Below, piece by piece: positions 1-47,541 of a DNA stretch of 47,541 nt (position 1 is the stretch's first letter; every line of letters starts with the position of its first letter). Position numbers and translations under genes: made by a program. A model generated the notes under the pieces. The model made no database searches. It worked only from the letters and a program-made list of their open reading frames with translations, and was not told where the DNA came from. The DNA comes from Nioella sp. MMSF_3534 (lineage in GTDB: Bacteria > Pseudomonadota > Alphaproteobacteria > Rhodobacterales > Rhodobacteraceae): assembly GCF_030732985.1 (NCBI RefSeq), contig NZ_JASHJX010000037.1, forward strand, positions 1 through 47,541, written 5' to 3'.

Positions 1-1584
1 CACCACATGTCGCCCGTCATAGCCAAAGGCCCAGGCATCACGGTGGCCGTAGCTGGTGCCGGTCTTGTAGGCGAGCCCATTGCGCGGCGCATTGGCGGGC
101 GGGATCATGTCAGACAGGATGTCACCCACATACCAGCTGGCCACGGGGGACAGGACTTGAACCGGCTCGCTAGCACGGTCGCCCTGCCGGTAGTGCAGCG
201 GCACGTATTCTCCGCCAGAGGCCAGCGCGCCATACATGCGCATCAGGTCCTCCATCGTCACGCCGACGCCGCCAAGCGCAACGGCCAAGCCCGGCTGACC
301 GGCGGGCAGTTCCGGCTGCATCCCGGCCCGCCGCATGCGGTTCATCAGTTCTGCGGGGCCAAGCTCCTCCAGCAGCGACACCACGGGGATGTTGAGCGAG
401 GCTTGCAGCGCGCGGCGGACTGACAGCTCCCCCCGGAAGACGCGGTCGAAATTCTGGGGTGCGTAACTGCCGAACCGGGTTGGGCGGTCCTCGATCAGGC
501 TCTCGGGGTGGATCAGCCCGGCCTCGAAGGCCAAACCATAGATCAGCGGTTTCAGGGTAGAGCCGGGCGAACGCAACGCCTGCGTCATGTCCACGAAACC
601 TTGCAGCGGGTTGTCGGAATACTCCGCGGACCCGACCGAGGCCAGAACCTCGCCCGTCTGGTGGTCCATCACCATGATCGCGGCATTCAGCCGGGTGCCC
701 TGCCCGCGCACCGCCTCTCGCGCCAGCGCTTCCATCTGCGCCTGCAAGGTCGCGTCGATGGTCAGCCGGTGTTGCCCGGTGGGGTCTTCAGCCAGCATAC
801 GGTCCGACAGGTGTGGGGCCAGAAGAGGGAAGTCGCGGCGCTCGGTCGGCAAGGGTTCGGCCATGGCCGAGGTCGCCTCTTCCTCGGACAGCACGCCGAA
901 GGTCACGGCGCGGGCCAGTACGCGGTCGCGGGCGATATGGGCGTTTTCCGGGTTGCGGTCGGGGCGGCGGCTGTTGGGGGCCTGGGGAATGGCGACCAGC
1001 AGGGCTGCCTCGGCGGTGGTCAACTGCCTTGGTTCCTGTCCGAACCAGGTGAAGGTCGCGGCGCGGATACCCTCGATATTCCCGCCATAGGGCACGAGAT
1101 GCAGGTAGAGCGTCAGAATCTCCTGCTTGGTCAACTGCCGTTCCAGCGCCAGCGCCAGCCGCATCTGCCTGAGCTTGCCGCGCCAGGAACCTGTGCCGCT
1201 GTCTTCAAGAAGCCGCGCAACCTGCATGGTGATGGTGGATGCGCCCGAGACGATGCGCCCATTGGTAAGCGCCTGCCACCCGGCCCGCGCCATGGCCCGC
1301 CAATCGACACCGGAATGATCGTAAAACCGCCGGTCCTCGAAATTCAGCAGCAGCTCGATGAACTCGGGGTCCACCTCGGCCAGTGACACGGGCAATCGCC
1401 AACGCCCGTCCTCGACCGTATAGGCGCGCAGCAACACGCCGTCGCGGTCCAGCACCTCGACCGATGTGACTGGCACCAGCGGCGGAATGACCGTCGCATC
1501 GATCCACGCATCGAACCGGTCCCGCGCCAGCCCAACCGCCAGCAGCAGCGCCGCCAGCCAGAGGAAGGCCCTTGCCCTGATCAC
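1..1584 (-). CDS. pbpC: Penicillin-binding protein 1C, partial (C-terminus beyond window)
   Basis: Bifunctional peptidoglycan glycosyltransferase/transpeptidase, anchored in the inner membrane and acting in the periplasm. The reading frame is open from a GTG start at 1584 to the left edge (528 codons seen; family members are usually 700-800 residues). An N-terminal hydrophobic segment (about residues 6-18) is followed by a GT51 domain with EDRRFYDHSGVD, catalytic Glu at about residue 83. The transpeptidase domain has STLKP with nucleophile Ser at about 342 and KTGTSYG at about 507, so both active sites are present and only the tail is missing. The GTG overlaps the TGA of the upstream alpha-2-macroglobulin gene (GTGA), so the two are surely co-transcribed and translationally coupled, the usual bacterial A2M-PBP1C pairing. 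Confidence 0.93.
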   Translation of the reverse strand, partial: MIRARAFLWLAALLLAVGLARDRFDAWIDATVIPPLVPVTSVEVLDRDGVLLRAYTVEDGRWRLPVSLAEVDPEFIELLLNFEDRRFYDHSGVDWRAMARAGWQALTNGRIVSGASTITMQVARLLEDSGTGSWRGKLRQMRLALALERQLTKQEILTLYLHLVPYGGNIEGIRAATFTWFGQEPRQLTTAEAALLVAIPQAPNSRRPDRNPENAHIARDRVLARAVTFGVLSEEEATSAMAEPLPTERRDFPLLAPHLSDRMLAEDPTGQHRLTIDATLQAQMEALAREAVRGQGTRLNAAIMVMDHQTGEVLASVGSAEYSDNPLQGFVDMTQALRSPGSTLKPLIYGLAFEAGLIHPESLIEDRPTRFGSYAPQNFDRVFRGELSVRRALQASLNIPVVSLLEELGPAELMNRMRRAGMQPELPAGQPGLAVALGGVGVTMEDLMRMYGALASGGEYVPLHYRQGDRASEPVQVLSPVASWYVGDILSDMIPPANAPRNGLAYKTGTSYGHRDAWAFGYDGRHVV

Positions 1585-4500
1585 TCGGTGATCACCACAT
1601 GGCCCGATGCCGTCTGAGCGCGGAAGGCGGGTCGGTACATGTCCTCGACCGAGGCCGCCGGGTGGTGGAAGCTGCCGGGCGTCACCGCGCGCACGATATA
1701 GGCCAGCCGCATCAGGTCACCGCGCCGGTGTGTGACGGCGGCAAGGAACCTCTCCTGCCGGAACTCCGTATGATCGGTGAAGTCGGTCACATCCAGATCG
1801 CTGAGCGTGCCGATATCGCCCGCGCGCAGCAGGTTGGGATTGTCGATCTCGAAGCCCGCAGGCAACGGGTCGTTCACCATCAGCCGCGCGGTGCGGTCGG
1901 TGAACCCGAGAACATGCAGCACCACGACCAGCCGTGTGCCGACATTGACCTCGGAGGGATCGGCAGGTACGCCATCGAGCGTCATGTAGCTGCGCGTGAT
2001 GCGGTAGCCGTTGCCGCCCTCTTCCGTCGCGCCCTCTGCCTGACCGTAGCGGGTCAGCGTCAGGGTCTCCTCCCGGTCGCCGGTATTGGTGAGGGTTCGC
2101 GTGGTCGGATCGCCCGCTTCCAGCACTTCGATGAGGGGGCCATCCACGGCGGCACCATTCAACGTCAGCGACGACAACCCGTCCATGTCGATCAGCGCAT
2201 CTGCGGCCAGCAGGCTCCACACCGCTTCCTGGGTAGAGACATTGGCACTGGGCGCGGGCAGGGCGGCAGCGAGCGCATCAAGCGGAATGGCCTGCGACCC
2301 GGCCCCGGCGGCCAGCGTCAGCAGCGCGGTGGCGTCGCGGCGGCGTGTGCCGAAATCGGCCCGCCAGCCGGTGGTTTCAGACGCAAGGCTTTGCGTCAGC
2401 AGCAGTTGATAGCCCTGCCGGAACATGGCATCGGCGCGTGGCTGATCCCCATACATCGCCAGCGCCGCGCCCAACTGGCCAAGCGCCAGCGGGGTGGCAA
2501 AGGCATCGGCCTTCACATCGGCATAGTAGCGCAGGTCACCAATCGCTGCCGCGCCCTCGCGGGCCAGAACCATCAGCGAATAGGCGATGGATTCGCCCCC
2601 TTCCTCGAAATCGGCGGCGGTGGCGACATGATTGCGCAACGCGTCCAGCGCCGATTGGAAGGCGAGGTCGGGCACCGCATAGCCCTCCGCCCGTGCGCGC
2701 GACAGGAAGTCGGTGACATAGGCATCAAGCCACGGATCGCCGGAATAGGCCCCCCAGAGGCCAAAGCCGCCATTGGCGGCCTGATTGACCAGCACCGCGT
2801 CAATGGCCTGCTGGATGCGGATCGACAGATCATCCGCATGGGCAAGGTCCAGCGCCTCGGCCACATCGGCCATGTAGAGCAGCGGCATCGCCTGGCTGGT
2901 GACCTGTTCGGTGCAGCCATAGGGGTAGCGGTCGAGCATCTGCAAAAGCCCCGGCGCGTCAAACCGGGCAAGGGGACCGGCGGAGAGCGTTGCCCGGCCA
3001 GTGCCGGGACGCAGGCCCGCCAGCACGGTTGCGTCAAAGTCGAGGCTGTCACCGGGGGCAAGCGTAAACCGAGAGGTCACGGCGGTGACCGGATCGTTCG
3101 ATTGCACCACCAGCCGCAAGGTCCGCGACAGCCGCTGGCCGTCCGGCGTGATCAGGGTGACGTCCACCTGCTGTTCACCAAGCTCTTCCAACGCAAATAG
3201 CGGCACGCGCAGGCGTTCGGTCTCGCCTTCCTCCAACGTCACGGCGGAAAGGATGGAGCCGATGTTCAGCCCCGCAGAGGTCTCGATTTCAATGGGCATC
3301 AGCCCGGTAGGCCCTTCCGCATGGGTCACTTCCAGCAGCAGCCGCGCATTGTCGCCCGGTGCCATGAAGCGCGGCATGGAGGCGGTGACAACCACCGGGT
3401 CACGCACCAGAACATCGGCCTCGGCCTGTCCGATACCCGCCTCATTCCACGCAACCGCCATCACCCGAACGGTGCCGTTGAAGCTGGGAATGTCGAAACG
3501 GACACGCGCCAGCCCGTCCTCATCCACCGTGACGGGACCGGAATGGAAGGCAACCAGCGCCTCGGTCGGGGGTGGGGCCTGCATGCGGGCACCGGCACTG
3601 GCATCGCCCCCTTGCCGGATCGCGCCGGGGTCACCCCCTCCGGAAATCAGCCGCCCATAGAGGTCTCGGATACCAACGCCAAGACGCCGCTGACCGAAGA
3701 AATGCCCCATCGGGTCGGGCGACTGGAAGCCGGTCAGGTTCAGGATACCCAGATCGACCGCGGCGATGCTGGCGTAGATTGTGTCGCCCGGTTCGGCATT
3801 ACCAACGCGCAGGACAACCTCCATCGGGCCACGGGGGGCGGAGGTGATCGGGGCTTCCATCACCACATCCAGCGCGCGGGGGCCGGGATTGACGGTGGCA
3901 TGCACCAGCCCGAGCGAGCGGGCGGGCATCTGCGCGGGCAACCCCTCCAACGGGCGCAGGAGCGTCGCGGTCACGTAAGCGCCATTGCCCCATTCCTCTG
4001 TCACCGCCAGCGGGAACGTGTCGGGGTCATCGCCGATGGTCACAAGTTCCTGATGGATCAGCCGGTTCGACATGACCCGGATCAGGACCAGTCCGCCGGA
4101 CCGGGGCACCACGCGCAACCGCGCCTCGTCGCCCACGTCATAGCTTTCAGCATCGAGCGAGACCTCCAGCAGATCGGGCGTACCCACGTCATCGCCCCCG
4201 CCATACCACCCGGCGCGGAAGCTGACGGAGCTGGCCGTATAGCGGCCCTCGGTACTTTCCACGCGAAGTTCATAGCGCCCCCAATCGGCGGGGGTGGAGA
4301 TTGCCACCGGGTCAGTGCCAAGCACGGCCTCGCCATTGGCAATACGGGTACGGGTTGTCACCGGTTCCCAGTTCCAGCGCCCGTTCTGCGTGTACCATTG
4401 ATAGCGCCGTTCGACCCGGTTCAGCGTCCAGCGCACCGGCTGCGCCTCGGCCCCGACGGCGATCAGGTGAAACTGGGCATCCGTGCCTTCGGGCAGGGTG

Positions 4501-6998
4501 CCGTCAAAGAGCGGGCGAATACCAATGAGCGTGCCCGAGGGGTCGAGGGGCCGTGTGATCTGTCGTTCCACCGGGCGACCGGAGCCTTCGGTGACGCGGG
4601 CGGTCACGCTCATCGTCCAGGGATGCGGCAGGCCGTCGAGCTCTGGCAAGGACAACTCGATCCGGGCCGCGCCGGTGGCATCTGTTCTTTGGCCATCCGG
4701 CAGGCTGTAGCGAATTCGGTCGGGGCGGTCGTCAAATCGGCCAAAGCGGTATCCGGGGAAGGCCTCCAGCGTTGCGACCGGGCGCAGGATCCACTCTCCC
4801 TCAATCGGCAATTCACCTGCGGGGGCCCCAAAGAGGTAGTCGGCCTGAAGGTCCAGCACAGCGGGCCGGTCGAGGGGTTGCGAGCCTTCGGGCAGGGACA
4901 GCTCCACGTCGATCCGTTCCGGCAGGAAATCCTCGACCAGCAGGGTTTGGCTGGCCAGGGGCTGCGCGTCGGGGTCTGCATGGACGGCCAGCCGCCAGGT
5001 GCCGCGCGGCACATTCGCGCCCAGGGGCATCTGCCAGACGAAGCCGCCCGCGCCGGTTTCCTCAAGCACTATGCGGCTGTATTCGACACCATCGGCGCGG
5101 GTCAGAATGGCCGTCAGCGGCAAGCCGGGCAGCGCGCGGGATTGCCCGTCGCGTGCCAAGGCGGTGGCGTGGATGGTTTCCCCCGCCCGATAAGCGCCGC
5201 GTTCGGTGGTCAGGAACAGGTCAATCGGCGGCGCGGCGGGGCGGCCCTCGACCCCACGGTCAGAGAGGTCGAACTCCGCTTCACGCAGCGACAGGAAGGC
5301 GAAATCGCCCTCCTGTTCCACGGTGATCATGGCGGGCGATGCCCCGGCGCGGCCTGCGGTCAGATCGGCGGGGAAATGCACCCGGCCCTGACGGTCGCTT
5401 TCCAGTTCGGCCAGCACCCGGTTCGACTCGGATACAAGACGCACGGTGGCCCCCTCGATGCCGGACGTATCGGCCAGAGACCGCACGATCACATTGACCC
5501 CATTGGTGCCGGAGACAGCGGAAAGCCCAAGGTCAGAGACGAAAAACCACTGCGTCGCCGGGGGCAGGTCGCGCCCTTCAGGGCCGTCGATCCGGGCCTC
5601 CAGCGCATAGAGACCGGGGGCAAGCGTGGCCAGAACCTCGCCCATGGGCAGGCTGGTCGTCACGTCCTCGTTCAGCCGGTTCGAGACCTCTCCGACACCT
5701 TCCCAGACGGTTTCGGCCAGTTCGGTGGAAAAGCGATTCACCTCCCACTGGTTCAGGGGCCGCCCGAAATAGTCGTCCTGCAGGCTGCGCACGATATTGC
5801 GGTCGGTCACGGAATAGAGCCGCAATGCCACCTCGTCGGTATTCACGGTCACAATGGGCAGCGCGCCGCCCGCAAGGCGTGGCAGCACATAGGCGCGCCC
5901 CGGGAACCGCAAGGTGGGGGAGCGGTCGCGCACGTAAAGGCGCAGGGTGGCCGGGCTGTGCAGGGTTTCACCCGAGGCGGCGGGCAGGCCAGCGCGCAGG
6001 GTGAACTCATAGCGCTGCCCATGCTGGACGCCCGAGATGCAGAACTGCCGGTTCTCGGCCTCGACCGACAGGCCGCTGACCGTGGTTTGCAGGAAATCCG
6101 CATGGGTGACACCGCCTGCGATATCTTCCGAGAAGATGGCGCAGATGCGCGGTTCGGCGGCGTCGTTTTCCACTCGGGTCGTGGTCACGCGGAAGCCGTA
6201 GAGCCCGATGGCGCGTTCAAGCTCTGCTTCCAGCGCCTCTGACGGGGCCTCAGCAATCGCAAGTCGCAGCGCGAAGATCATGCTGCGGCCCCGGCTGTTT
6301 TCTTCCAATGCGCGGGCCAGCAGGGCGGCGGCGTCAGACAGTTGTTGTCCGGGTGCGGCCCGCAAGATGGCATTGGTGGCCGCTGTCAGGGCGGTGCGAT
6401 TGAGGTTGCGCTGTTCGGTCCGGCTGGGCACTTCGATCTCCAGCGCCAGACGCGCATATTCCATCCAATGGGCAGGGTCGTCTGTCACGGTGATGGCAGA
6501 GCCATAGAGCCGCATGGCCTGCTGGAACTCCCCCTCTTCCAGCCGCGCTTCGGCGGCGGCGAGAATACGCTCTGCCGTCCAGGTGCCGGCATAGTGGCGG
6601 CGGGGCAGCCCTTCGGCCTCGATACGCGCCCTGGACAGATCAGTCGCATTCAGGAAATCCAGTTGCTCCAGCCGGTCCTCCAGCCGCGCCAGAACTGCCG
6701 GATCGGTGTCGCGCACCGTGGCGGACATGGCCCCGTCATAGGATTCCATCGCAAGGACATCGGTCTTGGGAAAACAGCTGCCATTGCGTTCGTTGAAGGT
6801 GAAGGCGGCACAATCCGAATCTGCCAGACACGCCCGGATGCACCCGATCAGCGATGTGTCATAGATCGGTGTCAGGTCTGCACCGGGAAAATCCGTGTCC
6901 TGGGTGATTGCATAGAACCGCTCGGCCACGGGCCCGTCCTGGGCGGTGGCCACAAGGGGCAGCAAGGACATCAAACCAGCCACGATCAACGTGCGCAT
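1581..6998 (-). CDS. Bacterial alpha-2-macroglobulin with N-terminal PAN/apple domain
   Basis: Large periplasmic protease trap of 1805 residues. The ATG at 6998 is chosen because GGAGG lies 7-8 bases upstream and it begins a good signal peptide (MRTLIVAGLMSLLPLVATAQ). The open frame continues upstream to 7922, but that part lacks a signal and overlaps the divergent kinase gene. Residues about 28-85 look like a PAN/apple module (several Cys, CAAFTFN). MG-type beta domains follow, with the bacterial thioester motif GCTEQ (Cys about 1362; bases 2904-2915) and an alpha-helical complement-like domain after it. The thioester Cys and Gln are both intact, so covalent trapping of attacking proteases should be possible. 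E. coli YfhM is a lipoprotein; here the signal ends in ATAQ with no lipobox Cys, so it is probably soluble in the periplasm. It overlaps pbpC by 4 bases. Confidence 0.93.
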   Translation of the reverse strand: MRTLIVAGLMSLLPLVATAQDGPVAERFYAITQDTDFPGADLTPIYDTSLIGCIRACLADSDCAAFTFNERNGSCFPKTDVLAMESYDGAMSATVRDTDPAVLARLEDRLEQLDFLNATDLSRARIEAEGLPRRHYAGTWTAERILAAAEARLEEGEFQQAMRLYGSAITVTDDPAHWMEYARLALEIEVPSRTEQRNLNRTALTAATNAILRAAPGQQLSDAAALLARALEENSRGRSMIFALRLAIAEAPSEALEAELERAIGLYGFRVTTTRVENDAAEPRICAIFSEDIAGGVTHADFLQTTVSGLSVEAENRQFCISGVQHGQRYEFTLRAGLPAASGETLHSPATLRLYVRDRSPTLRFPGRAYVLPRLAGGALPIVTVNTDEVALRLYSVTDRNIVRSLQDDYFGRPLNQWEVNRFSTELAETVWEGVGEVSNRLNEDVTTSLPMGEVLATLAPGLYALEARIDGPEGRDLPPATQWFFVSDLGLSAVSGTNGVNVIVRSLADTSGIEGATVRLVSESNRVLAELESDRQGRVHFPADLTAGRAGASPAMITVEQEGDFAFLSLREAEFDLSDRGVEGRPAAPPIDLFLTTERGAYRAGETIHATALARDGQSRALPGLPLTAILTRADGVEYSRIVLEETGAGGFVWQMPLGANVPRGTWRLAVHADPDAQPLASQTLLVEDFLPERIDVELSLPEGSQPLDRPAVLDLQADYLFGAPAGELPIEGEWILRPVATLEAFPGYRFGRFDDRPDRIRYSLPDGQRTDATGAARIELSLPELDGLPHPWTMSVTARVTEGSGRPVERQITRPLDPSGTLIGIRPLFDGTLPEGTDAQFHLIAVGAEAQPVRWTLNRVERRYQWYTQNGRWNWEPVTTRTRIANGEAVLGTDPVAISTPADWGRYELRVESTEGRYTASSVSFRAGWYGGGDDVGTPDLLEVSLDAESYDVGDEARLRVVPRSGGLVLIRVMSNRLIHQELVTIGDDPDTFPLAVTEEWGNGAYVTATLLRPLEGLPAQMPARSLGLVHATVNPGPRALDVVMEAPITSAPRGPMEVVLRVGNAEPGDTIYASIAAVDLGILNLTGFQSPDPMGHFFGQRRLGVGIRDLYGRLISGGGDPGAIRQGGDASAGARMQAPPPTEALVAFHSGPVTVDEDGLARVRFDIPSFNGTVRVMAVAWNEAGIGQAEADVLVRDPVVVTASMPRFMAPGDNARLLLEVTHAEGPTGLMPIEIETSAGLNIGSILSAVTLEEGETERLRVPLFALEELGEQQVDVTLITPDGQRLSRTLRLVVQSNDPVTAVTSRFTLAPGDSLDFDATVLAGLRPGTGRATLSAGPLARFDAPGLLQMLDRYPYGCTEQVTSQAMPLLYMADVAEALDLAHADDLSIRIQQAIDAVLVNQAANGGFGLWGAYSGDPWLDAYVTDFLSRARAEGYAVPDLAFQSALDALRNHVATAADFEEGGESIAYSLMVLAREGAAAIGDLRYYADVKADAFATPLALGQLGAALAMYGDQPRADAMFRQGYQLLLTQSLASETTGWRADFGTRRRDATALLTLAAGAGSQAIPLDALAAALPAPSANVSTQEAVWSLLAADALIDMDGLSSLTLNGAAVDGPLIEVLEAGDPTTRTLTNTGDREETLTLTRYGQAEGATEEGGNGYRITRSYMTLDGVPADPSEVNVGTRLVVVLHVLGFTDRTARLMVNDPLPAGFEIDNPNLLRAGDIGTLSDLDVTDFTDHTEFRQERFLAAVTHRRGDLMRLAYIVRAVTPGSFHHPAASVEDMYRPAFRAQTASGHVVITE

Positions 6999-7145
6999 GG
7001 GCACCTCCGGTATCAAAAATCGTATCAATAAATAGCTTTGCCTCATGCTGCCACGACCAGCCCCCCGGAGTCCATGCCGCGACACCGGTCTTAAGCCGAT
7101 GGAAAGGAAACCGGCGTCATTCTGCCGGTCGGAGAATGGATTCGG

Positions 7146-9287
7146 GTGAGACAGGGCATGGATGGCACCGGCTTCGATGATCGTTTGGCGCGCGAACGCC
7201 GGGCGCGGCTGGCGGCTGAACGGCTGCTGGTTCAGAAGCAGGAGGAACTGTTCGCCGCAAACCGCAAGCTGGCCCAACAGGCGGACCGTCTGTCGGATCA
7301 GGTGATCGAGCAGCGGGAGGAAAACGCCGAACTGGTCGGCGAAACAACCCGCGCGCGGGCCGATCTGGAAGTGGCGACAGAAAAGGCCGAACGCGCCGAA
7401 CGGCGGCTGTGGGATTCTCTCGATATCATCGAGGACGGCTTTGCGATCTATGACCGATCCGGCCGGCTGGTTGCGGCCAACAGTGCTTTTCTCAATATCT
7501 TTGAGGGTATGGTCGAGGTTGGGCCGGGGGCCAGCTACGATTCCATCCTGCGGATTGCCGTGGACGAAGGGCTGGTCGATCTGGAAGGCGTGCATCCCGA
7601 CGATTGGGTCGATGACATGACCGCCCGGTGGGAACAGGACCCGATCCCGCAGCGCACGGTCAAGCTGTGGAACGGTGGCTTCGTCAAGCTGGTGGACAAG
7701 CGCGCGCCCGATGGCGACATGGTCAGCCTGATGCTGAACATCACCGAAACGATCCGGCGGGAACGGGACCTGCGCGATGCCCGCGATCAGGCGGAGGCCG
7801 CGAACCGGGCCAAGTCGGCCTTCCTTGCCAATATGAGCCACGAGATCAGGACGCCGATGAATGGGGTCGTGGCCATGGCAGACCTGCTGCGGGAAACCGA
7901 TCTGGACGAGGATCAGCGCCAATGCGCCGACACGATCCGCAATTCCGGCGAGGCATTGCTGGAGATCATCAACGATGTGCTCGATTTTTCAAAGATCGAG
8001 GCGGACAAGCTGGTGCTGCATGCCGAGGCCTTCGATCTGGAGGATCTGATCCGCGAGATCTTCCGCCTGCTGCGCCCGTCCATTCAGGGCCGAGATCTGC
8101 AATTGCTGCTGGATTACGATATCTTCCTGCCTCAATCGCTTGTGGGCGACCGGGGCCGGGTGCGGCAAGTGCTGACCAACCTGATCGGGAATGCCGTCAA
8201 GTTCACAGACCGGGGCCATGTGCTTGTGCGCGTCATGGGCGAACCGGTGGAAAACGGTCAGGTCACGCTGGTGATCGCGGTGGAAGATACCGGCATCGGC
8301 ATCGCGGCCGACAAACAGGCGCATGTGTTCGGGGAATTCAACCAGGTCGAGGATCAGGCGAACCGCAAGTATGAAGGCACCGGGCTGGGGCTGGCGATCA
8401 CCCACAAGCTGGTGCGCATGATGGGCGGCGATATCTGGATCGACTCGGAGCTTGGGCAGGGAGCAACCTTCGCGTTCCGACTGACCCTGCCTGTGGCGGA
8501 CGGCGAAGTTCCCTGCCCGGTGCAGCCATTGCCCGCAGAGCTGACCAAGGTTGTGCTGGTCGGCCCGGAAAGTGGCGCGCGGCGGCTGGTGGAACGCCAG
8601 TTCCTGAAGCTCAAGGCGGATGTGCGGGCGGTGGACGAGGTGGCAGGCATCGGGGGCAGGCCGGACCTCGTGGTCCTGACGGAAGAGGTCGGGGAAGAGC
8701 CGCTGGAAACCCCTGCCTTCCCCGTCCTGCGATGCCTCTCGGATCGTCGGGCCAACCCCGCGGCCCCGATTCCCGAAATCACGCTGGAAGCCCCCTTGCG
8801 CGATTTCCGGCAAGCGTTGATGGAAAAGGTGGCGCTTGTCACGCGACCAGTGCCTCCGCAGGATGCCCCGCCTGCGGACGCTCCAGGAAAGCTGCGCCTG
8901 CTGGCGGCGGAGGATAACAAGACCAACCAGATGATCTTTCGCAAGATGATCAAGGCGCTCGATCTTGAGCTGGAGCTTGCGAATAATGGTCAGGAGGCAT
9001 GGGAGGCCTACCGGGCGGAACGGCCCGACCTGCTGTTCACCGATATCTCCATGCCCGAGATGGACGGGCTGGAACTGACCCGCCGGATCCGTGCGGATGA
9101 GGAGGCGAAGGGCCTGCCGAGATTGCCGATTGTCGCGATGACTGCCCATGCGATGGAGGATCACGAAGCGGAGATCGTGGCGGCGGGGGTGGATCACTAC
9201 CTGACAAAACCACTGAAGAAGGCCGAGATCATCAGTAGGCTGGAGGCATTGAAACCGGGGGGTGTATTGCCGCTGATGCAGGAATAG
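7146..9287 (+). CDS. Soluble PAS hybrid sensor histidine kinase with C-terminal receiver
   Basis: 713 residues from a GTG at 7146; an in-frame ATG at 7158 (MDGTGFDD) is an equally possible start, and neither has a strong ribosome site. In order: a charged coiled coil (about 12-90), a PAS domain (about 90-190, SLDIIEDGFAIYDRSGRL), HisKA with phospho-acceptor His232 in FLANMSHEIRTPMNG, and HATPase_c with N-box (NLIGNAVKF), DTGIGI and GTGLGL. A degenerate segment follows, then a C-terminal REC domain (about 580-710) with Asp633 in FTDISMPEMDG and a KPL lysine. There is no membrane segment, so it should sense a cytoplasmic signal. No HPt or partner regulator is nearby; the neighbour is the divergent A2M gene, 147 bases away. 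Function of the phosphorelay is unknown. Confidence 0.9.
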   Translation: MRQGMDGTGFDDRLARERRARLAAERLLVQKQEELFAANRKLAQQADRLSDQVIEQREENAELVGETTRARADLEVATEKAERAERRLWDSLDIIEDGFAIYDRSGRLVAANSAFLNIFEGMVEVGPGASYDSILRIAVDEGLVDLEGVHPDDWVDDMTARWEQDPIPQRTVKLWNGGFVKLVDKRAPDGDMVSLMLNITETIRRERDLRDARDQAEAANRAKSAFLANMSHEIRTPMNGVVAMADLLRETDLDEDQRQCADTIRNSGEALLEIINDVLDFSKIEADKLVLHAEAFDLEDLIREIFRLLRPSIQGRDLQLLLDYDIFLPQSLVGDRGRVRQVLTNLIGNAVKFTDRGHVLVRVMGEPVENGQVTLVIAVEDTGIGIAADKQAHVFGEFNQVEDQANRKYEGTGLGLAITHKLVRMMGGDIWIDSELGQGATFAFRLTLPVADGEVPCPVQPLPAELTKVVLVGPESGARRLVERQFLKLKADVRAVDEVAGIGGRPDLVVLTEEVGEEPLETPAFPVLRCLSDRRANPAAPIPEITLEAPLRDFRQALMEKVALVTRPVPPQDAPPADAPGKLRLLAAEDNKTNQMIFRKMIKALDLELELANNGQEAWEAYRAERPDLLFTDISMPEMDGLELTRRIRADEEAKGLPRLPIVAMTAHAMEDHEAEIVAAGVDHYLTKPLKKAEIISRLEALKPGGVLPLMQE

Positions 9288-9294
9288 GCACCAA

Positions 9295-9476
9295 CCGGTT
9301 TCGCCGCCTTCCGGCGTCGACCCGTGAGCGGCCCTCCTCAACCCCCGGCTTGCGCCGGAGGCCTCGTCATGCCGCGTTGCCACGGAAGCGTGGAAAGCGC
9401 GGTTCGCTGGCTGTGATGAAGGGCCAGGCAGAGAGGGCAGGACGCCTCCGGCGGAGGTATTTTTACCAAGATGAAA
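9295..9476 (+). repeat. Dispersed 3'-element, full copy A
   Basis: This element starts 7 bases after the histidine kinase stop codon. Module 2 (9295-9387) begins CCGGTTTCGCC and ends GTTGCCACGGAA. Module 1 (9441-9476) contains the palindrome CCTCCGGCGGAGG followed by TATTTTTACCAAGATGAAA. The same two modules, in the same order relative to the preceding gene, lie downstream of dxs (29184-29356) and of the lytic transglycosylase gene (43119-43298). Here module 1 has a five-T run after the hairpin and could act as a terminator. The remainder of 9288-9518 holds no gene I can support. Confidence 0.7.
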
Positions 9477-9518
9477 GAGCCGAGGGGGGATTGGCAGAAC
9501 ATGACCCGGGGTCTTTGA

Positions 9519-10529
9519 CTATGGTTTCCAGTCGGAAAGCGACCCTGACAAGCGATATTCGCCGGTTACGATATCGCGGCGGTTACGGATCGGGCCGTTT
9601 GTATAGGTGAGGGCGGCTGGATGGCGTGCGTCCAGCACACCCAGGCCGCACAGAATGCGGGTGATGACCGCCTCCGATCCTCGGGTTGCCCCGTCCTCGA
9701 TCTTCAGGGCGACGCCCATGCGCCGTTCCGGCACGATCGCGATGAACACTGCCTCGGCCCCGGTCTTGACCGATGCGCGGCCTGACATTGCGCGCATCAG
9801 CGCCGTGCAGGATCTTCCTTCGCCCGCCACCAGAACCGGATGGGCCGCCATGGCGCGGGTCAGCCGGTGCATGGCGCGGTCGCGCGCATCGCCTGCACCG
9901 GTTGCGGCGGCGAAATGGCCCATGGCGCGGGCCAGCCCGGTGACGGTGCAGGCAAAGTTGGGCGCGGAACAGCCGTCGATGCCATGGCCGGGGCTGGTTT
10001 CCCCGGTCACCTCCTCGAACGCGGATTTTACCGCCACCTGTACCGGGTGGTCGGGGTCCACATAGTCCGGCCCGGCCCCCAGATGTTTGGCCAAAGTCAG
10101 AAAGCCGGAATGCTTGCCGGAACAATTGTTGTGGATCTGGCAGGGCGAGCTGTCGGTCTTGATCAGGGCGCTCCGCGCGTCAGGGTCACCCGGCATCTGC
10201 GGCCCGCAGCGCAGGGCCTCTTCTGGGTCGATCCCCAGCCCGTCCAGCCACGCACGCACCATTTCCGTGTGGACCGCCGCCCCGTTATGGGACGCGCAGG
10301 ACAGGGCCAGTTGCGCCTCTGACAAACCGAAAGCCTCGGCGGCGCCGCTTTCGATCAGGGGCAGCGCCTGGATCATCTTGCAGGACGACCGGGGCAGGAT
10401 CACCGCATCGGGGTCGCCCCAGCTGGCCACGATGCCGCCTTCGGCGTCCCACACAACCGCATGACCGCGATGAACGCTTTCGCAGAACGGCCCGCGCCAG
10501 ACCTCGACCAGTGTTTCCGCCTCAGCCAT
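9519..10529 (-). CDS. Asparaginase, Rhizobium etli AnsA type
   Basis: 336 residues, predicted cytosolic hydrolysis of L-asparagine to aspartate and ammonia. The sequence belongs to the asparaginase II family typified by the R. etli enzyme (serine-lactamase-like fold), not to the E. coli AnsA/AnsB fold. Visible hallmarks are the SSCK motif (Ser48, Lys51: the catalytic S-x-x-K pair), CSGKHSG (Cys136, Lys139) and GIDGCSAPNF (Cys187). These Cys/Lys residues match the metal-binding set described for the R. etli protein. The stop TAG is at 9519-9521. It is transcribed towards copy A of the dispersed element and is divergent from the IalB-like gene. The family assignment is firm; substrate preference is inferred. 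Confidence 0.88.
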   Translation of the reverse strand: MAEAETLVEVWRGPFCESVHRGHAVVWDAEGGIVASWGDPDAVILPRSSCKMIQALPLIESGAAEAFGLSEAQLALSCASHNGAAVHTEMVRAWLDGLGIDPEEALRCGPQMPGDPDARSALIKTDSSPCQIHNNCSGKHSGFLTLAKHLGAGPDYVDPDHPVQVAVKSAFEEVTGETSPGHGIDGCSAPNFACTVTGLARAMGHFAAATGAGDARDRAMHRLTRAMAAHPVLVAGEGRSCTALMRAMSGRASVKTGAEAVFIAIVPERRMGVALKIEDGATRGSEAVITRILCGLGVLDARHPAALTYTNGPIRNRRDIVTGEYRLSGSLSDWKP

Positions 10530-10707
10530 GCTGTTTTCCTCCTTCTGATCAGGGGTTCCGGCAATTTTCCGCTACCGGGGCTTTTCCCCTAAAGGATTTT
10601 CGGGTTAATCTCCGCTCGCAGTTAGAAGTGGGCGGGGTTTGAGCGCAAGACCTGAAAACAGGCCGAACCCCAAACCAGAGGCAGAGACGGCTGGAGGCTG
10701 GATCAAG

Positions 10708-11235
10708 ATGAAGAACTGGGTTGCTGGATTGGTGATCGCACTGGCGTTTTCGGCGCCGTCGTTTGCCCAGGACACCGAGGAATCCGAGAACCGCGTCAAC
10801 GCGGAAACGGATTGGAGCGTGTTCGTCGAGGATGACCCGACGCAATGCTGGGTCGTGTCCGCGCCGCGCGAAACGGTGAACACCCGCGATGGCCGTGTGG
10901 TGGCCGTGCGCCGGTCGGAGATCCTGCTGTTCGTCAGCTATTGGCCGTCTGAAAGCCGGATGGGTGAGGTTTCCTTTACCGGTGGCTATCCCTTTGCGGA
11001 TGATTCCACGGTGACGATGGAGATCGGAAACTCGACCTTCGAACTGTTCACCGATGGTGAAATGGCCTGGGCCGCGTCCGAACAGGAAGATCAGCGGATC
11101 ATCACCGCGATGAAGCGCGGGGCCGACGCGGTGCTGACCGCCCGCTCGGCGCGGGGCACGCAAACGGTCGATACCTTCTCTCTGTTGGGCTTCACCGCCG
11201 CGGTCGAGGATGCGGAAACCCGCTGCGGCGGCTGA
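10708..11235 (+). CDS. Invasion-associated locus B (IalB)-like secreted protein
   Basis: 175 residues from the ATG at 10708, chosen over an upstream in-frame start at 10639 because GGAGG sits 10 bases before it and it begins a clean Sec signal ([20 protein letters not shown], cut near AQD). The mature part ([20 protein letters not shown], then [20 protein letters not shown]) resembles the IalB family common in Rhodobacteraceae and Rhizobiales, periplasmic or outer-membrane-associated. It has two mature Cys that could pair. Molecular function is not known; the name comes from a Bartonella factor and should not be read as proof of virulence. It precedes rlmN on the same strand with an 85-base gap. 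Confidence 0.72.
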
Positions 11236-11320
11236 TTTCCAGTCAATTCCTGCCAAGACAAGGTTTGCCTTGAGGGACGGATGCTTATATGTGTCCGCAT
11301 TCCCTTCTCGGAGCTTTGAC

Positions 11321-12508
11321 ATGTCCGCCAGCGCCCCCATCACGCAGGATGTCCTGACCATTCCGCGCAAACTGCCCGAAGGCCCGACCAATATCGTCGG
11401 CCTGACGCGGGACCAGCTGCGCGCAGCGCTGATCGCGGCGGGGACGCCGGAAAAGCAGGCCAAGATGCGGGTCAACCAGATCTGGCAATGGGTTTACCAT
11501 TGGGGGGTGCGCAGCTTTGACGAGATGACGAACCTTGCCAAAGCCTACCGTGCACTTTTGGCCGAGCGGTTCGTGATCGAGGTACCAGAGGTCGTGACGC
11601 GCAATGTCTCTGCCGATGGCACCCGCAAATATCTGGTTCGGATCGCCGGCGGCCATGAGGTCGAGATCGTCTATATCCCCGAAACCGATCGCGGGACTCT
11701 GTGCATCTCGTCCCAGGTCGGCTGCACGCTGACCTGTTCCTTTTGCCACACGGGCACGCAGAAACTGGTGCGCAACCTGACAGCCGGTGAGATTGTCGGG
11801 CAGATCATGGTGGCGCGCGACGATCTGGGCGAATGGCCGGAACCGGGCGAAGGCACCGGTGAGAACGGCCCGCGCCTGCTGTCGAATATCGTGCTGATGG
11901 GCATGGGCGAGCCGCTGTATAATTTCGACAATGTCCGCGACGCGATGAAGATCGCGATGGATGGCGAGGGGATTTCCCTGTCACGCCGTCGGATCACCCT
12001 TTCGACCTCTGGCGTGGTGCCCGAGATTGCCAAGACCGCCGAGGAAATCGGGTGCATGCTGGCGGTGTCTTTCCACGCCACCACCGATGAGACCCGTGAC
12101 AAGCTGGTGCCGATCAACAAGCGCTGGCCGATTGCCGACCTGCTGGATGCGCTGCGCGCCTATCCGAAATTGTCGAACTCTGAACGAATCACCTTTGAAT
12201 ATGTGATGCTTAAGGATGTGAACGACACGGATGAAGACGCCCGCAGGCTGGTGAAGCTGATCAAGGGCATCCCGGCCAAGATCAACCTGATCCCGTTCAA
12301 CGAATGGCCCGGCGCACCCTATGAACGGTCGGACTGGGAGCGGATCGAGCGCTTTGCCGACATCATCTACAAGGCAGGTTACGCCAGCCCCATCCGCACC
12401 CCTCGGGGCGAGGATATCATGGCCGCCTGCGGTCAGCTGAAATCGGCCACCGAGCGTGCCCGCAAGAGCCGCGCCCAGATCGCCGCCGAGGCTGGATTGT
12501 CTGAATAA
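11321..12508 (+). CDS. rlmN: Dual-specificity 23S rRNA/tRNA adenine-C2 methyltransferase (RlmN)
   Basis: Radical-SAM enzyme that makes 2-methyladenosine at 23S rRNA A2503 and in some tRNAs. 395 residues from the ATG at 11321 ([14 protein letters not shown] 7-8 bases upstream). The 4Fe-4S motif is CTLTCSFC (Cys135, Cys139, Cys142). The mechanistic pair that carries the methyl group corresponds to Cys128 (TLCISSQVG) and Cys370 (IMAACGQLK). The SAM-contact segment [10 protein letters not shown] and the HATTDETRD stretch are present. The length is usual for alphaproteobacterial RlmN. A strong hairpin terminator follows at 12539-12568. Confidence 0.97.
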
Positions 12509-12538
12509 TGCTTGGCTTTTTCAGAGTCTGAACATGAA

Positions 12539-12568
12539 AAAGGCGGCCCGCGAAGGCCGCCTTTCTCT
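12539..12568. terminator. Bidirectional intrinsic terminator between rlmN and the 59-aa gene
   Basis: Perfect 10-bp stem AAAGGCGGCC / GGCCGCCTTT (12539-12548 with 12555-12564) and a 6-base loop. On the plus strand it is followed by TCTCT, and on the minus strand by a T run (CCTTTTTC), so it can end both rlmN and the convergent small gene. Confidence 0.85.
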
Positions 12569-12589
12569 ATTCTAGAAGTCGATGACTTA

Positions 12590-12769
12590 TTAGTCAGCGA
12601 TTGCAGCTGCGATCAGGATGATGGCCAGCAGGGGAACCAGGACGCCGCCAGCGGAGGACGAGGTGTCTTCCACGATCACGACGGGTTCCAGAACGGGCTC
12701 AACGTAGCCGCCAGCAAAAGCGGAGGTGGCGGCAACGGACAGAGCGGCTGCGAGTGCGAGTTTTTTCAT
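12590..12769 (-). CDS. Small exported protein with C-terminal hydrophobic segment, unknown function
   Basis: 59 residues from the ATG at 12769, preceded by GGAGG at 6-7 bases, so a strong translation start. Residues 1-19 (MKKLALAAALSVAATSAFA) form a Sec signal peptide; the mature peptide GGYVEPVLEPVVIVEDTSSS is acidic and is followed by a hydrophobic helix (about 42-57) ending in AIAD. The product would be a 40-residue peptide tethered to the inner membrane by its C-terminus, or inserted elsewhere in the envelope. It has its own leader and a strong shared terminator, which argues for a real, possibly well-expressed gene. I recognise no named family. Confidence 0.7.
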   Translation of the reverse strand: MKKLALAAALSVAATSAFAGGYVEPVLEPVVIVEDTSSSAGGVLVPLLAIILIAAAIAD

Positions 12770-12921
12770 AGTATCCTCCAAGATACGCCCCAAAATTTTT
12801 CGCGCGGTATTACGCATAGCGGGGCACCCAAGACTGTACCTCGTAACTAGGTTTAAGCAGCAATGCCTTGGGATTGCAATGCCGGGAAATCGTCCCGAAG
12901 CCCAAGATCGCCGATTTGTGG

Positions 12922-13524
12922 TCAAATAAGCAACACTTGCGTGCCAACACGGGCCAGTTCGAACAGATCTGCGATATGTTCATTGTACAGGCCGATACAT
13001 CCGTTCGAACTGCGCCGCCCGATCTTGCGCGTATCATGGGTGCCGTGAATCCGGTAATAGGTCCAGCTGAGATACAGCGCATGGGTGCCAAGCGGGTTGT
13101 CCGGGCCGGGGGCCACGTATTCCGGCCATTCCGGGTTGCGTTCGCGCATGGCGGGCGTCGGGCGCCAGTCCGGGCCTTCCACCTTGCGCACCACGCGGGT
13201 ACGGCCGCGCCGCGTCAGATCCTCGGTTGCGGGAACAGACGTGGGATACAGGCGATAGACCGTCTCGGCCTCGTTCCAGTAATGCAGCGCGCGCGAGGTG
13301 ATATCGACCAGAATCGCGCCGTTGTTCAGGTTGTCGAAATAGTCCTGCCATTCCAGCGTGCGAAAGCTGGAGATATTGTGCCGGACCGTCTGGCTGACAT
13401 CGCGCTCCAGCTCGGTGCTGCCTTCATAGGTGCTGTCCTGCGCCAGCGCCGGGGTTGCCAGCGTCGCGGCCGCCGCGCCCAAGAAAAGGCGACGGTTCAG
13501 GTTGGGGTTTTTCGGGTCGCTCAT
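12922..13524 (-). CDS. L,D-transpeptidase (YkuD domain), exported
   Basis: 200 residues from the ATG at 13524 (GGAGG 7 bases upstream). The N-terminus NRRLFLGAAAATLATPALA looks like a twin-arginine or Sec signal. The YkuD catalytic signature is complete: His160 in RIHGTHD, then S-x-G-C with nucleophile Cys176 in SSNGCIGLY. It should act in the periplasm, forming 3-3 cross-links in peptidoglycan or attaching a protein to it. It is divergent from a CAP-domain lipoprotein gene, beyond which lies a second L,D-transpeptidase gene. No substrate can be told from sequence. Confidence 0.92.
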   Translation of the reverse strand: MSDPKNPNLNRRLFLGAAAATLATPALAQDSTYEGSTELERDVSQTVRHNISSFRTLEWQDYFDNLNNGAILVDITSRALHYWNEAETVYRLYPTSVPATEDLTRRGRTRVVRKVEGPDWRPTPAMRERNPEWPEYVAPGPDNPLGTHALYLSWTYYRIHGTHDTRKIGRRSSNGCIGLYNEHIADLFELARVGTQVLLI

Positions 13525-13696
13525 TGTCCGACCTCCGTAGGGAACTGCCTCTGGCGCGTAAAATAGCGGCTCTGGCCCGCTGCGTCCATTGATGGGCGGA
13601 TCACAATGCGCAGTTTTGCGCCTGTTGTGTTTGATCGGAGGGGGCCGGGGCGCTATTGATCTGGACAACCAAAGATGAACAGGCGCGAACCCACCC

Positions 13697-14251
13697 ATGC
13701 TGAGACGCACTTTTCTGATGACGACGGCCCTTGGCTCGCTTTCGGCCTGCATGGGCACCACCAGCCCCCGGCTTGGGGCGGACGGGCGCCCGTTGCCGAC
13801 GGTCTATCGAATCAACCCGCGAGACGAGGCCGAAATCCAGTTTCGGGTACTGGACAGCGTCAACGCCCTGCGCCGCGCGGCAGGTGCCCCTGATCTGGCG
13901 CTGAACGCGGAACTGAACGCCGCCGCTGCCACCCATTCGCGGGATATGAGCCTGCAAAACCGGCCCTGGCATTTCGGATCGGACGGGTCGTCACCCATCG
14001 ACCGGGCACAGCGCGCGGGCTATCAGGGCCGGCTTCTGGGCGAAAACATCTCGGAAACCTACGAATCAGAGCTGGAAACCGTCGCTGCCTGGATGCAGCA
14101 GCCCGACACCCGCGACGTGATCACCGACCCCGATGCGCGTGATCTGGGCTTTGCCTTCTATCAGGAAGAGGCGGGCAAGATCTGGTGGACCATGGTCACC
14201 GGCGATGGCGGCACGACCGGTCAGGGCCTGCCCGCGAATCGCAGCAGCTAA
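13697..14251 (+). CDS. CAP/SCP-domain lipoprotein
   Basis: 184 residues. The N-terminus MLRRTFLMTTALGSLSAC carries a lipobox (LSAC, Cys18), so the protein is probably lipidated. Residues about 45-180 form a CAP (SCP/PR-1) domain: SVNALRRAAGAPDLALN, ATHSRDM, then GENISE and the closing WWTMVTG strand. The usual first His is kept in ATHSRDM. Bacterial CAP proteins are often associated with envelope or division functions, but activity is poorly defined. The gene is convergent, with a 7-base gap, to a second L,D-transpeptidase, and divergent from the first; a cell-wall role is suggested by context only. Confidence 0.87.
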   Translation: MLRRTFLMTTALGSLSACMGTTSPRLGADGRPLPTVYRINPRDEAEIQFRVLDSVNALRRAAGAPDLALNAELNAAAATHSRDMSLQNRPWHFGSDGSSPIDRAQRAGYQGRLLGENISETYESELETVAAWMQQPDTRDVITDPDARDLGFAFYQEEAGKIWWTMVTGDGGTTGQGLPANRSS

Positions 14252-14258
14252 ACGGCAT

Positions 14259-14744
14259 TTACGGATAGATGTCGATGGGCGTGCCCAACCGCACCATCGA
14301 ATAGACCTCACGCATCTCTCGATTGGAAATGGCGATACAACCGGCGGTCCAGTCATCGCCCCGGCGGAACGGGTTCGGCGTGCCGTGGATGAAGATATCG
14401 CCGCCGGGGCTTTCCCCAAGCGCCTCTGCCTCGGCGATATCCTCTTCGTTGGGGTAGGAAATACCGATGGACAGGTAGAACTCGCTGTTCGGATTGCGCC
14501 GGTCGATGATGTAGCTGCCTTCGGGTGTGCGCCCGTCGCCTTCGACCTGCTTGTCGCCTTCGGGGGCAAAGCCAAGCTCCATCTCATATTCGCGCAGCAC
14601 CTCGTCATGATGCATCAGGATCAGCTGCCGGGCACTTTTGTTGACGATGATCCGCGTCACTTCCGGCCCGGTATAGGTCGGGAACCGGCTGCACCCGCTC
14701 AGGGCGAGGATCGCCAATACAAAAACTGTCAGAACTGCGCGCAT
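14259..14744 (-). CDS. L,D-transpeptidase lipoprotein (YkuD domain)
   Basis: 161 residues from the ATG at 14744; the upstream in-frame start at 14834 would lack a signal peptide. The N-terminus ends in the lipobox LSGC (Cys18), so it is a lipoprotein. The YkuD domain is small and complete: His120 in IFIHGTPNP and nucleophile Cys136 in TAGCIAIS. It likely cross-links peptidoglycan or attaches envelope proteins. It is convergent with the CAP lipoprotein gene. It is clearly different from the larger, non-lipidated transpeptidase at 12922-13524, so the two are not a recent duplication. Confidence 0.92.
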   Translation of the reverse strand: MRAVLTVFVLAILALSGCSRFPTYTGPEVTRIIVNKSARQLILMHHDEVLREYEMELGFAPEGDKQVEGDGRTPEGSYIIDRRNPNSEFYLSIGISYPNEEDIAEAEALGESPGGDIFIHGTPNPFRRGDDWTAGCIAISNREMREVYSMVRLGTPIDIYP

Positions 14745-14799
14745 TGCCTGCCTCGAACCTGATTTGCGGCACCCTAGCAGATACCGAACGCGCCCGGAA

Positions 14800-15669
14800 T
14801 CAGCCTTTCGCCTGCTCGGCGGCAAAGAGCGCATCGAGCCCCGCCCTATAGGTCGGATAGCGCAGCTTCACCTTGAGCTCTCGCTTCATCAGGCTGTTAT
14901 CGACGCGCTTCGATTCCGCATAGAAACTGCGGGCCATGGGCGTCAGCTCGGCTTCCTCAAAAGGCACGGCGGGGGGCAGATCGACCCCAAGCAATTCCGC
15001 CGCATAGGTCAGCACGTCCTGCGGTGGTGCGGGGTCGTCGTCGCAGATGTTGTAGATCGCTCCGGGACGCGGGCGTTTCATCGAGGCCATCAGCGCCTGC
15101 GCGATATCCTCCACATGGATGCGGCTGAACACCTGCCCCTCCTTGATGATCCGCCGCGCCGTGCCGTTCCTGACCTTGGCGAACGGCCCACGCCCCGGCC
15201 CGTAGATGCCCGGCAGGCGGAAGATATGCAGCGGCAGGCCCTTCAGCCGGTAAAGCTCGTTCCATTCCATCTCGGTCTGCACCCGTGCGCGCCCTCGCTT
15301 TGTGGCCGGGGTCAGCGGTGCGGTTTCATCGACCCATCCGCCCTGATGGTCACCGTAGACGCCCGTGGTGGACAGGTATCCGACCCATTGAAAGCTGCTC
15401 GCCAAGTCCTCGAATACCGGGCGCAGGTGCTTCAGAACCGGGTCCGCCCCGTCCTCCGGCCCTGCGGTGATCAGCACATGGGTCGCCTTTTCCAGATCGG
15501 GGCGCATGTCGGTGCCGGGGAAAACACGCGGATAGATCGAGGTTTTTCCCAGAATCTCCGCCTTCTGCGGGGATCGCGTGGTGCCAATGACGCTGCCCGC
15601 CTGAAACGGGCGCATTTCCCGCACCAGCGTAGCCGCCGAATAGCCCATGCCGAAAATCACCAGTTTCAT
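14800..15669 (-). CDS. SDR-type NAD(P)-dependent oxidoreductase / epimerase-like protein
   Basis: 289 residues from the ATG at 15669, which overlaps the queG stop (ATGA). Extended SDR/NAD-dependent epimerase fold: [15 protein letters not shown] is a G-x-G-x-x-A nucleotide-binding loop. [13 protein letters not shown] holds the Ser/Thr and Tyr region. The conserved [13 protein letters not shown] and RIHVEDIA segments are typical of the YeeZ-like branch. The canonical Y-x-x-x-K is not obvious (the helix carries [12 protein letters not shown]), so catalysis may be altered or absent. Substrate is unknown. It is the last gene of a GST-queG-SDR run. Confidence 0.82.
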
Positions 15670-16697
15670 CGCAACCTCTCCACCGCCCACCGGGCCGCAT
15701 CGGCAACCGTTGGGTCTTCATCTTCCGTAAGGGCCTGTGCTGCCGCCCTCAGCCCCGCGTCGCCACTATTCCCAATCGCATAGAGCACATTGCGCACGAA
15801 CCGCCCGCGCCCGATCCGCTTGATCGGCGACCCGCTGAACATGGCGCGAAAGGCGGAGTCATCAAGCCCCGCAAGATCGGCCAGCTTCGGGCTTTGCAGC
15901 TCGGCCCGCCCGGCATAGCGCATCTCGGTCGCGGCCACGGCGAACTTGTTCCACGGACACACGGCAAGACAATCGTCACAGCCATAAATGCGGTTGCCCA
16001 TCAGCGGGCGCAACTCCGGGTCCACCGGCCCGTGATGCTCGATCGTCAGGTAGGAAATGCAGCGCCTTGCATCGAGCTGAAAGGGTGCAGGGAAGGCTCC
16101 GGTCGGACAGATATCCAGACAGGCGGTGCAATTGCCGCAATGGTCGCGCTCGGGCGCATCCGGTTCCAGTTCCACAGTCGTAAATATCGAGCCAAGGAAA
16201 AACCAGTTCCCCAGATCGCGCGCCAGCAGGTTCGTATGCTTGCCCTGCCAGCCAAGCCCCGATGCCTGACCAAGCGGCTTTTCCATGACTGGCGCGGTAT
16301 CGACAAAGACCTTGATCGCCTCGCCCGGTGCCTGATCCAGCAGCCAGCGGCCCACCCGTTTCAGCCGTTTCTTGACCAGATCATGATAATCGCGGTTTTG
16401 CGCATAGACGCTGATCGTGGCGCAATCGCGCCGCTCCAACGCCTCCAGCGGATCGGCCTCGGGCGTATAGGATTCGGCCAGCATGATGACCGACCGCGCC
16501 TCGGGCCACAGTTGGGCAGGGTTCCCGCGCCAGTGCATCCGCTCGGCCATCCAGCCCATCTGGCCATGTCGCCCGGAATCCACGAACGCAGCCAAGCGCC
16601 CGGCGGCCTGCGGGATCGCGTCGGGCCGACACACACGCATTTTCGCAAAGCCCTCTTCCAGGGCCTTCGCCTCCAGCGCCGGTTTCAGCCCGGTCAA
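15666..16697 (-). CDS. queG: Epoxyqueuosine reductase (QueG)
   Basis: Reduces epoxyqueuosine to queuosine in tRNA, the last step of the pathway; a cobalamin and iron-sulfur protein. The best start is TTG at 16697 ([17 protein letters not shown], read as Met), which overlaps the TGA of the GST gene (TTGA) and gives 343 residues, the normal length. Longer frames run into the GST gene. Two 4Fe-4S motifs are visible: [16 protein letters not shown] and [18 protein letters not shown]-like C-terminus ([19 protein letters not shown]) is present. The cofactor need fits with the cobalamin genes at 44.5-46.4 kb. Confidence 0.94.
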
Positions 16698-17359
16698 AAG
16701 TCCAGATTCGCGTAGTGGGGCGGCTGGATGAAGCCGGGGATCTGATCGGCCAGGATCGAGCGGAAGGCGGGCCGAGACTTGATCTTGGCGTACCAGTCCT
16801 TCACCACCGCTGACCGGTTCCAATCCACGTCCGAGATATAGTCAAGGCAGGACAGATGCGCCGCGGCGGTGAAATCGGCCAGCGTCAGGCTATCGCCCGC
16901 CAGCCAGCGGCGATGGTCCAGCAGCCATGTCATGTAATCGAGATGAAACTTGATCTTCTGCGCCCCGGTCTTGACCGCCTTGCCGTCGGGATAGCCCCCG
17001 CGCATTACCTTCTTGTTCACCCGTTCATAGACAAGGTTCGCCGTCACCTCGTGGTGGAACTTGTCATCGAACCAGAAGCACAGCCGCCGCACCTCGGCCC
17101 GCGCCGCCGGATCGCGGGGCATCAGGGCGGGCTCGGGGTGGGTTTCCTCGATATACTCACAGATCGCCTGGCTTTCGGTCAGCAGCATCCCGTCCATCTT
17201 CAGGATCGGCACCTTGGCCGCCGGGTTGCGGCGCAGAAACTCGCCCGAGGGTTCCCAGTAGCGCTCGTCAATCAACTCCACGTCGATCTTCTTCTCGGCC
17301 AGAACCAGCCGGACCTTGCGGCAGAAGGGGGAGAGGGCGAAGTGGTAGAGGCGGGTCAT
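16694..17359 (-). CDS. Glutathione S-transferase family protein
   Basis: 221 residues. The N-terminal thioredoxin-like domain ([20 protein letters not shown]) has SPFCRKVR, where Ser or Cys could activate glutathione, and VPILKMDG with the cis-Pro and [12 protein letters not shown] glutathione-contact segment. An all-helical C-terminal domain includes [18 protein letters not shown]. It is upstream of and overlapping queG, so the two are likely co-transcribed. Substrate is unknown; the class is close to bacterial beta/zeta-like GSTs. Confidence 0.88.
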
Positions 17360-17412
17360 GATCTGCTCTTTTTTGGCTTATCCCCTCTCTTTGCCTTGGG
17401 GCGAGGCCAATT

Positions 17413-18117
17413 TCAACGCGCAAAACAGGCGTCACGGCCATCCGCGCGTATCGTTGCCGCCCCATCCGCGATCCGGGCTGCCCGTTCGCGCAGAGCCGCC
17501 GTGGGGGAGGAGGCCGACCGTTCGCGCGGGTTCGGCAGAACGGCGGCCAGCCGCGCGGCCTGCGTCGGGTTCAGATCGGCGGCGGAGATGCCGAAATAAT
17601 GCTGCGCGGCGGCCTCGGCCCCAAAGATGCCCTCGTCGAACTCGACGATGTTCAGGTAAACCTCCAGCACCCGGCGCTTTGTCCAGATCAGCTCCATCAC
17701 CGGGGTCATAACCCCTTCCAGCGCCTTGCGCGCCCAGGACCGGCCCTGCCACAGGAAGGCGTTCTTCACCACCTGCTGGCTGATCGTGGACCCGCCGCGC
17801 GACATGCCCTCGGCAATCGCGGCGCGGATGGCATCCATGTCAAACCCCGCATGCAGGCAGAAATTCGCGTCCTCGGCGGCCACCACGGCCCGCGCCAGAT
17901 GCGGCGAGATTTCCTCCATCGGTCGCCAAACCTGCACCACCTCGCCCAGCCGCGCCCGTTCGCTCAGCATATAGGGCGTGGTGGGCGGCGCCACGACGGC
18001 ATAAAGCGCGATCCACGCCGTCGCCAGAACGGCAACCAGCAGTGCCCCCCGAAACAGCCAGCGCAGCAAGAACCGCAGCAGCGGTCGCCGTTTCGCCTTG
18101 CGTGGTGTTCGGGTCAA
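17413..18117 (-). CDS. mtgA: Monofunctional peptidoglycan glycosyltransferase (MtgA)
   Basis: Polymerises lipid II into glycan strands in the periplasm. 234 residues from a TTG at 18117 (read as MTRTPRKAKRRP), chosen because AGGAG sits 8 bases upstream; longer frames would run across a repeat element at 18134-18170. There is one N-terminal membrane helix (about residues 20-42). The GT51 domain has the catalytic Glu in VVAAEDANFCLHAGFD, then GGSTISQQVVKNAFLW and the closing EVYLNIVEFDEGIFG. No transpeptidase domain is present, as expected for MtgA. It lies downstream of arsC. Confidence 0.94.
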   Translation of the reverse strand: MTRTPRKAKRRPLLRFLLRWLFRGALLVAVLATAWIALYAVVAPPTTPYMLSERARLGEVVQVWRPMEEISPHLARAVVAAEDANFCLHAGFDMDAIRAAIAEGMSRGGSTISQQVVKNAFLWQGRSWARKALEGVMTPVMELIWTKRRVLEVYLNIVEFDEGIFGAEAAAQHYFGISAADLNPTQAARLAAVLPNPRERSASSPTAALRERAARIADGAATIRADGRDACFAR

Positions 18118-18133
18118 TCGCGTCTCCTGCCTT

Positions 18134-18170
18134 CTTCTTGGTCCAAATACTCCCGCCGGAGGCGTCCGCA
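18134..18170 (-). repeat. Dispersed element, module 1 only (copy D)
   Basis: On the minus strand this reads GGACGCCTCCGGCGGGAG followed by TATTTGGACCAAGAAG, matching module 1 of the full copies at 9441, 29184 and 43119. It lies just downstream of arsC (stop at 18206) and just upstream of the mtgA start. Module 2 is absent. Confidence 0.6.
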
Positions 18171-18205
18171 CCATCCGCCAGCGCTCCGACAAAAGCCCGG
18201 CGCGG

Positions 18206-18556
18206 TCAGACCTTGTCCAGCACCTCGTGCACCCGTTCCGGAGGACGGCAGATTGCCGCCTGATCCCCCACCACGACAATGGGCCGTTCCACAAGGACCG
18301 GATGGGTGATCATAGCGGCCATAATCGTGGCGTCATCTGCCTTTGCCAGCCCAAGCTCCGGCGCCGGGTCCTGTTTCAGGCGCAGCGCGTCGCGTGGCGC
18401 GATACCGGCCTTGGTAAACAGGTCGCTCAGAACCGCCTCGGTCCAGCCGGTTTTCAGGTATTCCACAATCTCGGGCTCCACCCCGGCGGCGCGGATCAGC
18501 TCCAGCGTCTGGCGCGACTTGCTACACCTGGGGTTGTGGTAGATCGTGACATGCAT
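18206..18556 (-). CDS. arsC: Arsenate reductase, glutaredoxin-dependent (ArsC)
   Basis: 116 residues from the ATG at 18556. Thioredoxin-fold ArsC/Spx family: the single catalytic Cys11 in YHNPRCSKSRQTLELI and the following Arg-rich active site (HPVLVERPIVV) match the E. coli plasmid R773 type, which reduces arsenate to arsenite using glutathione and glutaredoxin. No arsR, arsB or acr3 is nearby, so it is a stand-alone copy. Some chromosomal relatives (YffB) have no proven arsenate activity, so the exact role is an inference. It is divergent from ade. Confidence 0.9.
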   Translation of the reverse strand: MHVTIYHNPRCSKSRQTLELIRAAGVEPEIVEYLKTGWTEAVLSDLFTKAGIAPRDALRLKQDPAPELGLAKADDATIMAAMITHPVLVERPIVVVGDQAAICRPPERVHEVLDKV

Positions 18557-18664
18557 CTTCGGCCTCCGGTTCGGTCCTGCGCACCGTAGGCCGGAAGCAA
18601 CCGGTTGAAAACCTGTCATGAAAATGTGGCTTGAAGCCGGAAAAAACCGGTGCCAGATTGGAGC

Positions 18665-20473
18665 ATGGAAAAACAATCTTCATTCAAATCATGGGCCGAC
18701 TCTGCGGCCCGACTCGTGGCCATCGCGGCCGGGCGTGAACCAGCCGATCTGGTTCTGCGCAATCTCAAGCTCGTCAATGTCCAAAGCCGAGAGGTTCTGG
18801 ACGGCTGGCAGGTGGCGGTGGCTGACGGCCGTTTCGCCTATGTCGGACCGGATGCCAGCCATTGCATCGGCGCGGGCACCGAGGTGGTCGATGGTGGCGG
18901 GCGTTACCTGATTCCCGGCCTTTGCGACGGGCATATGCATATCGAATCGGGCATGCTGACGCCCGCGGAATTCGCCCGCGCGGTCATCCCCCACGGCACC
19001 ACCACAATGTTCACCGATCCCCATGAGATCGCCAATGTGATGGGGCTGGAAGGTGTGCGGCTGATGCATGACGAGGCGCTGATGCAGCCCGTCAACATCT
19101 ACACCCAGATGCCCTCCTGCGCGCCGTCCGCGCCGGGGCTGGAAACGACGGGCTATGAAATCGGGCCAGAGGATGTTGCCGAGGCGATGACATGGCCCGG
19201 CATCATCGGGCTGGGCGAGATGATGAATTTCCCCGGCGTGATCAATGGCGACCCGCAGATGCTGGCGGAAATGGCTGCCACGATGAACGCAGGAAAAACC
19301 GTGGGCGGCCACTATGCCAGCCCCGACCGTGGCCCCGCTTTCCACGCCTACGCGGCGGGCGGGCCTGCGGACGACCACGAAGGCACCCGCGAAAGCGACG
19401 CGATTGATCGGGTGCGGCAGGGAATGAGGTCGATGCTGCGGCTCGGGTCCGCCTGGTATGACGTGGAAAGCCAGATCACGGCGGTGACGGAAAAGGGCCT
19501 CGACCCGCGCAACTTCATCCTCTGTACGGATGATTGCCATTCCGGCACGCTGGTCCATGACGGGCACATGAACCGCGTCTTGCGCCACGCCATCGACTGC
19601 GGCTGCGATCCGCTGGTGGCGATCCAGATGTGCACCGTGAACACCGCCACCCATTTCGGGCTGGAACGGGAGCTTGGCTCCATCGCACCGGGCCGCCGCG
19701 CCGACATGATCCTGACAAGCGATCTGAAAACCCTGCCGATCGAAGTCGTTTACGGGCGCGGCGTGAAGCTGGCCGAAAACGGTAGCATCCTCGTCGACTG
19801 CCCGCATCTCGACTGGCCCGCCAAGGCCCGCAACACCGTGCATCTGGGCAAGGACCTGACCGCGCAGGATTTCGAGATCGAGGCCCCCAAGGGCGCCAAT
19901 TCCGCCCATGTCAAAGTGATCGGCGTCGTCGAAAACCAGGCCCCGACCGAGGCGCTGACTGCCGAATTGCCGGTCGTTGACGGGTTGGTCGAGGGCGAAG
20001 GCGATGTCTGTCAGATCGCCCTTGTCGAACGGCATCAGGCCACTGGCGGCGTGGTCAATGCCTTCGTGTCCGGCTTTGGCTACAAAGGCCCCATGGCCAT
20101 GGCCTCGACCGTGGCCCATGACAGCCACCACATCATCGTGGTGGGTACCGACCGCGAGAACATGGCCAAGGCCGCGATGCGGCTGGCCGAGGTTGGCGGC
20201 GGTGTCACCGTCTTCAAGGACGGGGAAGAAATCGCCCTGGTTGAACTGCCCATTGCCGGGCTGATGAGCGACGATCTCGCCTCTCGCGTGGCCGACAAGG
20301 CGCAGGGCATCGTTGCGGCCATGGCCGAGTGCGGATGTACGCTCAACAACGCCTATATGCAGCATTCTCTTCTGGCGCTTGTGGTCATTCCCAGCCTCAG
20401 AATCTCCGATCTCGGGTTGGTGGACGTGACCACGTTCGAACTGACCTCTCTTTTCGTGGAGGGCGACCAATGA
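18665..20473 (+). CDS. ade: Adenine deaminase
   Basis: Hydrolyses adenine to hypoxanthine and ammonia in purine salvage. 602 residues from the ATG at 18665; a GTG at 18650 in the same frame is also possible, and GGAG is too close (1 base) to the ATG to decide. The amidohydrolase-type metal site starts with GLCDGHMHIESGML. Further hallmarks are the HGTTTMFTDPHEIANVMG segment, the TDDCHSGTLVHDGHM stretch and a C-terminal domain with AMASTVAHDSHH. The length is normal for the Ade family. Its TGA overlaps the ATG of amn, and the two enzymes act in sequence (AMP to adenine to hypoxanthine). Confidence 0.95.
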   Translation: MEKQSSFKSWADSAARLVAIAAGREPADLVLRNLKLVNVQSREVLDGWQVAVADGRFAYVGPDASHCIGAGTEVVDGGGRYLIPGLCDGHMHIESGMLTPAEFARAVIPHGTTTMFTDPHEIANVMGLEGVRLMHDEALMQPVNIYTQMPSCAPSAPGLETTGYEIGPEDVAEAMTWPGIIGLGEMMNFPGVINGDPQMLAEMAATMNAGKTVGGHYASPDRGPAFHAYAAGGPADDHEGTRESDAIDRVRQGMRSMLRLGSAWYDVESQITAVTEKGLDPRNFILCTDDCHSGTLVHDGHMNRVLRHAIDCGCDPLVAIQMCTVNTATHFGLERELGSIAPGRRADMILTSDLKTLPIEVVYGRGVKLAENGSILVDCPHLDWPAKARNTVHLGKDLTAQDFEIEAPKGANSAHVKVIGVVENQAPTEALTAELPVVDGLVEGEGDVCQIALVERHQATGGVVNAFVSGFGYKGPMAMASTVAHDSHHIIVVGTDRENMAKAAMRLAEVGGGVTVFKDGEEIALVELPIAGLMSDDLASRVADKAQGIVAAMAECGCTLNNAYMQHSLLALVVIPSLRISDLGLVDVTTFELTSLFVEGDQ

Positions 20474-21954
20474 CCCCCGTTTCCCAACAGCTTCCCCTTG
20501 AAACCCCGCAAGAGGCCGAACCGCGCTATTTCTCCGATCCGGGCGAGGCGGTGGACTATCTGCAAAAGCTCTATGCGGATGCGACAAGCTTCCTTCAGGC
20601 CCGGTTTTCCGAAGTGGTCGAGTCCGGCATGCCCGACCGCCGCTACCGCGCCTTCTATCCCGAGATCAGGATCACAACGACCAGCTATGGCCATGTCGAC
20701 AGCCGCCTGTCCTTTGGGCACGTCGCTGAACCCGGCACCTATGCCACCACGGTCACGCGGCCCGACCTGTTCCAGCACTACCTGACCCAGCAGATCAAAC
20801 TGCTGATCGACAATCACGGCGTTCCGGTCTGCATCTGCGCCTCTCAAACGCCGATCCCGGTGCATTTCGCGGTGCTGAACGACGCCGATATCCAGATCCC
20901 CCATGACGGGGCCATGTCTTTCCCGCTGCGCGATGTGTTCGACGTGCCCGATCTGGGCACCACCAATGACGACATCGTCAACGGCTACGGCTTCAAGAAC
21001 GAGGACGGCTCTGGCGCGCTGGCGCCCTTTACCGCGCAGCGGGTGGATTACTCTCTGGCGCGACTGTCGCATTACACCGCCACAGGGCCGGAGCATTTTC
21101 AGAACCACGTTCTGTTCACCAACTACCAGTTCTATGTCGAGGAATTCGTGGCCTATGGCCGCCAGATGCTGGCGGATGCAGACAGCGGCTACACCGCGCT
21201 TGTGGGTCCGGGAAATGACGTGATCACCTCGCCCGACCAGCAGCTGAACACACCCGCGAAGCTGCCGCAGATGCCGACCTATCACCTGAAACGCAAGGGC
21301 GGCGGTGGCATCACGCTGGTCAATATCGGGGTGGGGCCATCAAACGCCAAGACCGCGACCGACCATATCGCCGTTCTGCGCCCGCATGTCTGGCTGATGG
21401 TGGGGCACTGTGCGGGTCTGCGGAACTCCCAAAGCCTTGGGGATTTCGTGCTCGCCCATGCCTATCTGCGCGAAGATCACGTGTTGGACGATGACCTGCC
21501 GGTCTGGGTGCCGATCCCGGCACTGGCCGAGGTTCAGATCGCGCTGGAAGGCGCGGTGGCGGATGTGGCCGAAGTGTCGGGGTTCGAGCTGAAGAAGATC
21601 ATGCGCACCGGCACCGTCGCCACCATCGACAACCGCAATTGGGAACTGCGCGACCAGTCCGGCCCGGTGCAGCGCCTCAGCCAGTCCCGCGCCATCGCGC
21701 TCGATATGGAAAGCGCCACAATTGCCGCCAACGGCTTCCGCTTCCGGGTGCCCTATGGAACGCTTCTGTGTGTCTCGGATAAGCCCCTGCATGGAGAGTT
21801 GAAGCTGCCCGGCATGGCCAGCGCCTTCTACAAAACGCAGGTCTCGCGGCATCTTCTGATCGGAATCCGGGCCATGGAAACCCTGCGGGAAATGCCGCTG
21901 GAACGGCTCCACAGCCGGAAATTGCGCAGTTTCGAGGAGACGGCCTTCCTGTGA
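20470..21954 (+). CDS. amn: AMP nucleosidase
   Basis: Splits AMP into adenine and ribose 5-phosphate. 494 residues from the ATG at 20470 (ATGA overlap with ade); longer frames lie inside ade. An N-terminal regulatory domain (about 30-190, including RITTTSYGHVDSRLSFGH) is followed by a phosphorylase-like catalytic domain with VGPSNAKTATDHIAVLRP, MVGHCAGLRNSQ and the late ALDMESATIAANGF acidic motif that holds the ribose. The size matches E. coli Amn (484). Co-transcription with ade drains AMP toward hypoxanthine and so sets adenylate levels; regulation is not visible in the sequence. Confidence 0.96.
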   Translation: MTPVSQQLPLETPQEAEPRYFSDPGEAVDYLQKLYADATSFLQARFSEVVESGMPDRRYRAFYPEIRITTTSYGHVDSRLSFGHVAEPGTYATTVTRPDLFQHYLTQQIKLLIDNHGVPVCICASQTPIPVHFAVLNDADIQIPHDGAMSFPLRDVFDVPDLGTTNDDIVNGYGFKNEDGSGALAPFTAQRVDYSLARLSHYTATGPEHFQNHVLFTNYQFYVEEFVAYGRQMLADADSGYTALVGPGNDVITSPDQQLNTPAKLPQMPTYHLKRKGGGGITLVNIGVGPSNAKTATDHIAVLRPHVWLMVGHCAGLRNSQSLGDFVLAHAYLREDHVLDDDLPVWVPIPALAEVQIALEGAVADVAEVSGFELKKIMRTGTVATIDNRNWELRDQSGPVQRLSQSRAIALDMESATIAANGFRFRVPYGTLLCVSDKPLHGELKLPGMASAFYKTQVSRHLLIGIRAMETLREMPLERLHSRKLRSFEETAFL

Positions 21955-21996
21955 CGCCGGGGAATTTGCCCCAAAATGCTTGTTTTTTGAGGAAAT

Positions 21997-22026
21997 GGCA
22001 CACTAGTCATTGTGTGCCCCTACAAT
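21997..22026 (+). promoter_or_regulatory. Candidate HU promoter with overlapping palindrome
   Basis: A perfect inverted repeat GGCACAC-N8-GTGTGCC spans 21997-22018, two bases before a TACAAT hexamer (22021-22026) that resembles a -10 box. The palindrome occupies the place of the -35 box, for which there is no good match. The arrangement is typical of a regulated promoter, but no factor can be named. Confidence 0.4.
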
Positions 22027-22085
22027 ATTCGGGTAGCTTTCCCGCAACGAGCCCCATGGGTTCGGGCAGTTAAGGAGAACAGAAC

Positions 22086-22376
22086 ATGGCACAAAAGCCC
22101 ATGACCAAGACCCAGCTTGTTGCAGCCCTTGCCGAAGAGATGGGCAGCGACAAGAAAGCTGCTTCCGCAGCACTCGACGCGGTGACCGCCGTCGTGTCCA
22201 AAGAAGTCGCCGCTGGCGGCGCCGTGACCCTTCCCGGTATCGGCAAAGTGTATTGCCGCGAACGCCCCGAGCGTATGGTGCGCAACCCTGCCACGGGTGA
22301 GCAGATCAAGAAAGAGGCCGACAAGGTGGTCAAGGTGACCATCGCGAAGGCTCTGAAGGACAGCGTCAACGGCTAA
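22086..22376 (+). CDS. hup: Nucleoid protein HU
   Basis: 96 residues; histone-like DNA-binding dimer that bends and compacts DNA. The N-terminal helices (MTKTQLVAALAEEMGSDKKA) and the beta-arm region with GIGKVYCRERPERMVRNPAT are present; HU usually has the motif R-N-P-x-T-G, seen here as RNPATGEQI. A good ribosome site (AAGGAG) lies about 6 bases upstream. It is a single-gene unit: 131 bases after amn, with its own promoter region and a strong terminator. The Cys in the arm (VYCRER) is unusual for E. coli HU. Confidence 0.95.
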   Translation: MAQKPMTKTQLVAALAEEMGSDKKAASAALDAVTAVVSKEVAAGGAVTLPGIGKVYCRERPERMVRNPATGEQIKKEADKVVKVTIAKALKDSVNG

Positions 22377-22400
22377 TCGCCGGACCGTTCCAACAGAATT

Positions 22401-22427
22401 GGGCCGCCTGTTCGGGCGGCCCTTTTT
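22401..22427 (+). terminator. Intrinsic terminator of HU gene
   Basis: Perfect 8-bp stem GGGCCGCC / GGCGGCCC (22401-22408 with 22415-22422), a 6-base loop, then TTTTT. It lies 24 bases after the HU stop codon and just before the end of the convergent GST gene. Confidence 0.9.
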
Positions 22428-22431
22428 CGTT

Positions 22432-23046
22432 TCAGGCGGTCGCCTCCATCAGTTCCGCGTCATAGGCCAATGCCGCCTGCATGGCCGGGCGATTGGCGCA
22501 GCGCGCAACCCAACCCTGAATGTCCGGATTGTCGGGCATCAGTTGCGGCAGGGTGCTGAACGTGGACGCGATGATCAGGTCGGCAATCGTGAAATCATCG
22601 CCCATCAGATAGCTGTTTCCCTTCAGCGCGTCAGCCAGCAGTTGCGTGGCCTCGGGCATATCGCGGAACGTGGTGGTCAGCACCGGGTGCTCCAGCTCGC
22701 ACAGGGTCAGCACGATCACCGGTTCCAGAACGCCGCTATACCATGACAGCCAGCTCAGGAACGGGCCGCGATCCGCTGCGCCGACGGGGCGGGCCAGCCC
22801 GGCCTCTGGGGCCAGCTCTGACAGGTACAGCGCGATGGCCACCGATTCCCGGATCACCGCGCCGTCATGCACCAGCAGCGGCACCTTGCCTTCTGGGTGC
22901 GGGTTCTTCGGGTCACGCCCGCCGCTGCCATCCGCGCGGGAAACGGTCACCGGTTCAATCTGAACCCGGTCCTGAAGACCAAGGTCATGGATCAGCGCAA
23001 CGATCCGCGTCGAGCGGCTGAAAGGGGCGTGGTAGAGCGTCAGCAA
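22432..23046 (-). CDS. Glutathione S-transferase family protein
   Basis: 204 residues. Thioredoxin-like N-domain with the active-site turn APFSRSTRIVALI (Ser in place of Cys), then EGKVPLLVHDG with the cis-Pro and RESVAIALYLSE as the glutathione-contact motif. The helical C-domain contains YLMGDDFTIADLIIASTF. It is divergent, 78 bases apart, from a WYL-type regulator; GST genes paired with YafY-type regulators are common, so this gene is a likely target of that regulator (inference). Substrate is unknown. Confidence 0.9.
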   Translation of the reverse strand: MLTLYHAPFSRSTRIVALIHDLGLQDRVQIEPVTVSRADGSGGRDPKNPHPEGKVPLLVHDGAVIRESVAIALYLSELAPEAGLARPVGAADRGPFLSWLSWYSGVLEPVIVLTLCELEHPVLTTTFRDMPEATQLLADALKGNSYLMGDDFTIADLIIASTFSTLPQLMPDNPDIQGWVARCANRPAMQAALAYDAELMEATA

Positions 23047-23098
23047 GGAAGAGATCCTTTGTCTTGAGTTGTTGAATGTCCCGTATATGCTCCCCCCA

Positions 23099-23119
23099 TC
23101 CTGTCAGTTTCCGTCAGGA
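23099..23119 (+). promoter_or_regulatory. Candidate autoregulatory operator of the WYL regulator
   Basis: TCCTG and CAGGA arms frame a TGTCAG / CGTCAG direct repeat with starts exactly 10 bp apart (23102 and 23112). The site covers the ribosome-binding sequence (CAGGAG) of the regulator and lies between the two divergent genes, so one protein bound here could affect both. Confidence 0.35.
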
Positions 23120-23124
23120 GCGTC

Positions 23125-23811
23125 ATGCCCCGCACCGACCGCCTGTTTCGTCTGCTGCACCTGTTGCGCAGCCTGCCCCCGCCCGTCACTGCCGCGCGGC
23201 TGGCCGAGGAAACCGGCGTGTCCGAACGCACGCTCTACCGCGATATCGACAGCCTGCGCGCGGCAGGCGCGCTGATCGACGGCGAGGCCGGCTATGGCTA
23301 TCGCCTCACCGAAGACCCCGCCGTGCCGCCGCAGATGTTCGACCGGCACGAGGTCGAGGCGCTGGTTCTGGGCCTGTCCGAGGTGCGCGCGACGGGTGAC
23401 ACCGCCCTGGCGGACGCCGCCGACCGGGCGCTTGCCAAGATCACCGCCCGCCTGCCGGAGCGCGTGGCGCAGCAAGCAGCCCACGCGGTCAGCATGGTCT
23501 ATCGTTTTCGCCCCTCCACCCGCGCGTCGGAATTTCTGGAACCGCTGCGTCAGGCGTCGTGGGCCGAGCGTGCGGTTGACATCACCTATGTCGATCGGCT
23601 TGGGAAACGAACGCACCGCCGTATCTGGCCCCTTTCCATCATCTTCCTCGAACAGCGCCAGTTCGTCCTTGCATGGTGTTGCCTGCGTCAGGGCTTTCGC
23701 AAGTTCGACCCCGAACAGATCGAAAGCCTGACAGACACAGACGACTCTTTCCGCCCGCACCGGGTGCGCCTGCTGCGTGACTATGTCGACCAGCTGCGGA
23801 ATGGGGGCTGA
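23125..23811 (+). CDS. YafY-type HTH/WYL-domain transcriptional regulator
   Basis: 228 residues. The N-terminal HTH_11 winged helix (MPRTDRLFRLLHLLRSL, then AARLAEETGVSERTLYRDID) is followed by a WYL domain (about 140-215) with RRIWPLSIIFLEQRQFVLAWC, where the WYL triad appears as I-W-P-L / F-V-L-A-W, then LRQGFRKFDPEQIESL. WYL domains bind small ligands or nucleic acids. It is divergent from a GST gene and probably controls it and itself. The start at 23125 has AGGAG 4-5 bases upstream. Confidence 0.9.
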   Translation: MPRTDRLFRLLHLLRSLPPPVTAARLAEETGVSERTLYRDIDSLRAAGALIDGEAGYGYRLTEDPAVPPQMFDRHEVEALVLGLSEVRATGDTALADAADRALAKITARLPERVAQQAAHAVSMVYRFRPSTRASEFLEPLRQASWAERAVDITYVDRLGKRTHRRIWPLSIIFLEQRQFVLAWCCLRQGFRKFDPEQIESLTDTDDSFRPHRVRLLRDYVDQLRNGG

Positions 23812-23866
23812 CCTTTCCCGCGCCGCGGGATAAGGCAGTTAACAGGGCAAGAAACGGAGACACGGC

Positions 23867-24745
23867 ATGGATCTGCGCGCAATCGGCATGGGGCTGGCTT
23901 TCGCCCTGATCTGGTCTTCGGCCTTCTCCTCGGCGCGTATCATCGTGGCCGCCGCCCCGCCACTGACGGCGCTGGCGATCCGCTTTGCCATCTCCGGTGC
24001 AATCGGCGTGCTGATCGCCCGCGCGTTGGGTCAGAACTGGCAACTCAATCGCGCCCAGTGGCGCTCGGTCATCATCTTCGGCATCTGCCAGAACGCGCTC
24101 TATCTTGGCCTCAATTTCGTGGCGATGCAGTGGATCGAGGCCTCGCTGGCCGCCATCATCGCCTCGTCCATGCCGCTGATCGTGGCCGCTGCCAACTGGG
24201 CCATCTTCCGCGAAAAACTGCCTGTCATGGGTGTGCTTGGCCTCATGGCGGGCTTCGGTGGCGTCGCGCTGATCATGGCACAGCGGCTGACCGGTGGGGT
24301 CGATCCGCTTGGAGTTGCGCTCTGCATCGTCGGTGCCATCGCACTGGCCGTCGCCACGCTGACCGTGACCGGCGCATCCTCTGGCAAGAGCAGCGGGGCC
24401 AGCGTGCTGATGATCGTGGGCCTGCAGATGCTGGTGGGCGGCGCGGCGCTGGTGCCCTTTGCACTGGCGATGGAAAGCTGGGTGGTGGACTGGTCCTGGC
24501 AGCTGATCGTTGCCTTCATCTACACCTGTTTCGCCCCCGGCCTGCTGGCCACCTGGATCTGGTTCCTGCTGGTGCAACGCATCGGGGCCACGCGCGGCGC
24601 GACCTTCCATTTCCTCAACCCGTTCTTCGGGGTGGCCATCGCGGCAGTAGTCCTGGGCGAGCGCCTGGGTTGGGCCGATATCCTCGGCGTCACGATCATC
24701 GCGGCGGGCATTCTGGCAGTGCAACTGGCCCGCGCCGCCCGCTGA
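23867..24745 (+). CDS. EamA/DMT-family transporter
   Basis: 292 residues, inner membrane. Two EamA repeats of about five helices each give ten predicted helices. The first repeat opens with GMGLAFALIWSSAFSSARI and closes with MGVLGLMAGFGGVALIMAQ; the second ends with GVTIIAAGILAVQLARAAR. Members export metabolites such as amino acids or nucleosides, but the substrate cannot be read from sequence. The GGAG ribosome site lies about 8 bases before the ATG. It is downstream of the WYL regulator with a 55-base gap and may be its partner or an independent gene. Confidence 0.9.
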   Translation: MDLRAIGMGLAFALIWSSAFSSARIIVAAAPPLTALAIRFAISGAIGVLIARALGQNWQLNRAQWRSVIIFGICQNALYLGLNFVAMQWIEASLAAIIASSMPLIVAAANWAIFREKLPVMGVLGLMAGFGGVALIMAQRLTGGVDPLGVALCIVGAIALAVATLTVTGASSGKSSGASVLMIVGLQMLVGGAALVPFALAMESWVVDWSWQLIVAFIYTCFAPGLLATWIWFLLVQRIGATRGATFHFLNPFFGVAIAAVVLGERLGWADILGVTIIAAGILAVQLARAAR

Positions 24746-24813
24746 CGTCACTGTGATGCCCGCTCACGCAGGCGTCAGATGACATTACAGCGCGTCCGCG
24801 CCAGAACAGGCGC

Positions 24814-25533
24814 ATGTTGGAACTTGTCTTTGCCTATGGCGCGGGTCTTCTGACCCTGATCAACCCTTGCGTTCTGCCGGTGCTGCCCATTGTGCTGGCG
24901 GGCTCGTTGCAGGCCAGCCGGTTCGGCCCGCTGGCGCTGGCGGGGGGGATGAGCCTGTCTTTCGTGGCGCTCGGCCTGACTGTCGCATTGGCCGGAAGAG
25001 CCGTTGGCATTGATGAACAAGCCATAGGGCAGGCGGGCGCGGTTCTGATGATCGCCTTTGGCCTCGTCCTGCTGATCCCGCGCTTTTCCGCCGCCTTCGC
25101 CACCGCAACGGCGGGCGTGTCATCGGGTGCGGACAGCCAGATGTCCAGTTTGAATGGCCGCGACGGCTGGCAGGGGCAAGCGATTGGCGGTGCGCTGCTT
25201 GGCGCTGTCTGGTCGCCTTGTGTCGGCCCTACCCTTGGTGGCGCCATCGCGCTGGCCAGTGCTGGTGAACAAATTGGCCGCGCTGCAGCGATCATGGTGT
25301 TCTTTGCCCTTGGCGTGTCCACCATCATCCTCGCCCTCGGCTATGGCGCGCGGTCCTTCTTCCAGCGCCGCCGGGCGCTGATGCAGGCCATCGCCGAACG
25401 ATCCCACCCGCTGCTTGGCGGCATCTTCATCCTCGTCGGCACCGCGATCCTGCTGCGCTGGCACCACGCAATCGAAATCTGGCTGCTCGATGTCCTGCCC
25501 TATTGGCTGCAGGATCTCTCGGTGGCCCTGTAA
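24814..25533 (+). CDS. CcdA-family thiol:disulfide transporter
   Basis: 239 residues, six predicted membrane helices. The two conserved Cys sit in pseudo-symmetric motifs: INPCVLPVLP (Cys19) and WSPCVGPTLG (Cys136). CcdA proteins pass electrons from cytoplasmic thioredoxin to periplasmic thioredoxin-like partners for cytochrome c maturation or protein repair. Only 12 bases separate it from the exported thioredoxin gene, the expected partner. The assignment to the CcdA family is firm; whether it serves cytochrome c maturation or another pathway is open. Confidence 0.93.
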   Translation: MLELVFAYGAGLLTLINPCVLPVLPIVLAGSLQASRFGPLALAGGMSLSFVALGLTVALAGRAVGIDEQAIGQAGAVLMIAFGLVLLIPRFSAAFATATAGVSSGADSQMSSLNGRDGWQGQAIGGALLGAVWSPCVGPTLGGAIALASAGEQIGRAAAIMVFFALGVSTIILALGYGARSFFQRRRALMQAIAERSHPLLGGIFILVGTAILLRWHHAIEIWLLDVLPYWLQDLSVAL

Positions 25534-25545
25534 GGGAGAAACCTG

Positions 25546-25944
25546 ATGAACCGACGCGAGCTATTGATCATGTCCGGGGCTACGCTGTTATTGGCGGGCC
25601 GTGCCGGGGCCAGCAATATCGACTATACGCCCGGCCTTGTGCAGCAGCGCCTTGCCGCCGGCGAAACGCTGTTCGTCGATTTCTTCGCCCCATGGTGCGG
25701 GACCTGCCGCACCCAGGAACGCCATGTCGAGGCGATCCGCGCCGAGAACCCCGCCTATGACGCGGCAATGAGCTTCATTCGCGTGGATTGGGATACCTAT
25801 GGGCGAGGCGAACTGGCCCAAAGCCTCGATATCCCGCGCCGGTCGACCCTGGTCGTGCTACGCGGCGACGCCGAACTGGGCCGCATCGTCGCCGGAACCA
25901 GCCGCTCGGCGATTCAGTCGCTGATGGATCTGGGGCTAAGCTGA
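25546..25944 (+). CDS. Exported thioredoxin-family protein
   Basis: 132 residues. The N-terminus MNRRELLIMSGATLLLAGRAGA has an Arg pair and a hydrophobic core, resembling a Tat signal. The mature domain is a thioredoxin fold with active site FFAPWCGTCRTQ (Cys51, Cys54) and a later IPRRSTLVVL segment. That segment has Ser where the cis-Pro is expected (RRST instead of xxPT), which may change redox behaviour. It is directly downstream of ccdA, so CcdA probably reduces it in the periplasm. Partner proteins are unknown. Confidence 0.9.
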   Translation: MNRRELLIMSGATLLLAGRAGASNIDYTPGLVQQRLAAGETLFVDFFAPWCGTCRTQERHVEAIRAENPAYDAAMSFIRVDWDTYGRGELAQSLDIPRRSTLVVLRGDAELGRIVAGTSRSAIQSLMDLGLS

Positions 25945-25950
25945 TCCGTC

Positions 25951-26658
25951 TCAGACGTCAGAGGGGTCGTTGGTCGATGTCACGGCGACATTGTCCACGG
26001 CCCAGCTTTCGTCATAGACACCCTGATTCAGGGTAGACCCGAAGCCGACACTCATCGACGGGCCGGGGTCGGTCACTTCCACCCGGACGGTAAAGCTCTG
26101 GTCGGACCAACTGGAACTATAGCCGATATGCCCACGGTCGCCGGACGGCTCTACCGTGACGTTGTAATTGCCATCCGAGGTTGTCCAGCTGCCCGTCACC
26201 CCGTCCGACTGCCAATTGAAATTGTGGGAACTGATCGGGTTGCCGTCCACGAACATGATGAATTCTTCATTGTCCCAGCTGTCGATGGCATGCAGGTCAA
26301 ACTCGATCACCGCAGCATCATAGCCCGACATCAGGTCATAGGTCCGGGTCACGATCTCGGCCCCGCCGCTGCCGCCATAGGGGCCCAGAAGCCCGCCATA
26401 GGCCGCGTCCGAGCCATCGGTCACGCCGCCGAACCAGAACCCTGCACCGTTCTCGAAATCGTCGAAATAGCTCTGCCGCGCAAAGCTGGAATTCACGATC
26501 TGCCCACGCAGGGTCGCGTCGATGTCACCAGCCAGGTTCTCGATGCCCGTGGACGTGGAGTTCAGCACCGCAATGCCGACGCCCACGACGCCCGCGCTCA
26601 GCACCACGTAATCCGTGGTCACCGCACCCGATTCCGATCTGAAAAACTCCTTCAGCAT
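25951..26658 (-). CDS. Flp-prepilin-like leader fused to a predicted beta-sandwich domain
   Basis: 235 residues, ATG at 26658 with GGAGAG 7 bases upstream. The N-terminus MLKEFFRSESG-AVTTDYVVLSAGVVGVGIAVL fits a Flp-type class IVb prepilin: a short basic leader, Gly11 at the cleavage site, acidic residue Asp16 and Tyr17 at positions +5/+6, then a hydrophobic helix. Normal Flp pilins end soon after (50-70 residues). Here about 170 residues follow that are rich in Gly, Ser, Asp and aromatics (SYFDDFENGAGFW, GGLLGPYGGSGG, ESWAVDNVAV), resembling jelly-roll or laminin-G-like modules. No tad/cpa or prepilin peptidase gene is in the window. Function unknown; surface adhesion is a guess. Confidence 0.75.
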   Translation of the reverse strand: MLKEFFRSESGAVTTDYVVLSAGVVGVGIAVLNSTSTGIENLAGDIDATLRGQIVNSSFARQSYFDDFENGAGFWFGGVTDGSDAAYGGLLGPYGGSGGAEIVTRTYDLMSGYDAAVIEFDLHAIDSWDNEEFIMFVDGNPISSHNFNWQSDGVTGSWTTSDGNYNVTVEPSGDRGHIGYSSSWSDQSFTVRVEVTDPGPSMSVGFGSTLNQGVYDESWAVDNVAVTSTNDPSDV

Positions 26659-26722
26659 ACGCTGAACTCTCCGCTGGCAGTCACGTGAACCCCACGGCTA
26701 CCAACGGAGAATGGAGAAATTA

Positions 26723-26758
26723 GGGGCAAATTTAGCCGATCTGCCCCCGGTTTGCCCC
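26723..26758 (-). terminator. Hairpin spanning the aroC stop codon
   Basis: A perfect 8-bp inverted repeat GGGGCAAA / TTTGCCCC (26723-26730 and 26751-26758) encloses the last codons and the TAA of aroC. On the aroC strand it is followed by TAATTTCTCC, not a clear T run, so it may be a stability element rather than a full terminator. Confidence 0.4.
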
Positions 26759-27832
26759 AATCTGGCCACGATGCAGCAACACGTGATCCAGCAACACGCA
26801 AGCCGCCATCGCCTCGGCCACCGGAACCGCGCGAATGCCGACACAAGGATCATGGCGACCTTTTGTAATGATTTCAGTATCTTCACCAGATTTGGTGATG
26901 GTCTTGCGCGTCGTCAGAATCGACGAGGTCGGCTTGACTGAAAACCGCACCACCACATCCTGCCCGGTGGAGATGCCCCCCAGAATCCCACCCGCGTGAT
27001 TCGAGCTGTAAACCGGCCCCTCCGGCCCCATGCGAATCTCATCCGCATTCTCGCTGCCGGTCAGGCAGGCCGCGTTCATGCCCTCGCCGATCTCGACGCC
27101 CTTCACCGCGTTGATCGACATCATCGCAGCCGCCAGATCGGTGTCCAGCTTGCCATAGATCGGCGCACCAAGGCCCGCGGGCATCCCCCGCACCGTCACC
27201 TCGATCACCGCGCCGACGCTATCACCGGTCTTGCGCAGCCCGTCCAGATAGTCGGCCCACTCCGCCGCCGCCCCGGCATCGGGCGTCCAGAACGGATTGC
27301 GCTCGATCTCGTCCCAGTCGAACCGGTCCCGGTCGATTCCATGCGGCCCCATCTGCACCATGTAGCCGGTAATCGACAGCCCCGGCACCAGCTGCTTCAA
27401 CGCCTCGCGCGCCACACCGCCCGCCGCCACCCGCGCCGCCGTTTCCCGCGCACTGGACCGCCCGCCGCCGCGATAATCGCGGATGCCGTATTTCTGCCAA
27501 TAGGTGATATCCGCATGTCCGGGCCGGAACTTCTCGGCAATATCGCCGTAATCCTTCGACCGCTGATCGGTGTTACGGATCATCAGCTGGATGGGCGTAC
27601 CGGTGCTGACACCCTCGAAGACGCCTGACAGAACCTCCACCTGGTCTGGCTCGCGTCGCTGCGTGGTGAACTTGTTCTGCCCCGGTTTGCGCTTGTCCAG
27701 CCAGTGCTGCAACGCTTCCGCTTCAACCGGCACCCCCGGAGGGCAGCCATCCACCGTCGCGCCCAGCGCTGGCCCGTGGCTCTCGCCCCAGGTGGTGACT
27801 CGAAAAAGATGGCCAAAGCTGTTCATGGACAT
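26732..27832 (-). CDS. aroC: Chorismate synthase
   Basis: Makes chorismate from EPSP, the last shikimate step, with reduced FMN. 366 residues, the normal length. Signature segments: [18 protein letters not shown], the RPGHAD motif ([15 protein letters not shown]), [18 protein letters not shown], and the late [18 protein letters not shown]. It begins [16 protein letters not shown]; an internal ATG two codons later is also possible. The C-terminal tail ends in a small duplication ([12 protein letters not shown]). It is transcribed away from the flavin amine oxidase gene upstream, which ends 67 bases before it on the same strand. Confidence 0.97.
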
Positions 27833-27899
27833 GGGGGCGCTCCGTTTCCTCGCCCCCGGTTAGCGCGAGCGGCCCCGGAATCCAAGGCTCATATGGCCG

Positions 27900-29117
27900 C
27901 TACAGCCCATAAGCCCGCTCCAGAACCGCCAGCGCCATATCAACCAACGCGTCATCATCCTGCCCCGCCAGCTCCCGCGCCGCATCGGCCCCGTTGAACC
28001 CCAACAGGATCGGCTCGCCCAGAACAGGCATCAGGTTGAGCCATTGGTTGAACTGCCCGCGCGGCAGCCCGGTATCGGCGGTCACGATCCAGGTCGGATC
28101 GCCCTCCCAGAACGGCGCGTCGAATTGCAGGTAGAGCTTGTCCAGCACCCCCATGCCAAGCGATGCAATGGCCTCTTGCTTGGTGTTCGGCAAGGGCGGG
28201 TCAAAGACAATCCGCCCAGCCTGCAAGACACCCAGGGGCACGGTGACAACAACCGCATCGTGCCGCGCCTCCCTGCCATCGGCAAACCCCAGCCGGATGC
28301 CCCCGCCCAGCGTCACCCGCTGAAGGACATGGCCGGTCAGCAGCGCGTAATCCCCGGCCAGTTCCGGCACCAGCCGGTCATATCCCTCGGCTATGACCGC
28401 CTCTGCGCCGCCATAATCGGTCGGGGCGCGAAACGCGGCAAGGTTGATCTGGTCCCGCCGTGCCCCGGCATTGTGCTGGATCGAGATGACCTCCTCCAGC
28501 CAGTCCGGCACCTCCTCCGCGTCCAGCATTGCCCCGCCGCTCAGCCGAAAGACGATCTCGCCATCGGTCTCGACCAATGTCGCGCCAGCATCCTCCGCCA
28601 GACCGACAAGCGGATTGTCCTCCATCCCGTGAATCCAGCTCGCCCCAAGGTCCAGCGGCACCCCGAGGCTGCGGTCCGTCCATAGCCGCCCGCCAATCCG
28701 GTCGCGCGCCTCGTAGATCGTCACGTCATAGTCCAGCTCGGCAAGCATCTGCGCCGTGCGCAGCCCGGCAATGCCCGCCCCGATCACGGCAATATCCCCG
28801 AGATCCTCTTCCTCGATGGCCTCGACCGCATGGCCCGCCGATTCATAGGCCGCGTGAACGGTGCTGCCGTAATCCGGGTTTGCGGCCTCTCCGGCAAAAA
28901 AGATCCGTCCCGCCACCGGTGCCGCCAGCCTGCGATGCGCGGCGCGAAACAGCCCGCGCGGTGTGTAGGAATAAGACCCGAAGCAGAACGGATCGCGGCT
29001 CCAGTTCGTCCGCAGATAGCCGGTCAGCCGCGCTCCGCTGGCCATCCCCCGATCCACCGGCAGAAACGTCCCGGCGACGCCCGCCGCAACCGCTGTCAAT
29101 ACGTCGCGCCTCTGCAT
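27900..29117 (-). CDS. Circularly permuted flavin amine oxidase, Tat-exported
   Basis: 405 residues. Residues 1-28 (MQRRDVLTAVAAGVAGTFLP) look like a Tat signal. Residues about 30-103 carry what is normally the C-terminal segment of the MAO/LSD1/polyamine oxidase family: LRTNWSRDPFCFGSYSY, then GRIFFAGEAANPDYGSTVH. Only after this comes the normal N-terminal dinucleotide-binding loop IAVIGAGIAGLRTAQML (about 109-125), with YEARDRIGGRLWT and DLGASWIHG. The rest follows in normal order (VVVTVPLGVLQAGRIVFDPP) and stops at ALAVLERAYGL, where ordinary members run into the RW-x-DPF-x-x-GSYSY part. All FAD-contacting motifs are present once, in permuted order, in a single uninterrupted frame. Substrate unknown, possibly a primary or polyamine. 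Confidence 0.88.
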   Translation of the reverse strand: MQRRDVLTAVAAGVAGTFLPVDRGMASGARLTGYLRTNWSRDPFCFGSYSYTPRGLFRAAHRRLAAPVAGRIFFAGEAANPDYGSTVHAAYESAGHAVEAIEEEDLGDIAVIGAGIAGLRTAQMLAELDYDVTIYEARDRIGGRLWTDRSLGVPLDLGASWIHGMEDNPLVGLAEDAGATLVETDGEIVFRLSGGAMLDAEEVPDWLEEVISIQHNAGARRDQINLAAFRAPTDYGGAEAVIAEGYDRLVPELAGDYALLTGHVLQRVTLGGGIRLGFADGREARHDAVVVTVPLGVLQAGRIVFDPPLPNTKQEAIASLGMGVLDKLYLQFDAPFWEGDPTWIVTADTGLPRGQFNQWLNLMPVLGEPILLGFNGADAARELAGQDDDALVDMALAVLERAYGL

Positions 29118-29183
29118 GCCACCCCCTAACTACCGGCTCGCTGAAAGTCTGCGTTACCCCCGTGGCTTGCGCAAGACGGCCCC

Positions 29184-29356
29184 TTCATCTTGGCCCAAAT
29201 ACCTCCGCCGGAGGCATCACGACATTTCGGTCGGCACCCGATCAGACTTGCGAAACACCCCATCCGATTTTCCGTGGCAACGCGGCCCGAGGAGGGCTCC
29301 GAAGGAGCCTGACGAGGGCCGCTCCCCGGTCGACGCGCCCCAGCGCGGCGAAACCG
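29184..29356 (-). repeat. Dispersed 3'-element, full copy B
   Basis: Module 1 (29184-29218) contains CCTCCGCCGGAGG beside a TTGGCCCAAATA run; module 2 (29270-29356) runs from TTCCGTGGCAACGCGG to GGCGAAACCG. Read on the minus strand it lies downstream of dxs in the same order as the other full copies: module 2 first, module 1 second. Module 2 is the most diverged of the three copies in its middle. Confidence 0.65.
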
Positions 29357-29374
29357 CTTTCCGTATGCACGCCC

Positions 29375-29407
29375 GGTGTACGGGGGGTGTACAGGGGGTG
29401 TACGGGT
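29375..29407. repeat. Three tandem 11-bp repeats
   Basis: GGTGTAC starts at 29375, 29386 and 29397, an exact 11-bp period, with G-rich spacers (unit GGTGTAC-R-GGG). They lie just downstream of dxs. Too short and too few for a CRISPR array. Confidence 0.75.
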
Positions 29408-29429
29408 GGCCCCCCCCTTTTTCAGGCCC

Positions 29430-31355
29430 TCACGCCTGTCGACTCAATCGCGCCACGCCAAGCACATCGAGCACCTTCGCTTCGATATGTTCGGCATTCA
29501 TCGCTGCCGTGGCGTACATATCCTCAGGGCTCGCCTGGTCGATGAAACTATCGGGCAGAACCATGGACCGAAACTTCAGCCCACGGTCGAAAACGCCCTC
29601 TTCGGCCAGCAACTGCGCCACATGGCTGCCAAAGCCGCCAATCGCGCCTTCCTCGATGGTGATTAACGCTTCGTGGTCGGCGGCAAGCTTCAGAATAAGC
29701 TCGGAATCCAACGGCTTGGCGAAACGCGCATCGGCAATCGTCGGCGTGATCCCGCGCGCAGCCAGTGCCTCGGCGGCTTTTTGAACCTCGCTCAGCCGGG
29801 TCCCAAAAGACAGGATCGCGACCCGCGCGCCCTCCTGGATCATCCGGCCCTTGCCAATCTCCAGCGGCTCGCCGCGCTCCGGCATATCCACGCCCACGCC
29901 TTCGCCCCGCGGATAGCGGAAGGCGATCGGCCCGCTGTCATGCGCCACGGCGGTTGCCACCATATGCACCAACTCCGCCTCATCGGCTGCAGCCATCACC
30001 ACGAAACCGGGCAAATTCGACAGGTACGCCACGTCGAAAGATCCCGCATGCGTCGCTCCGTCCGCACCCACTAACCCCGCGCGATCAATAGCAAATCTGA
30101 CGGGCAGGCGCTGGATGGCCACATCGTGAACGACCTGGTCATAGCCCCGTTGCAGGAAGGTCGAATAGATCGTGCAGAAGGGTTTCATCCCCCCCGCCGC
30201 CATGCCAGCACAGAAGGTCACCGCGTGCTGTTCAGCGATGCCCACGTCAAACACCCGCTTCGGAAACCGCTCTCCGAACAGGTCCAGCCCCGTCCCGTCC
30301 GGCATCGCGGCGGTGACTGCAACGATCTTGTCGTCCAGCTCCGCCTCGCGGATCAGGCTTTGGGCGAAGACCTTGGTGTAACTCGGCGCATTCGAGGGCG
30401 CCTTGCGCTGCTCTCCGGTCACCATGTCAAAGGGCGCGCGGGCATGGCCCCGGTCGGCATGCCCCTCCGCATGGCGAAAGCCTTTGCCCTTCTTCGTGAT
30501 CGCATGGATCAGGATCGGCCCGTCGGCGCGCGCCTTCACGGTGCGCAGAACGGAGACCAACTGATCCATGTCATGCCCGTCAATGGGGCCGACATAGGAA
30601 AAGCCCAGTTCCTCGAACAAAGTCCCGCCCACGGTGGCCGCTTTCAGCAGCTCTTTCGCCCGCCGCGCGCCTTCCTGGAAGGGTTCGGGCAGCAGCGACA
30701 CCGCGCCCTTGGCGGCCGATTTCAGCTCCTGGAACGGGGCCCCGGCATAGAGCCGCGACAGGTAGGAGGACAGCGCGCCGGTCGGGGGCGCAATGCTCAT
30801 CTCATTGTCATTCAGGATCACGATCAGCCGCTTGCCCAGATGACCGGCATTGTTCAGCGCCTCGAAGGCCATGCCCCCGGTCAGCGCGCCATCCCCGATC
30901 ACGGCAATCGCATCGCCAAGCCCGGTCTCGATCACGCCGCCAAGCTCACGCGCCATCGCAAAGCCCAATGCCGCCGAAATCGAGGTGGAGCTATGCGCGG
31001 CACCGAACGGGTCATAGGGCGACTCGCTGCGCTTGGTGAAGCCCGACAGGCCCCCCTTCTTGCGCAGGGTCGGCATCGCCTCGCGCCGCCCGGTCAGGAT
31101 TTTGTGGGGGTAACACTGGTGGCTGACGTCCCAGATCACCTTGTCGCGCGGCGTATCGAACACCGCATGCAGCGCGACGGTCAGTTCCACCACCCCAAGC
31201 CCCGCACCCAGGTGCCCGCCGGTCTGGCTGACGGCGGCGATGGTTTCGGTGCGCAGGTCGTCGGCCACGCGGCGCAGATCAGACACCGGCAGCCCGCGCA
31301 GATCGGCCGGGGAATGGATCCGGTCCAGATGCGGCGTGTCGGGGCGGTCGCTCAT
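29430..31355 (-). CDS. dxs: 1-deoxy-D-xylulose-5-phosphate synthase
   Basis: Thiamine-diphosphate enzyme that condenses pyruvate and glyceraldehyde 3-phosphate, the first and often flux-controlling step of the MEP pathway. 641 residues, standard. The transketolase-type N-domain has [18 protein letters not shown] and the TPP motif [16 protein letters not shown]...NDNEMSI. The pyrimidine-binding domain has [25 protein letters not shown] and [15 protein letters not shown]. It sits last in a run with xseB and ispA, so precursors and prenyl diphosphates are made from one transcript. The gap to ispA is 18 bases. Confidence 0.98.
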
Positions 31356-31373
31356 GTGGCTCTCCGAATTCGG

Positions 31374-32240
31374 TTACTGGTCACGGGCGATAACGAAGCG
31401 GGCCAGTTCCCGCAAGGTTTCCGCGTCAGAGCCGTAGGGGGCCAACGCCGCCTCGGCCTCGTCAATCAGCGCCTGCGCGCGGGCCTTCGCTCCCTCCAGC
31501 CCAAGCAGTGAGACGAAGGTCGCCTTGCCCGCTTCGGCATCCTTGCGCAGCGCCTTGCCGGCCTTCTCGGCATCGCCCTCTACATCCAAGATGTCGTCGG
31601 CGATCTGAAAGGCAAGGCCCACGGCCCGCGCATAGCGCCGCAGGGGGGCGGGGTCGGCCCGGCCAAGGATTGCCCCCGCGACCACCGGCCATTCCAGCAG
31701 CGCGCCGGTCTTGTTGGCCTGCAATTCGGTGATCTGGTCAAGGGTCAGGGGGCTTGCTGCCGTTTCTGCCGCGATGTCCTGCGCCTGCCCCAGAACCATG
31801 CCCTGCGGGCCAGAGGCGCGGGCAAGGGTCAAGACAAGCTCTGCCCGCTGATCGGCGTCACCCGTTGCGGGATCGGCCAGCAGTTCGAACGCAAAACTTT
31901 GCAGCGCGTCGCCCACCAGAACCGCCGTCGCCTCGTCCCATTTCCTGTGAACGGTCGGCAGGCCCCGGCGCAAATCGTCATCGTCCATGCAGGGCAGGTC
32001 ATCATGCACAAGGCTGTAGGCGTGGATGCATTCGACGGCGCAGGCCGCCTGCATCGCCGCCCCAGCATCGCCCCCGGTCAGCCGCGCCGTTTCCAGCACC
32101 AGGAATCCGCGCAGCCGTTTGCCGCCTGTCGTGGTGTAGCGCATCCCCTCGGCCACGCGGTCTGACCCGAGCCGCGCCATGCGGTCCGAAAGGGCGCGCG
32201 CAATCGCGTCCTGCGCGTCTTTCAACTGCTGTTCGAACAA
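31374..32240 (-). CDS. ispA: Farnesyl/geranyl diphosphate synthase
   Basis: Chain elongation of isopentenyl diphosphate to C15 (or C20) prenyl diphosphate, feeding quinones, carotenoids and undecaprenyl phosphate. 288 residues. The first Asp-rich motif is DDLPCMD (80-86) and the second DDILD; GGKRLRGFLVLE binds IPP and LQANKTGALLEWPVVAGA lies between. The product length cannot be fixed from sequence alone. It lies 3 bases after xseB and 18 bases before dxs, the common xseB-ispA-dxs order. Confidence 0.95.
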   Translation of the reverse strand: MFEQQLKDAQDAIARALSDRMARLGSDRVAEGMRYTTTGGKRLRGFLVLETARLTGGDAGAAMQAACAVECIHAYSLVHDDLPCMDDDDLRRGLPTVHRKWDEATAVLVGDALQSFAFELLADPATGDADQRAELVLTLARASGPQGMVLGQAQDIAAETAASPLTLDQITELQANKTGALLEWPVVAGAILGRADPAPLRRYARAVGLAFQIADDILDVEGDAEKAGKALRKDAEAGKATFVSLLGLEGAKARAQALIDEAEAALAPYGSDAETLRELARFVIARDQ

Positions 32241-32243
32241 GGG

Positions 32244-32489
32244 TCAGAGCCCCTCGACCGGCTTTGCCCCCGTGGGTTCCCCGTTGGCATCGAGCGTGAT
32301 CTGCGCGACCTTTTCCTCGGCCTCCTTCAGCTTGGCCTCGCACCGGGCTTTCAGCTGCGCGCCGCGTTCGTAAAGCTTGATCGAATCTTCCAGCGCCACG
32401 TCACCCCGGTCGAGCTGACCGACCACGGTTTCCAGTTCCCGGATTGCTTCCTCGAAGCTCATTTCCTCGATCTTTTTCTGGTCGCTCAT
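32244..32489 (-). CDS. xseB: Exodeoxyribonuclease VII small subunit
   Basis: 81 residues. The signature MSFEEAIRELETVVGQLDRGDVALEDSIKLYERG is present and ends with the charged ARCEAKLKEAEEKV helix. It partners XseA (not in the window) in a nuclease that degrades single-stranded DNA. Its ATG overlaps the stop of the first histone-deacetylase gene (ATGA), and ispA follows after 3 bases. Confidence 0.96.
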   Translation of the reverse strand: MSDQKKIEEMSFEEAIRELETVVGQLDRGDVALEDSIKLYERGAQLKARCEAKLKEAEEKVAQITLDANGEPTGAKPVEGL

Positions 32490-33424
32490 CCGCTTCTCTC
32501 CGTCAAAACGCGCACATGGGTGGCAGCCGAGGCCGCAAGGGCGGTGAGATCATAGCCGCCTTCGAGAGTCGAGACCATGCGGCCGCCGCAATGCCTGTCA
32601 GCGATATCGCAAAGCCGCTGCGTGAGCCACTCGTAATCCTCCTCGACCCATGCGAGATCGGACAAGGGGTCGGCGGCATGGCAGTCGAATCCCGCCGAGA
32701 TCAGCAGCAGGTCGGGGCGAAACGCCTCCAGCCTCGGGAAGACGCGCGCTTCATAGGCTTCGCGCATCGCCTTGCCGCCGGTGCCGGGGGCGAGCGGCAC
32801 GTTGACCACGTTGTCATGCGCGCCGGTCTCTGACACGTCGCCGGTATCGGGCCAGAGCGGCATTTGCTGCGAGGTGATCACCAAAGCGCGGGGGTCGTCC
32901 CACAGCAGGGCCTGTGTGCCATTGCCGTGATGCACGTCGAAATCGACGATGGCCACGCGGGCAAGCCCGTGATGATCCAGCGCGTATTTCGCGCCAAGCG
33001 CCACGTTGCCGAAGAAACAGAACCCCATGGGCAGTTCCTGTTCGGCATGGTGGCCCGGCGGGCGCACCGCGGCGAAGGCGTTGGTCAGTTCGCCGGATAG
33101 AACTAGGTCGATAGCCTTTTGAACCCCGCCAACGGCGCGGTAAAGCGCGGGCAGGGACGACGGGGACAGGAAGGTTTCCTCATCCGTGTCCGGGTCCATC
33201 ATGGTGAAGCCTTCATCGGGAACACTGGCGCGGATGTGGTCGAGATAGGCAGGCGTGTGCAGCGTCAGGATGCTGTCATCACTAGCCAACGGGGCGGCGT
33301 AGCGGAAGAGCGGCAGCCCTTCGAGCGCCCGCAACACAAGCGCCAGCCGGGCGGGCTGTTCATGGACATGGGCGGGCGTCACATGCGCGAGGCAATCGGG
33401 ATGTGTGACAAGCCCGGTGGCCAC
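32486..33424 (-). CDS. Histone deacetylase family protein (paralogue 1)
   Basis: 312 residues from a GTG at 33424, immediately after the TAG of paralogue 2. Arginase/deacetylase fold with the metal and catalytic residues in place: RPPGHHAEQE (His-His), VDFDVHHGNGTQ (Asp and His ligands), SAGFDCHAADPL (Asp ligand) and the late EGGYD tyrosine. Bacterial members act on acetylated small amines such as acetylpolyamines or on acetyl-lysine; the substrate here is not known. It is about half identical to the next gene by eye. It overlaps xseB by 4 bases. Confidence 0.93.
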   Translation of the reverse strand: MATGLVTHPDCLAHVTPAHVHEQPARLALVLRALEGLPLFRYAAPLASDDSILTLHTPAYLDHIRASVPDEGFTMMDPDTDEETFLSPSSLPALYRAVGGVQKAIDLVLSGELTNAFAAVRPPGHHAEQELPMGFCFFGNVALGAKYALDHHGLARVAIVDFDVHHGNGTQALLWDDPRALVITSQQMPLWPDTGDVSETGAHDNVVNVPLAPGTGGKAMREAYEARVFPRLEAFRPDLLLISAGFDCHAADPLSDLAWVEEDYEWLTQRLCDIADRHCGGRMVSTLEGGYDLTALAASAATHVRVLTERSG

Positions 33425-34351
33425 CTATGCCCCCATCAGTTCGGTCACATGGGCGGCAACGGACTCCGCCAGTGCGTCGAGGTTGTAGCCGCCTTCCATC
33501 GACGACACGAGCCGCCCGCCGCAGACGTCATCCGCGACGGCGCAAAGCTCGCGCGTGAGCCATGCGAAATCCTCGGTCGTCCAGTTGAGATTGGCCAGCG
33601 GATCGTCGGCATGGGCATCGAACCCGGCGGAGAGGATGATCAGCTCCGGCTGGTAGTCGCGCAGCCGCTGGAACAGGCGCGAGCCGTAGATGGAGCGCAT
33701 GGTGTCCCCGTCGGACCCCGGCGAAAGCGGCACGTTCAAGATATTGCCATGCGCGCCGCGTTCATGGGCGGCACCCGTGCCGGGATAAAGCGGCATCTGG
33801 TGGGAGGAGATGAAAAGAACGCGGGACTCATCCCACAAAAGATCCTGTGTGCCGTTGCCATGGTGCACGTCGAAATCGACGATAGCGACGCGGGCAAGAC
33901 CGTGCCGGTCCAGCGCATGTTTTGCGGCGATGGCGACATTGCCGAACATGCAAAACCCCATGGCGCGGGTCTTTTCGGCGTGATGGCCCGGGGGCCTCGT
34001 GGCGACGAAGGCGTTTTTCGCCTCACCTGCAAGCACCGCATCGACGGCGGCAAGGCAGCCGCCGACGCCGCGCAGGGCGGCCTCCCACGTGGCGGGCGAC
34101 ATGGAGGTATCGGGGTCGAGCGCGACCAGCCCGTCCTGCGGCGCGGCCTCTCGGATCGCGGTGACATGGCTTTCGGGATGGGCGAGCAGCAGGTCGGCCT
34201 CTTCCGCCATGGGGGCCTCTCGCCGGTCGAGCGCGGCAAATTCGGGCGCGGACAGCGCGCGGATCACGTGTTTCAGCCGCGCGATCTGTTCCGGGTGGCC
34301 AAGCGGCATCTGGTGGCGCAGGCCCGCGTCATTCGTGAAAAGCAGGGTCAT
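33425..34351 (-). CDS. Histone deacetylase family protein (paralogue 2)
   Basis: 308 residues from the ATG at 34351; an upstream in-frame stretch overlaps petR and is discarded. The same active-site set as paralogue 1 is kept: RPPGHHAEKTRAMGF, VDFDVHHGNGTQDLLW, SAGFDAHADDPL and EGGYNLD. It is in tandem with paralogue 1 with no spacer (TAG then GTG). It begins 8 bases after petR, so it is likely in the same transcript. Tandem retention with intact sites suggests different substrates rather than simple redundancy. Confidence 0.93.
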   Translation of the reverse strand: MTLLFTNDAGLRHQMPLGHPEQIARLKHVIRALSAPEFAALDRREAPMAEEADLLLAHPESHVTAIREAAPQDGLVALDPDTSMSPATWEAALRGVGGCLAAVDAVLAGEAKNAFVATRPPGHHAEKTRAMGFCMFGNVAIAAKHALDRHGLARVAIVDFDVHHGNGTQDLLWDESRVLFISSHQMPLYPGTGAAHERGAHGNILNVPLSPGSDGDTMRSIYGSRLFQRLRDYQPELIILSAGFDAHADDPLANLNWTTEDFAWLTRELCAVADDVCGGRLVSSMEGGYNLDALAESVAAHVTELMGA

Positions 34352-34359
34352 GGATATCC

Positions 34360-35073
34360 TCAGTCGGGGGCCAGCATGTAGCCCGCGCCGCGCACCGTTT
34401 GCAGGTAGCGCGGCTGTTTCGGGTCGGCCTCTATCTTGCGGCGCAGGCGGGTGATCTGCACATCGACGGCGCGTTCCTGGCTGGTGGTGCTGCCCACGCC
34501 CTTGTCGCGGCCCAGATCCTCGACCAGCTGTGTGCGGCTGACGGGTTCGTTCGGACAGGCAGAGAAGATGCGCATCAGCGCAGACTCGGTTGCGGTCAGG
34601 CGAATGGGGGTTTGCCCCTGCCACATTTCACCCCGTTCAAGGTCGTATCGGATCGGCCCCAGATGCAGCATCTTGGGGGCCGATTGCGTTTCGGACACGC
34701 TTGGAACGCGCCGCAGGATGGCGTTGATCCGCAGCAGCAATTCGCGCGGCTCGAACGGTTTCGGCAGGTAGTCATCGGCCCCGGCTTCCAGCCCGGTGAT
34801 CCGGTCGCTGGCCTCGCCCCTCGCCGTGAGCAGCATGATCGGGGTCGTCAGCTTTTCGCGCAAAGCCTTGGTCAGGCTGATCCCGTCTTCGCCGGGCATC
34901 ATCACATCCAGCACGATCAGGTCGAATTCCAAGCCTTCCAGCAGCCGGCGCGCATGGGCCGCATCACGGGCGGCACTGACGATGAAGCCGTTGCGAATCA
35001 GGAACTTCTGGAGAAGACCGCGAATGCGCTCATCATCGTCGACGATCAGAAGATGGGCTGCCGGATCTGTCAT
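34360..35073 (-). CDS. petR: OmpR-family response regulator (PetR)
   Basis: 237 residues. The N-terminal receiver has the acidic pocket VDDDE, phosphorylated Asp56 in VLDVMMPGEDG, and the Lys of LPKPF. The C-terminal winged helix (about 135-235) has LTATESALMRIFSACPNEPVSRTQL and the wing VRGAGYML. It matches PetR, first described upstream of the cytochrome bc1 operon in Rhodobacter capsulatus and needed for growth there. No cognate kinase or bc1 gene is here. Its ATG overlaps the petP stop (ATGA). Target genes in this organism are unknown. Confidence 0.88.
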   Translation of the reverse strand: MTDPAAHLLIVDDDERIRGLLQKFLIRNGFIVSAARDAAHARRLLEGLEFDLIVLDVMMPGEDGISLTKALREKLTTPIMLLTARGEASDRITGLEAGADDYLPKPFEPRELLLRINAILRRVPSVSETQSAPKMLHLGPIRYDLERGEMWQGQTPIRLTATESALMRIFSACPNEPVSRTQLVEDLGRDKGVGSTTSQERAVDVQITRLRRKIEADPKQPRYLQTVRGAGYMLAPD

Positions 35074-35588
35074 GCGCCTCCCTCGGTGTTGGAAAAGTAA
35101 TGATGGCGAAGTTCCGGGTCCATCATCTGTTCCAGCACCGTGCGGAAACCCGCCACTGCGTCGGGTCCGGCAGCACGATAGGCAGCCCGCATCCGGGTGC
35201 GTTGTGCCTCGGACAATTCACGTTCCAGCGAAATGCCCTGTTCGGTCAGGTACAGGTGACGTTCGCGTTTGTCGCGGGTGCCGACGCGGCTTTCGACAAG
35301 GCCGTCCTCGACCAGTGTGCGCAGCACCCGGTTCAGCGACTGCTTGGTGACGCCCAGAATGGCCAGCAGATTGTTTACCGTGGTGCCGGGGCTGCGGTTG
35401 ATGAAGTGGATCGCCCGGTGATGGGCGCGCCCATATGCGTGGTTTTCAAGAATGCGGTCCGGGTCGGCGGTGAACCCGCGATAGGCGAAGAACATCGCCT
35501 CGATCCCGCGCCGAAGCTGCTCGTCGGTCAGAAAAAGCAGGCTTTCCCCGCTGCTTGCAGAAGACTGTGCCGCGCCGCGTTCGGCCAT
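35070..35588 (-). CDS. petP: MarR-family regulator (PetP)
   Basis: 172 residues. A MarR winged helix-turn-helix: NRSPGTTVNNLLAILGVTKQSLNRVLRTLVEDGLVESR is the helix-turn-helix, and RDKRERHLYLTEQG the beta wing. It pairs with petR as in Rhodobacter capsulatus. MarR proteins usually bind small ligands and often control their own promoter; the region upstream, shared with ilvE, contains a direct repeat that could be its operator. The overlap with petR makes the two one unit. Confidence 0.87.
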   Translation of the reverse strand: MAERGAAQSSASSGESLLFLTDEQLRRGIEAMFFAYRGFTADPDRILENHAYGRAHHRAIHFINRSPGTTVNNLLAILGVTKQSLNRVLRTLVEDGLVESRVGTRDKRERHLYLTEQGISLERELSEAQRTRMRAAYRAAGPDAVAGFRTVLEQMMDPELRHHYFSNTEGGA

Positions 35589-35619
35589 GAAATGCGTTCC
35601 CCCCGGGGTCTTGTCGCCT

Positions 35620-35700
35620 TTTGCCCGACTTTATGTCAGCCTTGTTGACTTTCCAAGAATCAATTGTTACCGAATGCCCGGTTTTGCGTAATTTTATGTC
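35620..35700. promoter_or_regulatory. Direct-repeat region between petP and ilvE
   Basis: Two 19-base copies, TTTTGC-N6-TTATGTC at 35620-35638 and 35682-35700, match at 15 of 19 positions with starts 62 bp apart. A GTTGACTTT half-site lies between them (35644-35652). A GTCCG-GTT-CGGAC hairpin begins in the second copy (35698-35710). This could be an operator for the divergent petP and ilvE genes. Confidence 0.4.
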
Positions 35701-35763
35701 CGGTTCGGACGTATTTTGCGCAACAAACCTAAAATGCCAAGACCCCTGCCGAAGGTGAACACA

Positions 35764-36633
35764 ATGGGCGCTGCTTACGACGATCGCGACGGAACCATCT
35801 GGATGGATGGCAAACTCATCCCCTGGCGGGATGCGAATGTGCATATTCTGACCCATGCGATGCACTACGCCTCGTCCGTGTTCGAGGGCGAGCGCGCCTA
35901 TAACGGCAAGATCTTCAAAAGCCGCCTGCATTCGGAACGTCTGCATTTCTCTGCCGGGCAGCTCGATTTCCAGATCCCCTATACGGTGGATGAAATCGAA
36001 GCCGCCAAGCAGGAAGTTCTGACAGCGAATGGCCTGACTGACGCCTATGTGCGTGCTGTTGCGTGGCGTGGCGCGGGAGAGGATATGGGCGTGGCCTCTG
36101 CCAAGAACCCCGTTCGGCTGGCCATCGCCGCCTGGGAATGGGGCGCTTACTATGGCGACGCGAAAATGAAGGGCGCCAAGCTGGACATTTCCAAGTGGAA
36201 ACGCCCCTCGCCCGAGACGATCCCCAGCCACGCCAAGGCCGCCGGTCTTTACATGATCTGCACCCTGTCCAAGCACGCGGCAGAGGCAAAGGGCTGTTCC
36301 GACGCCATGATGTTCGACTATCGCGGCTATGTGGCCGAGGCGACCGGGGCCAATATCTTTTTCGTCAAGGATGGCGAAGTGCACACGCCGCTGCCCGATT
36401 GCTTCCTGAATGGCCTGACCCGCCAGACTGTCGTGGGCATGCTGAAGGACCGCCAGATCAAGGTGCACGAACGCCACATCATGCCCGAGGAACTGGAGGG
36501 CTTCCAGCAATGCTGGCTGACCGGTACGGCGGCGGAGGTCACACCCGTAGGCCAAATCGGCGACTACAACTTCGAGGTCGGCGCCATCGCCCGCGAGATC
36601 GCGGAAGGCTATGAGAAGCTGGTGCGGGAGTAG
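35764..36633 (+). CDS. ilvE: Branched-chain amino acid aminotransferase
   Basis: PLP enzyme that transaminates the 2-keto acids of leucine, isoleucine and valine. 289 residues from the ATG at 35764, the typical length of the short type; an ATG at 35734 would add ten residues. Class IV features: VFEGERAYNGKIFKSRLHSERL, catalytic Lys158 in IPSHAKAAGLYM, EATGANIFFVKDGEVHTP, and the C-terminal LTGTAAEVTPV phosphate-binding segment. A good terminator follows. It is divergent from petPR, an arrangement I regard as common in this family. Confidence 0.96.
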   Translation: MGAAYDDRDGTIWMDGKLIPWRDANVHILTHAMHYASSVFEGERAYNGKIFKSRLHSERLHFSAGQLDFQIPYTVDEIEAAKQEVLTANGLTDAYVRAVAWRGAGEDMGVASAKNPVRLAIAAWEWGAYYGDAKMKGAKLDISKWKRPSPETIPSHAKAAGLYMICTLSKHAAEAKGCSDAMMFDYRGYVAEATGANIFFVKDGEVHTPLPDCFLNGLTRQTVVGMLKDRQIKVHERHIMPEELEGFQQCWLTGTAAEVTPVGQIGDYNFEVGAIAREIAEGYEKLVRE

Positions 36634-36672
36634 GTGAGTCGTCTTTTGGCCTTGTAAGGCAGTATCATGGAT

Positions 36673-36704
36673 AAACCGCGCCCCTTCTTCCGGCGCGGTT
36701 TTTT
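36673..36704 (+). terminator. Intrinsic terminator of ilvE
   Basis: Perfect 10-bp stem AAACCGCGCC / GGCGCGGTTT (36673-36682 with 36692-36701), a 9-base loop, then a run of six T. It lies 40 bases after the ilvE stop. Confidence 0.9.
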
Positions 36705-36772
36705 CGTATCCAATGCGTGCAGCCTCGGGTTGATTGAGGGAGCCTTGGAGGCGCAGGCCAGCTCGGACCGGT

Positions 36773-37243
36773 TTACACCCGATGATAAGGGCTGCCCGCC
36801 AGAATGGACGCGGCGCGGTAAAGTTGCTCGGATAACATCACGCGGGCGAGCATATGGGGCCAGACCATCTGGCCGAAGCTCAGCACCATGTCGGCCTGAT
36901 CCACCAGCGCGGGGTCGAGCCCGTCGGCACCGCCGATCACGAAGGCCATGTCCTGCGCGCCCTGGTCCCGGCGTTTGGCCAGTGCCCCCGCGAAGTCGGG
37001 CGAGGACATCACCCGCCCGCGTTCATCCAGCGCGCAGATGACCGCGCCCGTGGGGATCGCCTTGCGCAGCAGCTCGGCCTCTGCCGGTTTGCCGCCGCCC
37101 TTCTTGTCCTCGACCTCCACCACGCGGGCAGGCCCAAGGCCAAGCGCGCGGCCCGTGCGGTCGAACCGTGTCAGGTAGTCGGATACAAGATCAGCCTCTG
37201 GCCCGGCCCGAAGCCGGCCCACAACGCATAAGGAAACCCGCAT
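36773..37243 (-). CDS. rlmH: 23S rRNA pseudouridine-1915 N3-methyltransferase (RlmH)
   Basis: 156 residues, SPOUT methyltransferase that modifies 23S rRNA pseudouridine 1915 on the 70S ribosome. FVIGGADGLDP is the SAM loop and LSEQLYRAASILAGSPYHRV the knot end; the C-terminal Tyr and Arg are in place. It is the second gene after rsfS (6-base gap), a common pairing in alphaproteobacteria. Confidence 0.97.
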   Translation of the reverse strand: MRVSLCVVGRLRAGPEADLVSDYLTRFDRTGRALGLGPARVVEVEDKKGGGKPAEAELLRKAIPTGAVICALDERGRVMSSPDFAGALAKRRDQGAQDMAFVIGGADGLDPALVDQADMVLSFGQMVWPHMLARVMLSEQLYRAASILAGSPYHRV

Positions 37244-37249
37244 GAAAGA

Positions 37250-37603
37250 TCAGACGCTGCCGGCGGGCAGCCACATCTTTTCAAGCTGGTAGAACTCCCG
37301 CACTTCGGGGCGGAAGACATGGACGATCACATCGCCCGTGTCGATCAACACCCAATCGCCGGTGTCCTTGCCTTCCATCCGGGCGGTCAGCCCGAAGGTT
37401 TCCTTCAGCCGCGCGACAAGCTTTTCGGAGATCGCCGCCACCTGGCGCGAGGAGCGACCGGAGGCGATGACCATGTGATCCGCCATCTGGGTCTTTCCGC
37501 GCAGGTCGATCTGGACGATCTCTTCCGCTTTGTCGTCGTCAAGGGATGCAAGAACCTCGGCAAGCAGGGTGTCGCTTGTCAGGTCTTTGGTCGGGCGCGT
37601 CAT
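37250..37603 (-). CDS. rsfS: Ribosomal silencing factor RsfS
   Basis: Binds ribosomal protein L14 and blocks subunit joining when nutrients are low. The conservative start used here is the ATG at 37603 (MTRPTKDLTSD, 117 residues), but the frame is open further upstream. A strong AAGGAGG lies 8 bases before a CTG at 37654 (LTGPVQAATTG), and this may be the true start. An ATG at 37717 would give 155 residues. The RsfS core is clear: KAEEIVQIDLRGKTQMADHMVIASGRSSRQV, then DTGDWVLIDTGDVIVHVF. It precedes rlmH with a 6-base gap. Confidence 0.93.
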   Translation of the reverse strand: MTRPTKDLTSDTLLAEVLASLDDDKAEEIVQIDLRGKTQMADHMVIASGRSSRQVAAISEKLVARLKETFGLTARMEGKDTGDWVLIDTGDVIVHVFRPEVREFYQLEKMWLPAGSV

Positions 37604-37809
37604 CTGCGCCACTGGTGCAGCCCCGGTGGTGGCTGCTTGAACAGGTCCAGTCAGGACGTGGTCCTCCTTCACAATACGCCGAAGATCCCCGGCGCCGGGA
37701 TATGGCCAAGATAGCATTCGAGCGGGGCTGTCTCAACCAGCGGACTGATTCGCAAGCGGATTCAAACCGATTATTGTGGCCAATCGGTCAAGAAGCGTGC
37801 GGAAAACGA

Positions 37810-37839
37810 AAAACCCCGGCCGCTGGAGACCGGGGTTTT
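37810..37839 (-). terminator. Intrinsic terminator of the membrane-protein gene
   Basis: Perfect 10-bp stem AAAACCCCGG / CCGGGGTTTT with a 10-base loop (37820-37829); on the minus strand the second arm continues as a five-T run. It lies downstream of the polytopic membrane-protein gene and upstream of rsfS. Confidence 0.85.
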
Positions 37840-37861
37840 CCAGATGGGTCTGACGAAGGGA

Positions 37862-39055
37862 TCAGGCGGGAACGGCGCCTTTCGGGGCGGGGGCGAAGTG
37901 CTTGCGGGCCAGCATCCAGACCAGGATGATCATGCCCAGTTGCAGCGCCACGGCGATGCCCGAGATGGCCCAGTAGGCAACCGAGAACTTGGTGACGATG
38001 CCAGCGGCGACCAGACCCTTGTTCAGCCAGAAGTGGGTCATCACCGAAAGGGCGACACCGGGACAGACCAGCGCATAGGACCCGGCAGAGGTTTCGGACC
38101 CGGTCACGAAGCGGGCGACGTAGCCCACGCGGGACAGCACGGCGAGACCGAAGAGGGCGAAGATCACCTCGACAGACAGCAGCCGGGTCAGCAGCATCAG
38201 CGTGTCGGCGGCGGTGCCATGGGCCTCGAAGGTGGTGTGCAGCCCGTGGTTCTGACGCAGCAGGGCGATGCCGATCACGGTCATCAGCGGGATCACAACC
38301 ATCAGGGTCGGGGCTGCCTCGACATTGACGCCGTGTTCCAGCATCGACCGCACGCTCATGACCAGCACGATCAGGGCCAGGATGATGGCGGTGGTGATGA
38401 AGAAGGTGGACAGCACCAGGCTGACACCCACGGTCAGGGTGGCACCGGACATGGCGGCCGGGGCGGCAAGGCCCACGCCGATCATCGCTAGGGCAAAGGC
38501 GGGCAGCATCTGGGCAAAGCTATTGTTGGCGGAACAGTCGAAGCCACCGGAATGCAGGCGTTCCTTGATGAAGTGACCCAGTTCCCTGAAGGCGATCCAG
38601 CCGATGGCAAGGAAAGCGACCAGTGCGGCGGGGAACAGGTACTCGACGATATTCCACAGGCCGGGAACGAAGGTCAGGCCGAGAATGAACATGGCGTTCA
38701 CGGACATGGCCAGCGCCAGAGGCATCGCCAGAACCTGGCTGCCCGCGTTGGACCGTGCGAAGGTTTCATAGGCGTCCGAGCGGCGGAATTCGGAGAAGCG
38801 GCGCAGGTTGAAGGCCAGAAGCTTGAGGTTGAGGAAACCAAAAATGGCGATCCCGGCCCAGGCACCGAGGATCATCGCCTGTTGCATCAGGGTGCCGCCG
38901 GTCAGCAGCGGCCATGCATCTTCAAAGATCGGAACCGGACGGCCGGTATGCGGAACCCAGAACATCAGCCACATGAAGAACGTAACGGTGAGGCCGCCCG
39001 CGCCAAGCGAGGCGAGGAAATATAGCGGCGAATAGCGGTTTGCGGCGACGGTCAT
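37862..39055 (-). CDS. Polytopic membrane protein, possibly TsoY/TehA-like
   Basis: 397 residues from the ATG at 39055, with GGAG 9 bases upstream; longer starts overlap the operator region. About ten hydrophobic helices are visible (for example YFLASLGAGGLTVTFFMWLM, the IILALIVLVMSVRSM helix and the C-terminal MIILVWMLAR). The pattern recalls the TDT/TehA-SLAC1 channel fold and, more closely, a rhodobacterial family that I recall as TsoY, in which some members carry selenocysteine. The matching place here would be Cys in GGFDCSANNSF. I cannot confirm that family by search. Two dyad sites sit in its promoter region, so it is probably regulated. Confidence 0.5.
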   Translation of the reverse strand: MTVAANRYSPLYFLASLGAGGLTVTFFMWLMFWVPHTGRPVPIFEDAWPLLTGGTLMQQAMILGAWAGIAIFGFLNLKLLAFNLRRFSEFRRSDAYETFARSNAGSQVLAMPLALAMSVNAMFILGLTFVPGLWNIVEYLFPAALVAFLAIGWIAFRELGHFIKERLHSGGFDCSANNSFAQMLPAFALAMIGVGLAAPAAMSGATLTVGVSLVLSTFFITTAIILALIVLVMSVRSMLEHGVNVEAAPTLMVVIPLMTVIGIALLRQNHGLHTTFEAHGTAADTLMLLTRLLSVEVIFALFGLAVLSRVGYVARFVTGSETSAGSYALVCPGVALSVMTHFWLNKGLVAAGIVTKFSVAYWAISGIAVALQLGMIILVWMLARKHFAPAPKGAVPA

Positions 39056-39070
39056 CTCTGGCACTCCTTT

Positions 39071-39138
39071 AATTGACATTGGCAACTAAGTACGCGGCCA
39101 AGGGGCGAGTCGCAACATTAAAGTTGACTTTGTTAACT
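39071..39138 (-). promoter_or_regulatory. Two 17-bp dyad operators upstream of the membrane-protein gene
   Basis: Site 1 (39071-39087) is AATTGAC-ATT-GGCAACT; site 2 (39122-39138) is AGTTGAC-TTT-GTTAACT. They match at 13 of 17 positions, each is an inverted repeat, and their centres are 51 bp apart (about five helix turns). They lie 16-83 bases before the ATG at 39055. This looks like a two-site operator of a dimeric regulator. Confidence 0.5.
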
Positions 39139-39196
39139 ACCAAGGTGTCGCACCCCGTTTACCCGCTGTTAACCACCCCGGCCCAAGACTGAGCGT

Positions 39197-39490
39197 ATGA
39201 AGATGACAATCTTTCCCCTGCTTATGCTGCTTGCCGCCTGTGACAGCCCCGCCCCGGCGATGATGGGGGCCGATGCAACGCGGATCACCGTGGAGGGGGT
39301 CGATTTCACCGTTCGGGTCAGGGGCGAACGGGTCGAAGCGATCCGCACCAACATGATGCCCAACCCCTCGATCGGCTCCGTCTATCCAAGGGCGGTGCAA
39401 GCCATGGAAGCGGTTAGCGGCTGCCGCGTGATCGAGTACAGCCTGCGGGGGGATGTGGCTGTGATGCGCGCAGATCTGGACTGTGGTTAG
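39197..39490 (+). CDS. Small lipoprotein, unknown function
   Basis: 97 residues. MKMTIFPLLMLLAAC is a short lipoprotein signal with lipobox LAAC (Cys15). The mature part, TRITVEGVDFTVRVRGERVEAIRTN, then AMEAVSGCRVIEYSL and ADLDCG, has two further Cys that could pair. I do not recognise a named family, but the fold could be a small alpha/beta domain. It is divergent from the polytopic membrane-protein gene, 141 bases apart, and lies upstream of smc. Confidence 0.72.
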   Translation: MKMTIFPLLMLLAACDSPAPAMMGADATRITVEGVDFTVRVRGERVEAIRTNMMPNPSIGSVYPRAVQAMEAVSGCRVIEYSLRGDVAVMRADLDCG

Positions 39491-39618
39491 GCGGCAAAAC
39501 GCATATATCTTGTGGATAATGCGCCGAAACCCGCCATATCGTGGGGCTGAACGTTGACTCATGCGCGTTGACTGCCGGACACTTGCCCAAACGGGAATCA
39601 ACAAGAACAGGCAGGCAC

Positions 39619-42600
39619 GTGCGGTTTTCGCGGCTCAGGCTCAACGGTTTCAAAAGCTTTGTCGATCCGACCGATCTGATCATCGCGGATGGGCTGACCG
39701 GCGTTGTGGGCCCCAATGGCTGCGGCAAATCCAACCTTCTGGAAGCGCTTCGTTGGGTCATGGGCGAAAACCGCCCCACGGCAATGCGCGGCTCTGGCAT
39801 GGAGGATGTGATCTTCGCAGGCGCCTCCACCCGCCCCGCCCGGAACTTTGCCGAGGTCGCGCTGACCATCGACAATACTGAACGGCTGGCGCCCGCCAGT
39901 TTCAACGATACCGACAATCTTGAGATCATCCGCCGGATCACCCGCGATGCCGGGTCTGCCTTCAAGACCAATGGCAAGGATGTGCGCGCGCGTGACGTGC
40001 AGATGCTGTTCGCCGATGCCTCCACCGGGGCGCATTCGCCCGCACTGGTGCGGCAGGGGCAGATCTCGGAGCTGATCAACGCCAAGCCCAAGGCGCGGCG
40101 GCGCATTCTGGAAGAGGCGGCGGGGATCTCCGGGCTCTACCAGCGGCGGCACGAGGCCGAGTTGAAGCTGAAAGGCGCGGAAACCAACCTCGCGCGGGTC
40201 GAGGACGTGCTCGATCAGCTGAACGGCCAGTTGGGCGCACTGGCCCGGCAGGCCAAACAGGCCGCGCGCTACCGCGAGATTGGCGGGGAGTTGCGGCAGG
40301 CCGAGGGGCTGTTGCTCTATCGCCGCTGGAAAGAGGCCGATGATGCGCGGGCCGAGGCCGAAGCCGCCCTGCGCGACGCGATCACCGCAGCCGCCCGCGC
40401 CGAAACCGCCGCGCGCGAGGCCGCAAAGGCACGCGAAACGGCGGAGGAGGCCGTGCCGCCCCTGCGCGAGGAAGAGGCGATTGCCGCCGCGCTGTTGCAG
40501 CGCGTGACCGTTGAGCGCAACGCGCTGAACGAGGAAGAAGCTCGCGCGCGGCGTGCCATCGAGACCCTGACCAACCGCATCGCGCAGCTGGCAAAGGATC
40601 TTGCGCGAGAGGGCAGCCTGAACGCCGATGCGGGCAGCACCATCGAGACGCTGGAACGCGAGGCCGAGGACTTGCGGGTCGCCGGGGAAGGCCATGAGGA
40701 CGCCCTGAGCGCGGCTCTGGAAGCGGTCGACGCCGCGACCACGGCGCTGGCCGAACAGGAAACCGTCCATGCCAGCCTGACCGAAGAGGCCGCCCGCCTT
40801 GCCGCCCGTCACCAGTCGGCGCAACGGCTGGTCGATGATAGCGCCCGCGCCGCCGACCGCCACGGGACCGAGGCCGAGAAAGCCCGCGCCGAAGCCGATC
40901 AGGCAGAGGCACGGCTGGCCACACTGGCGCAGGAACACGAGGAGGCCGAAGCCGCCCTTGCCCGCGCCACCGATCTGTCCGCCCGCGCCGAAGAAACCCT
41001 GACCGAGGCCGAAGCCGCAAGGTCCGACGCGCAAACGCACGAGGCCGAGGCACGGTCGGTTCTGGCCGAGTCCGAGGGCGAGTGGAACACGCTCGACGCC
41101 GAGGTTCGGGCGATGTCGAAACTGCTGGAACGCGAACGCGGCGGGCGCAATCAGCTGCTCGACCGTGTGCGGGTTGCCCCGGGATACGAGGCCGCCGTTG
41201 GCGCAGCGCTGGCCGATGACCTGAAGGCCCCCGAGGCCGAGGAGGGCACCGGCTGGACCACCCTGCCGCAATACGACACGCCACAGCCCTTGCCTGCCGG
41301 TGTCGTGTCGCTGGCCGAATATGTGGATGCGCCGCCGGTTCTGGCGCGTCGTCTGCGCCAGGTGGGTGTGTTGCAGAACGGCGAAGGCCCGCGCCTGCAA
41401 CCGCAGTTGCTGCCCGGTCAACGGCTGGTCACCCGTGCTGGCGATCTGTTCCGGTGGGATGGCTTCGCGCTCGCCGCGGCTGACAGCTCCTCCTCCGCCG
41501 CGCGCAGGCTGGAGCAGGTCAACAAACTGAACGACATGTCAGCGGAACTGGAACGCGCCGCCATCGCCGTGGATCGCGCCCGCACCAGCCACCGGGCCAA
41601 TGCCGACCGGCTGGCCGCGCTGACCGAAGCCGACAAACAGGCCCGCGCCGCCCGCCGCGCCGCCGATCAGCAGATGGCCGATGCCAGCCGCGCCTTTTCG
41701 CGGACCGAAGCCGACCGCAATATCCTCGAAGGCCGTCTCGAAACCCTGCGCCAGGCCGCCGAACGCCACGGGGAAGAGGCAGAAGCCGCCCGCCAGACCC
41801 TTGCCGATGCCACCCGCGCCCGGTCTGAACTGGATGACCTGGATACCGCCCGCGCCCGCGTGGAAGACGCCCGCGCCGAGGTGGAAACCGCCCGCTCTTC
41901 CCTGCTGGCAGCCCGCACCGCCCATGGCGAACTGAAACGCGCGGGCGAGGCGCGCGACAGCCGCCTGACCCGGATCTCGGAAGAGGTCTCGACCTGGCAA
42001 AAGCGGCTCGACAACGCCGCGACCCGCATCAAGGAGCTGGAGAACCGCAAAGGCTTCGCCGAGGTGGAGCTTGAAGCGGCGCAGAAAGCCCCTGACCAGA
42101 TCGTTGCCCGCAAGGATCAGCTGGCCGACACGATCGACACCGCAGAGACCCGCCGCAAGGCCGCCACCGACGCGCTGGCGCTTGGCGAAACCCGTCTGCG
42201 AGAGGCGGTGCAGGCGGAACGCGAGTCCGAACGCGCAGCCTCTGACGCCCGCGAATCCCGCGCCCGTGCCGAAGCCCGCCGCGACAGTGCCGCCGAGGTG
42301 CTGGAGGCCGCCGCCGACCGGATCGAGGAAGATATGGAGGTGGGGCCCGCAAAACTGCTGGAGCAACTTGGTGCAGATCCCGAGCGGATGCCCTCGGTTG
42401 ACAGCATAGAGGCCGATGTGATGCGCCTGCGCCGTCAGCGCGACGCGCTCGGGGCCGTGAACCTGCGGGCCGAGGAAGACGCCCGCGAAGTGACTGAGGA
42501 ACGCGACACGCTGGCCGCCGAGAAGGTCGACCTTGAGGAAGCCATCCGCAAGCTGCGCGGCGGTATTTCCAGCCTCAACCGCGAAGGCCGCGAACGCCTG

Positions 42601-43068
42601 CTGGCCGCATTCGAAGAGGTGAACAGCAATTTCGCCATGCTCTTCACCCATCTCTTCGGCGGCGGCGAGGCCAAGCTGGTGCTGGTTGAAAGCGACGACC
42701 CGCTGGAGGCCGGGCTGGAGATCCTCTGCCAACCGCCGGGCAAGAAGCTGTCGACGCTCTCCCTTCTGTCAGGCGGCGAACAGACTCTGACGGCGCTGGC
42801 GCTGATCTTTGCCGTCTTCCTGGCCAATCCAGCCCCCATCTGCGTGCTGGATGAGGTCGACGCACCGCTTGATGACGCCAATGTCACCCGCTTCTGCGAT
42901 CTGCTGGACGAGATGACCCGCCAGACCGATACCCGATTCCTGATCATCACCCACCACGCGGTGACGATGAGCCGGATGGACCGCCTCTTCGGGGTGACCA
43001 TGGCCGAACAAGGTGTCAGCCAGCTGGTATCGGTGGATCTCAAGAAGGCCGAACAGATGGTCGCCTGA
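39619..43068 (+). CDS. smc: Chromosome segregation ATPase SMC
   Basis: Condensin ATPase that extrudes and aligns chromosome arms. 1149 residues from the GTG at 39619 (MRFSRLRLNGFKSFVDP); the longer frame to 39541 lacks homology. Walker A is VGPNGCGKSN (31-39), with the QGQISELINAKPKARR region after it. Long Ala/Glu-rich coiled-coil arms (about 170-500 and 660-1000) surround a hinge (about 515-630, including GYEAAVGAALADDLKA). The signature LSGGEQTLTALALIF and Walker B ICVLDEVDAPLDDAN are intact. The coiled-coil arms are very rich in Ala, Arg and Glu, so they generate long antisense open frames that are not genes. Its partners ScpA/B are not in the window. Confidence 0.97.
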   Translation: MRFSRLRLNGFKSFVDPTDLIIADGLTGVVGPNGCGKSNLLEALRWVMGENRPTAMRGSGMEDVIFAGASTRPARNFAEVALTIDNTERLAPASFNDTDNLEIIRRITRDAGSAFKTNGKDVRARDVQMLFADASTGAHSPALVRQGQISELINAKPKARRRILEEAAGISGLYQRRHEAELKLKGAETNLARVEDVLDQLNGQLGALARQAKQAARYREIGGELRQAEGLLLYRRWKEADDARAEAEAALRDAITAAARAETAAREAAKARETAEEAVPPLREEEAIAAALLQRVTVERNALNEEEARARRAIETLTNRIAQLAKDLAREGSLNADAGSTIETLEREAEDLRVAGEGHEDALSAALEAVDAATTALAEQETVHASLTEEAARLAARHQSAQRLVDDSARAADRHGTEAEKARAEADQAEARLATLAQEHEEAEAALARATDLSARAEETLTEAEAARSDAQTHEAEARSVLAESEGEWNTLDAEVRAMSKLLERERGGRNQLLDRVRVAPGYEAAVGAALADDLKAPEAEEGTGWTTLPQYDTPQPLPAGVVSLAEYVDAPPVLARRLRQVGVLQNGEGPRLQPQLLPGQRLVTRAGDLFRWDGFALAAADSSSSAARRLEQVNKLNDMSAELERAAIAVDRARTSHRANADRLAALTEADKQARAARRAADQQMADASRAFSRTEADRNILEGRLETLRQAAERHGEEAEAARQTLADATRARSELDDLDTARARVEDARAEVETARSSLLAARTAHGELKRAGEARDSRLTRISEEVSTWQKRLDNAATRIKELENRKGFAEVELEAAQKAPDQIVARKDQLADTIDTAETRRKAATDALALGETRLREAVQAERESERAASDARESRARAEARRDSAAEVLEAAADRIEEDMEVGPAKLLEQLGADPERMPSVDSIEADVMRLRRQRDALGAVNLRAEEDAREVTEERDTLAAEKVDLEEAIRKLRGGISSLNREGRERLLAAFEEVNSNFAMLFTHLFGGGEAKLVLVESDDPLEAGLEILCQPPGKKLSTLSLLSGGEQTLTALALIFAVFLANPAPICVLDEVDAPLDDANVTRFCDLLDEMTRQTDTRFLIITHHAVTMSRMDRLFGVTMAEQGVSQLVSVDLKKAEQMVA

Positions 43069-43118
43069 TGGCAGGCTAAAAGCGCCTGAGCAGGCTATCC
43101 CCCTTATACTGACCGCCC

Positions 43119-43298
43119 TTTCATCTTGGGCCAAATACCTCCGCCGGAGGCATCCCGCACCAACCGCCTTCACCGCAGTTAGATCTGATGACCGGACCCG
43201 GCATTCTTCCGTGGCAACGCGGACCGACGAGGCCTCCGGCGTCAGCCGGGGGTTGAGGAGGGCCGCTCGCGGGTCGACGACGCAGTCGGCGAAACCGG
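43119..43298 (-). repeat. Dispersed 3'-element, full copy C
   Basis: Module 1 (43119-43154) carries CCTCCGCCGGAGG beside TTGGGCCAAATA; module 2 (43207-43298) runs from TTCCGTGGCAACGCGG to GCGAAACCGG. On the minus strand it begins 1-2 bases after the stop of the lytic transglycosylase gene, as copy A follows the kinase stop. It is closest to copy A in module 2 (shared AGCGGCCCTCCTCAACCCCC). The rest of the 43069-43299 gap has no gene. Confidence 0.7.
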
Positions 43299-43299
43299 A

Positions 43300-44472
43300 T
43301 TACAGCCTGCGCAGCAATTCCGTCGTGGGCCAGGCATCGGCGGGCATCCCAAGACGTTCCTGTTCCGCCTGCACAGCTGCGCGGGTGCGTGCACCCAAGA
43401 TGCCGTCGATTCCGCCCACGTCATGACCCAAGGCGGTCAGCCGCTGCTGCAATTGCCGCATCTGGGTCTGGTCGAGGCCCGGGTCGGGATTGCCCGCGTC
43501 ATAGACCGGCGCGCCTTCCAGCCGCGTGGCGAAATAGGCGGCCGTGGTCACGTAGACAAAGCTCTGGTTCCACTCGAACAACACGGAATAATTCGGATAG
43601 GCCATGAAGAGCGGACCGTTCCGCCCCTGCGGTGCCACGATGGAAGCCTGAAGCCCCGTATTCGTCAGCGATCCATTGCGCCCGCGAATGCCCATCTGCT
43701 GCCATTGCGACACGCGCCGCGTGGTCTCCAGCCCGGAGAGCGACCAGTCGAAATCCGAGGGCACTTCGATCTCCACCAGCCAGGGCTGGTTCGCCTGCCA
43801 GCCAAGGCTGCGCAGCATGTTGGCGCCGGACATCAGCGCGTCAGCGGCAGAGTTCTGCAAATCCACATGCCCGTCACCATCGCCGTCGATACCCCGGTCA
43901 CGGATATCCTCGGGCAGCATCTGCACCATGCCGATCTCACCGGCCCAGGCCCCGGTGGTGCGGCGCGGGTCCAGATCGCCGGATTCGAACAGGTCGAGCG
44001 CCGCGAAGACCTGCGGGCGGAACAGCTCGGGCCTGCGGCAGTCATGGGCCAGCGTGACCAGCGAATTCACCGTGTTGTAGTCGCCCTGGAAGGCACCGAA
44101 ATCGGTCTCGAAGGCCCAGAAGGCCAGCAACACGCCACGGCTTACACCCAGCTCCCGCTCCATCCGGTCGAAGACGCTGCGATAGCGTTCGGCATTGGCG
44201 CGGCCGTTGTTGATCCGGTTCTGGCTGATCAGGCGGCGCGAAAATTCGACGAACGGGGTGGCAAAGATCCCTTGCCGCCGGTCGGCATTCAGCGTGGCCT
44301 GATCCTGGCTTACGCCGTTGAAGAACGCGTTGACGCTTTGCGCGGAGTGGCCGTTGCGCAGGGCCTCCTGCCGCAGCCCGTCGACGAAGGCTGAAAAACT
44401 GCCGCCACATTGTTGCGCATGGGCGGCGGTGGAAAGGACAAGGGTCAGAAGGGTCGCTGAAATCAGTCGCAT
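43300..44472 (-). CDS. Lytic murein transglycosylase, MltB family, with peptidoglycan-binding domain
   Basis: 390 residues. A Sec signal (MRLISATLLTLVLSTAAHAQ) without lipobox gives a soluble periplasmic enzyme. The SLT_2/MltB domain (about 24-310) has catalytic Glu122 in LLAFWAFETDFGAFQG, GAWAGEIGMVQMLPEDI and VDLQNSAADALMSGANML. A C-terminal PG_binding_1 domain (about 335-390, LDQTQMRQLQQRLTALGHDV) anchors it to the wall. It cleaves glycan strands to 1,6-anhydroMurNAc. The ribosome site is weak. Convergent with smc, copy C of the dispersed element lies between. Confidence 0.93.
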   Translation of the reverse strand: MRLISATLLTLVLSTAAHAQQCGGSFSAFVDGLRQEALRNGHSAQSVNAFFNGVSQDQATLNADRRQGIFATPFVEFSRRLISQNRINNGRANAERYRSVFDRMERELGVSRGVLLAFWAFETDFGAFQGDYNTVNSLVTLAHDCRRPELFRPQVFAALDLFESGDLDPRRTTGAWAGEIGMVQMLPEDIRDRGIDGDGDGHVDLQNSAADALMSGANMLRSLGWQANQPWLVEIEVPSDFDWSLSGLETTRRVSQWQQMGIRGRNGSLTNTGLQASIVAPQGRNGPLFMAYPNYSVLFEWNQSFVYVTTAAYFATRLEGAPVYDAGNPDPGLDQTQMRQLQQRLTALGHDVGGIDGILGARTRAAVQAEQERLGMPADAWPTTELLRRL

Positions 44473-44516
44473 GGGAAAATCCTGTGGCTGTTGTTGGGCG
44501 AGAGATTAACAGGCGC

Positions 44517-45425
44517 TCAGAACAGGGCAAGCACCAGTGTGACCGCGCCAAACGCCGCCCAGACCCGCCAGAGCACGGATATGGAGGCATCGACCTCCGC
44601 CACCCCGATCTCCCGCGCACCGCTGCCATTGACCCAAGGAAAGTCCCGCGTCTCCCCGTGATAGCTGCGCGGGCCGGACAGGGCCACATCCAGCACCCCC
44701 GCCATCGCGGCCTCTGGCCATCCCGCATTGGGCGACCGGTGCAGCCGCGCGTCCTGGCGGATCACGTCCACCGCGCGTTCCGACCAGAAGGCCAGCGCAA
44801 TCAGCCCCGCGGTGATGCGTGCTGGAATCCAGTTCAGCACATCATCGAGACGCGCCGCGGCCCATCCGAAATCTTCATGCCGCGGCGTGCGATAGCCGAT
44901 CATGGAATCGGCGGTGTTCACCACTTTGTAGATCAGGATGCCCGGCAACCCGCCAATGAGGTACCAGAAGGCGGGCGCGATGACCCCGTCCGAGAAGTTC
45001 TCGGCGGCACTTTCAATCGCGGCCCGCGCCACGGCGGGCTCATCCATGCCACTGGTATCACGCCCCACGATCATCGCAACAGCACGCCGCCCCTCGCCCA
45101 CGCCATAGCGCAGCCCGTCGGCCACCGCCTGCACATGCTGCACAAGGCTCTTCTGCGCCAGCAGGATCGCCGCCCAGATCAGGGACCAGAGCCAGCCCAA
45201 GGGCAGCGCCTCGATCACCGCGCCCAAAAGGCCCGCCCCGGCGACCAGCCCCATGACGACCAGAATGCCGTTGTCCCACCGGGGGAACCGGTTGAATTCC
45301 GCGTCACACCAGCCGATCACCCGCCCCATCAGCACGGCGGGATGCGGCATCCGCGACCAGAGCCAGCGCGGCTCTCCCATCACGGCATCCAGCGCCATGG
45401 CCCCAAGCAGCAGCCAGGCGGTCAT
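44517..45425 (-). CDS. cbiB: Adenosylcobinamide-phosphate synthase (CbiB)
   Basis: Attaches the aminopropanol or its phosphate to adenosylcobyric acid in the inner membrane. 302 residues with several hydrophobic helices (LLLGAMALDAVMGEP, WSLIWAAILLAQKSLVQH, ISVLWRVWAAFGAVTLVLAL). Family hallmarks: PHPAVLMGRVIGWCD, AAIESAAENFSDGVIAPAFWY and KVVNTADSMIGYRTPRHEDFG. It is known as CobD in the Pseudomonas naming. The start codon overlaps the stop of the threonine-phosphate decarboxylase gene (ATGA), the partner that makes its substrate. Confidence 0.95.
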   Translation of the reverse strand: MTAWLLLGAMALDAVMGEPRWLWSRMPHPAVLMGRVIGWCDAEFNRFPRWDNGILVVMGLVAGAGLLGAVIEALPLGWLWSLIWAAILLAQKSLVQHVQAVADGLRYGVGEGRRAVAMIVGRDTSGMDEPAVARAAIESAAENFSDGVIAPAFWYLIGGLPGILIYKVVNTADSMIGYRTPRHEDFGWAAARLDDVLNWIPARITAGLIALAFWSERAVDVIRQDARLHRSPNAGWPEAAMAGVLDVALSGPRSYHGETRDFPWVNGSGAREIGVAEVDASISVLWRVWAAFGAVTLVLALF

Positions 45426-46372
45426 GACAGGGCCTCTTCAAGTCGTGCCCAATGGGCGTCCGGTCCCGGCAGGCCAAGTCTGAGCCAGCGGTCGGAATAG
45501 GGGAAAATCCGGCTCCAGATATGGTGCTGTGCCAGTCGGTCCTGCCAGACCGCCGCCTCGCCCACATCGTATAGGCGGAAGAGCGTTGTGCCACCTGCCA
45601 CTGTAGCCCCCGCGCTTGTCATCAAAGAATCCAGCCGCTCCGCATCGCGGGCCAGCCGTGTGCGGGTCGCCCCAGCCCAATCCCGATCGCGCAGCGCAGC
45701 AGCGCCGGTCGCCAGCCCCGGACCGGACACCGCCCATGGCCCGATCATTTCGGCCAGCCGGTCAATCGTTTCGGGCCGCGCAATGGCAAAGCCCAACCGC
45801 AACCCCGCCAGCCCCCAGAACTTGCCAAAGCTCTTCAGCACGATCACGCCCGGACGCTCCGCCATATGGACGAGGCTCTGCCCCGGCATCACGTCGCCAA
45901 AGCTTTCGTCGATCACCGTCAGGGGGCGGTCGCCCTCCAGCTCTGCCGCGCTCCAGACCCGGCCATCGGGATTGTTGGGGTGGACCACGACCAGCGCCCC
46001 GCCCTCATCCGCCTGCCAGCCATGGGCGCGGAAGGCCGCCCAGTGCTCGTTATAGGTGGGGGCGGGGATGTGGACCCGGCCAGCGGGCACAAGCGCCGGA
46101 ATGCGCGCGATCAGGGCAGACGCGCCGGGCGCGGCGAGAATGCCTGCCCCATCCGGCACGTTCCAAAACGCCCGCGCCGCCGTGTAAAGCGCGTCGAATG
46201 CCGCCCTATCTGGCAGCGCCGTCCAGGCATCGGCGGGAAAGTCCGGCACCGGGTAGGGCAGGGGGTTGATCCCGGTCGACAGGTCGATCCAATCCGCCCG
46301 CGTGCCGCCATAGCGGGCAACCGCGCCGTCCACCCCGCCGCCATGATCGCGTTTGCCTTCGATCCCGGTCAT
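45422..46372 (-). CDS. cobD: Threonine-phosphate decarboxylase (CobD in Salmonella naming)
   Basis: PLP enzyme that makes (R)-1-amino-2-propanol O-2-phosphate for the cobalamin nucleotide loop. 316 residues, shorter than the 360 of Salmonella CobD but normal for rhodobacterial CobC-type members. Class I/II aminotransferase features: DLSTGINPLPYP, the APTYNEHW and HPNNPDGRVW segments, the VIDESFGD Asp and the PLP lysine in LKSFGKFWGLAGLRLG. It overlaps cbiB by 4 bases. No cobalamin riboswitch is seen in the 39 bases upstream. Confidence 0.92.
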   Translation of the reverse strand: MTGIEGKRDHGGGVDGAVARYGGTRADWIDLSTGINPLPYPVPDFPADAWTALPDRAAFDALYTAARAFWNVPDGAGILAAPGASALIARIPALVPAGRVHIPAPTYNEHWAAFRAHGWQADEGGALVVVHPNNPDGRVWSAAELEGDRPLTVIDESFGDVMPGQSLVHMAERPGVIVLKSFGKFWGLAGLRLGFAIARPETIDRLAEMIGPWAVSGPGLATGAAALRDRDWAGATRTRLARDAERLDSLMTSAGATVAGGTTLFRLYDVGEAAVWQDRLAQHHIWSRIFPYSDRWLRLGLPGPDAHWARLEEALS

Positions 46373-46411
46373 CGCCGTCCCCTGTTCGCCGGGAACGGTT
46401 CAACCCGATTT

Positions 46412-47401
46412 TCAGGCCGCCCGCAATGCCTCTCGCCCATGCGGGGTGTCCCAGTCGATCTGGGGCCCGATTGGAATGATCCGATGCGGATTGATGCTGT
46501 CGTGGCTGTAGTGGTAGTGGCGGATGAAATGGTCGAAATGCACCACGTCCCGGATACCGGGCCATTGGTAAAGCTCCCGCGCCCATCCCCACAGGTTCGG
46601 ATAGTCGATGATCCGCACCCGGTTGCACTTGAAATGCTGGTGATAGACCGCGTCGAACCGGGCAATGGTGGGGAACAGCCGCCAATCGGCCTCGGTGATG
46701 CTGTCGCCTGTCAGATAGCGGTTCCGTGACAGGATATCCTCGATCCAGTCCAGCGCCTCGAAGAGCGTATGAACGGCGCTGTCATAGGCTTGCTGCGACG
46801 TGGCGAAGCCCGCTTTGTAGACCCCGTTATTCACCGCGTCATAGATCCGCGTATTCAGCCCGTCGATCTGATCCTGCAGAGCGTCCGGGTGGAAATCCTG
46901 CCTATCCCCGGTGATTCCGTTAAAGGCCGTATTGAACATGCGGATGATCTCGGCGCTTTCGTTCGAAACGATGGTATCGCGGTCCTTGTCCCACAGGATC
47001 GGCACGGTCACGCGACCCGTCATGTCGGGTTTGGCGCGCAGGTAGATGTCGCGGGCGAAGTCCGAGCCGAACAGCCGGTCACCTGTCGCACCGGGAAAGT
47101 CATCCGAGAAGGTCCAGCCGTCCGACAGCATGTCGGGATGCACGACAGACACGTCGATATGGTCTTCAAGTCCTTTCAGACTGCGGAAAATCATCGTGCG
47201 GTTGGCCCAGGGGCAGGCATGGCTGACATAGAGATGATAGCGGCCGCTTTCAGCCTTGAAGCCGCCTTCGCCGGTGGGGCCGGGCGCGCCATCAGCGGTC
47301 ACCCAGTTGCGAAACTGCGCCTCGCTGCGTTTGAACGCGCCGTCCGTGGATTTGGTGTCGTACCATTTATCCACCCAATGTCCGTCGACCAACATTCCCA
47401 T
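46412..47401 (-). CDS. yqjG: Glutathionyl-hydroquinone reductase (GST Xi class, YqjG-like)
   Basis: 329 residues. Catalytic Cys63 in LYVSHACPWANRTMIF is the Xi-class signature (C-P-W-A). VTVPILWDKDRDTIVSNESAEIIRMF has the cis-Pro and glutathione contact, and the C-domain has YLTGDSITEADWRLFPTI and RFDAVYHQHFKCN. It reduces glutathionyl-hydroquinones using a second glutathione. The gene is upstream of cobD (39-base gap) on the same strand, though a functional link is not evident. The last 140 bases of the window after it hold no gene apart from a partial element copy. Confidence 0.95.
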   Translation of the reverse strand: MGMLVDGHWVDKWYDTKSTDGAFKRSEAQFRNWVTADGAPGPTGEGGFKAESGRYHLYVSHACPWANRTMIFRSLKGLEDHIDVSVVHPDMLSDGWTFSDDFPGATGDRLFGSDFARDIYLRAKPDMTGRVTVPILWDKDRDTIVSNESAEIIRMFNTAFNGITGDRQDFHPDALQDQIDGLNTRIYDAVNNGVYKAGFATSQQAYDSAVHTLFEALDWIEDILSRNRYLTGDSITEADWRLFPTIARFDAVYHQHFKCNRVRIIDYPNLWGWARELYQWPGIRDVVHFDHFIRHYHYSHDSINPHRIIPIGPQIDWDTPHGREALRAA

Positions 47402-47505
47402 TCCTGCGCTCCTTCCGATTGCTTGTCTGCAACCTAGTCGCCACGGCAGCGCAGGCCACCTTCAACAGCGCAGAGCCCACCTGCCCCAGTGCACAGACCC
47501 CGCCT

Positions 47506-47535
47506 TCTCCTTGTGCAAATACTCCGGGGAGCGCG
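47506..47535 (-). repeat. Dispersed element, module 1-like partial copy E
   Basis: On the minus strand it reads CGCTCCCCGGAGTATTTGCACAAGGAG, similar to module 1 of the other copies but diverged, with a shorter stem. It should lie downstream of a gene beyond the right edge. No module 2 is visible within the window. Confidence 0.4.
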
Positions 47536-47541
47536 AGGGGC

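Follow-up and report, generated by a model that had tools for sequence, protein, structure and literature searches.

The window, by which we mean the whole 47,541-nucleotide stretch that was analysed, carries on its minus strand a flavin amine oxidase gene whose parts stand in an unusual order (Table 1). The frame, uninterrupted as the original prediction had it, runs over 405 aa from an ATG start. Its neighbors are dxs (29430-31355) on one side and a gene that we take to be aroC (26732-27832) on the other; the three genes share the minus strand and are separated by intergenic gaps of 312 and 67 bases. Its composition matches that of its neighbors (GC3 0.79), and a simple scan of 27700-29600 found no sigma-70-like promoter. 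The gap on the dxs side holds an 11-base repeat (GGTGTACGGGG, 2.9 copies) at 29375-29406. Neighboring genes at the loci compared below were called by a simple script.

The gene is present in three of six genomes of the window's genus. Around aroC in three members that do not have it (G002, G004, and G005), aroC retains its other neighbors, and neither dxs nor a permuted amine oxidase was found within the 9-12 kb searched. A tblastn search of the same stretches with this protein (E 1e-8) gave no match, and replacement at the same locus by a gene of ordinary order was not seen there. Other genes of the window include a 235 aa protein with no Pfam match (25951-26658, minus strand), which is 68-74% identical to proteins that three further genomes of this genus encode next to aroC. 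The genes for a DsbD/CcdA-like membrane protein and, after it, a thioredoxin-like protein that starts with an RR motif (24814-25944, plus strand) are likewise found beside aroC in G002, G004, and G012. The histone-deacetylase family (PF00850), which includes acetylpolyamine amidohydrolases, has two members side by side at 32486-33424 and 33425-34624 on the minus strand. A bacterial alpha-2-macroglobulin of 2113 aa with a PAN_4 stretch is encoded at 1581-7922 (minus strand).

Table 1. Parts of the permuted amine oxidase gene, in window coordinates.
Feature	Coordinates	Strand	Basis
Circularly permuted FAD amine oxidase, whole gene, 405 aa	27900..29117	-	Pfam and profile match
Twin-arginine (RRDVL) leader and hydrophobic stretch, residues 1-28	29034..29117	-	Sequence; RR motif in permA leaders
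Former C-terminal segment, residues 30-102 (W39, GSYSY 47-51, FAGEAA 74-79)	28812..29030	-	Match to profile 338-409
New junction, former C-terminus to first Rossmann strand, residues 103-107	28797..28811	-	Profile and segment comparison
FAD-binding Rossmann part, residues 108-202 (GAGIAG 113-118, E136, GGR 142-144)	28512..28796	-	Match to profile 2-98
Eight residues, 203-210, replacing profile positions 99-141	28488..28511	-	Profile match
Residues 211-404, profile 142-332; the chain stops where the C-terminal segment would start	27906..28487	-	Profile match
K327, conserved lysine in LDKLYLQF, putatively near flavin N5	28137..28139	-	Alignment position; role as given in PMC12224317

Pfam assigns the protein to the Amino_oxidase family (PF01593; E 3e-57) in three stretches, with a whole-protein score of 195.3 bits against a gathering score of 19.8. 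The protein has the hallmark GxGxxG, the acidic end of strand 2, and the GGR motif. The usual order of the family, with the Rossmann part first and the GEA segment last, is absent and is rotated instead. The substrate domain is incomplete, with profile positions 99-141, which we take to belong to this domain, left unmatched. Judged from its sequence, the protein belongs to PF01593 by homology, not by topology. A normal-order profile of 413 positions, built from 43 rows of normal order, of which 38 are distinct, matches the whole protein with an E-value of 1.8e-99. It does so in three stretches that follow each other as end, start, and middle (Table 1), which bears out the reversed order described in the original prediction. 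No part is duplicated. The FAD motif, GGR, the catalytic lysine, W..DP..GSYS, and FAGEA each occur a single time, again as described, with RR at residues 3-4 and IGAGIAG at 112-118. The best solved chains in a PDB search are LSD2 and spermine oxidase, and along the LSD2 chain the query pieces run 108-183, 234-401, and 32-94. The order is more than chance because three separate stretches hit the normal-order profile and the same three pieces hit LSD2. Rotation of the protein brings about 227 bits into one domain, compared to 147 bits unrotated. The scan is flat across many cut points and thus does not place the cut.

In all, 32 permuted proteins from 32 genomes were read. We call those with a twin-arginine leader permA (21 proteins, including the window protein) and the two groups without a leader permG (nine) and permH (two). 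A circular permutant contains all parts of its family once and becomes colinear with it once rotated, and this is what we found. Each of the nine rotated permG proteins forms a single domain spanning profile positions 2-409 or 2-410, and all 18 rotated permA proteins give two pieces in the correct order with a shortened part between them. A true permutation, as originally proposed, is therefore upheld. An artefact of assembly or frame can practically be dismissed: independent assemblies give an identical order of parts in the 32 proteins of 32 genomes, and nothing was found in its favor. We did not find a solved structure of the permuted kind among the 60 entries listed out of 368 PDB sequences matching a profile of the junction. 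All 60 are hit in two stretches, and the two alignments viewed are of normal order.

Genome samples were drawn evenly within one phylum, and other phyla were covered by a pattern scan of close relatives and by plasmid records, in which the one match examined (Synechocystis) is of normal order. A permuted homolog with an RR leader, matching the permuted profile at E ≤ 1e-40, occurs in 14 of the 394 genomes (window included) of the window's own family, f1, presumably the Rhodobacteraceae, with four candidates scored per genome. The protein of L048, counted among these 14, is without its C-terminal part. Matches in the class sample (4/385) are the window, the permuted L061 and L062, and the normal-order L063; those in the phylum sample (10/398) are two permA, two permG, and six normal-order proteins. 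Family f16 has four matches in 17 genomes, all permuted. Three of four named matches are permuted, at 96% in Nioella sediminis, 92% in Nioella ostreopsis, and 53% in a Rhodophyticola MAG; the remaining one, at 40% in a proteobacterial MAG, is of normal order. The family in which permG is found has matches in 13 of 119 genomes (nine permG, two permH, and two normal), and the class of G901 in 4/284, one permuted and three normal. The very divergent permH, a third group of permuted flavin amine oxidases, was found in two of the 37 genomes of its genus (L084, frame 1444-2736 on the plus strand, and L085). Judged by eye, permH keeps GGR and has GEY in place of GEA.

The gene is under purifying selection. 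Overall dN/dS values among three Nioella sequences are 0.246, 0.295, and 0.293, and those of residues 30-104 are 0.065, 0.054, and 0. Across 28 proteins (19 permA and nine permG), W39, D42, G47, Y49, AGEA (75-78), H88, the GxGxxG glycines, E136, R138, GGR, and K327 are all invariant; Y83 is replaced in 17 of the 28. The original prediction was silent on a further peculiarity. The permA cores measure 370-379 residues versus 405-449 in the normal rows and, judging by the profile alignments, are shorter through loss in the substrate domain. In the 18 permA proteins other than that of the window, 28 to 59 profile positions between the two pieces are left unmatched; permG retains the part of the domain that permA has lost. 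The shortening could alter or abolish the usual substrate pocket. The protein might then be a permuted one that is degenerate or binds FAD without catalysis, its fold intact but its amine oxidation ended by the loss within the substrate domain. The unmatched profile positions 99-141 of the window protein, comparable unmatched stretches in the rest of permA, and the frequent replacement of Y83 would fit such a protein. We nevertheless consider it improbable, given that K327, W39, AGEA, GxGxxG, E136, and GGR are invariant in 28/28, that selection is purifying, and that permG still has the part lost in permA.

The leader that the original prediction described is a general feature of permA. RR is present by pattern in 19/19 leaders scanned, followed by a hydrophobic stretch as judged by eye, a motif that suggests export by the Tat pathway. 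Cleavage is perhaps after ...GMA. A crude pattern scan, with both false hits and misses, found RR and a hydrophobic stretch before 28 of the 43 normal rows and in 10 of the 15 normal rows nearest to the permuted ones in a 70-row tree. The leader thus probably predates the permutation. Directly behind it, six of 19 permA proteins carry a PxP motif like that of the old linker. In G657 (L155), two full-length normal-order genes stand head to tail on the plus strand (995-2242 and 2282-3526), with 75 bases between the matches. The age of the leader, the PxP remnants, and this tandem pair fit the duplication, fusion, and trimming model, as set out in PMC3320104. A normal-order gene that already bore the leader would have been duplicated in tandem, and the C-terminal end of the first copy would have been fused to the Rossmann start of the second. 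The remaining parts would then have been removed, with the leader kept or re-acquired. No partly duplicated intermediate gene was seen.

Whether this happened once or several times is evenly balanced in our judgment. In the 70-row tree (18 permA, nine permG, and 43 normal rows, 65 of all rows being different; L089 and L111 not included), permA forms one clade (98/97) and permG another (100/100), and the two are not joined. Support for permA is 99/98 in a tree with permH added and 100/98 in a tree with L089, a close normal-order row, and L111. Separate origins of permA, permG, and permH would explain why the groups stand apart on the free trees and why none of 200 bootstrap trees (70-row, smaller, permH-added, and L089-added trees) places all permuted rows on one side. 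In the tree with L089 and L111, the data weakly reject (AU p 0.032) a single clade that holds every permuted row, and permH is placed beside normal rows (90/94). However, in the same tree permA joined with permG is not rejected (AU p 0.108), and in the other samplings neither is a single permuted clade (AU p 0.292 in the 70-row tree, 0.325 in the smaller set, and 0.11 with permH added). PermG and permH are long branches, which limits the weight of these trees on the number of origins.

The cut and the length of the junction, which are nearly identical among the groups, speak against separate origins. With L048 left out, the chain ends at profile positions 328-332 in permA and 329-330 in permG, and the moved segment of both starts at 331-341, except in L051 (322). 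In permH, the chain ends at 321-322 and the moved segment starts from 341. The span that begins six residues ahead of W39 and runs to GGR measures 112 aa in 24 of 28 proteins (111, 113, 113, and 117 in the others), and the span from W to GxGxxG is three residues longer in permH. A GAR[RS] motif at the junction, in a count made after the pattern had been seen, occurs in 4/19 permA, 9/9 permG, and 0/43 normal rows, and also argues for a shared origin; it is absent from the permH junction. A tentative reading, to which we give slightly less than an even chance, is that the loop before the C-terminal segment is a hot spot for permutation. The rotation would then have happened independently two to three times, with one event in the exported line, which kept its leader and trimmed its substrate domain, and one or two events in lines without a leader.

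The neighborhoods of the permA genes were considered as a source of function, but no neighborhood is common to the permA loci and none names a substrate. The three Nioella loci share neighboring genes. L036 and L129 share four neighboring families, including Peptidase_S13 and a class I tRNA synthetase; L128 and L130 share radical SAM, Usp, COX1, and FixP genes; and L125 and L128 share genes for porphobilinogen deaminase and uroporphyrinogen decarboxylase. At L125, L128, and L130, the permuted gene is within a few kb of heme-synthesis or cbb3 oxidase genes. A Crp-family regulator is encoded 36 bases upstream of the permuted gene at L130. The gene at L120 adjoins glutamine-synthetase-like genes, among which a match to gamma-glutamylputrescine synthetase is below the cut-off. 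The permG neighborhoods gave no functional clue.

According to PMC12224317, many Tat-exported enzymes encoded beside a cytochrome c gene are dehydrogenases, most of the Tat-only enzymes tested are oxidases that react fast with O2, and in the flavin amine oxidase superfamily a lysine near flavin N5 aids the reaction with O2. None of 18 permA loci has an adjoining cytochrome c (CXXCH) gene, with frames of at least 90 aa considered and three of the loci near a contig end. The permA proteins might still be exported amine dehydrogenases that pass electrons not to O2 but to a cytochrome c encoded elsewhere. Their Tat leader, which they share with the dehydrogenases encoded beside cytochrome c genes (PMC12224317), would be in keeping with this, as would the CXXCH genes of the cbb3 cluster 3-4 kb from the permuted gene at L128 and L130; L118 has one CXXCH in a distant frame. 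The absence of an adjoining cytochrome c gene at all 18 loci and the fast reaction with O2 of most Tat-only enzymes tested (PMC12224317) make this rather unlikely, and together they favor, by inference, an exported oxidase.

The permA protein is probably an exported FAD amine oxidase of the MAO/LSD/polyamine oxidase family, circularly permuted by duplication, fusion, and trimming. Its former C-terminal segment of about 73 residues, predicted to contact FAD, now follows the export leader and precedes the Rossmann domain. The protein would fold around FAD in the cytoplasm and be exported through Tat as a holoenzyme. Oxidation of the amine would transfer a hydride to FAD, and the imine would be hydrolyzed. 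O2 is the likelier acceptor, because there is no adjoining cytochrome c gene, and would yield H2O2.

These proteins form a family of bacterial MAO relatives in which the last quarter of the chain now comes first while the export tag is kept, a rearranged order for a well-known enzyme fold. Annotation leaves the permuted protein unnamed, as no NCBIfam cut-off was reached among the 25 of 36 matches listed. Large cofactor enzymes that are permuted in nature make valuable test cases for folding and evolution. A segment that contacts the cofactor and stands at the front of an exported enzyme, behind a retained leader, is informative about FAD loading prior to transport by Tat. The relatives include drug targets (MAO and LSD1), and the permissive cut would serve as a guide in engineering. 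Repeated origin of the rotation at one loop, of which the last tree gives a weak hint, would reveal which cuts a large fold tolerates. We did not recognize a permuted flavin amine oxidase in the literature searched, which took in few subscription papers and preprints. A 1998 note by Murzin reportedly treats a flavin-binding domain as probably permuted.

Compared to the flavin amine oxidoreductases (PF01593; MAO, LSD1/LSD2, and polyamine/spermine oxidase), the window protein has all hallmark segments once, but in rotated order and with a shortened substrate domain. The top-scoring PDB entries, LSD2 and spermine oxidase among them (60 of 368 listed), differ from it in that the junction profile hits them as two stretches. 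Two normal-order proteins, L037 (proteobacterial MAG) and L063 (G734), are 46 and 40% identical to the rotated window protein. They are nearest to permA in the 70-row tree (81/70), a sister relation lost in the tree with L089. Unlike the window protein, both have the Rossmann part first, the C-terminal segment last, and a full substrate domain. The Tat-exported bacterial amine oxidases and dehydrogenases such as NicA2 and Pnao (PMC12224317) likewise are bacterial members of the FAD family with a twin-arginine leader, but the permuted genes have no cytochrome c gene beside them; the string "permut" occurs 0 times in the main text of that paper. In the natural permutants saposin/swaposin and the DNA methyltransferases, which have other folds, duplication, fusion, and trimming fits likewise, according to PMC3320104.
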